NCBI GenBank assembly: GCA_947172415.1 | Contig: OX359196.1 | Span: forward strand, 3,040,501 to 3,104,500 | Reading direction: 5' to 3' | Origin: Chondrosia reniformis | Lineage: Eukaryota; Porifera; Demospongiae; Chondrillida; Chondrillidae | DNA length: 64,000 nt | Shown here: positions 1 to 64,000 of the stretch, piece by piece | Position numbering within the stretch: the first letter of the stretch is position 1 | Layout of the letters: the number at the start of each line of letters is the position of its first letter | Notes under the pieces: model-generated | The model's input: only the letters and a program-made list of their open reading frames with translations | What the model was told of the DNA's origin: nothing | The model's database searches: none | Translations under genes and position numbers: made by a program

Positions 1-1603
1 TAGTTGTAGTTACTAGTTTCATATACTAGTTGTATGTACAAGTTGGATGTACTAGTATCTAGATGTATTAATTAGTTGTATATACTAGTTGTATGTACAA
101 GTTTTATTTACTAGTATCTAGATGTATGTATTAGTTGTAATTAGTATATAGTTGTATGTATAAGTTCTATGTACTAATTGCATGTACTAGCTCTATGGAC
201 TAGTGTATGTACTAATTGTATGAACTAGTTGTATGTACTAGTAACTACAAGAATATACTAGTTGTATGTACTAGTTGTTTGAACTAGTTGTATATAGTTA
301 TATGTATTACTTGTATGTACTAGTTGTGTGTATTTTTCGTATGTTCTAGTAACTAGATGTATTTACTTGTTGTAGTTACTAGTTTTATGTACTAGTTATA
401 TGAACTGATGGTATGTACTAATTGTGTGTAATTGTTGTATGTATTACTTATATTTACTAGTTGTAGTTACTAGTTGTATGTACTAGTTGTATGTAGCAGT
501 AACTAGTTATATGTACAAGTTGTCTGTACTAATTGTATATACTAGTAAATAGTTGTATGTACTGGTTGTATGTACTAGTTCTATGTACTAGTTTTTTATA
601 CTAGATGTATGTACTAGTTGTAAGTAGTTATAGGTACAACTGGTATGTTATAGTTGTGTGTAATTTTGTATACTAGTTATATTTAGTAGTTGTAGTTACT
701 AGATTAATGTACAAGTTGTATGTTCTGGTTGTATGTAATGATTGTATATACCAGATGTATATAATAGGTGTAAGAACTAGGAACAATCTGTATTTACTAG
801 TTGTAGGGCCTAGTTCTATATACTTGTTGTATGTAGTAGTTGTATGTCCTAATTGTACGTACTAGTTGTAGGTACTAGTAAGTAGTTGCATGTACTGGTT
901 ATATGTAACAGTTGTATGAACTAGTTGTATGTACCAGGTGTATGCACTAGTAACAATCTCTATTTACTAATTGTATGTACTAGTTGTATGTACTAGTTGT
1001 ATGTAATAATATGTACTAGTTTTATGTGCTAGTTGTATGTACTAGTTGTTTGAACTAGTTGTATGTAGTCATATGTACTACTTGTATGTACTAGTTGTGT
1101 GTATTTTTCGTATGTACTAATAACGAGATGTATGTACTTGTTGTATGTACTTGTTGTATATGTGTTCTAGTAAGTAGTGGATGCAATAGTTATATGTACT
1201 AGTTGTATGAACTAGATGTATATACTAGTTGAATGTACAAATTTTATGTACTAGTAGTATATACTAGTAGTTAGTTGTATTAACTAGTTGTATGTACTAG
1301 TTGTATGTATTAGCTGTATGTACTAGGTGTATGAAGGAGTGGCAATCTGTATTTATATACTAGTTGTAAGTACTAGCTGCATTTAAATTTTTTTATGTAT
1401 TATATGGACTAGTTTTATGTACTAATTGTTTACTAGTTTTATGTATTCGCTGTTTCAACTAGTTGAATGTAATTATATGTACTACTTGTATGTACTAGTT
1501 GTGTGCAATGTTTGAATGTACTAGTTTTATTTACTAGTAGTAGTTACTAGTTTCATATACTAGTTGTATGTACAAGTTGGATGTACTAGTAACCCTCAGA
1601 ATA
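1..1603 (+). repeat. 13-bp satellite, forward polarity
   Basis: Degenerate tandem array of CTAGTTGTATGTA. Variants include GTTTTATGTA, GTTATATGTA and a recurrent block AACAATCTGTATTTACTA. Single-base indels often break the 13-bp register. A variant at 241-275 (GTAACTACAAGAATA followed by TACTAGTTG) is the empty-site counterpart of the Helitron insertion at 1604. No coding potential is seen; TAG occurs in every unit. Confidence 0.95.
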
Positions 1604-2361
1604 TCAGGGAGTACGGTAGAACTCCCTATGTAGGGATGACGTGGGTTTATCCTTTTCCCCATACATCGGTATAGGAGCAAAATCCCGAAATAGGCCGAAA
1701 ATCGACAAAACAAGGTTATGTATAACCAAATATACAATATATATACTCTAAATAGACCTTAAAGGAAGGCGAATATGTCCCGCTGGCGAAATAATAAACT
1801 TTAAAAATTCCCATTTTCGTCTTCTTCATATTCTTCTTCTTATTCTCATTCTTCTTCTTCTTCGTCAGCCATAACTAAAAAACTATATAAGCTTTTGGAC
1901 TAATTGTTAAACAAAACGATTGCAAATTTTCCGAGCTGTATTCTTTTGCAGAAGCTAGAGCGATAGCGCTCTTATTGAGTATGACAGTTTTCATGGCCCC
2001 AGAATCAAGACCTCAATAAATCTCCATTTTAATGACGTCACATTCAGTCGAAGATTGCGAAATCAAAATGGGTTTAAATACAATCGAATTCCTAGCTTAT
2101 GCTCCATTAAAAGAACACAAACTAGAGAAAAATAAAAATTTTCTACAGAAATAGTGAAGATGTAGGGATGGCACAAAAGCGCATAAACAAGAAAGGGATG
2201 TTACACAGTGAAGCATTAGCTATGCATGAATCCTCCAAGCAAGGGTGTTGTATGATTCATGCATATATAGCTAACGCTTCACTGTGTAACATCCCTTTCT
2301 TGTTTATGAGCTTTTTGTGCCATCTTCACTATTTTTGTAGAAACTTTTTATTTTTTTCTAA
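1604..2361 (+). mobile_element. Non-autonomous Helitron, copy 1
   Basis: A 758-bp insertion that starts with TC (TCAGGGAGTACGG) and ends with CTAA, with host A on the left and host T on the right. This is the TC...CTRR, A^T signature of Helitrons. The flanks join to AGAATA|TACTAG, matching an uninserted satellite variant near 256. The left end can fold (AGGGAGTAC against a near complement, then TCCCTA-TG-TAGGGA). Inside are a TTC-rich tract near 1820-1864, a palindromic TGACGTCA at 2033-2040, and a long 3' hairpin. It has no Rep/helicase frame, so it must depend on proteins supplied elsewhere. Copies lie at 6550, 27748 and 33881. Confidence 0.82.
2122..2361 (+). repeat. Long 3'-terminal hairpin of Helitron copy 1
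   Basis: Two arms of about 100 bp (about 2122-2224 and 2258-2361) are near-perfect inverted complements. They run from CTAGAG...AAATTTTCTAC on the left to GTAGAAAC...TTTCTAA on the right, around a loop near 2225-2257. Canonical Helitrons carry a 16-20 bp hairpin just inside CTRR, so this one is much larger. The 70-residue open frame across it is a by-product of the palindrome. Confidence 0.85.
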
Positions 2362-3392
2362 TACTAGTTGTATGTACTAGTTGTGTGTATTTTTCGTATG
2401 TACTAGTAACTAGATGTATTTACTTGTTGTAGTTACTAGTTTTATGTACTATTTATATGAACTAATTGTATGTATTAATTGTGTGTATTTGTTGTATGTA
2501 TTACTTATATTTACTAGTTGTAGTTACTAGTTGTATGTACTAGTTGTATGTAGCAGTAACTAGTTCTATGTAGTAGTTTTTTATACTAGATGTATGTACT
2601 AGTTGTAAGTAGTTATAGGTACAACTGGTTTGTTAAGGTTTTGCGTAATTTTATATACTAGTTATATTTAGTAGTTGTAGTTACTAGATTAATGTACTAG
2701 TTGTATGTTCTGGTTGTATGTAATAATTGTATGTACCAGATGTATATACTAGGTGTAAGAACTAGGAATAATTTGTATTTACTAGTTGTAGGGACTAGTT
2801 GTATATACTTGTTGTATGTAGTAGTTGTATGTCCTAATTGTACATACTAGTTGTAGGTACTAGTAAGTAGTTGCATGTACTGATTATATGTAACAGTTGT
2901 ATGAAATAGTTGTATGTACCAGGTGTATGTATTAGTAACAATCTGTATTTACTAATTGTATGTACTAGTTGTATGTAATAATATGTACTAGTTTTATGTG
3001 CTAGTTGTGTGAAATTGTTGTATGTATTAGTTATATGTACTAATGTTGTGTACTACTACCTAGATATATGTACTAGTTGTATGTACTAGTACCATGTATA
3101 TATTAGTTTTATGTACTATTTGTGTGAAATTGATGTATGCACTAGTTATATGTACTCATTGTATGTGCTAGCTATATGTACTAGTTATATGTACTAGTTG
3201 TATGCACTAGTTGTATGTACTAGTTGTATGTACTAGTAACTAGTTGTATTCACTAGTTGAATTTACTAGTTGTGTGAAATTGTTGAATGTACTAGTTATA
3301 TGAACTAGTTGTATGTACTATTTATATGCACTAACTGTAAGTATATACTAGTTGTATGTACTATTTGTATGTGCTAGTTGTATGTTCTAGTT
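2362..3392 (+). repeat. 13-bp satellite, forward polarity
   Basis: Satellite of 1031 bp between Helitron copy 1 and element A. It is the inverted counterpart of 26718-27747 (1030 bp) and 32838-33880 (1043 bp), with matching variant order. For example, CTAACTGTAAGTATATACTAG near its right end appears complemented just after 26740. Confidence 0.95.
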
Positions 3393-3588
3393 GTCTCTAA
3401 TTGGGACGCCGCAAGGGCCCCTATATTGTTTTCAGAAATTATGTTAACGTATGGCTTCCTGTTTGTAGTTTTGTAAATATATACATTTATATATCTGTTA
3501 AAAAATGGCGGATGCTCGGGTAGCTTTCGTTTTCTAGCTTTCTCTTCCTTGGGTAGAACATTGAACAAACAAAATGGACTTAAAAACC
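3393..3588 (+). mobile_element. Element A, 3'-truncated, at a satellite polarity switch
   Basis: Non-satellite block of ~196 bp beginning near TCTAATTGGGACGCCGCAAGG and stopping after GGACTTAAAAACC. The longer relative at 61847-62214 continues for another ~170 bp after the same GGACTTAAAAACC, so this copy has lost its right half. Satellite to the left is forward and to the right is reverse, so the break coincides with an inversion junction. A 64-residue minus-strand frame here recurs in the other copies but resembles no known family. Element class is uncertain. Confidence 0.7.
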
Positions 3589-6549
3589 TTCCTCCACTTG
3601 TACAAACAACTAGTAACTAGCATATACAACTAGTACATACAACTAGTACATACAACTAGTACACACAGCTAGTATACACAGTTAGTATAAAAAACTAGTA
3701 CATACAATTAAAACTTGTCCTTATAACTAGAAGATATGACAAGAACATAAACATACAACTAGTACATACAACTAGTACATATAACTAGTTCAAACAAGTA
3801 GTTCATTCACCTAGTTCATACAACAAGTATAAAACTAGTACATACAACGAATACATTCGATAAGTTCATTCAATTAGAACATACAACTATTACATACAAT
3901 TAGTACATACAACTAGTCCTACAACTGGAAAATGTAACTATTGCTAGTACATACAACTAGTGCATACAACTAGTACATGCAAATAGTACATAATACTAGT
4001 GCATACAATTAGAACCTATAACTAGTTCATACAACTAGTACATTCAACTGGAAACTAGTACATACAACTAGTACATAGAAATAATACATATATACAACTA
4101 GTATATACAGTTAGTACTTACAACTACTACATACAACAAGTACATACAGCTAGTACCTCCAACTCGTAAATATAACTAATGCTAGTTTGATCAACTAGTG
4201 CATAAAACTAGTACATTCAACTGGAAACCAGTACATACAACTAGTACATAGAAAAAGGACATATATACAACTGGTTCATACAATTAGAACATACAACTAC
4301 TACATACAACAAGTACTTACAACTAGGACCTGCAACTCGTATATGTAACTATTGCCAGTACATACAACTTGTGTATATAACTTACCTTCAACTAGTAACA
4401 TGTACATACAACTTGTACACATCACTAGCATATACAACTAGGTCATAGTTCATACAACTAGTAACTATTACATACCACTAGTACATATAACTAGTGCATA
4501 CAACTAGTATATACATATAAGCAGTAAAAACACATATAAATAGTACAGATAAATAGTACATACAACTAGAACATACTACTAACACATACAACAATAAATA
4601 CAACTAGTAATTTAACTAGAACATAAAACTACTTCATACAACTAGTACATATAACTAGTACATTCAACTAGAACATACAACTAGAAACTAGTATATACAT
4701 ACAACTAGTACAAAGAACTAGTAAATAAAACTAGTACACACAACTAGTACACACAACTAGTATATACAACTAGTACATACAACTAGTACTACAACTAGGT
4801 CACACAATTAGAACATAAAACTACTACAAAGAAATAGTACATACAACAATAACCCACAACTAGTAAATACAACTAGTGTTAGTACATACAACTTGTGCAT
4901 ACAACTAGTACATGCAACTAGTAACGAGAACATACAACTAGTACATACAACTAGTACATGAAATTAGCACATGCAAATAGTCCATACAACTAGTATATAC
5001 AACTAGTACTACAACTAGTACATAGAACTATTACATAGAACGAGTACATAAAACTAGTTCATACCCCTAGAACATGCAACTTGTACATATAACTAGTACG
5101 TACAACTAGTAACTATTACATGCAACTAGTACAATCAAATAGTACATACTACTAGAACATACGACCAGTATATACAGCTAGTACATGCAACAAGTACAGA
5201 TGACTTTTACACACAGCTAGTTCAAACAACATGTACATACAACTAGTACATACAACTAGTACCTACAACTAGTACATATCACTGGTACCCACAACCACTA
5301 CATATAACCGGTACATACACATATAACTAGTGCATATAACTAGTACTTACAACTAGTACATACAACTAATACATACAACTTGTACATACAACTAGTTCAT
5401 ACAACCTTTTAACACACCTAGTACATACAACTAGTAACTTGTACATACAAGTAGTACATACAACTATTATCTAGTGCATAAAACTAGCACCCACCTAGGA
5501 CGTAGTATAACCAGCACTACAACCGACATCTTGTACACACAGCTAGTACATACAACTAGTACATACAACTAGTACATACAACTATTGTCTAATGCATAAA
5601 ACTAGCAGCTACCTAGTACATAGTATAACCAGCACTAGAACCGACATCTTCTACACACAACTAGGACATACAACTAGTACATACAACTAGTAACTAATAT
5701 ATACAACTATTACATGCAACTTGTACACAAAACAAGTACATTCAACTAGTAAATATAACTATCCCACACCACTTGTACAAACAACTAGTAACTAGCATAT
5801 ACAACTAGTACATACAACTAGTACATACAACTAGTACAAACAGCGAGTTCATATAAGTAGTACATACAATTTTACACACAACCAGTACACTCAACTAATA
5901 TACACAACTAGTTCATAAAACTAGTACATACAACTAGTACAAACAACTAGTACATATAACTAGTACGTACAACTTTTGCAAACGACTATTTCATAGAACT
6001 AGTACTTACAACTGGTACATAAAACTTGTCCTTACAACTAGAACGTATGACAAGAACATAAATATTCAACTAGTACACACAACTAGTACATACAACTAGT
6101 ACATATAACTAGTTCAAACAACTAGTTCATACGCCTAGTACTTACAACAAGTATAAAACTAGTACATACAACCAATACATACAACTAGTTCATTCAATTA
6201 GAACAAACAACTATTACATACAATTAGTACATACAACTACTACATACAACAAGTACATACAACTGGTACCTCCAACTCGTAAATATAACTAGTACTAGTT
6301 TGTTCAACTAGTGCATACAACTAGTAAATGCAACTCGTAAAGAGTGCATACAACTAGTACATAGAAAAAGGACATATATACAACTGGTTCATACAATTAG
6401 AACATACAACTACTACATACAACAAGTACTTACAACTAGGACCTGCAACTCGTAAATGTAACTAGTACTAGTTTGTTCAACTAGTGCATACAACTAGTAA
6501 ATGCAACTCGTAAAGAGTGCATACAACTAGTACATAGAAAAAGGACATA
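3589..6549 (-). repeat. 13-bp satellite, reverse polarity
   Basis: Array of TACATACAACTAG units, the complement of the flanking forward satellite. The order of rare variants mirrors 26520 read leftwards: the GACAAGAACA block near 3740, CCTACAACTGGAAAAT near 3920, and the CACCTAGGACGTAGTATAACCAGC block near 5500 (found complemented near 24050). A local 173-bp tandem duplication begins at 6301 and 6474; its first copy keeps the empty site for the Helitron inserted in the second. Confidence 0.93.
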
Positions 6550-7292
6550 TCAGGGAGTACGGTAGTACTCCCTATGTAGGGATGACACGGTTTTTTTCGT
6601 TTTCCCCATACATTGGTATAGGAGCGAAATCCCGAAATAGGCCGAAAATCGACAAAACAAGGCTATGTATAGCTAAATATACAATATACATACTCTAAAT
6701 AGACCTTAAAAGCAAGCGAATATGTCCCGCTGGCGAAATAATAAACTTTAAAAATTCCCATTTTCGTCTTCTTCATATTCTTCTTCTTCTTCTTATTCTT
6801 CGTCAGCCATAACTAAAAAACTATATAAGCTTTTGGACTAATTGTTACACGAAACTACTGCAAATTTTCCGAGCTGTATTCTTTTGTAGAAGCGAGAGCG
6901 ATAACGCTATTATTGAGCATGGCGGTTTTCATGACCCTAGAGTCAAGGCCTCAATAAAGTCGCCATTTTAATGACGTCATAATTAGTCGAAGATTGCGAA
7001 ACCAAAATGATTTTAATTATACGAATCTAATTCCTAGCCCATGCTCCATAAAAAGTACAGAAACTAGAAATATTAAAAATTTTCTACAAAAATAGTGAAG
7101 ATGTAGGGATGGCATAAAAAGTAGAGAAACAAGAAAGGCACAGTGAAGCATTAGCTATACATGAATCCTACAAGTAAGGGTGTTGTATGATTCATGCACA
7201 GCTAATGCTTCACTGTGCCTTTCTTGTTTCTCTACTTTTTATGCCATCCCTACATCTTCACTATTTTTGTAGAAAATTTTTAATATTTCTAG
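6550..7292 (+). mobile_element. Non-autonomous Helitron, copy 2
   Basis: A 743-bp relative of copy 1, beginning TCAGGGAGTACGG and ending TTTCTAG, inserted between A and T. The flanks GGACATA and TATACAACTGG join to exactly the uninserted sequence present at about 4257-4275 and 6370-6388. It is more diverged from the other copies than they are from each other and sits at a different satellite position, so it is a separate insertion. The 3' arms (about 7062-7150 and 7198-7292) form a very long hairpin. TGACGTCA is kept at 6972-6979. No protein frame. Confidence 0.85.
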
Positions 7293-8192
7293 TATACAAC
7301 TGGTTCATACAATTAGAACATACAACTACTACATACAACAAGTACATACAACTAGTACCTGCAACTCGTAAATGTAACTATTGCTAGTATATACAACTAG
7401 TGTATATAACTAGTACCTGAAACTGGTAACGTGTATATACAACTAGTACATACAAATTGTACATACAAGCGGTACATAGAACTAGTACATACAACTAGTA
7501 CATAGAACTAGGTCATAGTTCATACAACTAGTAACTAGTTCACACCACTAGTACATATAACTAGTGCATACAACTAGTACGTATAAGCAGTAAATACACA
7601 TATAAATAGTACAAATAAATAGTACATACAACTAGAACATACTACTAACACATACAACAATAAATACAAATAGTAATTCAACTAGAACATACAACTAGCA
7701 ACTAGTATATACATACAACTAGTACAAAGAAAAAGTAAAGACAGCTAGTATATACAACTAGTACATACAACTAGTACTACAACTAGTTCACACAATTAGA
7801 ACATAAAACTACTACATAGAAATAGTACATACAACAAGAACCCACAACTAGTAAATATAAATAGTGTTTGTACATACAACTAGTGCATGCAACTAGTACA
7901 TGCAACTAGAAACTAGTACATACAACTAATACATACAACTAGTACTACAAATATTACATAGAACGAGTACATAAAACTAGTTCACACCCCTAGTACATAC
8001 AACTAGTAACTATTACATACAACTGGTACATACAACTAGTACGTACAACTAGTACGTACAACTTGTACATACAACTAGTTCATTAAATTAATACATGTAA
8101 CTAGTATATATAAGTAGTACATACGACTATTTCAAACAACTAGTATATATAGCTAGTACTTACATAAAAGAATACATACACATATACTTGGT
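7293..8192 (-). repeat. 13-bp satellite, reverse polarity
   Basis: Reverse-polarity satellite resuming immediately after the Helitron with the sequence found downstream of the empty site. It continues to the LINE target-site duplication. No other structure seen. Confidence 0.93.
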
Positions 8193-8207
8193 ACTTATAA
8201 ATATTAT
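8193..8207. repeat. LINE target-site duplication, 3' side
   Basis: ACTTATAAATATTAT, identical to 9826-9840. The pair brackets the LINE. Confidence 0.88.
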
Positions 8208-9825
8208 TATTATTATTATTAAACTGGTAACTGCAACAGTAAAAAAACAAAGTGTGTTGTAATTAAAGTTGCAATCAGTCTTTTCCCATAGATCTCCAAG
8301 TAGCCTTGTCGTTGGCTAAAGCTCTCAGAGTTTCGATGTCATCAGCACATTTGAGAGCTAGCTGGTGGTGCTTTAGATCGGTTCTGATAGTATCGAGAAG
8401 GTTTGTCTGGTGGCGACCACGTCTGCTCTTGTGTATCTGTGAGCCCACAACTGCAAAGTGTAGAGCAAGCTGGGCTGGTGTATCCTGAGGCATGCGTAGT
8501 ACGTGTCCTAACATGCCCCATCTGCGATCCTGTACCATGACAGACAAAGGCTGTGTATTGCAACGGGCATAGAGTTGGTTGTTGCTGATGGTGTTTGGCC
8601 AGCGTATGCCAAGTATGGATCGCAGGTGATATCTGTGACATTTGTCCAGTTGGTGGAGACTAGTTTTCGGGACAGCCCAGCTGTCACAGTTGTACAGCAT
8701 GATCGGAACGATGATTGTGTGGTATATCAATAATCTCTTCTCTAGTGTAAGGAGTGGTCTTCTCATCCACATAGCCCACAATGAGTTAAATGCCACAGTG
8801 CCTAAGTGACAGCGACGGGTGAGTTCTGCTTTACTGCATAGTAATGAGCCAAGTGATTTGGATTTTCGCCAAGATTCTTGGCCACTAGGGTAGTCTAGGT
8901 GAACGTGTACAGATTCAGTTTTTGATTCATTGACTATCAAATTCCACTCCTCGAGTGTGTCACGGATGACAGGTAGTAGGGCTGTCAGAAGAGGCTGTTC
9001 TTCGTTGGCAAAATCTACATCATCAGCGTACTCCCATTCAAGAGGCATTCTGCTGTTAGAGATAGGAGGGTTCAGCCAAGAGATGTTTGATCTAACTTCT
9101 CGCAAGGCCGCTTCTAGGTAACAGGTGAACAAGACGGGGGATAGAGAGTCTCCTTGGGGTGAGCCCATAGTGGTTTCAAACGATGCCGAGTGTGTGTTTT
9201 TCACTCTTACTGTGAGTTGTGTGTTGGCAAGTAATGCTTGGGTGAGACGAAGTTCATCTTCATTGCAACCAGCGGTGTTGAGGATTTCGAGGATTTTGGC
9301 GCATTTGATGGTGTCGAATGCACGTGACATGTCTATTCCCATTTTGTGAAACTCCCATTGTCGGCATTGTACAACGGCTATTAACATTCTTTGTGTCCAG
9401 ACAATGTCTGAACAACTGCGACCTTGCTTGAAGCCTGCTTGTGTAGTGTTGGTGAACCTGTTGACTTTCTTTTGTATACGATGTAGGGTTATGAGTGAGA
9501 TGACTTTTCTGGTGCAATTGAGGAGAACAATTGGGCGAAGGCTGGTAAGAGGACCAACGGGTTTCTTTGGTTTCGGTAGGGCAATGAGTGTTCCCTTGCC
9601 TAAGCAATCTAGTGTTATGTGCTGTTCGAACATCATGTTGATCACGTTGGACAGGTATACTGAAATTGATTCAGAGGCATATTTCAGTAGTTCATTGTCA
9701 ATGTTGTCGGGGCCGGGTGAACGACCTGTTTTCAGGGCTTGCAGTACTTCTTGGGTTTCTGAGGCTGTAATTGGGGTGTTTAAGGGGCGTGGATCTCCGG
9801 TATAAGGCTCAAGATGTTCATGATT
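8208..9825 (-). mobile_element. 5'-truncated LINE (non-LTR retrotransposon)
   Basis: About 1.6 kb, read on the minus strand and bracketed by 15-bp direct duplications. The 3' end, on the minus strand, is a short UTR followed by a (TAA)n microsatellite tail at about 8208-8220. The 5' end is cut inside the coding region, so the endonuclease and first ORF are missing. This is the typical product of abortive target-primed reverse transcription. Its clade is unresolved: a TAA tail is known for I-like elements but is not diagnostic. The open frame and exact duplication suggest a fairly recent insertion. Confidence 0.88.
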
Positions 9826-9849
9826 ACTTATAAATATTATGTACAACAA
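8275..9849 (-). CDS. LINE reverse transcriptase, N-terminally truncated
   Basis: A 524-codon open frame. The first 8 codons derive from the flanking satellite and target duplication, so the ATG at 9849 is not a native start. Reverse transcriptase motifs occur in order: SPGPDNI (~44-50), LRPIVLLN (~104-111), GFKQGRS (~139-145), DMSRAFD (~173-179, first catalytic Asp), GSPQGDSLSP (~229-238), and YADDVDF (~274-280, catalytic Asp pair). The thumb and C-terminal region follow, with LGHVLRM and an RRGRH stretch common in LINE C-termini. There are no internal stops and the catalytic Asps are present. In a full element this enzyme copies the RNA at a nicked target. The missing N-terminus makes autonomous function unlikely. 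Confidence 0.85.
   Translation of the reverse strand: MLYIIFISNHEHLEPYTGDPRPLNTPITASETQEVLQALKTGRSPGPDNIDNELLKYASESISVYLSNVINMMFEQHITLDCLGKGTLIALPKPKKPVGPLTSLRPIVLLNCTRKVISLITLHRIQKKVNRFTNTTQAGFKQGRSCSDIVWTQRMLIAVVQCRQWEFHKMGIDMSRAFDTIKCAKILEILNTAGCNEDELRLTQALLANTQLTVRVKNTHSASFETTMGSPQGDSLSPVLFTCYLEAALREVRSNISWLNPPISNSRMPLEWEYADDVDFANEEQPLLTALLPVIRDTLEEWNLIVNESKTESVHVHLDYPSGQESWRKSKSLGSLLCSKAELTRRCHLGTVAFNSLWAMWMRRPLLTLEKRLLIYHTIIVPIMLYNCDSWAVPKTSLHQLDKCHRYHLRSILGIRWPNTISNNQLYARCNTQPLSVMVQDRRWGMLGHVLRMPQDTPAQLALHFAVVGSQIHKSRRGRHQTNLLDTIRTDLKHHQLALKCADDIETLRALANDKATWRSMGKD
9826..9840. repeat. LINE target-site duplication, 5' side
   Basis: ACTTATAAATATTAT, an exact match to 8193-8207, marking the truncated 5' junction of the LINE. 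Confidence 0.88.
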
Positions 9850-12164
9850 TTAGTAGATAAAGCTAGTACACACAACTAGTACATTTAACTAGTACATTTA
9901 ACTAGTACATATAATTAGTACATACAACAAGTACTTACAACTAGAAACCTGAACATAGAACTAGTACATAGATCAAGTACACATAACTAGTATATAAAAT
10001 TAGTACATACAACTAGTACATACAACTAGTAAATACAACTGGTATACAAAACTAGTTTTTAACACTAGCATATACAACTAGTATATGCAACAATTACCTA
10101 GTACATTCAACTAGTACCTACCTACTACCTACTACAATTAGAACATACCACTACCACATACCATCAGTACATACAACTAGTAACTCCAACTAGTTATCAC
10201 AACTAGTGTTAGTACATACAACTAGTACATGCACCTAGTAACGAGTATATACAACTAGTACATACAACTAGTGTATACAATTAGTACTTACAAATAGTAC
10301 ATATAACTAGTACATGTAATTAGTTCTTAGGAATATTTCATAAAACTAGAAGATATAACTATGATATACAGCTTGTACATATAACTAGTATATAAACATA
10401 TATCTAGTACTTATAAATAGTATTTACAACTAGTTCATACAGCTAGTACATACAAATAGTCCATAAAAGTAGTACATAAAACTTTACATAGTACACACAC
10501 ATATAACTATTACATATAAAGAGTACAAACAACTAGTTCATATAACCAGGACATTTCCATATAACTAGTGAACAAAAAGAGTACACACAACTAGAATGTA
10601 CTACTAGGGCATACAAATATTTCAAACAGTTAGTACATACAACAAGAACTTATAACTAGTACAAACAACTAATACATATAACTATAAACTAGTACATACA
10701 ATTAGTACATACAACTAGCACATAGAACTTGTACATACAACTCATACATACAATTAGTACATACAACTAATAGGGACAATTAGTACATACATATAGTACA
10801 TACAACTAGTACATAAAACTAGTTCATAGAACGAGTACATAAAACTAGTATATAAATCTAGTTCTTATAACTAGTACATACAAGTAGAAATTAGTACAAA
10901 CAACTTGTACATAGAACTAGTACATAGAAATAGTTCATACAACTCGGACATACAACTACTACATAAAACTTTTAGATACAACTAGTTAATGGAACTAGTA
11001 TATATAACTAGTACATACTAGTAGTACATACAGCTAATAACTAGTACATATATACAACTAATACTTACAACTAGTACATAACACTAACATATACAATTAG
11101 TACATACGACTTTTAAACACAACTAGTAAATAGAACTAGAAGATATAACTAGTACATTAAACTAGTACATATAACTAGTACATACACATATAACTAGTAC
11201 TTGTAACTAGTACATACAACTAGTTCATACAACAAGTACATACAACTGGTAGACACAAGTAGTACAAACAACTAGAACCAAACACTAGGACATTTAATAG
11301 GTACAGACAACTAGCACATAGAAGTAGTACACACAACTAGTACATAGAACTAGTACATCGAACTAGTACATAGACCGAGTACATAAAACTAGTACATCCC
11401 ACTAGTACATAAAACTAGGTCATATAACTAGTACATATAAGGAGTACATACACATATAACTAGTACATATTCATAGTACATACAACTAGAACATACTACT
11501 AACAGTAATTACAACTAGTAATTCAACTAGAACATTAAAGTAGTTTATAAAACTAGAACATAAAACTAGTACATACAACTAGTACATACAACTAGTAACT
11601 AGTACATACAACTAGTACAAAGAACTAGTAAATACAACTAATACACACAACTACTACATATTACTAGTTCATACAACAAGAACATAAACCTAGCACATAC
11701 AACTAGTCCATACAGCTAGAACATACAATTAGTATGTACTACTAGTTCATACAACTTTTAGAAAAAACTAGTACATTTGACTAGAACATACAGATATAAC
11801 TAGTACATCTAAATAGTAGATACAACTAGTACATAGAACTAGTAAATACAATTAGTACACAAGTAGTACATTTAACGACCACATACAACTACACCATACA
11901 ACTAGTACATACAACTAGTACATACAACTAGTACATACAACTAGTACTACAATTAGTACATAGAAGTAGTACATACAACTAGTTCATTCAACTAGTACAT
12001 ACAACTATTACATAAAACTAGTATATACAAGTAGTACTTACAACTAGTTCACACAACTCGTACATATATACAACTAGAACCTATGACTAGAACATACACC
12101 TATATGTAGTACATATAAATAGTGCATACAACTAGTTCATACAACTAGTATATATATATATATA
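9841..12164 (-). repeat. 13-bp satellite, reverse polarity
   Basis: Continuous TACATACAACTAG-type array with scattered deletions. No genes or other insertions seen. It ends in a (TA)n run at about 12151-12163. Confidence 0.93.
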
Positions 12165-12322
12165 CAACTATTCACACCTCTGTTCGAACCACAAATGATA
12201 CTGCTTATATATTATGCATATTTAAATACAATCAAGTACTACACAGTGCAAGTTACAAATTTATACACGGATGCAAGTGACTCCCAAAATAATCACACTA
12301 AGGTAGAATATATATATATATA
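12165..12322. other. Non-satellite insert between TA runs at a polarity switch
   Basis: About 140 bp of unrelated AT-rich sequence (roughly 12170-12305) bracketed by TATATATATATA tracts. Satellite is reverse on the left and forward on the right. It contains GTTCGAACC near 12183, which faintly recalls a tRNA-type B box on the minus strand, but no A box or cloverleaf is visible. No coding frame. Origin unknown. Confidence 0.6.
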
Positions 12323-13988
12323 GTTGCATGTACTAGTTGTATGTACTAGTTGTATGGACTAGTTGTATGTACTAGTTACTAATTCTTTGTACTAGTTGTA
12401 TCAATTAGTTATATATACTAGGTGAATGTATTAATTGTGTGTAAGGGTTGCATGCACTAGTTGTATGAACTAGTTATAAGAACTAGTTGTATTTACTAGC
12501 TGTATGCAATAGTTGTAGGTTCTACTACTAGTTATAGGAGGTCTTAAGTAGGAACTAATTGTATATACTAGTTGTTTAAACTCGTTGTAAGTACTAGTTG
12601 TATGTACTAGGTGTGTGTATAAGTTGTATGTATTAGCTGTATGTATTAGTTGTAGGTACTAGTTTTTTGTACTAGGTGTAGGTTCTATTACTAGTTATAC
12701 TAGGTACTAGGGAAGTTCTAGTTGTATATACTAGATACTAGTTGTATGTACTAGTTATATGTACGCTAGTAATATGTGTATTTACTGCTTTATGTAGTAG
12801 TTCTTTGTACTATTTATATGCACTACTTGTATGTACAGGTAACTAGGTCTATGTACTAGTTGTGTGTACTAGTTGTACTTGCTAGTTACTAGTTGTATTC
12901 TCTAGTTGTATATGTTCCAATTGTATGTAGTAGTTGTATGAACTAGTTGGAGGTGCTAATTGTAGGTACTAGTTGTATATACTAGTGCTACTTATGTTTA
13001 AAAGTTGAAGGTACTGGTTGTATGTACTAGTTGTACGTACTAGTTATATATAAAAGTTATATGACACTAGTTGTATGTACTAGTTGTATGTATCAATTGT
13101 GTGTACCAGTTTTATGTACTAGTTTTATGTACTAGTTGCAGTACTAGTTGTATGTAGTATTTGAATGTACAAATTGTACGTACTAGTTGTATGTATTAGT
13201 TTTATACACTAGTGGTATGCACTCATTACCAGTTTTATGTACTAGTTGAATGTACTATAATAGTTATATTTACAAGTTGGAGGTTCTAGGTGTATGTCCT
13301 CAATTGTTTGTAGTAGTTGCATTTTCTAATTGTATGTTCTAGTTGTAAATAATAGTTGTATGTACTAGTTGTATATACTAGTTGTATGTACTAGTTATGT
13401 ACTAGTTGTATGTACAAATTGTATATACTAGTTGTATGTACTTGCTGTAAGAACTAGTTGTATGTAGTATGCGTATGTACTAGTTGAATGCAGTAAATGT
13501 ATTTACTAGTTGTATGTACTAGTTGCATGTACTATTACTAGTTATATTTACTAGTTGTATGTACCAGTTGTATGTACTGATTGTATGAACTGGTTTTATA
13601 AACTATTTGTAAGATATAGTTGTACGTATATACTAGTTCTTTGTGTTAGTTGTATGTACTAATTGTGTTTACTAGTTATTTGTACTTGTTGTATTTACTT
13701 GTTAGGAGTTGTATGTACTAGTTGTGTGTATATACTTGTTGCATGTGCTAGTTGTATGTACTACTACTAGTTATATTTATTAGTTGTATTTAATAGTTAT
13801 ATGTACTAGTTGTATGAACTAGTACTAGTTATATTTACTAGTTGTAGGTACTAGTTGTATGCACAAGTTGTATTAGTTGTAAGAACCAGTTACTACATGT
13901 ATTTTAGGAGTTATATTTCTAGTCTTATGTACTAGTTATATGTTGTAGTTTATTTGTACTAGTTGTGAGAACTAGTTGTATGCACTAG
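12323..13988 (+). repeat. 13-bp satellite, forward polarity
   Basis: Forward array of CTAGTTGTATGTA with many variants. No insertion recognised. Confidence 0.94.
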
Positions 13989-14013
13989 TTGTATGTACAA
14001 GTTGCACATACAA
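13989..14013. other. Polarity-switch hairpin, forward to reverse
   Basis: TTGTATGT, a 9-nt spacer, then ACATACAA. The satellite inverts directly here with no transposon at the junction, as expected of fold-back or template-switch inversion. Confidence 0.7.
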
Positions 14014-15275
14014 GCACATATAATTAGTTCAAACAATTAGATGATACAACTATTACATACCATCAGTACATACAACTAGTAACTCAATTAGTGAATACAA
14101 CTAGTGTTAGTACATACAACTAGTATATGCAAGTAGTAACCAGTACATACAACTAGTACATGCAACTAGTATATACAATTAGTATATATGCAAATAGTAC
14201 AAACAACGAGTACATACAACTGGGACATACAAGGAGTACATACAACTAGAACTTTCAACTAGTACAAAAAAGTAGTTCATACAACTAGTAAACACAACTA
14301 GTTCATACCACTAGTACATACAACTTGTACAAACAACTAGTACATATTACTAGTACATATAACTATTACATACAACTACTACATACAACTACTACATACA
14401 ACTACTACTTACAACTTGTACATACAGCTGGTACATACAATTAGGTGAAGCAATTAGAAGACACAACTACTACATACATCTAATGCATACAATTAGTATC
14501 TCCAACTAGTAAATTTAACTAGTGTTAGAACATACAACTAGTGCTTACAACTAGTACATACAAAGAGTTTATACAACTAGTACTACAATTAATACATACA
14601 ACTAGAACATCCAACTAGTACATGGAACTAATACAAATAACTATTACATACAACTGGTACATACAACTAGTACATAATACTAGTACATTCAACTAGTACA
14701 TATAACTAGAACACAAAATTAGTACATACAACTAGTAAATAGTTCTTACAACTAGTGCACACAACTAGTACACAAAACTTGTAAATACAACTAATACCTA
14801 GAACCAGTTCAAAAAATTAGTACATACAACTAGTACATACAACAAGTGTCTAGTACATACAACTAGCACCTACCTAGAACCTGGTATAGCTAGTATAAGA
14901 ACCTACAACTAGTACATACAACTAGTACATAAAACTAGTACATACAACTTGAACATTTACCTATTACAAACACATATAACTAATACCTAAAAATAGTACA
15001 AACAACTAGAACATACTACTAGTGCACACATCTATTTCAAACAGTTAGTACATACAACAAGTACATAAAACTAGTACATAAAACTAGTACATATAACTAT
15101 AAACTACTACATACAACTAGTACATACAACTGAAACATATAACTAATACACACAACTAGTTCATACAACTAGTACATACAACTAATGCACACAATTAGTA
15201 CGTACATATAGTACATACAACTAGTACATAGAACTAGTACATGGAACGAGTACATAAAACTAGTATATAGAACTA
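14014..15275 (-). repeat. 13-bp satellite, reverse polarity
   Basis: Reverse array up to element A at 15276. It includes the CACCTACCTAGAACCTGGTATAGC variant block near 14865, related to the block near 5500. Confidence 0.93.
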
Positions 15276-15632
15276 GTTCGAGTTTGAAAACTCGTTGGGC
15301 TGCCGCCCCCCGAATTAACTCGAACTACTTGACTGCATCGTTGGTATTTAATATATATATTCGTAATAATAACAATTGAAAACGCTTAAATAACGATGGA
15401 AAAGCTTCGTTAACTAAAGCTTCCTGAACACCGCCAGTTGCAAAAACTATGTATTGACTATAAATTAAGTGGAACAATAGTTACGTATGAACTCGTATTA
15501 TACATATATTGGCATATAAAATGAGTGTTATAATAGTTGCATATGAACCCGTATTATATATATATATCTTTCCACAACATGAAGCCGTATGTAATCAGTA
15601 AATGAAAACCATATAAGGGGCTGCCACAGCTA
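15276..15632 (-). mobile_element. Element A, near full-length copy
   Basis: A ~357-bp block, complementary in layout to 59600-59983. It opens with GTTCGAGTTTGAAAACTCG (a small hairpin) and GGGCTGCCGCC. It contains two diverged units of a ~54-bp core that includes GTTATAATAGTTGCATATGAAC, and it ends with GGGGCTGCCACAGC. Relative to 59600 the terminal GGGGCTGCCACAG is flipped around its palindromic tip. Satellite is reverse on both sides, so this copy does not mark a polarity switch. No coding frame; MITE or SINE class unresolved. Confidence 0.7.
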
Positions 15633-16932
15633 AAAACTAGTCTGTACAACTAGTTTCTATAACTAGTCTATATAACTAGTACATACAAATAGTACATACA
15701 ACTAGTACATACAACAAGTACATAACTAGTAGATACAACTAGTGCATACAAGAAGTTCAAACAATTATATCGAACATAAAACTACTACATACAATTAGTG
15801 CCTACAACTAGTACCTACAAGTAGTAAATATAACTAGTACTAGTACATACAACTAGTGTATACAACTAGTACATGCAACAAGTACATACAACTTGTGCAT
15901 ACAACCAGTACATACAACTAGAATATACAATTAGTTCATACAACTAGAACATACAACTACTACATACAATTAGTGCCTACAACTAGTACCTACAAGTAGC
16001 AAATATAACTAGTACTAGTACATACAACTAGTGTATACAACTGGTACATGCAACAAATACATACAACGTGTGCATACAACCAGTACATACAACTAGAATA
16101 TACAATTAGTTCATACAACTAGAACATACAACTACTACTCTCAAGTAGTACATACAATTAGTGCCTACAATTAGTAAATATAACTAATATATACTATTAT
16201 ATATAACTGGTAAAGTACATACAATTATTAAATACAACTAGCACATACAATTAGTACTTACAAGTAGGACACAATACTAGTACCTATAACCAATACACAC
16301 AACTACTACATATAACTAGTTCATACAACTTTTAGAAACAACTAGTACATTTGACTAGAACACACAGATATAAGTAGTACATCTAAATAGTACCTACAAC
16401 TAGTACATACAACTAGTACACTAAACTAAGACTACAACTAGTACATAGAACTATTACATGCAACTAGTACTTACATGTAGTACATACAACTAGTACATAC
16501 AACAAATACTTACAAGTAGTACACACAACTAGTATCTAGAACTAGTACACACAACTTCTACATATAACTAGTACACACACAAATAACTACTACATATAAA
16601 TAGTACTTACAACTAGTAAATAGGACAAGTAAATACAATTAGTACACAGGTAGTAAATTTAACGAGTACATACAACTACTCCATACAACTAGTACATACA
16701 ACTAGTACATACAACTTGTACTACAAATAGTACATACAACTAGTGCTACAACTAGCACATAGAAGTAGTCCATACAATTTGTTCATTCAACTAATACCTA
16801 CAACTAATACATAAAACTAGTATATACAAGTAGTACTTACAACTAGTTCACACTACTCGTACATACAACTAGTACCTATGACTAGAACATACACCTATAA
16901 GTAGTACATAAAAATAGTGCATACAACTAGTT
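15633..16932 (-). repeat. 13-bp satellite, reverse polarity
   Basis: Reverse array. A ~185-bp block around 15775-15950 is repeated around 15960-16135 with few changes, a local tandem duplication. Confidence 0.93.
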
Positions 16933-16963
16933 CATACAACTAGTATATATATATAGTTGTATG
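16933..16963. other. Polarity-switch hairpin, reverse to forward
   Basis: CATACAACTA, an 11-nt TA-rich spacer, then TAGTTGTATG: a perfect 10-bp-arm inverted repeat exactly where satellite polarity changes. Confidence 0.75.
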
Positions 16964-17168
16964 TACTAGTTGTGTGTAGTAGTTTTATGTTCGATATAAT
17001 TATATGAACTAGTTGCATGTACTAGTTGTGTGTACTAGTTGCATGGACTAGTTATATGTACTAGCGGTAAGTACTAGTTGTATGTACTAATTGTAAGTAT
17101 TAGTTGTATGTACTAGTTGAAAGTACTAGTTACTAGTTGTCTGTACTAGTGGTGTGGACTAGTTATGT
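16964..17168 (+). repeat. 13-bp satellite, forward polarity
   Basis: Short forward stretch between the switch hairpin and the 3' end of the Penelope-like element. Confidence 0.93.
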
Positions 17169-17315
17169 GAAAAATCTAAGATACCATTTTCCTACATGCT
17201 ATATGCCTATTCTGTAAAAAGAGCCTATAGGGGAACTAAACCTAAAGAGAGCTTTAGATGAAGATACAGTAGTCTTTTCTTCCTTCTTTTCCCTTCTTTC
17301 ATCTTCTTCTCCACT

Positions 17316-17361
17316 GGGTCAGACAGCCGTTTCTGGGAATTCCACCCTTCATCAGTGATCC
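17316..17361 (-). ncRNA. Hammerhead-ribozyme-like motif, non-canonical
   Basis: Minus-strand order: stem I strand GGATCA, then CTGATGA (17349-17355), a 15-nt segment with GGG/CCC able to form stem II, GAA (17331-17333), ACGGCTGT (17323-17330; short stem III), C at 17322 as the would-be cleavage base, then TGACCC. Stem I pairs at 5 of 6 positions. The first stem II pair would be A-A, a serious defect. Naiads are described as lacking canonical hammerheads, so this may be a relic. Confidence 0.4.
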
Positions 17362-17431
17362 TGGGAGTCTTTGTCTTTTTCTTTATCTTGATCTTCTGTG
17401 AATCCTTGGCTCACTATGCCAAATCTAGGGG

Positions 17432-17459
17432 CCTTATATACACTATTTTGGCGCCAAAA
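17432..17459 (-). promoter_or_regulatory. TATA-like box and E2F-like palindrome in the Naiad 3' UTR
   Basis: On the minus strand TTTTGGCGCCAAAA (17446-17459, a perfect 14-bp palindrome containing the E2F core TTTGGCGC) is followed within ~6 bp by TATATAAGG (17432-17440). Both are kept in the second copy (52176-52202). A promoter in the 3' region fits the pseudo-LTR arrangement of Penelope-like elements, where a tandem upstream copy would drive the downstream one. Activity is inferred. Confidence 0.5.
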
Positions 17460-17616
17460 GTTAAATAAGGTGTTAACTAAGACACATGATGAAATTTAAT
17501 TTTATGAAAGGAATGTAGGTCCAATTAACTTTAATGAATTAATTATAAATCTATTAGTAATCTTGCTTGTACAGGTAAAACAGACTCAGCATAACTATAG
17601 ACACAAGTAGGACATA

Positions 17617-18066
17617 TTACGTAAGTCTACCCTTAGGTCTTCTAGTAGTAACATTTCTTTGGAGGTGGGGTAACACAATATGGGGTAACACAAGACAGTC
17701 CTTAAGCATACTAGCTACTTTTTGCTTATACTTGATTCTAACCAGAGGCTGCCGGGATAGGAAGGTTTTAAAGGTTGATTTTAGCTTAAAGTATTTGTAA
17801 CCCTGCTTAATAAGCCTACTGCATAACTGCAAACTTTTAGCCTGAAAACTGGAGAGGTCACTACATATTCTAGAATACCTAATTAGTTGTGAAATAAAGA
17901 CACCATAGGCTGGGGTATTAGGAATATTACTATCTAAATGGGGAAATTTACTATATCAAAGTTAAAGTCCTCTCGCTTATCATATACTTCAGTGATAAAT
18001 TGATTGTTAGTAATGGTTATATCTAAGTCTAAAAAGGGGGATTTTTTAGGGCTGGTATTTGTCTTT
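17617..18066 (-). pseudogene. Naiad reverse transcriptase C-terminal part
   Basis: Continues the reverse transcriptase in two frames. ELILEKTNTSPKKSPFLDLD to FNFDIVNF (about 18100-17940) lies in the frame open over 17934-18128. A one-base slip at a C run near 17937-17940 then moves to FPHLDSNIPNTPAYGVFISQ, a strongly conserved C-terminal signature of these elements. The end is RRPKGRLT and a TAA at 17617. Two slips in ~150 bp plus the upstream TAG show neutral decay after insertion. Confidence 0.8.
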
Positions 18067-19047
18067 TCAAGAATAAGTTCTAATTGACAGTTCAAAATCC
18101 TTGTTGTTAATACATAAAAGGTCATCAATATACCTATAAGTATTGGAAAATTTAATAGCTAGGGTGATGTTATCCTTAAGTAGTCCTTTCATAAACTCAT
18201 ACTCATAGGCAAACAGAAAAAGATTAGCAACTACAGGGGCACAGTCAGTACCCATAGGGATACCTACACATTGCTTAAATACAGAACCGTCTACACATAC
18301 ATAAATGTTGTCAATAAGGTAATTAAAGAGCTCTACTAAATGAACAGCTGTGACTGCTTTATTGGAGACATTGTTAGACCAAAAGGCTTTATCCTGACAG
18401 ACTTCTATATATTGGGACTTTCTACAGGTATAGGCACTATAAATTAGGTTAGTAATCTTATCTTTAAGTAGGTTATGGGGGATCGCTGTATATAATGTAG
18501 AAAAATCAAAACTAGCTAGCTGGGCTTTTCTAGTGGGTATAGACCTAAGACTATCTAAGACTTCTAGTGAGTTTTCTACTATCCAAAAGGCATTAACACC
18601 AGTATTCCTATATATACCTAGACAGTATTCTCTAAAATGTTTGAGAATTAGTCTGAGTGCCGAATTTAGAAATCTAGAAAGGGGTCTGGTAGTACATTTG
18701 TGAGAGGCGGCTATGAATCTGTAGCTGTAAGGGTTCTTATGTAGCTTAGGCATCCAATAAAAAGAGGGAAGGTTACACCAGTCTGGTTTAGGTTCTAAGT
18801 TCTCTAGTTTTAAGAAATCTATGTGTTTCCTAATTAACTGTTGGGGTTCTACTGTACATTTAGCATAAGTGGAGGTACTGCCTAGTTCTTCATTAATAAT
18901 TTGTCTATAGTAGGACTTACATATAAAAATTATATTATTAGAGGCCTTATCGGCAGGGGCTATAACATACTTATCATGTAGGTCTGCTAAGAATTTCTTA
19001 ATTTTAGGGCAAGTAAGGGTCTTCTTGGCTACTGAGGATTTGGTATA
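18067..19047 (-). pseudogene. Naiad reverse transcriptase core
   Basis: Same frame as the endonuclease segment, resuming straight after the in-frame TAG. 19047 to 18754 is exactly 98 codons, without a stop, to the Met at 18753. Motifs: KYVIAPADKAS (fingers, typical of Penelope-like enzymes), FYWMPKLHKNP, ASFDFSTLYTAIPH (motif A, catalytic Asp), GIPMGTDCAPVVANLF (motif B) and YRYIDDLLCI (motif C, catalytic Asp pair). The frame ends prematurely at 18067 just after motif C, where a frameshift moves the sequence to another frame. Relatives of this enzyme include telomerase reverse transcriptase. Confidence 0.85.
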
Positions 19048-20352
19048 CTATTTAGACAGCTTAGAGATCCTATCATTAATTTTCTTAAGTACAGCATTTT
19101 CCCATTCACTAAATACAGAAGTAGATACATTTTCTCTACGGGCCCAGGTAATCTTATGTTTTCTAAGACCTTCCTTACACATTTTTAAAGCAGTTACCCA
19201 ATTAAAGTTATTAGGTTCTCTAAATTTTGGTCCTTTCTTAAGAAGTTTTCTAAGTTTTGGGTTACTAACAATACGTAGATCACCTGTTAAAACATGGCCT
19301 AGGGGCTTGTAAATGAAGGGGGACTTGTGACACTCACATGGTTCTGGTTTTCTAAAAACATCTGACTTAGAGGTTTGTGAAAAGTTAAAGATTTGAGGTC
19401 CTATTGGTTGGGTATACTTATATACTACACATGGGGGCTCTTTGTTTTGTATAAAGGGTTTGACAGTTTCTAACACTAACTTTTGGTTTAAGATACCTGA
19501 GAGGCCTATTTTTTCTACACCTTTATTATGAAACACGATTTTAAGAAACCCTTCTGGACTTGTTGTTTTCGTTGGGTGTTTGGGAAGGCTGGCTGAAGCG
19601 CGTGCTTTAATAACGTCTTTAATCATTAGCATAAGTCTAAGCGGAAAAGGTGTTTCTGGGGTATCGATGAGACATTGTACCGAGTTTAACAAACGATGAA
19701 GGTGTCGAGCTTGTAATGCAAAAGTATTGCGTTTAAGTTTGGCTAGAAAGCCCACGTTCTTGTAAAGTGGTAGTCGTTCTTTGAGCCATTCAGGGTCGTA
19801 GGCAGCGTTATTACTACTGCCTGTCGATTTTAGATTGGAGCGCCGATGCCGTCTTTTATGAGATAAGCGATTAAAAAGGTTCCATACGATGATTTCTTTT
19901 TTAAGTTTTGAAATATTGCCAACGCCTTTAATGTTATCGTTAAGGCCATATGGGTAAATAGAGCAGAGTTCCTTGAACCAGAATGCTTCTCTCAGTAGTC
20001 TGAGGCTAGTAGAATTAGGTGTCTCAGGTATCTGTTCTATGGGCATAATCAAGGCATCATCAAAACTGTGGTTATCAGAATTAAAGTGATTGTAAAGATA
20101 CAGTGGCTTAAAACCTTTGGTACTAGTCCTATGGTTGTTCATTCTACTCCTAAGCATCTGAGAGGTTTCTCCTACATACTGTACATCACATTGTTTACAA
20201 GTAATAAGATACACAACATTCCTACTCTGGCATCCTAGGGGACCACAAGGGCTATGGACTTGATAGGTCCTGCCAGTCACTGAACTCTTAAAAGTAGGGC
20301 CAGTAACTAAAGAGGGACATGTTTTACACTGCTTATTGCTACACTTCTTAAC
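19048..20352 (-). pseudogene. Naiad GIY-YIG endonuclease and CxC linker region
   Basis: Open frame from the truncated 5' junction to the TAG at 19048-19050; it is open slightly further into satellite (to 20370). Upstream of the nominal GTG at 20280 the frame already encodes KKCSNKQCKTC, a Cys-rich zinc motif. Residues numbered from 20280: VVYLI (22-26) and YVGET (35-39) stand for GIY and YIG; ITCKQC supplies further cysteines; Arg and His residues follow (~44-50); and EAFWFKEL with PYGLNDNI (~97-115) holds the catalytic Glu region typical of Penelope-like nucleases. CEC at ~315-317, within KPEPCECHKSPF, is the CxC linker signature. Its expected role is target nicking for retrotransposition. 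Lacking a native start, it is non-functional as it stands. Confidence 0.85.
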
Positions 20353-23200
20353 TAGTACTAGTTGTATGTACTAGTTGTATGTACTAGTTGTATTTACTAG
20401 TTCTTTGTACTAGTTGTATGTACTAGTTGTATGTACTAGTTTTATGTTCTAGTTGTATAAACTACTTTAATGTTCTAGTTGAATTACTAGTTGTAATTAC
20501 TGTTAGTAGTATGTTCTAGTTGTATGTACTATGAATATGTAATAGTTATATGTGTATGTACTCCTTATATGTACTAGTTGTACGAACTAGTTGTATGTAC
20601 TAGTTATATGACCTAGTTTTATGTACTAGTGGGATGTACTAGTTTTATGTACTCGGTCTATGTACTAGTTCGATGTACTAGTTCTATGTACTAGTTGTGT
20701 GTACTACTTGTATGTGCTAGTTGTCTGTACCTATTAAATGTCCTAGTGTTTGGTTCTAGTTGTTTGTACTACTTGTGTCTACCAGTTGTATGTACTTGTT
20801 GTATGAACTAGTTGTATGTACTAGTTATATGTGTATGTACTAGTTATATGTACTAGTTTAATGTACTAGTTATATGTACTAGTTTAATGTACTAGTTATA
20901 TCTTCTAGTTCTATTTACTAGTTGTGTTTAAAAGTTGTATGTACTAATTGTATGTACTAGTTTTATGTACTAGTTGTAAGTATTAGTTGTATATATGTAC
21001 TAGTTATTAGCTGTATGTACTAGTAGTATGTAATAGTTATATATACTAGTTCCATTAACTAGTTGTATCTAAAAGTTTTATGTAGTAGTTGTATGTCCGA
21101 GTTGTATGAACTATTTCTATGTACTAGTTCTATGTACAAGTTGTATGTACTAATTTCTACTTGTATGTACTAGTCATAAGTACTAGATATATGTTTATAT
21201 ACTAGTTATATGTACAAGCTGTATATCATAGTTATATCTTCTAGTTTTATGAAATATTCCTAAGAACTAATTTTATGTACTAGTTGTATGTACTAGTTGT
21301 ATGTACTATTTGTAAGTACTAATTGTATGTACCAGTTGTATGTAATAGTTACTAGTTGTATGTACTAGGGGTGTGAACTAGTTTTATGTACTCGTTCTAT
21401 GTAATATTTGTAGTACTAGTTGTATGTATTAGTTGTATGTACTAGTTACTAGTTGCATGTACTAGTTGCATGCACTAGTTGTATGTACAAACACTATTTA
21501 TATTTACTAGTTGTGGGTTGTATGTACTATTTCTATGTAGTAGTTTTATGTTCTAATTGTGTGAATTAGTTGTAGTACTAGTTGTTTGTACTAGTTATGT
21601 CTAGTTGTATGTACTAGTTGTATGTACTAGCTGTATTTACTATTTCTTTGTACTAGTTGTATGTATATACTAGTTGCTAGTTGTATGTTCTAGTTGAATT
21701 ACTAGTTGTAATTACTGTTAGTAGTATGTTCTAGTTGTATGTACTATGAATATGTAATAGTTATATGTGTATGTACTCCTTATATGTACTAGTTGTACGA
21801 ACTAGTTGTATGTACTAGTTATATGACCTAGTTTTATGTACTAGTGGGATGTACTAGTTTTATGTACTCGGTCTATGTACTAGTTCGATGTACTAGTTCT
21901 ATGTACTAGTTGTGTGTACTACTTGTATGTGCTAGTTGTCTGTACCTATTAAATGTCCTAGTGTTTGGTTCTAGTTGTTTGTACTACTTGTGTCTACCAG
22001 TTGTATGTACTTGTTGTATGAACTAGTTGTATGTACTAGTTATATGTGTATGTACTAGTTATATGTACTAGTTTAATGTACTAGTTATATGTACTAGTTT
22101 AATGTACTAGTTATATCTTCTAGTTCTATTTACTAGTTGTGTTTAAAAGTTGTATGTACTAATTGTATGTACTAGTTTTATGTACTAGTTGTAAGTATTA
22201 GTTGTATATATGTACTAGTTATTAGCTGTATGTACTAGTAGTATGTAATAGTTATATATACTAGTTCCATTAACTAGTTGTATCTAAAAGTTTTATGTAG
22301 TAGTTGTATGTCCGAGTTGTATGAACTATTTCTATGTACTAGTTCTATGTACAAGTTGTATGTACTAATTTCTACTTGTATGTACTAGTCATAAGTACTA
22401 GATATATGTTTATATACTAGTTATATGTACAAGCTGTATATCATAGTTATATCTTCTAGTTTTATGAAATATTCCTAAGAACTAATTTTATGTACTAGTT
22501 GTATGTACTAGTTGTATGTACTATTTGTAAGTACTAATTGTATGTACCAGTTGTATGTAATAGTTACTAGTTGTATGTACTAGGGGTGTGAACTAGTTTT
22601 ATGTACTCGTTCTATGTAATATTTGTAGTACTAGTTGTATGTATTAGTTGTATGTACTAGTTACTAGTTGCATGTACTAGTTGCATGCACTAGTTGTATG
22701 TACAAACACTATTTATATTTACTAGTTGTGGGTTGTATGTACTATTTCTATGTAGTAGTTTTATGTTCTAATTGTGTGAATTAGTTGTAGTACTAGTTGT
22801 TTGTACTAGTTATGTCTAGTTGTATGTACTAGTTGTATGTACTAGCTGTATTTACTATTTCTTTGTACTAGTTGTATGTATATACTAGTTGCTAGTTGTA
22901 TGTTCTAGTTGAATTACTATTTGTATTTATTGTTGTATGTGTTAGTAGTATGTTCTAGTTGTATGTACTATTTATTTGTACTATTTATATGTGTATTTAC
23001 TGCTTATACGTCCTAGTTGTGTACACTAGTTATATGTACTGGTGGCGTGAACTAGTTACTAGTTGTATGAACTATGACCTAGTTCTATGTACTAGTTGTA
23101 TGTACTAGTTGTATGTACTGCTTGTATGTACAATTTGTATGTACTAGTTGTATATACACGTTACCAGTTTCAGGTACTAGTCATATGCACTAGTTGTATA
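20353..23200 (+). repeat. 13-bp satellite, forward, with a 1215-bp tandem duplication
   Basis: Forward array. The segment from 20472 recurs from 21687, and its start recurs again at 22902, giving a period of 1215 bp. The two full copies (20472-21686 and 21687-22901) look nearly identical by eye, down to rare variants such as TGTCTACCAGTTG and GTGGGATGTACTAG. This indicates recent unequal exchange or amplification. Confidence 0.92.
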
Positions 23201-26200
23201 TACTATATAGCAATAGTTACATTTACGAGTTGCAGGTACTAGTTATATGTACGTTTTGTATGTAGTAGTTGTATGTTCTAATTGTATGAACCAGTTGTAT
23301 ATATGTCCTATTTCTATGTACTAGTTGTATGCACTCTTTACGAGTTGCATTTACTAGTTGTATGCACTAGTTGAACAAACTAGCACTAGTTATATTTACG
23401 AGTTGGAGGTACTAGTTGTATGTACTTGTTGTATGTAGTAGTTGTAAGTACTAACTGTATGTACTAGTTGTATATATGTACTATTTCTATGTACTAGTTG
23501 TATGTAGTAGTTTCCAGTTGAATGTACTAGTTGTATGAACTAGTTAAAAGTACTAGTTGTATGTACTAATTGTATGTAATAGTTGTTTGTTCTAATTGAA
23601 TGAACTAGTTGTATATATTGGTTGTATGTACTAGTTTTATACTTGTTGTAAGTACTAGGCGTATGAACTAGTTGTTTGAACGAGTTATATGTACTAGTTG
23701 TATGTACTAGTTTTATGAACTTGTTGTGTATATTAGTTGAGTGTACTGGTTGTGTGTAAAATTGTATGTACTACTTATATGAACTCGCTGTTTGTACTAG
23801 TTGTATGGACTAGTTGTATGTACTAGTTTTTTAAACTAGTTGTGTATACTAGCTGTGTGTACTAGTTGTATGTACTAGTTGTATGTACTAGTTGTATATG
23901 CTAGTTACTAGTTGTTTGTACAAGTGGTGTGGGATAGTTATATTTACTAGTTGAATGTACTTGTTTTGTGTACAAGTTGCATGTAATAGTTGTATATATT
24001 AGTTACTAGTTGTATGTACTAGTTGTATGTCCTAGTTGTGCGTAGAAGATGTCGGTTCTAGTGGTGGTTATACTAGGTCCAAGGTGGGTGCTAGTTTTAT
24101 GCACTAGATAATAGTTGTATCTACTACTTGTATGCACAAGTTACTAGTTGTATGTACTAGGTGTGTTAAAAAGTTGTATGAACTAGTTGTATGTACAAGT
24201 TGTATGCATTAGTTGTATGTACTAGTTGTAAGTACTAGTTATATGCACTAGTTATATGTGTATGTACCAGTTATCTGTAGTGGTTGCGGGTACCAGTTAT
24301 ATGTACTAGTTGTAGGTACTAGTTGTATGGACTAGTTGTATGTACATGTCGTTTAAACTAGTTGTGTATATTAGTTAAGTGTACTAGTTGTATGTACTAG
24401 TTGTATGTACTAGTTGTATATGCTAGTTATTAGTTGTTTGTACAAGTGGTGTGGGATAGTTATATTTACTAGTTGAATGTACTTGTTTTGTGTACAAGTT
24501 GCATGTAATAGTTGTATATATTAGTTACTAGTTGTATGTCCTAGTTGTGCGTAGAAGATGTCGGTTCTAGTGGTGGTTATACTAGGTCCTAGGTGGGTGC
24601 TAGTTTTATGCACTAGATAATAGTTGTATGTACTACTTGTATGCACAAGTTACTAGTTGTATGTACTAGGTGTGTTAAAAAGTTGTATGAACTAGTTGTA
24701 TGTACAAGTTGTATGTATTAGTTGTATGTACTAGTTGTAAGTACTAGTTATATGCGCTAGTTATATGTGTATGTACCAGTTATATGTAGTGGTTGCGGGT
24801 ACCAGTTATATGTACTAGTTGTATGTACTAGTTGTATGTACTAGTTGTATGTACATGTTGTTTGAACTAGGTGTGTGTAAAAGTCATCTGTACTTGTTAC
24901 ATGTACTAGCTGTATATACTGGTCGTATGTTCTAGTAGTATGTTCTAGTTGATTGTACTAGTTGCATGTAATAGTTACTAGTTGTACGTACTAGTTATAT
25001 GTACAAGTTGCATGTTCTACGGGTGTGAACTAGTTTTATGTACTCGTTCTATGTAATAGTTCTATGTACTAGTTGTAGTACTAGTTGTATATACTAGTTG
25101 TATGGACTATTTGCATGTGCTAATTTCATGTACTAGTTGTATGTACTAGTTGTATGTTCTCGTTACTAGTTGCATGTACTAGTTGTATGCACAAGTTGTA
25201 TGCACTAACACTAGTTGTATTTACTAGTTGTGGGTTATTGTTGTATGTACTATTTCTATGTAGTAGTTTTATGTTCTAATTGTGTGACCTAGTTGTAGTA
25301 CTAGTTGTATGTACTAGTTGTATATACTAGTTGTGTGTACTAGTTGTATTTACTAGTTCTTTGTACTAGTTGTATGTATATACTAGTTTCTAGTTGTATG
25401 TTCTAGTTGAATGTACTAGTTATATGTACTTGTTGTATGATGTAGTTTTATGTTCTAGTTAAATTACTAGTTGTTAATATTGTTGTATGTGTTAGTAGTA
25501 TGTTCTAGTTGTATGTACTATTTATCTGTACTATTTATATATGTTTTTACTGCTTATATGTATATACTAGTTGTATGCACTAGTTATATGTACTAGTGGT
25601 ATGTAATAGTTACTAGTTGTATTGAACCATGACCTAGTTGTATATGCTAGTGGTGTGTACAAGTTGTATGTACATGTTACTAGTTGAAGGTAAGTTATAT
25701 ACACAAGTTGTATGTACTGGCAATAGTTACATTTACGAGTTGCAGTTCCTAGTTGTAAGTACTTGTTGTATGTAGTAGTTGTATGTTCTAATTGTATGAA
25801 CCAGTTGTATATATGTCCTTTTTCTATGTACTAGTTGTATGTACTGGTTTCCAGTTGAATGTACTAGTTGTATGCACTAGTTGAACAAACTAGCATTAGT
25901 TATATTTACGAGTTGGAGGTACTAGCTGTATGTACTTGTTGTATGTAGTAGTTGTAAGTACTAACTGTATATACTAGTTGTATATATGTATTATTTCTAT
26001 GTACTAGTTGTATGTACTAGTTTCCAGTTGAATGTACTAGTTGTATGTACTAGTTTCCAGTTGAATGTACTAGTTGTATGAACTAGTTATAGGTTCTAAT
26101 TGTATGCACTAGTATTATGTACTATTTGCATGTACTAGTTGTATGCACTAGTTGTATGTACTAGCACTAGGTAAATTTTCCAGTTGTAGGACTAGTTGTA

Positions 26201-26520
26201 TGTACTAATTGTATGTAATAGTTGTATGTTCTAATTGAATGAACTTATCGAATGTATTCGTTGTATGTACTAGTTTTATACTTGTTGTATGAACTAGGTG
26301 TATGAACTACTTGTTTGAACTAGTTATATGTACTAGTTGTATGTACTAGTTGTATGTTTATGTTCTTGTCATATCTTCTAGTTATAAGGACAAGTTTTAG
26401 TTGTATGTACTAGTTTTTTATACTAACTGTGTATACTAGCTGTGTGTACTAGTTGTATGTTCTAGTTGTATGTACTAGTTGTATATGCTAGTTACTAGTT
26501 GTTTGTACAAGTGGAGGAAG
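23201..26520 (+). repeat. Higher-order copy A: forward satellite arm
   Basis: Forward satellite with a nested sub-repeat: GTTGTTTGTACAAGTGGTG starts at 23911 and 24433. Each sub-repeat carries a distinctive less-repetitive block, AGAAGATGTCGGTTCTAG. Complements of these blocks occur in inverted order at 3.6-6 kb. Confidence 0.92.
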
Positions 26521-26717
26521 GTTTTTAAGTCCATTTTGTCTGTTCAATGTTCTACCCAAAGGAAGAGAAAGCTAGAAAACGAAAGCTACCCGAGCATCCG
26601 CCATTTTTTAACAGATATATAAATGTATATATTTACAAAACAACAAACAGGAAGCCATACGTTAACATAATTTCTGAAAACAATATAGGGGCCCTTGCGG
26701 CGTCCCAATTAGAGACA
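26521..26717 (-). mobile_element. Element A, 3'-truncated, at polarity switch (copy A)
   Basis: Inverted copy of 3393-3588, truncated at the same base (GGTTTTTAAGTCC on the + strand). Satellite is forward to the left and reverse to the right. The shared breakpoint shows that this junction was copied with the higher-order unit rather than formed independently. Confidence 0.72.
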
Positions 26718-27747
26718 ACTAGAACATACAACTAGCACATACAACTAGTATATACTTACAGTTAGTGCATATAAATAGTACATACAACTAGTCCATATAA
26801 CTAGTACATTCAACAATTTCACACAACTAGTAAATTCAACTAGTGAATATAACTAGTTACTAGTACATACAACTAGTACATACAACTAGTGCATACAATT
26901 AGTACATATAACTAGTACATATAGCTAGCACATACAATGAGTACATATAACTAGTGCATACATCAATTTCACACAACTAGTACATAAAACTAATATATAC
27001 ATGGTACTAGTACATACAACTAGTACATATATCTAGGTACTAGTACATACAACTAGTACATATAACTAATACATACAACAATTTCACACAACTAGCACAT
27101 AAAACTAGTACATATTATTACATACAACTAGTACATACAACTAGTACATACAATTAGTAAATACAGATTGTTACTAATACATACACCTGGTACATACAAC
27201 TATTTCATACAACTGTTACATATAACCAGTACATGCAACTACTTACTAGTACTTACAACTAGTACGTACAATTAGGACATACAACTACTACGTACAACAA
27301 GTATATACAACTAGTCCCTACAACTAGTAAATACAGATTGTTCCTAGTTCTTACACCTAGTATATACATCTGGTATATACAATTATTACATACAACCAGA
27401 ACATACAACTTGTACATTAATCTAGTAACTACAACTACTAAATATAACTAGCATACAAAATTACACACAACTATAACACACCAGTAGTACCTATAACTAT
27501 TTACCACTAGTACATACATCTAGTATAAAAAACTAGTACATAGAACTAGTTACTGCTACATACAACTAGTACATACAACTAGTAACTACAACTAGTAAAT
27601 ATAAGTAATACATACAACAATTACACACAATTAGTACATACAATTAGTTCATATAAATAGTACATAAAACTAGTAACTACAACAAGTAAATACATCTAGT
27701 TACTAGTACATACGAAAAATACACACAACTAGTACATACAACTAGTA
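26718..27747 (-). repeat. 13-bp satellite, reverse polarity (copy A)
   Basis: A 1030-bp reverse array, the inverted counterpart of 2362-3392. Confidence 0.93.
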
Positions 27748-28506
27748 TTAGAAAAAAATAAAAAGTTTCTACAAAAATAGTGAAGATGGCACAAAAAGCA
27801 CATAAACAAGAAAGGGATGTTACACAGTGAAGCGTTAGCTATATATGCATAAATCATACAACACCCTTGCTTGGAGGATTCATGCATAGCTAATGCTTCA
27901 CTGTGTAACATCCCTTTCTTGTTTATGTGCTTTTTGTGCCATCCCTACATCTTCACTATTTCTGTAGAAAATTTTTATTTTTCTCTAGTTTGTGTTCTTT
28001 TAATGGAGCATAAGCTAGGAATTCGATTGTATTTAAACCCATTTTGATTTCGCAATCTTCGACTGAATGTGACGTCATTAAAATGGAGATTTAGTGAGGT
28101 CTTGATTCTGGGGCCATGAAAGCTGTTATACTCAATAATAGCGCTATCGCTCTCGCTTCTGCAAAAGAATACAGCTCGGAAAATTTGCAATCGTTTCGTT
28201 TAACAATTAGTCCAAAAGCTTATATAGTTTCTTAGTTATGGCTGACGAAGAAGAAGAAGAATGAGAATAAGAAGAAGAACATGAAGAAGACGAAAATGGG
28301 AATTTTTAAAGTTTATTATTTCGCCAGCGGGACATATTCGCCTTCCTTTAAGGTCTATTTAGAGTATGTATATTGTATATTTGGTTATACATAACCTTGT
28401 TTTGTCAATTTTCGGCCTATTTCGGGATTTTGCTCCTATACTGAAGTATGGGGAAAAGGAAAAAACCACGTCATCCCTACATAGGGAGTTCTACCGTGCT
28501 CCCTGA
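27748..28506 (-). mobile_element. Non-autonomous Helitron, copy 3
   Basis: A 759-bp copy on the minus strand: 5' TC at 28506, 3' CTAA ending at 27748, with A and T flanks preserved. It sits at the same satellite variant as copy 1 (AACCCTCAGAATA before the 5' end), so it was multiplied with the satellite, not by transposition. The long 3' hairpin occupies about 27748-27990. TGACGTCA at 28070-28077. No protein frame; short frames over the hairpin are artefacts. Confidence 0.82.
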
Positions 28507-29116
28507 TATTCTGAGGGTTACTAATACATACAACTAGTACATACAATTAGTACAAACACTAATCCATAGAGCTAGTACATCAATTAGTACATAGAACTTA
28601 TACATACAACTATATACTACTTACAACTAATACATACATCTAGATACTAGTACATCCAACTTGTACATACAACTAGTATATGAAACTAGTAACTACTACT
28701 AGTAAATATAACTAGTACATACAAACATTGCACACAACTAGTTCATACAAGTAGTACATATAACTACATACAAACATTGCACACAACTAGTACATACAAG
28801 TAGTACATATAACTACATTCAACTAGCGAATACATAAAACTAGTAAAAACAATTAGTACATAAAACTAGTCCATATAATACATAAAAAAATTTAAATTCA
28901 GCTAGTACTTACAACTAGTATATAAATACAGATTGCCACTCCTTCATACACCTAGTACATACAGCTAATACATACAACTAGTACATGCAACTAGTAAATA
29001 CAACTAACTACTAGTATATACTACTAGTACATAAAATTTGTACATTCAACTAGTACATACATCTAGTTCATACAACTAGTTCATATAACTATTGCATCCA
29101 CTACTTACTAGAACAC
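28507..29116 (-). repeat. 13-bp satellite, reverse polarity (copy A)
   Basis: Reverse array after the Helitron. It contains a short local duplication (ACATACAAACATTGCACACAACTAG twice near 28727 and 28765) not doubled in copy B. Confidence 0.92.
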
Positions 29117-29149
29117 ATATACAACAAGTACATAAATCTAGTTGTATAT
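29117..29149. other. Polarity-switch hairpin, reverse to forward (copy A/B junction)
   Basis: ATATACAAC, a 15-nt spacer, then GTTGTATAT. It is repeated base for base at 35205-35237. Confidence 0.72.
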
Positions 29150-32100
29150 ACTATATAGCAATAGTTACATTTACGAGTTGCAGGTACTAGTTATATGTAC
29201 GTTTTGTATGTAGTAGTTGTATGTTCTAATTGTATGAACCAGTTGTATATATGTCCTATTTCTATGTACTAGTTGTATGCACTCTTTACGAGTTGCATTT
29301 ACTAGTTGTATGCACTAGTTGAACAAACTAGCACTAGTTATATTTACGAGTTGGAGGTACTAGTTGTATGTACTTGTTGTATGTAGTAGTTGTAAGTACT
29401 AACTGTATGTACTAGTTGTATATATGTACTATTTCTATGTACTAGTTGTATATATGTACTATTTCTATGTACTAGTTGTATGTAGTAGTTTCCAGTTGAA
29501 TGTACTAGTTGTATGAACTAGTTATAAGTACTAGTTGTATGTACTAATTGTATGTAATAGTTGTTTGTTCTAATTGAATGAACTAGTTGTATGTATTGGT
29601 TGTATGTACTAGTTTTATACTTGTTGTAAGTACTAGGCGTATGAACTAGTTGTTTGAACGAGTTATATGTACTAGTTGTATGTACTAGTTGTATGTACTA
29701 GTTTTATGAACTTGTTGTGTATATTAGTTGAGTGTACTGGTTGTGTGTAAAATTGTATGTACTACTTATATGAACTCGCTGTTTGTACTAGTTGTATGGA
29801 CTAGTTGTATGTACTAGTTTTTTAAACTGGTTGTGTATACTAGCTGTGTGTACTAGTTGTATGTACTAGTTGTATGTACTAGTTGTATATGCTAGTTACT
29901 AGTTGTTTGTACAAGTGGTATGGGATAGTTATATTTACTAGTTGAATGTACTTGTTTTGTGTACAAGTTGCATGTAATAGTTGTATATATTAGTTACTAG
30001 TTGTATGTACTAGTTGTATGTCCTAGTTGTGCGTAGAAGATGTCGGTTCTAGTGGTGGTTATACTAGGTCCTAGGTGGGTGCTAGTTTTATGCACTAGAT
30101 AATAGTTGTATCTACTACTTGTATGCACAAGTTACTAGTTATATGTACTAGGTGTGTTAAAAAGTTGTATGAACTAGTTGTATGTACAAATTGTATGTAT
30201 TAGTTGTATGTACTAGTTGTAAGTACTAGTTATATGCACTAGTTATATGTGTATGTACCAGTTATCTGTAGTGGTTGCGGGTACCAGTTATATGTACTAG
30301 TTGTAGGTACTAGTTGTATGTACTAGTTGTATGTACATGTTGTTTAAACTAGTTGTGTATATTAGTTAAGTGTACTGGTTGTGTGTAAAATTGTATGTAC
30401 TACTTATATGAACTCGCTGTTTGTACTAGTTGTATGAACTAGTTGTATGTACTAGTTTTTTAAACTAGTTGTGTATACTAGCTGTGTGTACTAGTTGTAT
30501 GTACTAGTTGTATGTACTAGTTGTATATGCTAGTTATTAGTTGTTTGTACAAGTGGTGTGGGATAGGTATATTTACTAGTTGAATGTACTTGTTTTGTGT
30601 ACAAGTTGCATGTAATAGTTGTATATATTAGTTACTAGTTGTATGTACTAGTTGTATGTCCTAGTTGTGCGTAGAAGATGTCGGTTCTAGTGGTGGTTAT
30701 ACTAGGTCCTAGGTGGGTGCTAGTTTTATGCACTAGATAATAGTTGTATGTACTACTTGTATGCACAAGTTACTAGTTGTATGTACTAGGTGTGTTAAAA
30801 AGTTGTATGAACTAGTTGTATGTACAAGTTGTATGTATTAGTTGTATGTACTAGTTGTAAGTACTAGTTATATGCACTAGTTATATGTGTATGTACCAGT
30901 TATATGTAGTGGTTGCGGGTACCAGTTATATGTACTAGTTGTATGTACTAGTTGTATGTACTAGTTGTATGTACATGTTGTTTGAACTAGGTGTGTGTAA
31001 AAGTCATCTGTACTTGTTACATGTACTAGCTGTATATACTGGTCGTATGTTCTAGTAGTATGTTCTAGTTGATTGTACTAGTTGCATGTAATAGTTACTA
31101 GTTGTACGTACTAGTTATATGTACAAGTTGCATGTTCTACGGGTGTGAACTAGTTTTATGTACTCGTTCTATGTAATAGTTCTATGTACTAGTTGTAGTA
31201 CTAGTTGTATATACTAGTTGTATGGACTATTTGCATGTGCTAATTTCATGTACTAGTTGTATGTACTAGTTGTATGTTCTCGTTACTAGTTGCATGTACT
31301 AGTTGTATGCACAAGTTGTATGCACTAACACTAGTTGTATTTACTAGTTGTGGGTTATTGTTGTATGTACTATTTCTATGTAGTAGTTTTATGTTCTAAT
31401 TGTGTGACCTAGTTGTAGTACTAGTTGTATGTACTAGTTGTATATACTAGTTGTGTGTACTAGTTGTATTTACTAGTTCTTTGTACTAGTTGTATGTATA
31501 TACTAGTTTCTAGTTGTATGTTCTAGTTGAATGTACTAGTTATATGTACTTGTTGTATGATGTAGTTTTATGTTCTAGTTAAATTACTAGTTGTTAATAT
31601 TGTTGTATGTGTTAGTAGTATGTTCTAGTTGTATGTACTATTTATCTGTACTATTTATATATGTTTTTACTGCTTATATGTATATACTAGTTGTATGCAC
31701 TAGTTATATGTACTAGTGGTATGTAATAGTTACTAGTTGTATTGAACCATGACCTAGTTGTATATGCTAGTGGTGTGTACAAGTTGTATGTACATGTTAC
31801 TAGTTGAAGGTAAGTTATATACACAAGTTGTATGTACTGGCAATAGTTACATTTACGAGTTGCAGTTCCTAGTTGTAAGTACTTGTTGTATGTAGTAGTT
31901 GTATGTTCTAATTGTATGAACCAGTTGTATAAATGTCCTTTTTCTATGTACTAGTTGTATGTACTGGTTTCCAGTTGAATGTACTAGTTGTATGCACTAG
32001 TTGAACAAACTAGCATTAGTTATATTTACGAGTTGGAGGTACTAGCTGTATGTACTTGTTGTATGTAGTAGTTGTAAGTACTAACTGTATATACTAGTTG

Positions 32101-32640
32101 TATATATGTATTATTTCTATGTACTAGTTGTATGTACTAGTTTCCAGTTGAATGTACTAGTTGTATGTACTAGTTTCCAGTTGAATGTACTAGTTGTATG
32201 AACTAGTTATAGGTTCTAATTGTATGCACTAGTATTATGTACTATTTGCATGTACTAGTTGTATGCACTAGTTGTATGTACTAGCACTAGGTAAATTTTC
32301 CAGTTGTAGGACTAGTTGTATGTACTAATTGTATGTAATAGTTGTATGTTCTAATTGAATGAACTTATCGAATGTATTCGTTGTATGTACTAGTTTTATA
32401 CTTGTTGTATGAACTAGGTGTATGAACTACTTGTTTGAACTAGTTATATGTACTAGTTGTATGTACTAGTTGTATGTTTATGTTCTTGTCATATCTTCTA
32501 GTTATAAGGACAAGTTTTAGTTGTATGTACTAGTTTTTTATACTAACTGTGTATACTAGCTGTGTGTACTAGTTGTATGTTCTAGTTGTATGTACTAGTT
32601 GTATATGCTAGTTACTAGTTGTTTGTACAAGTGGAGGAAG
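29150..32640 (+). repeat. Higher-order copy B: forward satellite arm
   Basis: Forward satellite matching 23201-26520, with an extra ~116 bp in the sub-repeat (starts at 29902 and 30540) and one extra ~34-bp duplication near 29440. Confidence 0.92.
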
Positions 32641-32837
32641 GTTTTTAAGTCCATTTTGTTTGTTCAATGTTCTACCCAAAGGAAGAGAAAGCTAGAAAAC
32701 GAAAGCTACCCGAGCATCCGCCATTTTTTAACAGATATATAAATGTATATATTTACAAAACTACAAACAGGAAGCCATACGTTAACATAATTTCTGAAAA
32801 CAATATAGGGGCCCTTGCGGCGTCCCAATTAGAGACA
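32641..32837 (-). mobile_element. Element A, 3'-truncated, at polarity switch (copy B)
   Basis: Duplicate of 26521-26717, offset by exactly 6120 bp, with the same truncation point and the same forward-to-reverse satellite change. Confidence 0.72.
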
Positions 32838-33880
32838 ACTAGAACATACAACTAGCACATACAAATAGTACATACAACTAGTATATACTTACAGTTAGTG
32901 CATATAAATAGTACATACAACTAGTCCATATAACTAGTACATTCAACAATTTCACACTACTAGTAAATTCAACTAGTGAATATAACTAGTTACTAGTACA
33001 TACAACTAGTACATACAACTAGTGCATACAATTAGTACATATAACTAGTACATATAGCTAGCACATACAATGAGTACATATAACTAGTGCATACATCAAT
33101 TTCACACAACTAGTACATAAAACTAATATATACATGGTACTAGTACATACAACTAGTACATATATCTAGGTACTAGTACATACAACTAGTACATATAACT
33201 AATACATACAACAATTTCACACAACTAGCACATAAAACTAGTACATATTATTACATACAACTAGTACATACAACTAGTACATACAATTAGTAAATACAGA
33301 TTGTTACTAATACATACACCTGGTACATACAACTATTTCATACAACTGTTACATATAACCAGTACATGCAACTACTTACTAGTACTTACAACTAGTACGT
33401 ACAATTAGGACATACAACTACTACGTACAACAAGTATATACAACTAGTCCCTACAACTAGTAAATACAGATTGTTCCTAGTTCTTACACCTAGTATATAC
33501 ATCTGGTATATACAATTATTACATACAACCAGAACATACAACTTGTACATTAATCTAGTAACTACAACTACTAAATATAACTAGTATACAAAATTACACA
33601 CAACTATAACACACCAGTAGTACCTATAACTATTTACAACTAGTACATACATCTAGTATAAAAAACTAGTACATAGAACTAGTTACTGCTACATACAACT
33701 AGTACATACAACTAGTAACTACAACTAGTAAATATAAGTAATACATACAACAATTACACACAATTAGTACATACAATTAGTTCATATAAATAGTACATAA
33801 AACTAGTAACTACAACAAGTAAATACATCTAGTTACTAGTACATACGAAAAATACACACAACTAGTACATACAACTAGTA
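32838..33880 (-). repeat. 13-bp satellite, reverse polarity (copy B)
   Basis: A 1043-bp array. Relative to copy A it has one additional 13-bp unit near 32864. Confidence 0.93.
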
Positions 33881-34642
33881 TTAGAAAAAAATAAAAAGTT
33901 TCTACAAAAATAGTGAAGATGGCACAAAAAGCACATAAACAAGAAAGGGATGTTACACAGTGAAGCGTTAGCTATATATGCATGAATCATACAACACCCT
34001 TGCTTGGAGGATTCATGCATAGCTAATGCTTCACTGTGTAACATCCCTTTCTTGTTTATGTGCTTTTTGTGCCATCCCTACATCTTCACTATTTCTGTAG
34101 AAAATTTTATTTTTCTCTAGTTTGTGTTCTTTTAATGGAGCATAAGCTAGGAATTCGATTGTATTTAAACCCATTTTGATTTCGCAATCTTCGACTGAAT
34201 GTGACGTCATTAAAATGGAGATTTAATGAGGTCTTGATTCTGGGGCCATGAAAGCTGTCATACTCAAAAAATAGCGCTATCGCTCTCGCTTCTGCAAAAG
34301 AATACAGCTCGGAAAATTTGCAATCGTTTCGTTTAACAATTAGTCCAAAAGCTTATATAGTTTCTTAGTTATGGCTGACGAAGAAGAAGAAGAATGAGAA
34401 TAAGAAGAAGAAGGACATGAAGAAGACGAAAATGGGAATTTTTAAAGTTTATTATTTCGCCAGCGGGACATATTCGCCTTCCTTTAAGGTCTATTTAGAG
34501 TATGTATATTGTATATTTGGTAATACATAACCTTGTTTTGTCAATTTTCGGCCTATTTTCGGATTTTGCTCCTATACTGATGTATGGGGAAAAGGAAAAA
34601 ACCACGTCATCCCTACATAGGGAGTTCTACCGTGCTCCCTGA
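33881..34642 (-). mobile_element. Non-autonomous Helitron, copy 4
   Basis: A 762-bp duplicate of copy 3 at the same satellite position: TC at 34642, CTAA ending at 33881, A and T flanks. Differences from copy 3 are a few substitutions and small indels in the purine tract near 34380-34430. TGACGTCA at 34202-34209. Confidence 0.82.
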
Positions 34643-35204
34643 TATTCTGAGGGTTACTAATACATACAACTAGTACATACAATTTGTACAAACACTAATC
34701 CATAGAGCTAGTACATACAATTAGTACATAGAACTTATACATACAACTATATACTACTTACAACTAATACATACATCTAGATACTAGTACATCCAACTTG
34801 TACATACAACTAGTATATGAAACTAGTAACTACTACTAGTAAATATAACTAGTACATACAAACATTGCACACAACTAGTACATACAAGTAGTACATATAA
34901 CTACATTCAACTAGCGAATACATAAAACTAGTAAAAACAATTAGTACATAAAACTAGTCCATATAATACATAAAAAAATTTAAATTCAGCTAGTACTTAC
35001 AACTAGTATATAAATACAGATTGCCACTCCTTCATACACCTAGTACATACAGCTAATACATACAACTAGTACATGCAACTAGTAAATACAACTAACTACT
35101 AGTATATACTACTAGTACATAAAATTTGCACATTCAACTAGTACATACATCTAGTTCATACAACTAGTTCATATAACTATTGCATCCACTACTTACTAGA
35201 ACAC
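34643..35204 (-). repeat. 13-bp satellite, reverse polarity (copy B)
   Basis: Reverse array matching 28507-29116, minus a ~38-bp local duplication. Confidence 0.92.
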
Positions 35205-35237
35205 ATATACAACAAGTACATAAATCTAGTTGTATAT
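35205..35237. other. Polarity-switch hairpin, reverse to forward (copy B/C junction)
   Basis: Same arms and spacer as 29117-29149. Confidence 0.72.
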
Positions 35238-36552
35238 ACTATATAGCAATAGTTACATTTACGAGTTGCAGGTACTAGTTATATGTACGTTTTGTATGTA
35301 GTAGTTGTATGTTCTAATTGTATGAACCAGTTGTATATATGTCCTATTTCTATGTACTAGTTGTATGCACTCTTTACGAGTTGCATTTACTAGTTGTATG
35401 CACTAGTTGAACAAACTAGCACTAGTTATATTTACGAGTTGGAGGTACTAGTTGTATGTACTTGTTGTATGTAGTAGTTGTAAGTACTAACTGTATGTAC
35501 TAGTTGTATATATGTACTATTTCTATGTACTAGTTGTATATATGTACTATTTCTATGTACTAGTTGTATGTAGTAGTTTCCAGTTGAATGTACTATATAG
35601 TTGTATGAACTAGTTATAAGTACTAGTTGTATGTACTAATTGTATGTAATAGTTGTTTGTTCTAATTGAATGAACTAGTTGTATGTATTGGTTGTATGTA
35701 CTAGTTTTATACTTGTTGTAAGTACTAGGCGTATGAACTAGTTGTTTGAACGAGTTATATGTACTAGTTGTATGTACTAGTTGTATGTACTAGTTTTATG
35801 AACTTGTTGTGTATATTAGTTGAGTGTACTGGTTGTGTGTAAAATTGTATGTACTACTTATATGAACTCGCTGTTTGTACTAGTTGTATGGACTAGTTGT
35901 ATGTACTAGTTTTTTAAACTGGTTGTGTATACTAGCTGTGTGTACTAGTTGTATGTACTAGTTGTGTGTACTAGTTGTATATGCTAGTTATTAGTTGTTT
36001 GTACAAGTGGTATGGGATAGTTATATTTACTAGTTGAATGTACTTGTTTTGTGTACAAGTTGCATGTAATAGTTGTATATATTAGTTACTAGTTGTATGT
36101 ACTAGTTGTATGTCCTAGTTGTGCGTAGAAGATGTCGGTTCTAGTGGTGGTTATACTAGGTCCTAGGTGGGTGCTAGTTTTATGCACTAGATAATAGTTG
36201 TATCTACTACTTGTATGCACAAGTTACTAGTTGTATGTACTAGGTGTGTTAAAAAGTTGTATGAACTAGTTGTATGTACAAATTGTATGTATTAGTTGTA
36301 TGTACTAGTTGTTAGTACTAGTTATATGCACTAGTTATATGTGTATGTACCAGTTATCTGTAGTGGTTGCGGGTACCAGTTATATGTACTAGTTGTAGGT
36401 ACTAGTTGTATGTACTAGTTGTATGTACATGTTGTTTAAACTAGTTGTGTATATTAGTTAAGTGTACTGGTTGTGTGTAAAATTGTATGTACTACTTATA
36501 TGAACTCGCTGTTTGTACTAGTTGTATGAACTAGTTGTATGTACTAGTTTTT
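35238..36552 (+). repeat. Higher-order copy C: truncated forward arm
   Basis: Forward satellite matching 29150-30460. It stops inside GTACTAGTTTTT, where the heptamer satellite begins with GGTTATAG. No palindrome or transposon is seen at this junction. Confidence 0.92.
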
Positions 36553-39500
36553 GGTTATAGATTATTTTTTAGTCATTTTTGATTATTTTTTATTTTTTAT
36601 AGAAAAGTGATAATTGATTACTGAAGTTTGATTATTCAATATTGATTATTGATTATGTATGATTGATTGTTGATAATGCATTAAGGGTCATTGGTTATTT
36701 TAATGGTTATTGGTTATAGGTTATTGTTTATTGATTACTCATTAGTGAGGAAGGATTATTGATTGTTGATTATTGATTATTAATTAATGATCATCTATTA
36801 TCCATTATCGAGTATCGATAATCGATTATCGATTATCGTTTAACGATTGTTGAATATGGCTTATCGTTTATTGTTTATTGTTTATGAATTATGGATTATG
36901 GATTACGTATGTTTCATTATTGTTTATGGATTATTCATTAATGATTATACATTAGTGATTATTAATTATCAATTATTTATTAATGATTATTGATTACTGA
37001 ATATTGATTATTGATTATTGATTGTTGATTATGTATGATTGATATTTGATAATGGAATATGGGTTATTGGTTATTAGCTATAGGTTATTTGTTATTGAAT
37101 ATTCTTTTATGATTTTGGATTATGGATTAGTGATTATTGATTATTAAAAATTTATTAATGATTATTGATAATTGATTGTTGATGATTTATTATTGATTAT
37201 TGATTATTGATTATTCATTAGTCACTATTGTTTATTGATTATGAATGATTGATTATGAATAATTGATTATTGATAATGGTATGTGGGTGAGGGTTTTTGG
37301 TTATTGGTTATTGTTTATTGCTTATTGATTTTGGATAATAGATAATCGATAATAGATTTTCGATTATGGAATGTGGATTATCAATTATCGATTATCGATC
37401 ATCTATTATCGATTATTGATTAGATAATGGATAATTGATTATTGATTATTGATTATTCATTATTGATTATTGATTATGTATGATTGATTATTTATAATAG
37501 ATTATCGGTTATGGGTTATTGGTTATGGGTTATTGTTTATTGTTTATTAATTATGTATTACGGATTATGGATTATTGAATATTGAATATATATTATTGAT
37601 TAAGGATTATGGATTATGGATTGTGGATTATTGATTTTAGATTTTGGATTACGGATTATCAATTATCGAGTATGGATTATTGAATATGGATTATGGATTA
37701 TTTATTATCGATTATCCATTTTTGATTATTGATTATCGATTATTATTAATTGATTATTCATTATCGATTATTGATTATGTATGGTTTATTATTGATAATG
37801 GATTATGGATTATTGGATATTGGTTATTGGTTATTGGTTATTGGTTATTGATTAGGGTTTTTGGATTATGGATTATGAATTATCGATTATGGTTTATCGA
37901 TTATCTAAGAGTGATTATTAATTCCTGAATATTGATTATTGATTATTGATTAGGTATGATTGATTATTGATAGTAGATTATTGGTTATTGGTTAATGGTT
38001 ATTGCTTTTGGTTTATTTTTTATTGATAATGGAATATGGATTATTGATTATTGATTATTGATAATATATTGTTGATTTTTGATATTGGATTATGGATTAT
38101 TACTTATCGAAAATCGATTATCGATTATCGATTATTCATAATTGATTATTAATAATGGATTATGGGTTATTGATTTTAGATTATTGGTTATTCGTTATGG
38201 TTTATCGTTTATTGATTATGGATTATGGATTATTGATTATGGAATATGGATTAGGGATTATCGAAAAACGATTATCGTTTATCCACTATGGTTTGTCGAT
38301 TATTCAGTATCGATTATTGATCATCGGTTATCGATAATCGATTATCGATTATTGATTTTTGATTATTGATTATTGTCTATCGATTAATGATTATCGATAA
38401 TTGTTTATAGATTATGGATAATCGATTATTGATGGTGGATTATTAATTATGGATAATCTATTATCGATTATTGATTATGGATTATACATAATTGATTATA
38501 GATTATGGATTATGAATTATCGATTATCGATTATTGATTATAGATTATGGATTATGGGTTATTGATTATTGATTATTGATACTTATTATTGTTAATTAAT
38601 TATGTATGACTTATTTTTGATAATGCATTATAGGTTATTGGTTATTGGTTATTGTTTATTGGTTATTGGTTATTGGTTATTGATTATGGTGTATGGATTA
38701 TCGATTATAGATTAGTGATTATTGATTACTGAATATTGATTAATCATTATTCATTATTGATTATTGATTATGTATGATTGATAATTGATAATTGATTATG
38801 GGTTATTCATTATTTTTATTGGTTATTCCTCATTGTATATTGATTATGGATTATGGTTTATCGCTTATAGATTATCGATTATGGATTTTCGATTGTCGAT
38901 TAGCGATTATTGATAACTGAATATTGATTATTGATTATTCATAACTGATTATTGATAATGTATGTTTGATTATTTGTAATGGATTATGGGATTATGGTTA
39001 ATTTGTATGGGTTATTGGTTATTGGTTATTGTTTATAAATTATTGATTAGTGATAATCGATTATTGTTTATTGATTATGGATTATGGATTATCGCTTATA
39101 GGTTATAGAATATTGAATTTCGATTGTCAAATAAGGATTATTGATTATTATTTTTATCGATTGTTGATTATTGAATATGGATTGTGGATTAACGATTATT
39201 CATGATTCATTATGGATTATTGATTATTCATTATTCATTAGTCACAATTGTTTATGGATTATGTATGATTGATTATTGATAATAAATTCCAATTTATGGG
39301 TTATTGGTTATTGGTTATTGGTTATTGTTTATTGATTATGGCTTATGGATTATGGATAATTGATTTTAGATTATGGATAACGGATTAACGATTATGGATT
39401 ATTGATTATGGATTATAATCGATTTTCGATTTTTGATTATTGGTTAAGCACTATTGATAATTGATTATTCATTATCGATTATTGATTATGCACGATTGAT

Positions 39501-42067
39501 TATTGATAATAAATTATGGATTAGTGGATATTGGTTATTGATTATTGGTTTTTGTTCATTGATTATGGATTATGGATTATGGATTATAAATTATCAATTA
39601 TAGTTTATCGATTATCGAAAAGTGATTATTGATTCTTGAATATTAATTATTGATAATTCCTTATTCATTATTCATAATTCATTATTCATTAATGATTATT
39701 GATTATGTAAGACTGATTATTGATAATGGATTTTGAGTTATTGGTTATTATTTAATGTTATTGATTATTGTTTCTTGATTATGGATTATGGATTATCGAT
39801 TATAGATAATCGATTATGGGTTACTGATTATTGCTTATTGATTAATGATTATCGATTATTGATTATTGATTGTAGATTATGGATTATATATTTTGTTTTT
39901 TGATTATGGATTAATGATAATTGATTATTATTGATTATGTATGAATCATTATTGATAATGGATTATGAGTTATTAGTTATTGGTTATTGGTTCATGTTCA
40001 TTGTTTATTGATTATGGATTATGGATTATGGATTGTAGAATATTGATTATGGATTATCCATTATTGATTAGTGATTATTGTTAACTGTATGTTGATGATT
40101 GATTATTCATTATTAATTATTGATTATGTATGATTAATTATTCATAATGGATTGTGGCTTATAGGTTATTGATTATTGCTTCTGGTTTATTGTTTATTGA
40201 TTATGAATTATGGATAATTGATTAAGGATTAAGGATTTTGGATTATTGATTATTGATTATCAATTATTGATTATGAATTTTGGATTATGAATTATGGATT
40301 ACCGATTAACCATTATCCATTATCGATGACTCTTATTATTTATTGATTATTGATTATTGATGATGGATAATCGATTTTCGATAAATTAGGTATAACCGAT
40401 TATCGATTATTGATTATTATTGGTTATTGATTATTGATTATTGATTATTGATTATTGATTATTGATTATTGATTATGGATTATTGATTATTGATAATGGA
40501 TTATGTATTTGTGGTAATTTGTTATTGGTTATTCTTCATTGTATATTGATTATGGATTATGGATTATCGCTTATAGATTATCGATTATGGATTTTCGATT
40601 GTTGATTAGTGATAATTGATAACTGAATATTGATTATTGATTATTCATTACTGATTATTGATTATGTATTATTGATAATTGATAATGCATTATGACTTAT
40701 TGGTTTTTGGATATTGGTTATTGGTTATAATTAATAGTTTATTGATTATGGTTTATGGATTATGGATTATTGATTTTTGAAAATTTATTATTAATTATTG
40801 ATTGTCGATTATGGATTCTCAATTATTGATAATCAATTATTGATTATAGATTATGGATTAATGGTTATCTATTATTGATTATTGATAACTTATGATTGTT
40901 AATTATGTATGATGTATTATTGATATGCATTATAGGTTAATGGTTATTGGTTGTTGGTTATTGTTTATTGGTTTTTGTTAATTGATTATGGCTTATGGAT
41001 TATTGATTATAGTTCAGTGATTATTGATTAGTGAATATTGATTATTGATTATGTATGATTGATAATTGATAATGGATTATGGGTTATTGTTTATTTGTTA
41101 TTAGTTATTCTTCATTGTACATTGATTACGGATTATGGATTATCGCTTATAGATAATTGATTGTTGATTTTCAATTGTCGATTAGTGATTATAGATTACT
41201 AAATATTGATTATTGATTATTGATTATTGATTATTGATTATGTATGATTGATAATTGATAATAAATTCCAATTTATGGGTTATTGGTTATTGGTTATTGG
41301 TTATTGGTTATTGTTTATAGTTTATTGATTATGGTTTATGGATTATTGATTATTGATTATTGAAAATTTATTATTAATTATTGATTATAGATTATGCATT
41401 ATGGATAATGGTATATGAATTATTGATTATCCATTAACGTTTATCGATAATCGATCATTGATTATTGATTATTGATTTTAGATTATGCATTACGGATTAT
41501 CGATTACCTATTATCAATTATCGATTATTGATTATTGATTATGGATTATCAATTATCGATTAGTCATTATTGAATACCGAATATTGATAATTGATCATTC
41601 AATAGTGATTATTGCTTATGTGTGATTGATAAATGAAAATGGTTTATGGGTTATTGGTTATGGGTTATTGGGTTTTATTTATTTTTTATTGAATATTGAT
41701 TATCGATTATCGTTTTTCGATTATCGATTAACGATTAACGATTATCGATTAACGATTAAAGATTATCGATTAACGATTAAAGATTATCGATTATAGATTA
41801 TGGATTATTGATTATTAATTATTGATTATTGATTTTTTAAAATTGATTATTGATAATGGATTATGAGTTATTGGTTATTGGTTATTGATTATGGGTTATT
41901 GTTTATTGATTATGGATTATGGAATATGGGTTATGGATAATGGTTTATCGATTAACGATTAACGATTATTGATTATAGATTATGGATTATTTATTATTGA
42001 TTATTCATTAGTCACTATTGTTTATTGATTATGGCTTATGATTATTGGTTATTGAATATAGACTATT

Positions 42068-42101
<34 letters not shown>

Positions 42102-45100
42102 TGATTTTAGATTATGGATTACAGATTATCAATTATCGGTTATGGATTATCGATTATGGATTATTATTGATTATTGACTTTTGATTATTGGTTAAGGACT
42201 ATTGATAATTGATTATTCATTATTGATTATTGATTATGCACGATTGATTATTGATAATAGATTATGGATTATTGGATATTGGTTATTGGTAATTGTTGAA
42301 ATATTATGGATTATGGATTAAGGATTATCAATTTTCAATTATAGTTTATCGATTATCCGAGTGATTATTAATTCCTTAATATCAATTATTAATTATTGCT
42401 TATTGATTATTGCCTATCGATTAATGAATATTGATTATTGATTATTGATTATGGATATTTGATTATCGATTGTTGATTATTTATTATTGATAATCGAATA
42501 TCGATAATCGATTAGGGATTATTATTAATTGATTTTAGATTATGGATTATCAATAATCGATTATTGATTATGGATTATTGATAATTCATATTTGAATATT
42601 CATTAATGATATTATATTATGTATAACTGCTTATTATAATGGATTTGGGGTTATTTCTTATTTGTCATTGATTATTGTTTATTGATTATTGATTATGGAT
42701 TATGGATTATCGATTGTAGATTATCGATTATTGGTTATGAATTATCAATTATGGATAATTATTTATCGATTATTGATTATTGATTATTCATCATTGATTA
42801 TTCATTAATAATTATTAATTATGTACGACTGATTATTGACAATGGATTTTGGGTTATTGGTTATTAGTTATTGGTTATAGTTTATTGTTAATTGATAATG
42901 GATTATAGATTATCGATTATCGATTATTGATTATGGATTATGAATAATCGATTATCGATTGTTGATTATTTATTATGGATAATTGATTATTGAATATTGA
43001 TTATGAATTATAAATAATTTATTATAGATAATGGATTATCAATTATTGATAATCTATTATTGATTATAGATTTTAGATTATGGGTTATCGATTATTGATT
43101 ATTGATTATTTATTATTGTTAATTAATAATGTATGACTTATTAGTAAAAATGGATTATAGGTTATAGGTTATTGCTGATTGGTTATTGGTTATTGGTTAT
43201 TGTTTATTGTTTATGGTTTATTTTGTATTGGTTTTTGTTTATTGATTATGGATTATGGATTATCGATTATAATTTATAAATTATGGATTATGGATTTTTG
43301 ATTTGTGATAATCGATTCCTAAATATTGATTATTTATAATTCATTATTGATTATTGATTATTTATGATTGATATTTGATAATGAATTATGGGTTATTGGT
43401 TATTGGTTATTGGTTATTAGCTATTGCCTATTGTTTATTTATTATGAGTTTTGTATTATTGATTATTGATAATTGAAATTTTATTAGTGATAATTGATAA
43501 TAGATTACATATTATCGATTTTAGGCTATGATTATTTATTATCGATCATCGATTATTGATTATCAATTTTTGATCATTGTTATTGATTATGGATTATAGA
43601 AAATCGATTAACGATTATCGATTATTGATAGGCGATTATTGATTATTGATTATGGATAATTGAATATTCATAATTGATTATTCATTAATGATTATTGATT
43701 ATGTATAACTGATTTTTGATAATTGTTTTTTGCGTTATTTGTTATAAGTTATTGATTATTGTTTATTGTTAATTGATTATGGATTATAGATTATCGATTA
43801 TAGATTATTGATTATTGGTTATGGATTGTCAATTATGGATTATGGATTAGGGATTATTGTTTATTGATTATTGATTATTCTTAATTGATTACACATTAAT
43901 GATTATGGATTATGTATGACTGATTATTGAAAATGGATTTTGAGTTATTGGTTATTATTTATTGTTATTGTTTATTTTTTCTTGATTATGAATTATCGAT
44001 TATCGATTATAGATTATCGATTATGGGCTATTGATTATTACTTATCGATTTATGATTATCGATTATTGATTATTGATTATAGATTATGGATTATATATTT
44101 TCTTAATTGATTATGGATTAATGATTATTGATTATTGATTATTTATTTTGTATGAATCATTATTGATATTGGATTATGAGTTATTTGTTATTGGTTATTG
44201 GTTATTGTTTATTGTTTATTGATTATTGATTATGGTTGATGGATTATAGAATATTGATTATGGATTATCCATTATGGATTAGTGATTATTTATAATTGTA
44301 TGTTGTTTATTGATTAATCATTATTAATTATTGATTATGTGTGATTCATTTATGATAATGGATTATGGCTTATAAGGTTATTGATTATTGCTTCTGGTTT
44401 ATTGTTTTTGGTTATGAATTACGGATTTTTGATTAAAGATTAAGGATTATGGATTATGGATTATTGATTATTAATTTTGGATTTTGGATTATGGATTACC
44501 GATTAATCATTATCCATTATCGTTGACAATCATTACTTATTAATTATTGATTAATGATGATTTATAGTAGATTATTGATTATTGATTATTGATTAATGAT
44601 TATTGATTATTGATTATGGATTATTGATTATGGATTATTGATTATCGATTATTGATTATTGGTTTTCGTTATCGATTATTGATAATTTATTATCGATTAT
44701 TATTACTTATTCATTATTCATTATTGATTTTTGATTAAGTGTGATTGATTATTGATAATGGATTATGTGTTAGGGGTATTTGTTATTGGTTATTCTTCAT
44801 TGTATACTGATTATGGTTTATGGATTATCGCTTATAGATTATCGATTATGGATTATCAATTGTCCATTAGTGATTATAGATAACTGAATATTGATTTTTG
44901 ATTATTCATTACTGATTATTGATTATGTATGATTGATAATTGATAATGCATTGTGGCTTATTGGTTTTTGATTATTGGTTATTGGTTATTGTTTATAGAT
45001 TTTTGATTATGGTTTATGGATATTGAATATTGATTATTGAAAATTTATTATTAATAATTGATTATCGATTATGGATTATCAATTAAGGATTATCAATTAT

Positions 45101-46882
45101 TGATAATCAATTATTGATTATAGATAATGGATTAATGGTTATAGATTATTGATTATTGATAACTTTTGGTTGTTAATTATGTATGACTTATTATTGATGG
45201 ATTATGGGTTATGAATTATCGATTATCGATTAGTGATTATTGATAATTGATTATGTATAATTGATTATTGATAATGGATTATGGGTTATTGGTTATTGGT
45301 TATTGGTTATTGTTTACTGGGGTTTATTTATTGTTTATTGAATATTGATTATCGATTATCGATTTTCGATTATGGATTATCAATTATCGATTAGTCATTA
45401 TTGAATACCGAATATTGCTTATTGATTATTCAATATTGATTATTGATTATGTGTGATTGATAATTTAAAATAGATTATGGGTTATTGGTTATTGGTTATT
45501 GGGTTTTATTTATTGTTTATTGAATATTGATTATCGATTATCGTTTTTCGATTATCGATTAACGATTAACGATTAAAGATTATCGATTATCCATTATCGA
45601 TTAACGATTATCAATTTTAGATTATTGAATACCGAATATTGCTTATTGATTATTCAATATTGATTATTGATTATGTGTGATTGATAATTTAAAATAGATT
45701 ATGGGTTATTGGTAATTGGTTATTGGGTTTTATTTATTGTTTATTGAATATTGATTATCGATTATCGTTTTTCGATTATCGATTAACGATTAACGATTAA
45801 AGATTATCGATTATCCATTATCGATTAACGATTATCAATTTTAGATTATGGATTATGGATTATTGATAATGGATTATGGGTTATTGGTTATTGGTTATTG
45901 GTTATTTGTAATTGTTTATTGTTTTGTGATCCTGGAATGTGGATAATTGATTATATATAATGTATTATTGATTAGTGGTTTTCGATTATGGATTTTCGAT
46001 ATCGTTTATGGATTATTGATTGTAGATTATGAAAAATCGATTATCAATTATTGATTTGAAAATAGATAATCGATTATCGATGATTGATTAATAATTATGT
46101 ATGGTTGATTATTTACATTACATTATGGGTTATTTGTTATTGGTTTTTCTTTATTGGTTATTGATTATGGATTGTGGTTAATGGATTATCAATTTTGGAT
46201 CTTTGATTTTTGATTATCGATTATCGATTTTGGATTTTTAGTTATGGGTTATGGATTATCGATTATCGATTATGGATTATGGTTTATTGATTATGTGTTA
46301 TGTATAATTGATTATTGATTATTGTTTTTTGATTATTGATTATTGAATACTGATAATTGATTATTGATTATGGAATGTAAATTATCGATTATCGATTATT
46401 GATCATAGTTTATTGTTTATTGATTATTGATTTTGTATAATTGATTATTGAAAATGGATAATGGGTTATTGGGTATAGGTTATTGGTTATTGGTTATGGT
46501 CTATTTATTATTGAAAATGGAATATGGATTATTGATTATTGATTATTGATTATTTATTATGTTTGACTTATTGATGATAATGGATTATGGATAATCCTTT
46601 ATTGATTAGCCATTATTGATTGTTGATTATTGATTTTGATTATGCATGATTGATAATATAATAATAATTATTGATAATGGATTATGGATTTTTGGTTATT
46701 GGCTATCGGTTATTTGTTTATGTTAATTGTTTATTGATTACAGAGTATGGATAATTGATTATTGATTATTTAAAATTTATTATGGATAATTGATTATAGA
46801 TTATGAATTATCGAATATAGACTATCGATTATCGATTATATATTATCGATCATTAATTATTGATTATCGATTATTGGTCATT

Positions 46883-46932
<50 letters not shown>

Positions 46933-46947
46933 TTTATGGATTATGGT

Positions 46948-46979
<32 letters not shown>

Positions 46980-49091
46980 CGATTATCGATTGATTATTGA
47001 TTATTCATTATTGATTGTTCATTATTGATTATTGGTTATGTATGACAGGTTACTGATTATACATTTTGGTTATAAATTATTATTTATTAGTTGGTTTTTG
47101 TTTATTGATTATGGCTGATGGAATATCAATTATAGATCAGTGATTACTGAATATTGATTATTCATTATTCATTATTGGTTATTGATTATGTATGATTGAT
47201 AATTGATAATGGATTATGGGTTATTGTTTATTTGTTATTGGTTATTCGTCATTGTATATTGACTATGGATTATGGTTTATTGCTTATAGATTATCAATTA
47301 TGGATTTTCGATTGTCCATTAGTGATTATTGATAACGGAATATTGATTATTCATTATTCATTATTGAATATTGATTATGTATGATTGATAATTGATAATG
47401 CTTTATGGCTTATTGGTTTTTGGTTATTGGTATTCGTTATTGTTTATAGTTAATTGATTTTGGTTTATGGATTATTGACTATTGATTATTGATTATTGAA
47501 ACTTTATAATTAATTATGGATTATAGATTATGCATATGGATAATGGAATATCGATTACTAATTAACCATTAACGTTGATCAATAATCGATTAATGATTAT
47601 TGATTATTGATTATTGATTCTTGATTTTAGATTATGCATTACGGATAATCGATTACCAATTTTCCATTATCGATTATTGATTATTGATTATGGATAATCG
47701 ATTTTCGATTATTGTTTATCGATTATGCATAATCGATTATCAATTATTGAATATGGATTATGGATAATCGATTATCAATTATTGAATATATCTTATGGAT
47801 TATTGATTATTGATTATAGTTTGCGGAATATTGATTAGAAATTTTCGATTATCGATTATCGATTATTGAGTATGGATTATTCATAATTGATTATTCATTA
47901 TTGATTATTGATTATGCATGACTGTTTTTTCGTAATGGATTTTGGGTTTTGGTTATTAGTTATTGGTTATTGTTTATTGTTTATTGATTATGGATTATGG
48001 ATTATCGATTATAGATTATTAATAATGGATTATGGGTTATGAATTATCAATTATCGATTAGCGATTATTGATAATTGATTATGTATAATTGATTATTGAT
48101 AATGGAATATGGGTTATTGGTTATTGGTTATTGGTTATTGTTTATTGTTTTTTATTGTCTATTGAATATTGATTATCGATTATCGATTTTCTATTATGGA
48201 TTGTCCATTATCGATTAGTAATTATTGAATACCGAATATTGATAATGGATTATTGATTATTGATTATTGATTATGTATGATTGATTATTGATAATGGATT
48301 ATGGGTTATTGATTTTTGGTTATTGTTTATTGTTTTTGATCCTGGAATATGGATAATTGATTATAGATAATGTATTATTGATTAGTGGTTTTCCATTATG
48401 GATTTTCGATTATCGTTTATGGATAAAGGATTATTGATTGTAGATTATGAATAATCGATTATCAATTATTGCTTTTAAAATAGATAATTGATTATCGATG
48501 ATTGATTATTGATTATTGATTATGTATGTTTGATTATTTAAAATGGATTATGGGTTATTGGTTATTATTGAATATTGATTTTGTATAATTTGATTATTGA
48601 TAATGGATAATGGGTTATTGGGTATAGGTTATTGATAATGGATAATGGGTTATTGGGTAGAGGTTATTGGTTATAGGTTAAGGTCTATTCTTTAATATAT
48701 GGATTATGGATTATTGATAATTGAATATTGATTATTGATTATTGATTATGCATGATTGATTATATAATAGTAAATTTTGATGATGGATTATGGATTTTAG
48801 TTATTGGTTATCGGTTAGTCGTTTTTGCTTATTGTTTATTGATTACGGAGTATGGAAATTGGTTATTAATTATTTAAAATTTATTATGGATAATTGATTA
48901 TAGATTATGAATTATCGAATATGGATTATTGATTATTGATTATTGATTATTGATTATTGATTATTGATTATTCATTAATGACGATTCATTATTGATTATT
49001 GGTTATGTATGACAGGTTAATGATTTTGCATTTTGGCTATAAGTTATTAGTTATTAGTTATTGTTTATTGTTTATTGATTATGGATTATGA
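36553..49091 (+). repeat. Heptamer satellite, GATTATT/GATTATG/GATTATC
   Basis: About 12.5 kb of 7-bp units (GATTATT, GATTATG, GATTATC, GGTTATT, GTTTATT). A composite block recurs at irregular spacings of roughly 170-650 bp: GATTATGTATGATTGATTATT, then GATAATGGATTATGGG, then runs of TTATTGG, then GTTTATT, then GATTATGG and GATTATCG runs. Polarity is uniform, unlike the 13-bp array. Seven is coprime to three, so stop-free frames reading DYGLSIIDY arise without selection; several 60-94-residue frames here are such artefacts. No transposon was recognised inside. Confidence 0.95.
45401..45846 (+). repeat. 223-bp tandem duplication within the heptamer array
   Basis: TTGAATACCGAATATTGCTT starts at 45401 and 45624. 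The two 223-bp copies look nearly identical by eye (one visible change in a GGTTATTGG run). It includes a distinctive GATTAACGATTAACGATTAAAG stretch. Confidence 0.85.
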
Positions 49092-49094
49092 TAA

Positions 49095-49141
49095 GTGTGT
49101 ACTAGTTATATACTAGAAACTAGTATATAACTAGTACACAC
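49095..49141. other. Perfect 22-bp-arm palindrome at the satellite boundary
   Basis: Arms 49095-49116 and 49120-49141 are perfectly complementary around AAA, starting GTGTGTACTAG and ending CTAGTACACAC. It is the first 13-bp-type sequence after the heptamer array. Confidence 0.85.
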
Positions 49142-49184
49142 AACTACTACGTATTACCAGTATATATAAATAGTATATACATCG

Positions 49185-49209
49185 AAGTACATACTAATTG
49201 TATGTACTT
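49185..49209. other. Polarity-switch hairpin, reverse to forward
   Basis: AAGTACATAC, TAATT, GTATGTACTT. After it the satellite is forward to the end of the array; the short segment 49120-49184 is reverse. Confidence 0.72.
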
Positions 49210-51911
49210 TGTGTACATAAAACTACAAGTACCAGTTGTATGTACTTGTTGTATTTACTAGTTTATGTACTAGTTGTACAGAGAAGATGTATGTACTAGT
49301 TATATGTACTAGTAACTTTCAGTATATACTAGTGGTATGTATTAGTTGTTTGAATTAGTTGTATGTAGTTTTATGTACTAATTGTATGTACTAGTTGTAT
49401 GTACTAATTGTTTGAACTAGTTGTATGTAGTTATATGTACAACTTGTATGTATTAGTTGTGTGTAATTTTTGCTTGTACAGTTATATTTACTAGTTTGAG
49501 TTACTTGTTTTATGTACTAGTTGTATATACTAGTAACTAGATGTATGTGCTTGTTGTATTTATTAGTTGAATGTACTGGTTGTATGTACTAGTTTTATGT
49601 ACTAGTTTTATGTACTTGCTTTATATGTGTTTTAGGAAGTTGTTTTCACTAGTTTTATGGACTAGTTGTATGTACTAGATGTATGTACTAGTTGTATGAA
49701 TTAATGTTATGTAGTAGTTGTATGTACTAGTAGTTAGTTGTATTTACTAGTGGTATGTACTAGTTGTATGTATTAGTTGCATGTACTAGGTGTATGAAAG
49801 AGTAGCACTCTGTATTTACTAGTTGTAAGTACTAGCTGTATGGACAATTTGTATGTAGTTATATGGACTAGTTGTATGTACTAGTTTTGTGTAATTGTTG
49901 TATCCACTTGTTATATGTACTAGTTGTAAATTCTAGCTGTATGTACCATTTATATGTACTAGTTGTATGTACTAGTTGTATGTACTAGTTGTACATACTA
50001 GTAACTAGTTGTATATATTCATTGTATGTACTAGTTCTATGTACTAGTTTTATGCATAAGCTGTATGTCCTAATTTTTTTACTAGTTTTATGTACTCGTT
50101 GTTTGAACTAGTTGAATATAGTTATATGTACTACTTGTATATACTATTTGGGTGAAATTTTTGTATGTACTAGTTATATTTACTAGCTGAAGTTACTAGG
50201 TTTATGTACTCGTTGTATGTACAAGTTGTATGTACTAGTATCTAGATGTATGTATTAGTTGTATGTACTAGTTGAATGTACTAGTTGTATGTACTAGTTG
50301 TATATATGTTCTAGTAAGTAGTTGTATGTACTAGTTATATGTACTAATTGTATGTACTAGCTGTATGGACTAGTGTATGTACTAATTGTATGTACTAGTT
50401 GTGTGTACTCATTGTTTGAACTAGTTGTATGTAGTTATATGTACTACTTGTATGTACTAGTTGTGTGTATTTTTCGTATGTACTAGTAACTAGATGTATG
50501 TACTTGTTGTATGTACTTGTTGAATGTTCTAGTTGTATGTACGAGTTGTATGTACTTGTTGTAAATGTGTTCTAGTAAGTAGTTGGACGCACTAGTTATA
50601 TGTACTAGTTTTATGAACTAGATGTATGTACTAGTTGAACGTACAAATATTATGTCCTAGGAGTATGTACTAGTAGTTAGTTGTATTTACTAGTTGTATG
50701 TACTAGTTGTATGTATTAGTTGTATGTACTAGGTGTATGAAGGTGTAACAATCTGTATTTACTAGTTGTAAGTACTAGCTGTATTTAAAATTTGTATGTA
50801 GTTATATGTACTACTTGTATGTACTAGTTGTGTGCAATTTTTGTATGTACTAGTTATATGTACTAGTTTGAGTTACTTGTTTTATGTACTAGTTGTATAT
50901 ACTAGTAACTAGATGTATGTGCTTGTTGTATTTATTAGTTGAATGTACTGGCTGTAGGTACTAGTTGTATGTAATATTAACAAACTATATTTACTAAGTT
51001 AATGTACTAGTTGTATGTAGTAGTGGTAAGTACTAGTTATTAGTTGCATGTACTGGTTATTTGTAATAATTCTATGAACTAGTTGTATGTACTAGTGTAT
51101 GCATTAGGAATAATCTGTATTTACTAATTCTGTGTACTAGTTGTAGGTACTAGTTGTGTGTATATAATTTTAATAATACTAGTTGTATATACTAGTTGTG
51201 TGACATTGTTTTATGTACTAGTTATACGTACTAGTTGTAGGTACTAGCTGTATGTACTAGTTATATGTACTAGTTGTATGTACTAGTTGTATGTTTTAGT
51301 TGTAAATATGTACTAGTAACTAGTTGTATGTACTAGTTGTATGTACTAGTTCTCTGTATTAGTTTTAAGTACTAGTTGCAGGAAATTGATGTATTTACTA
51401 GTGTTATGTACCAGTTGTATGTACTAGTTGTATGAAATAGCTGTATGTACTAGTCATATGTACTCGTGGTATATAATAGTTGTATGTACGAGTTGTATGT
51501 ACTGGTAACTAGTTGTATGTACTAGCTGCGTGTACTAGTTGTAGGTAGTTATATATACTACTTGTATGTACTAGTTGTGCACATTTTTTGTATACTAGTT
51601 AAATTTACTAGTTGTAGCTACTAGTTTTATGCAGTAGTTGAATGTACTAATAACTAAATGTGTGTAGTTATTGTATGTACTAGTTGTATGTTCTAGTTGT
51701 ATTTACTAGTTTTATGTACTAGCTGTATGTACTAGCTGTATGTACTAATTGTATATACTAGTTGTATGTACTAGTAAATAGTTGCCTGTACTAGTTATAT
51801 GTACTAGTTGTATGTACTAGTTGTGTGTAATTGTTTTATGTAATTGTTATATGTACTAGTTGTATGTCATAATTGTATATTTTAATTGTATGTACTAGTA
51901 AGTAGTTGCAT
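49210..51911 (+). repeat. 13-bp satellite, forward polarity
   Basis: Forward array. A block with TAGTTTGAGTTACTTG followed by GTAACTAGATGTATGTGCTTG recurs near 49494, 50866, 57656 and 61624, indicating irregular higher-order blocks across the right half of the window. Confidence 0.94.
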
Positions 51912-52058
51912 GAAAAATCTAATATACCATTTTCCTACATGCTACATGCCTATTCCGTAAAAAGAGCCTATGGGGGAACTAAACCTAAAGAGAGCTTTAG
52001 ATGAAGATCCAGGAGTCTTTTTTTCCTTCTTTTCCCTTCTTTCATCTTCTTCTCCACT

Positions 52059-52104
52059 GGGTAAGACAGCCGTTTCTGGGAATTCCACGCTTCATCAGTG
52101 ATCC
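52059..52104 (-). ncRNA. Hammerhead-like relic in the Naiad fragment
   Basis: The core words CTGATGA and GAAAC and the ACGGCTGTC stretch are kept. Stem II has a second mismatch (GCG against CCC) and stem I pairs at only ~4 of 6 positions. Conservation without pairing argues for a relic. Confidence 0.25.
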
Positions 52105-52175
52105 TGGGAGTCTTTGTCTTTTTCTTTATCTTGATCTTCTGTGAATCCTTGGCTCTCTATGCTAAATCTAGGGGT

Positions 52176-52202
52176 CTTATATACACTATTTTGGCGCCAA
52201 AA
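52176..52202 (-). promoter_or_regulatory. TATA-like box and E2F-like palindrome, second copy
   Basis: TTTTGGCGCCAAAA at 52189-52202 and TATATAAG at 52176-52183 on the minus strand, in the same arrangement as in the larger Naiad copy. Confidence 0.45.
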
Positions 52203-52432
52203 GTTAAATAAAGTTTTAACTAAGACACATGATGAAATTTAATTTGATAAAAGGAATATAGGTCCAATTAATTTTATGAATTAATTATAAATCTATTAGT
52301 AATCTTGCGTATAGGTTAAACAGACTCAGCATAACTATAGACACAAGTAGGACATATTACATAAGTCTACCCTTAGGTCTTCTAGTAGTAACATTTCTTT
52401 GGAGGTGGGGTAACACAATATGGGGTAACACA

Positions 52433-54060
52433 TGTACTTGTTATATGTACTTGTTGTATGTACTGGTTTTGTGTAATTGCTGTATCCACTTGTTATATGT
52501 ACTAGTTGTATGTTCTAGCTGTATGTACCAGTTATATGTACTACTTGTATGTACTAGTTGTCTGTACTAGTTGTACACACTGGTAACTAGTTGTATGTAT
52601 TAGTTGTGTGTACTAGTTGTATGTATTAGTTGTATGTACTAGTTGTATGTATTAGTTGTATGTACTAGTTGTATGTACTAGTTCTATGTACTAGGTTTAT
52701 GCATAAGCTGTATGTCCTAATGTTTTTACTAGTTTTATGTACTCGTTGTTTGAACTAGCTGAATGTAGTTATATGTACTACTTGTATGTACTAGTTGGGT
52801 GTAAGTTTTGTATGTACTAGTTATATTTACTAGTTGTAGTTACTAGTTTTATGTTCTCGTTGTATGTACAAGTTGTATGTACTAGTATCTAGATGTATGT
52901 ATTAGTTGTATGTACTAGTTGTATGTAATAATTGTATGTACCAGATGTATATACTAGGTGTAAGAACTAGTAACAATCTGTATTTAAAAGTTGTATGTAC
53001 TAGTTGTAAGTAATTATATGTACTAGTTGTGTTTACTATTTGTGTGAACTTGTGGTATGTACTAGTTATATGTACTTGTTGTATGTACTAGTTGTATGTA
53101 CTAGTTGCATGTAATAATTGTATGTACCAGATGTATATACTAGGTGTAAGAACCAGTAACAATCTGTATTTACTAGTTGTAGGGACTAGTTGCATGTACT
53201 TGTTTTATGTAGTAGTTGTATTTCCGTACTAGTTGTAAGAACTAGTAAGTAGTTGCATGTACTGGTTATATGTAACAGTTGTATGAACTATATAGTTGTA
53301 TGTACCAGGTGTATGTACTAGTAACAATCTGTATTTACTAATTGTATATACTAGTTGTATGTAATAATGTGTACTAGTTTTATGTGCTGGTTGTATGAAA
53401 TTGTTGTATCCACTTGTTATATGTACTAGTTGTATGTACTAGTTGGATGTACTAGTTACTAGATGTATGTACTAGTTGTATGTACTAGTACTATGTGTAA
53501 AATAGTTTTATGTACTAGTTGTGTGAAATTGATGTATGTACTAGTTATATGTACTCATTGTATGTACTAGCTATATGTACTAGTTATATGGACTAGTTGT
53601 ATGTATTAGCTGTATGTACTAGTTGTATATACTAGTTGTATGTACTAGTTATATACGAGTTGTAAGTACTAGTTGTATGTACTAGTTGTATGTACTTGTT
53701 GTATATGTGTTCTAGTAAGTAGTTTTATGCACTAATTTTATTTACTAGTTGTATGTACTAGATGTATGTACTAGTTGGATGTTCTATTGTATGTAGTAGT
53801 TGAATGAACTAGTAAAATGTTGCATGTTCTAGTTATATGGACTAGTTTTTTGAACTAGTTGTATATACTTGTTGTATATTTGAACTAGTTATATGTACTA
53901 GTTGTTTGTACTGGCTGTAAATAGTAGGTGTATCTACTAGTAACTCTCTGTATTTACTAGTTGAATGTTTTAGTTGTATGTACTAGTACATAGTTGTATG
54001 TACTAGTACATAGTTGTATGTACTAATTGTATTTACTAGTTGTATTTACTAGTTGTGTGT
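52433..54060 (+). repeat. 13-bp satellite, forward polarity
   Basis: Forward array with several AACAATCTGTATTTACTA blocks (near 52972, 53160, 53323). Confidence 0.94.
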
Positions 54061-54245
54061 AGAAAAAATAGGGGAACTTTAAGATCTAAAGCCGATCTTA
54101 AAGCATCGATGTCATCATCATTTAACTCTGGCTATTACCCCGGCCCACTCATGTCCCCTGAGGAGCGCAATGAGCTAATGGACGAAACCGAAGTTCGCTT
54201 GATGGGAACCGGAGTCTCCCCCTAGCCACTCAAAAAGATGCTCGA

Positions 54246-54290
54246 GCCATAGACAGCTGTTTCGTCCTTATTAGGACTCATCAGTATGGC
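54246..54290 (-). ncRNA. Type I hammerhead ribozyme
   Basis: Minus-strand order: GCCATA (stem I), CTGATGA (54278-54284), GTCC-TAATAA-GGAC (stem II, four perfect pairs), GAA, ACAGCTGT (54253-54260, stem III), C (54252), TATGGC (stem I, six perfect pairs with GCCATA). All conserved core bases are present, and the predicted cut is after GTC, between 54252 and 54251. Stem III is an eight-base self-complementary palindrome with no loop, so a monomer cannot close it well. Such hammerheads in animal retroelements act as dimers. The ribozyme would cut transcripts at unit boundaries. Confidence 0.92.
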
Positions 54291-54375
54291 GTACGATGGA
54301 AGTTAGAGTGGATAGTCTGCTAATAAGAACTCCCAGAAGCTAAAAAGCTTGTGGTTTCCTTAACAGCAGATATCC

Positions 54376-54451
54376 GATACAGCCTAAGGTGTGGCTGACC
54401 ACTATTATGTTTTTTTCCATACTAGTGGTCAGCCACACTTATGGCTGTATC
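54376..54451. repeat. Large imperfect hairpin near the ribozyme
   Basis: Arms 54376-54404 and 54423-54451 pair as 9 bp (GATACAGCC/GGCTGTATC), a 4x4 internal loop, then 16 bp (GTGTGGCTGACCACTA and its complement) around an 18-nt loop. On the ribozyme strand it lies upstream of the hammerhead. Confidence 0.85.
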
Positions 54452-54463
54452 CCATCCATTACG

Positions 54464-54741
54464 TACTAGTTCTATGTAGTTGCATGTATGTACTGGTAAC
54501 AATCTTTATTTAAATATTGTTTGGACTTGTTGTATGTACTAGTTGTTTGTAATTATATGTACCAGTTGTATGTACTAATTGTGTGATATTGTTATATGTA
54601 CTAGTTATATGTACTAGTTGTAGGTACTAGCTGTATGTACTAGTTATATGTACTAGTTGGATGTACTAGCTGTATGTACTAGTTGGATTGTACTAGTAAC
54701 TAGTTGTATGTACAAATTTTATGTACTAGTTCCATGCGCAT
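54464..54741 (+). repeat. 13-bp satellite, forward polarity
   Basis: Short forward array between two insertions. Confidence 0.92.
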
Positions 54742-56021
54742 GTGTGACATGTCCACAAATTTCTGATTTTTCTAAATCGTCTTATTAGCGCTTTCAGCGG
54801 TGTCACATTCCAGGCGGAAGTGTCTCTAGCATGTGACCTGCGCGTGAAGCGGAGCACCAGCCACTGAAACGTCACGAGTCATCACTAGTCGTTACGATGT
54901 TAAATTATCAATTGTGAAAACTTATGAGCAATTTATATAGTATAGTGGAGGAAGGCCAACGACGGAGGAAGGCCAATAAAGGCCTACGTGACCGAAACGT
55001 TCTATTTTTCTTTTGATTATACTACGTTAATAATCAAAAGAAGAATAGAACGTTTTTCTTTTGATTACACTACGTTAATAATCAAAAAAGAATAGAACGT
55101 TTCTGTCACGTAAGCCTTAATTCCTCAGCTATTATTAACGTATTATAATAGCTGAGGAATTAAGGCTTACGTGACCGAAACGTTCTATTTTCTTTTGATT
55201 ATACTTCGTTAATTGCTCATACATTTTCGCCATTGATAATTACATAGATATTAGTAGACATGCAATATGCTTACTGTTTCCACTTACCTCTTACAACAAC
55301 AATAAACTCCGATCAAAGAAACTGTATCGCTACCGAGAAGCCTTACTTGACATATCAACTTCGGAAGTCTAATGTTTGTACCAAATATTTGGGTGCATAT
55401 TAAACATCATAAGACGTCATTGTATGATGGCTCAGCTATACTACTAATTTTGGCTGACAATCACGTGACAATACCATTACTCGAAGGAGAAGAGACAAAT
55501 GGAAAACGAACCGATTATTAGACAGTGGAGAATTGTATATCTAACCATTTTTTGACATCAATCTCTTCAGTAAGTAACAGCCTAAAAGTTGTATGTATAC
55601 TCCTGGAATATTCCCTTGTTTAACTGAGATATTAAGTACTAGAGGCACCTGATAAAGGTACGAAAATACGTTTTCGATTATAATTTAAAAAGTAAAGGGA
55701 ATTTAAAAGGAGTGTACATACAATCGTTAGATATCATTATCCTTCATAGGTTGGTGTCACCATTTATTCTATATTCGTATTTTCCACTGTCTAATAAAAC
55801 ATTTTTGGCGATTTGGCACCTATCACTTACGGCCGCTTACGTTCTCCTTTAAGCCTGCAATCGTGACGCTCTTGTAGCCAAACTATTAAGGAAGAATAGC
55901 GCTTCAATTCTATATAATTTGTTTAGTGATACGATGTTTCTAAAGTAAAATAGAATAAATTAAGAAGAGTGTTAGTTAGCGACTTTTATCGAAAATTTCC
56001 GGAAGTATGGACATGTTCCAC
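54742..56021. mobile_element. Palindrome-rich, DNA-transposon-like element, non-autonomous
   Basis: About 1.28 kb of unique sequence in satellite. The ends are weakly inverted: GTGTGACATGTCCA on the left and the complement of GTGGAACATGTCCA on the right (12 of 14 positions). There is no clear target duplication. The left third is full of nested palindromes with repeated ACGTGACCGAAACGTTCTAT and TTTTGATTA...TAATCAAAA hairpins. The remainder (55210-56000) is AT-rich with no frame over 60 codons and no recognised family. It could also be several nested insertions. Confidence 0.5.
55091..55189. repeat. 44-bp-arm hairpin
   Basis: Inner arms 55105-55135 and 55145-55175 are perfect complements (31 bp, loop 9 nt). 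After one mismatch (55104/55176) pairing continues 13 bp outward to 55091 and 55189. CTGAGGA (55152-55158) and GAAAC (55177-55181) lie 18 nt apart on the right arm, a faint hammerhead-core resemblance. Confidence 0.85.
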
Positions 56022-57932
56022 TAGCGTGTATTAGTTTTATGTACTAGTTGTATGTACTAGGTGTATCTAGTATTAATAAACTATATTTACTAAGTTTATG
56101 TACTAGTTGTATGTAGTAGTGGTAAGTACTAGTAATTAGTTGCATGTACTGGTTATTTGCAATAATTGTTTGAACTAGTTGTTATGTATTAGTGTATGCA
56201 TTAGTAATAATCTGTATTTACTAATTCTGTGTACTAGTTGTATGTACTAGTTGTATGTATATAATTATATGTACTAGTTGTATATACTAGTTGTGTGACA
56301 TTGTTTTATGTACTAGTTATACGTACTAGTTGTAGGTACTAGTTGTATGTACTAGTTGTATGTACTAGTTGTAGGTACTAGTTGTATGTACTAGTTGAAT
56401 GTATTAGGTGTATATATGTACTAGTAACTAGTTCTCTGTATTAGTTTTAAGTACTAGTTGAAGGAAATTGATGTATTTACAAGTTTTATGTACTAGTTGT
56501 ATGTACTAGCTATATATACTAGTTATAGGTCCTAGTTGTATGTACTAGTTGTATGAAATAGCTGTATATATTAGTTATAGGTCCTAGTTGTATGTACTAG
56601 TTGTATGAAATAGCTGTATATATTAGTTATATGTCCTAGTTGTATGTACTAGTTGTATGTACTAGTTGTATGAAATAGCTGTATGTACTAGTTATATGCA
56701 CTAGTTGTATATAATAGTTGTATGTACTAGTTGTATGTACTTGTAACTAGTTGTATGTACTAGCTGTGTGTACTAGTTGTATGTAGTTATATATACTACT
56801 TGTATGTACTAGTTGTGTGGATTTTTTGCATACTAGTTAAATTTTACTAATTGTAGCTACTAGTTTTATGTAGTAGTTGAATATACTAATAACTAAATTT
56901 GTGTAGTAATTGTATGTACTAGTTGTATGTTCTAGTTGTATTTACTAGTTGTATGTACTAGTTGTATGTACTAATTGTATATACTAGTTGTATGTACTAG
57001 TAAATAGTTGCCTGTGCTAGTTATATGTACTTGTTATATGTAAAAGCTGTATGTACTAGTTATATATATTAGTTGTATGTACTTTTTGTATGTATTAGTT
57101 TTATGTGCTAGTTGTATTAACTAGTTCTATGTCCTAGTTTTATATACGAGCTTTATGTACTATTTGTATGTACTAGTAATGTGTCCTAGTTGTAGTACTA
57201 GTTGTATGTAATATATAGTGGCATGTAGTGGTTGTACGCACTAGTTGTAAGTACCAGTTGTATGTACTTGTACTATTTACTAGTTTTATGTACTAGTTGT
57301 ATCTAGTTATTTATACGTACTGGTTGTGTGGTACTAGTTGTGTGCAATTGTTGTATGTACTAGTTGTATGTACTAGTTGATATAGTAGTTGTATGTTGAT
57401 ATATATATTTACTAGTTGTGTGTACTAATTGTATGTATATACTAGTTGTATATACTAGTTATATGTACTAGTTGTATGTACTTATCTGTACTAGTTTTAT
57501 GTACTAGTTGTACGCAGAAGTTGTATGTACTAGTTATATGTACTAGTATATACTAGTTGTATGTATTAGTTCTTTGAATTAGTTGTATGTAGTTGTATTT
57601 ACTACTTGTATGTACTAATTGTGTGTATTTTTTGTAAGTACTAGTTATATTTACTAGTTTGAGTTACTTGGTTTATGTACTAGTTGTATATACTAGTAAC
57701 TACATGTATGTGCTTGTTGTATTTATTAGTTGAATGTACTGGTTGTATGTACTAGTTGTATGTACTAGTTTTAGGTACTAGTTTTATGTACTTGCTTTAT
57801 ATGTGTTGTAGGAAGTTGTGTGCACTACTTAATGGACTAGTTGTAAGTACTAGATGTATATACTAGTTGGACATACTAGTAACTAGTTGTATGTATTCAT
57901 TGTATGTACTATATATTTCTATATACTAGTTC
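56022..57932 (+). repeat. 13-bp satellite, forward polarity
   Basis: Forward array. Near 56510-56640 a ~60-bp block (TATAGGTCCTAGTTGTATG...GAAATAGCTGTATATATTAG) is repeated in tandem about three times. Confidence 0.94.
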
Positions 57933-58312
57933 TACCGTAGTTCAGGAAATTTTCGTTGTTAAAATATTTTCGTGGTTGGCTCAAACCAGGAAAATATTTT
58001 AACACGAAATATTTTTAACAACGAATAATAACACGTTGCACAATCTACGTATATATGTAAACGCAACACAGCTGAGCGCGGCCAAAATGGCTCTACTGCG
58101 ATACCTGTAGCGCAAGGACAGTTTACCGGACCCAAAGGGCTCACTTTCGTGAAAGCCGCGAACACAGAGATCCCTTTCGTAATCCTCTATTTCTCAACGT
58201 AATTACGTAACGGGTATAAATTTTCGTGGTAGCCCCCAGACCACGAAAAATTTTAACAAGAAAATTTTTTCCACGAATATTTCCGAACACGAAAATTTCC
58301 GGAACTACGGTA
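57933..58312. mobile_element. MITE with TA target duplication
   Basis: Terminal inverted repeats of 24 bp with one mismatch: TACCGTAGTTC...ATTTTCGT at the left, its complement at the right. Counting TA as the duplicated target, the element is CCGTAG...CTACGG. Removing it with one TA leaves CTAGTTCTATGTACTAG, a normal satellite unit, so insertion into TA is well supported. TA targets suggest Tc1/mariner-type mobilisation. Subterminal palindromes are present (TTCGTTGTTAAAATATTTTC against its complement near 58000-58026, and TTTTCGTGG...CCACGAAAA near 58217-58250). No transposase. Confidence 0.85.
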
Positions 58313-59599
58313 TGTACTAGTTCTATGCATAAGCTGTATGTCCCAATTTTTTAAACTAGTTTTATGTACTAGTTGTTTGAACTAGTTGAATGTAGTTATA
58401 TGTACTACTTGTATGTACTAGTTGGGTGTAATTTTTGTATTTACTAGTTATATTTACTAGGTGTAGTTAGTAGTTTTATGTACTCGTTGTATGTACAAGT
58501 TGTATGTGCTAGTAGCAAGATGTATGTATTAGTTGTATATGTTAGAAGTATGTACAAGATTTATGTACTAGTATCTAGATGTATGTATTAGTTATATGTA
58601 CTAGTTGTATGTACTAGTTGTATTTCTAGTAAGTAGTTGTATGTACTAGTTATATTTACTAATTGTGTGTACTAGAGGTATGGACTAGTGTATGTACTAA
58701 TTGTATGTACTAGTTGTATGTACTAGTAACTATGAGAATATACTAGTGGTATGTACTAGGAACTAGATGTATGTACTTGTTGTATGTGCTACTTGTATGT
58801 ACTTGTTGTATATGTGTTCTAGTAAGTAGTTGGATGCACTAGTTATATGTACTAGTTTTATGAACTAGATGTATGTACTAATTGAATGTACAAACTTTAT
58901 GTACTAGTAGTATGTACTAGTGGTTAGCTGTATTTACTAGTTGTATGTTCTAGTTGTATGTATTAATTGTATGTACTAGATGTATGAAGGAGTAACAATC
59001 TGTATTTTCTAGTTGTAAGTACTAGCTGTATGGACAATTTGTATGTAGTCATATGGACTAGTTGTTTGTATTAGTTGTGTGTAATTGTTGTATCTACTTG
59101 TTATATGTACTAGTTGTATGTTCTAGCTGTATGTACTAGTTGTATGTACCAGTTGTACATACTAGTTGTACATACTAGTAAATAGTTGTATATATTAGTT
59201 GTATGTACTAGTTCTATGTACTAGTTTTTTGTATAAGCTGTATGTACTAGTTATATTACTAGTTGTGGTTACTAGGTTTATGTACTAGTTATATGAACTA
59301 ATTGTATGTACTAATTGTGTGTAATTGTTGTATGTATTACTTATATTTACTAGTTGTAGTTACTAGTTGTATGTAGTAGTAACTAATTGTATGTACTACT
59401 TGTATGTACATGTTGTATATACTAGTAGTATGGACTAGTTGTATGTACAAGTTGTCTGTACTAATTGTATATACTAGTTACTAGTTTTATGTTCTGGTTG
59501 TATGTAGTAGTTCTATGTACTATTTTTTTATACTAGATGTATGTACTAGTTGTATGTAGTTATAGGTACTACTGGTATGTTCTAGTTGTGTGTATTTTT
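58313..59599 (+). repeat. 13-bp satellite, forward polarity
   Basis: Forward array resuming in register after the MITE. Confidence 0.94.
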
Positions 59600-59983
59600 A
59601 GGGGCTGCCACAGGCAGCGCCCTCTATTGTGTTCATAACGCAATTTATGTATGGCTTCATGTTACGTATATATATATATATTTAATACGAGTTCATACGC
59701 AACTATTATAACACATTTTATATGTCAATATATGTATGATACGAGTTCATATGAAACTATTATAACACTTAATTTATACGTCAATACATCCTTTTGCAAA
59801 TGGCGGCGTTCAGGAAGATTTAGTTAATGAAGCTTTTCTATCATTATTTATAATTTCAGGACGCTTAAAGGTTCTCAATTGTTAGGATTAAGAATGATAT
59901 ATCAAAGCCCAACGATGCGGCCAAGTAGATTGAGTAAATTCAGGGGGTGGCAGCCCCACGAGGTTTTAAACTCGAACTACTTC
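59600..59983 (+). mobile_element. Element A, full-length type copy
   Basis: About 384 bp. Inverted ends GGGGCTGCCAC (59601-59611) and GTGGCAGCCCC (59947-59957) match perfectly over 11 bp, and a tail CACGAGGTTTTAAACTCGAAC follows. A ~54-bp core with GAGTTCATAYGMAACTATTATAACAC is present twice (from 59685 and 59739). Flanks TTTT and TGTATACTAG resemble uninserted satellite near 660 and 2650. MITE-like, but the tail outside the inverted repeat is unexplained. No coding frame. Confidence 0.72.
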
Positions 59984-61846
59984 TTTGTATACTAGTTATA
60001 TTCACTAGTTGTAGTTACTAGATTAATGTACTAGTTGTATGCTCTGGTTGTATGTACTAGTAACTGGATGTATGTTCTGGTGGTATGTACTAGTTGTATG
60101 TACTAGTTGTATGTAGTTATATGTAATTGTTGTATGCATATACTAGTTGTTTGTAATTATTTTAAGTACTAGATATATGTAGCAGTTGTATGTAGTAACT
60201 GTATGTGCTAGTTGTAAGTACTAGTAAGTACTTGCATATACTAGTTATATGTACTAGTTGTAAGTAATTATATGTACTAGTTGTAAGTAATTATATGTAC
60301 TAGTTGTATTTACTATTTGTGTGAAATTGTGGTATGTACTAGTTATATGTACTTGTTGTATGTACTAGTTGTCCGTACCAGATGTATATACTAGGTGTAA
60401 GAACTAGTAACAATCTGTATTTACTAGTTTTAGGGACTAGTTGTATGTACTTGTTGTATGTATTAGTTGTATGTCCTAAGTGTATGTACTAGTTGTAAGT
60501 ACTAGTAAGTAGTTGCATGTATTGGTTGTGTGTAACAGTTGATGAACTAGTTGTATGTACCAGGTGTATGTACTAGTAACAATCTGTAGTAACAATCTGT
60601 ATTTACTAATTGTATATACCAGTTGAATGTACTAGTTTTAAGTAATTATATGTACTAGTTGAAACACTAGTTGTGTGAAATTGTTGAACGTAATAGTTGT
60701 TTGAACTAATTGTATGTAATTATATGTACTACTTGTATGTACTAGTTGTGTGAAATTTTTGTATGAACTAGTTATATTTACTAGTTGTAGTTACTAATTG
60801 TATGTACTAGTTGTATGTACTAGTAACTAGATATATGCACTAGTTGTATGTAGTAGTTTGATGTACTAGTTGGATGTACTAGTAACTAGTTGCATATACT
60901 AGTTGTATGTAGTTTTATGTAAATAGTTTTATGTATATACTAGTTGTGTGTAATTGTTCTATGTACTAGTTATATGTAGTAGTTGTATGTAGTTATCATA
61001 TGTACTAGTTATATGTATTAGTTGTAAGTACTAATTGTTAGTACTAAGTGTATATACTATTAACAAACTATATTTACTAAGTTTATGTACTAGTTGTATG
61101 TAGTAGTGGTGAGTACAAGTTATTAGTTGCATGTACTGGTTATTTGTAATAATTGTATGAAATAGTGGTAGGTACTAGTTGTATGTATGTAATTATATGT
61201 ACTAGTTGTATATACTAGTTGTGTGACATTGTTTTATATATGTACTAGTTATACGTACAAGTTATATGTACTAGTTGTATCTACTAGTTGTATGTATTAG
61301 TTGTATATATCTACTAGTAACTACTTGTATGTACTAGTTGTGTGTACTAGTTCTCTGTTAGTTTTAAGTACTAGTTGCAGGAAATTGATGTATTTACTAG
61401 TTTTATGTACTAGTTGTATTTAGTTATATATACGCACTGGTTGTGTGTACTAGTTGTGTGGAATTGTTGTATGTAAGAGATATATGTACTAGTTGTTTGT
61501 ACTAGTAACTTTCAGTATATACTAGTTGTATGTATTAGTTGTTTGAATTAGTTGTATGTAGTTGTAGGTACTACTTGTACGTACTAGTTTTGTGTATTTT
61601 TGTAAGTACTAGTTATATTTACTAGTTTGAGTTACTTGTTTTATGTACTAGGTGTATATACTAGTGACTAGATGTATGTGCTTGTTGTTTTATTAGTTGA
61701 ATGTACTGGTTGTATGTACTAGTTGTATGTACTAGTTATATGTACTAATTGTATGTATATACTAGCTGTATGTACAAGTTATATGATCTAGTTGTATGTA
61801 CTAGTTGTGTGTACTAGTTGTATGTCCTAGTTGTATGTTCTAGTTG
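59984..61846 (+). repeat. 13-bp satellite, forward polarity
   Basis: Forward array. The AACAATCTGTATTTACTA block is doubled at about 60575-60610. Confidence 0.94.
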
Positions 61847-62214
61847 TGTCTAATTGGCACGCCGCAAGAGCCCTTATATTGTTTTCAGAAATTATATTAA
61901 CGTATGGCTTCCTGTTTGTAGTTTTGTAAATATATACATATAGATCTGTTAAAAAATTGCAGACGTTCGAGTAGCTTTCGTTTTCTAGTTTAAAATGAGC
62001 TTTCTCTTCATTAGCGTAGAACATTGAACGAACAAAATGGACTTAAAAACCATCCTTACTAAAAGAATGTAACATAAAGCTTGCGCAAAAATTGACAGCC
62101 TACAAGAGTCGATCTGAAATCAGTTTACCGAATATCCATGAGAACCAGCCAAGTATTTCGAGTTTACTCAGGGTCGGCTAGGGCCCCACGAGTTTTTTAA
62201 ACTCGAACTCCTTG
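61847..62214 (+). mobile_element. Element A, subfamily with both ends
   Basis: About 368 bp. The left half matches the truncated copies at 3393, 26521 and 32641 (GCACGCCGCAAGAGCCC...GGACTTAAAAACC). The right half, missing from those, ends in GGGCCCCACGAGTTTTTTAAACTCGAAC like the copy at 59600. This links the truncated and full-length forms as one family. A 65-codon minus-strand frame is shared with the truncated copies but not conserved enough to call a gene. Confidence 0.7.
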
Positions 62215-62712
62215 TTTTTGCATCTACTAATTGTATGTTTTTGTAGTTACTAATTGTATGTACTAGTTGTATGTACTAGTAACTAGATATATGCACTAGT
62301 TGTATGTAGTAGTTGTATGTACTAATGGTATGTACTAGTTGTAAGTACTAATAAGTAGTTGCATGTACTAGTTATATGTAATAGTTGTATGAACTAGTTG
62401 TAGGTACTAGTAACAATCTGTATTTGCTAATTTTATATACCAGTTGAATGTACTAGTTTAAAGTAATTATATGTACTAGTTGTGTTGAAATTGTTGAATG
62501 TACTAGTTGTTTGAACTAGTTGTATGTAGTTATATGTACTACTTGTATGTACTAGTTGTGTGTATTTTTCGTATGTACTAGTAACTAGATGTATGTACTT
62601 GTTGTATGTACTTATTGAATGTTCTAGTTGTATGTGCTAGTTGTATATGTGTTCTAGTAAGTAGTTGGATGCACTAGTTACATGTACTAGTTTTATGAAC
62701 TAGATGTATGTA
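62215..62712 (+). repeat. 13-bp satellite, forward polarity, right end of array
   Basis: Last satellite segment. It stops in TAGATGTATGTA at about 62712 with no duplication or inverted end visible. Confidence 0.93.
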
Positions 62713-62825
62713 TAGTGCATTTCACCATAAATGTAAAATTTCCAACTGTATAGTGGGGTTTAAAATAGGGCGACAAAAGTGATTAATGTGTTTTGCAAAC
62801 TTGCCACAAAAATAATTATGCTCAT

Positions 62826-62893
62826 GTAACCATGGAAACGGCAAGAAAAATTGCGACTTTCGTTGCTATGGCAAAATTTCGATTGCGCAATCG
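62826..62893. promoter_or_regulatory. Two RFX X-box-like sites and a C/EBP-type palindrome
   Basis: GTAACCATGGAAAC (62826-62839) fits the X-box consensus GTHNYYATRRNAAC at every position. GTTGCTATGGCAAA (62862-62875) fits except the last base. ATTGCGCAAT (62882-62891, inside a 14-bp palindrome 62880-62893) is the ideal C/EBP site. Three near-ideal dimer-factor sites in 68 bp suggest an enhancer or promoter. X-boxes commonly mark ciliary genes in animals. Function is inferred. Confidence 0.4.
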
Positions 62894-62942
62894 TGAAGAA
62901 GAAGAACAGCAGTTAAAGATAAAAGTGAATAGTGCTTGTTGA
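62832..62942 (+). CDS. Short frame with ACCATGG start (weak candidate exon)
   Basis: A 36-codon frame with an ideal ACCATGG context, beginning METARKIATF and continuing into a charged RNREEEEQQLK stretch, then TGA. A GTGAAT after codon AAA could act as a splice donor. It overlaps the X-box-like sites, so start codon and palindrome explain the same bases; the regulatory reading seems likelier. No family recognised. Confidence 0.12.
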   Translation: METARKIATFVAMAKFRLRNREEEEQQLKIKVNSAC

Positions 62943-63656
62943 AGAAGAAACAGAGAAGCCCAAAACGCTGGCTTCTGGTAGCCCTTGTAAGCACTCAAAA
63001 ACCTAAGTAGCGGTTTTATAATATGACATTTTATAAGAAGGTTATTGCGTGTTTCTATATTTCCGTACCTTGACGGCTTTTAATCGGTACTCCTTTCAAG
63101 TTAGTCTAATCAATACAGACTTTTAGTATAAGAATATTTAAGAAATATACTAAATCTTTAAGTAGCCTTTTTGTGAGTTTCGCTCTGTGTGATGAGATAT
63201 AAAGGTTTGAATTTTCATAGTCTATTTAACAACACTTTCAACAACTAATGAAGTATAGTTGTCTTTTAAAGAATCCTATATATTCTAGCCTTCGTATGTG
63301 TCCATTCACAGCAATATTTTAAACACTCAGATATTAATTTTAACTTACTAGACTTTTTGGGTAAGAAATTTAGCAGAAAAGTGGGGTTAATATAGACAAC
63401 CACTAATAACTTTCATTTGACATTTTTTACCAATTAAGACTCCTCGAGATTCCTATACAACTAGGCAGTGACAGTCTTTAAAGGCAGTATTTACTTTATT
63501 ACCATCTGGCTCAAATGATAAACACATTTGAAAGCACATTTTTCTAATCAAATAATAAGGTGTTATGTAAACATTATTTAATTTCTACTTACCATACAGT
63601 TCTTATAACTGTGCATGACAAAGGCACAAACAAGTTCAAATACAGAAAATGATTAA

Positions 63657-63746
63657 CTAAAGTGTACCGTGTGCCGATATTTCACTGGATAGTTCCTCGT
63701 TATCACGATTGCCGACTTCGTCCGAATCTGGGTCGATTTCTGACAT
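63657..63746 (-). CDS. Short acidic frame (weak candidate first exon)
   Basis: A 29-codon frame, ATG at 63746 with A at -3, reading MSEIDPDSDEVGNRDNEELS, then TAG. The acidic composition contrasts with the Ile/Asn/Lys-rich frames expected from AT-rich noise, and a reverse CCAAT box lies ~240 bp upstream. Length alone gives no support. Confidence 0.13.
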   Translation of the reverse strand: MSEIDPDSDEVGNRDNEELSSEISAHGTL

Positions 63747-64000
63747 AATTTCCTACTTTAAAAGCTTTTGTCTTTAAATCGCCTTAGCTATTATAGCTTG
63801 ACCTTAGAATAAAGTGTTGTCAACGTAACAAGCGTATACCCCTCTAAAAAGCTTAAAATGTGTAAATGTTTATTTGTTTATTTTTAGACATCCATTTTTC
63901 GATAATGGTTATACGCAGGAACGTAGCGTTGTAACTCGATTTCACCTAATTAATTATGCAAAAGTGACTGAATGAAGCCATTTGATTGGCTGAAATAGGT

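What the first reader, a model, noticed from the sequence alone, without database searches (positions are those of the whole stretch)
54246..54290. Canonical type I hammerhead ribozyme with a palindromic, loopless stem III
Every core base is present, with 6-bp stem I and 4-bp stem II perfect. Stem III is ACAGCTGT, which cannot form a normal closed stem in a monomer but pairs perfectly between two molecules. This points to dimer-dependent cleavage of tandem transcripts, as in animal Penelope-like elements and retrozymes. It lies in a ~400-bp fragment without any reverse transcriptase.
Basis: partly seen in the sequence, partly recalled or inferred. Interest (0 to 1): 0.75.

Follow-up and report, generated by a model that had tools for sequence, protein, structure and literature searches.

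The report
Sponge hammerhead retrozyme with Penelope-like ends
A small element that encodes a self-cleaving RNA is present in many copies in a sponge genome, and the shape of its copies suggests that it is spread by the copying machinery of Penelope-like jumping genes.

Summary
54246-54290 (minus strand) is a type I hammerhead ribozyme: RF00163, 37.1 bits, gathering 34. Chromosome lengths identify the host as the sponge Chondrosia reniformis. The ribozyme lies in a 348-bp unit (54062-54409) of a non-coding element of the animal retrozyme kind. Its core has 291 sites within 3 mismatches (family A); a diverged family B (359 bp) has 227; reversed-pattern controls 0. Stems I and II covary; the stem III palindrome is intact in 33 of 35 sequences; two copies cofold into a double hammerhead. 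Beyond the finding: copies form tandem arrays and head-to-head pairs (20 divergent, 0 convergent among listed sites). In 16 of 19 scorable unique two-armed insertions one arm ends at each of two fixed sites about 48 nt apart. This matches the inverted-arm and tail anatomy published for Penelope-like elements and supports their proposed role in moving animal retrozymes. Against: the one PLE family I could read shows no inverted arm in 10 of 10. Cleavage, circular RNA and the responsible PLE are not shown.

The parts
54062..54409 (-). one full retrozyme unit, family A, 348 bp (u1 = 54409, u348 = 54062), the left arm of the insertion
   Evidence: repeats in tandem and inverted at other loci with the same borders
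54246..54290 (-). type I hammerhead ribozyme; predicted cleavage between 54252 and 54251
   Evidence: RF00163 37.1 bits, E 1.1e-5; covariation of stems I and II
54253..54260 (-). palindromic stem III, ACAGCTGT, intact in 33 of 35 distinct aligned sequences
   Evidence: cofold to double hammerhead
54062..54109 (-). 48-nt 'tail' (u301-348) between the two outer ends E1 (about u300-301) and E2 (about u348 to u2); hairpin at about 54074-54107
   Evidence: outer ends mapped over 52 loci and the window; hairpin in the aligned family A copies
54411..54451 (+). stub of the inverted right arm (u342-348, then u1-34); the rest of this arm, with end E1 and the second target duplication, is missing in this copy
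   Evidence: longer in sister copies L009, L010, L011
54051..54061 (.). left copy of the 11-bp target site duplication AGTTGTGTGTA; its partner is lost here but present in L009, L010, L024 and L025
16954..20356 (-). 5'-truncated Penelope-like element with GIY-YIG before RT; possible source of enzymes in trans, not part of the retrozyme
   Evidence: RVT_1 (29.4 bits, just under its cut-off of 29.6) and GIY-YIG; 96-98% identical to L061; domain order in L061

Best explanation
The hammerhead belongs to a non-autonomous, non-coding retroelement of the animal retrozyme kind in the sponge Chondrosia reniformis. Inferred: tandem copies are transcribed; neighbouring ribozymes pair through the palindromic stem III and cut the multimer into units, which a host ligase may circularise. 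Inferred from anatomy: a Penelope-type protein (GIY-YIG endonuclease plus RT) cuts both target strands some 10-15 bp apart, and each 3' end starts copying the same short RNA, one at site E1 and the other at site E2, either side of a hairpin 'tail'. The two cDNAs run round or along the repeated template and join head to head. Shown here: the ribozyme and its covariation, the tandem and head-to-head arrays, two preferred ends, target duplications at part of the loci, and the likeness of the two arms of an insertion.
For: Ribozyme. Tandem units of 348 and 359 bp. Opposite-strand ribozyme neighbours under 1 kb apart: 20 of 20 divergent, 0 convergent, among the first 100 sites listed of 291 (A) and of 227 (B) (p 1.9e-6); 18 to 0 if three satellite-duplicated A pairs count once. 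Two-armed insertions: 16 of 19 scorable unique ones have one arm at E1 and the other at E2 (p 0.004). Flank repeats of 10 bp or more at 19 of 43 unique loci against 27 of 1806 mismatched flank pairs; three of the 19 (L042, L054, L055) look like satellite or element sequence. Mean identity of opposite arms / same-arm units / different loci: A 0.960 / 0.964 / 0.925, B 0.982 / 0.976 / 0.935, as expected if one RNA, or sister RNAs, templated both arms. A and B align over the whole unit with E1 and E2 at matching places (outside the ribozyme: score 69, shuffle maximum 42 of 300). Literature: a purified PLE protein cuts and extends both strands and starts RT internally at two adjacent sites that bound the genomic 'tail' (PMC11167929, parts 1-2 of 4); Penelope insertions have head-to-head inverted pLTRs with an optional 31-bp tail on one of them and 8-10 bp duplications (PMC3846280, passages). 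A hammerhead-bearing PLE is abundant here, and the A tail aligns with its pLTR (score 34, 0 of 1000 shuffles).
Against: The PLE family that I could study (endonuclease before RT) shows no inverted arm at 10 of 10 fetched 5' ends, and its 3' ends lie at one site, p1042-1054, in 21 of 22 rows, the other (L080) running from p1043 into an inverted PLE piece. B and C tails do not align with its pLTR (scores 14-15). Three of 19 two-armed insertions have like ends and 7 more two-armed rows could not be scored. No flank repeat of 10 bp or more at 24 of 43 loci. The identities overlap (95th percentile between loci 0.973 and 0.989) and were not tested formally. No inner end lies within 4 nt of the ribozyme cut (0 of 69; about 1.8 expected by my own arithmetic), so copying of cut linear monomers gets no support. 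In the published Anolis PLE, ribozyme mutants still insert in vitro, so the ribozyme's need is open. No RNA data were available.
Confidence: 0.7

Rival explanations
1. The units are solo or partial pLTRs of a canonical Penelope-like element with C-terminal endonuclease, left without its ORF, and not a separate retrozyme lineage.
For: The insertion anatomy (hammerhead, tail, inverted arm, duplication length) is that of PLE pLTRs. An ATG lies in the ribozyme core, as in the Anolis PLE. Other GIY-YIG frames, one of 772 aa matching 71 of 78 profile positions, exist in the genome.
Against: L049 holds four intact ribozymes 359 bp apart in one array, with no ORF between them. Frames from the core ATG close after 19 aa (A) or 51 aa (B). 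A and B against the two PLE copies held at length gave no BLAST match below E 0.06. Not excluded: the other GIY-YIG loci could not be read.
Confidence: 0.22
2. The copies are passive satellite DNA that multiplied by unequal exchange and segmental duplication, not by retrotransposition.
For: The window copy lies in a 13-bp satellite and has sister copies with the same flanks (L009-L012, and L015, L021, L022, L024-L026).
Against: Sites are listed on each of contigs C1 to C14. Different loci have different flank repeats of 10-15 bp, far above control, with preferred ends and one-sided arm order.
Confidence: 0.05
3. The element is moved by a LINE-type protein through twin priming, not by a PLE.
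For: A LINE-like RT frame lies in the window (8275-9849; RVT_1 88.7 bits). Twin priming gives inverted L1 copies flanked by target duplications (PMC2837659, start of abstract in a search listing).
Against: Two fixed internal start sites that bound a tail, and extension of both strands, are reported for a PLE and contrasted with R2 and L1. The A tail resembles the PLE pLTR.
Confidence: 0.1

Closest known systems
Animal non-LTR retrozymes (Cervera and de la Pena 2020, PMC7229834; Results parts 1-2 of 3 and Discussion read; passages)
   Same: type I hammerhead in repeats of a few hundred bp, tandem, GC under 50%, target duplications over 4 bp, co-existing with hammerhead-bearing PLEs
   Different: head-to-head inverted arms with two fixed outer ends are not mentioned in the parts read, 'head-to-head' occurs 0 times and the shown matches to 'invert' are 'invertebrate'; 'sponge' and 'porifer' occur 0 times in the main text; supplements not seen; circular RNA not tested here
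Penelope-like elements with pLTRs (PMC3846280 passages; PMC11167929 parts 1-2 of 4)
   Same: hammerhead (PMC11167929), partial tandems, head-to-head inverted arm, optional tail on one arm, duplications of about 10 bp, two RT start sites
   Different: no RT or endonuclease ORF in the unit
Newt and axolotl satellite hammerheads (PMC7229834)
   Same: weak stem III with a palindromic element; published cleavage is better in dimeric constructs
   Different: [quoted passage not shown] sequences were not compared

Membership tests
Hammerhead ribozyme type I (Rfam RF00163) | score over the family's gathering threshold, full-length match | tested here: met
   37.1 against 34 bits, positions 1-45
Hammerhead ribozyme type I (Rfam RF00163) | stems kept by compensatory change | tested here: met
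   3 of 14 pairs have changes on both sides, in 21 cells (shuffles 5.9); covariation 0.148 against 0.093 shuffled (0 of 500) and at most 0.066 slid; but the count of pairs with double changes and of pair types does not exceed shuffles (403 and 482 of 500 reach it). Mostly one A/B split plus one variant, so few events
Hammerhead ribozyme type I (Rfam RF00163) | self-cleavage | not testable with these tools
   needs RNA in vitro
Animal non-LTR retrozyme | hammerhead inside a tandem repeat of about 150-450 bp | tested here: met
   units of 348 and 359 bp; tandem units in L016, L017, L018, L027, L049, L055
Animal non-LTR retrozyme | no coding capacity, GC under 50% | tested here: met
   GC 0.46 and 0.43; frames from the core ATG of 19 and 51 aa; no frame of 150 aa or more over the window unit
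Animal non-LTR retrozyme | target duplications longer than 4 bp when present | tested here: met
   flank repeats of 10 bp or more at 19 of 43 unique loci (3 of them doubtful), 1.5% in control pairs
Animal non-LTR retrozyme | absence of LTR, primer binding site and polypurine tract | not tested
   no search made for these
Animal non-LTR retrozyme | highly self-paired RNA | tested here: met
   the 348-nt window unit folds at z -4.0, 0 of 100 shuffles as good
Animal non-LTR retrozyme | expressed as linear and circular RNA | not testable with these tools
   no RNA data at hand
Penelope-like element | ORF with telomerase-like RT (and GIY-YIG endonuclease) | tested here: not met
   no such ORF in the 348-bp unit; it is not filed as a PLE
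Penelope-like element | insertion anatomy: head-to-head inverted arm, tail on one arm, target duplication | tested here: met
   searches compared with PMC3846280 passages

The most novel reading that the evidence does not exclude
Retrozyme insertion is a two-sided Penelope reaction on one small, probably circular RNA: both cut target strands prime on the same RNA at two fixed sites flanking a hairpin tail, and the two cDNAs meet head to head. The palindromic stem III may be kept not only for cleavage but also to pair two RNAs in the complex. If so, each insertion records the priming sites, and the long-suspected link between retrozymes and PLEs can be tested from genomes alone.
Probability: 0.4. 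Interest if true: 0.7.

Novelty: new member of a known kind. Interest (0 to 1): 0.52.

Why it matters
Which enzyme spreads animal retrozymes is open: PMC7229834 (Discussion) calls PLEs a strong candidate, and the review PMC7761336 (passages) likely candidates, in part from co-occurrence. Here the copies carry a PLE-type footprint: two start sites, a tail, head-to-head arms. The same scoring can be run in corals, mussels or axolotl. The finding also adds a sponge as host. In the open-licence library, 0 papers hold both 'hammerhead ribozyme' and 'Porifera', and the one paper with 'hammerhead ribozyme', 'sponge' and 'Amphimedon' is off topic by its listing. Papers outside that library were not searched.

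Tried and rejected
Unrelated RNAs for the two arms: not supported, arms are about as alike as tandem units. 5' ends at the ribozyme cut: 0 of 69 within 4 nt. The densest 20-nt windows of inner ends (u280-299 in A, b104-123 in B) are not significant (157 and 187 of 2000 random sets as dense). The endonuclease-first PLE as a source of head-to-head arms: 0 of 10. Sharing of the tail by B and C with that PLE: no. The wider Rfam scan of the window gave, besides the hammerhead, 11 matches all below their gathering scores, to miRNA families and one bacterial sRNA. Pfam on seven long frames near copies: domains in five (two of them under the cut-off), none in two, no RT. The copies examined are not a random sample: they came from best-scoring searches, and the B loci were picked to include pairs and arrays, so shares of one- and two-armed copies mean nothing; the 45-mers were required to have at most one core mismatch, which favours intact ribozymes.

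Full report
What is there. The 45 bases at 54246-54290 on the minus strand are a type I hammerhead ribozyme by the Rfam model (37.1 bits, gathering 34, E 1.1e-5). It is the only Rfam match over threshold in the window. The core is complete, stems I and II are perfect, and stem III is the loopless palindrome ACAGCTGT.

Host. The window is G000:C8:3040501-3104500 of a 117,379,552-base genome in 15 contigs. Lengths were shown for 13 contigs, C1 to C13. Twelve agree within rounding with Table 3 of the Chondrosia reniformis assembly; C4 is 8.954 Mb where the table has 8.96. That assembly has 117.37 Mb in 14 chromosomes plus a mitochondrial genome (PMC12181767, passages). I take the host to be this sponge; no sequence comparison with the named record was made.

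Copy number. The 33-base core of the window copy occurs 291 times within 3 mismatches (family A), and a variant with GCCCAAATGAGGGC in stem II occurs 227 times (family B); control 0 in both. The two counts may share sites, since the two cores differ at 4 bases. A third variant (C: L030, L033) is related to B (73-80% identity). The generic pattern gives 267 sites against 13 in the control. RF00163 in the genome: 65 matches, 51 over cut-off, 0 of 14 control genomes; only 73 of 11921 candidates were scored, so that is a lower bound.

Structure under selection. From the window and fetched loci I took 38 distinct 45-mers with at most one core mismatch, dropped three chance matches, and aligned 35. 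93.3% of cells pair; three pairs have changes on both sides (stem I pairs 1 and 5, stem II pair 2); covariation is 0.148 against 0.093 in shuffles (0 of 500) and at most 0.066 with slid partners. The numbers of pairs with double changes and of further pair types do not exceed shuffles. This is mostly one A/B split plus one variant, so few independent events. Stem III does not vary in 3 of its 4 pairs and is broken in 2 of 35 sequences. Two 45-mers of A, B or C cofold without constraint into the double hammerhead (A -34.7 kcal/mol; single molecules -14.6 each and misfolded; the catalytic single fold -8.8 or -8.0). Dimer cleavage is therefore plausible, not shown.

The element. Copies are units of 348 bp (A) or 359 bp (B), alone, in tandem, and in head-to-head inverted pairs. 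L049 holds four B ribozymes with the full core, 359 bp apart. Frames from the core ATG are 19 and 51 aa. A and B align over the whole unit outside the ribozyme (score 69; shuffles mean 23.9, maximum 42 of 300).

Arm order. Among the first 100 sites listed for each family (of 291 and 227), neighbours less than 1 kb apart were divergent (-+) in 8 (A) and 12 (B), same-strand in 6 and 14, and convergent (+-) in none. Twenty against none has p 1.9e-6. Three of the A pairs are satellite duplicates of one insertion; counting them once leaves 18 against 0.

Two outer ends. I classed outer ends over 52 loci and the window as E1 (A u294-312, B b300-316) or E2 (A u338 to u9, B b340 to b5); the alignments behind this are. 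Of 32 two-armed rows, 22 have one arm at E1 and the other at E2, 3 have like ends (L014, L031, L027), and 7, the window copy among them, have an end in neither class. Seven of the 22 are copies of one insertion in the satellite; counted once, this is 16 against 3 (p 0.004). E1 and E2 bound a 48-nt tail in A with a hairpin seen across the aligned copies (22 distinct, with some broken pairs). Flank repeats of at least 10 bp are found at 19 of 43 unique loci, against 27 of 1806 mismatched pairs; in L042, L054 and L055 the repeat looks like satellite or element sequence. Opposite arms of one insertion are about as alike as same-arm units, and more alike on average than copies at different loci; the ranges overlap.

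Window copy. It has the left arm complete (E2 at 54062, AGTTGTGTGTA at 54051-54061) and only 41 bp of the right arm. Sister copies with the same flanks (L009, L010, L011) have right arms of about 300 bp.

Comparison. Published Penelope insertions have two direct pLTRs and an adjacent inverted one, most often head to head, with an optional 31-bp tail on one inverted pLTR and 8-10 bp duplications (PMC3846280, passages). A purified Anolis PLE protein cuts and extends both strands and starts RT at two internal sites that bound the tail; its hammerhead mutants still insert in vitro (PMC11167929, parts 1-2 of 4). The sponge retrozymes show the same pattern of ends and arms. Cervera and de la Pena called PLEs a strong candidate for moving animal retrozymes.

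The co-resident PLE. The window holds a 5'-truncated PLE (16954-20356). A copy in L061 has a 997-aa frame with GIY-YIG near residue 127 and RT-like motifs at 614-821, so the endonuclease comes first. The motif strings were copied from the window's RT frame, which matches RVT_1 just under its cut-off; RVT_1 itself did not score on the whole L061 frame. I recall such permuted PLEs from Craig and colleagues 2021 (Chlamys and Naiad groups); I did not see that paper. At least 109 matches to its GIY-YIG protein exist, the best other full-length ones 96-98% identical. By motif search it bears a minimal hammerhead-like sequence at L061 855 and 4356; no Rfam test was made on it. In 21 of 22 rows (20 fetched loci and two stretches of the window) its 3' end lies at p1042-1054; in L080 it runs from p1043 into an inverted PLE piece. 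The retrozyme A tail aligns with its pLTR (score 34, 0 of 1000 shuffles; shared AGTTCCCCTAT), but B and C tails do not, and 0 of 10 of its 5' ends have an inverted arm. It is a possible mover, not a proven one. Other GIY-YIG loci could not be read.

Verdict. A real hammerhead, in a new sponge member of the animal retrozymes, whose insertions carry a PLE-type footprint. The footprint is the valuable part; RNA activity and the enzyme remain to be tested.

Noticed in passing
window 36608-49089: 12.5-kb array of a 7-bp unit (TGATTAT), with strong GC skew.
   Followed up: no
window 1-36549 and 49229-62716: A degenerate 13-bp satellite, TAGTTGTATGTAC, in both orientations fills much of the window and holds several retroelement insertions.
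   Followed up: partly
window about 20355-36549: Blocks of the satellite recur with a shift of about 6.1 kb (for example 24697-26355 and 30817-32475), as from a segmental duplication.
   Followed up: no
window 16954-20356 and 51909-52432: Copies of a Penelope-like element with endonuclease before RT; related copies have a minimal hammerhead-like sequence in the pLTR, and many near-identical copies exist in the genome.
   Followed up: yes
window 8275-9849: LINE-like reverse transcriptase frame of 524 aa (RVT_1 88.7 bits).
   Followed up: no
window 54979-55200: Several inverted copies of a CTTTTGATTA..TAATCAAAAG hairpin with GAATAGAACG flanks just beyond the retrozyme.
   Followed up: no
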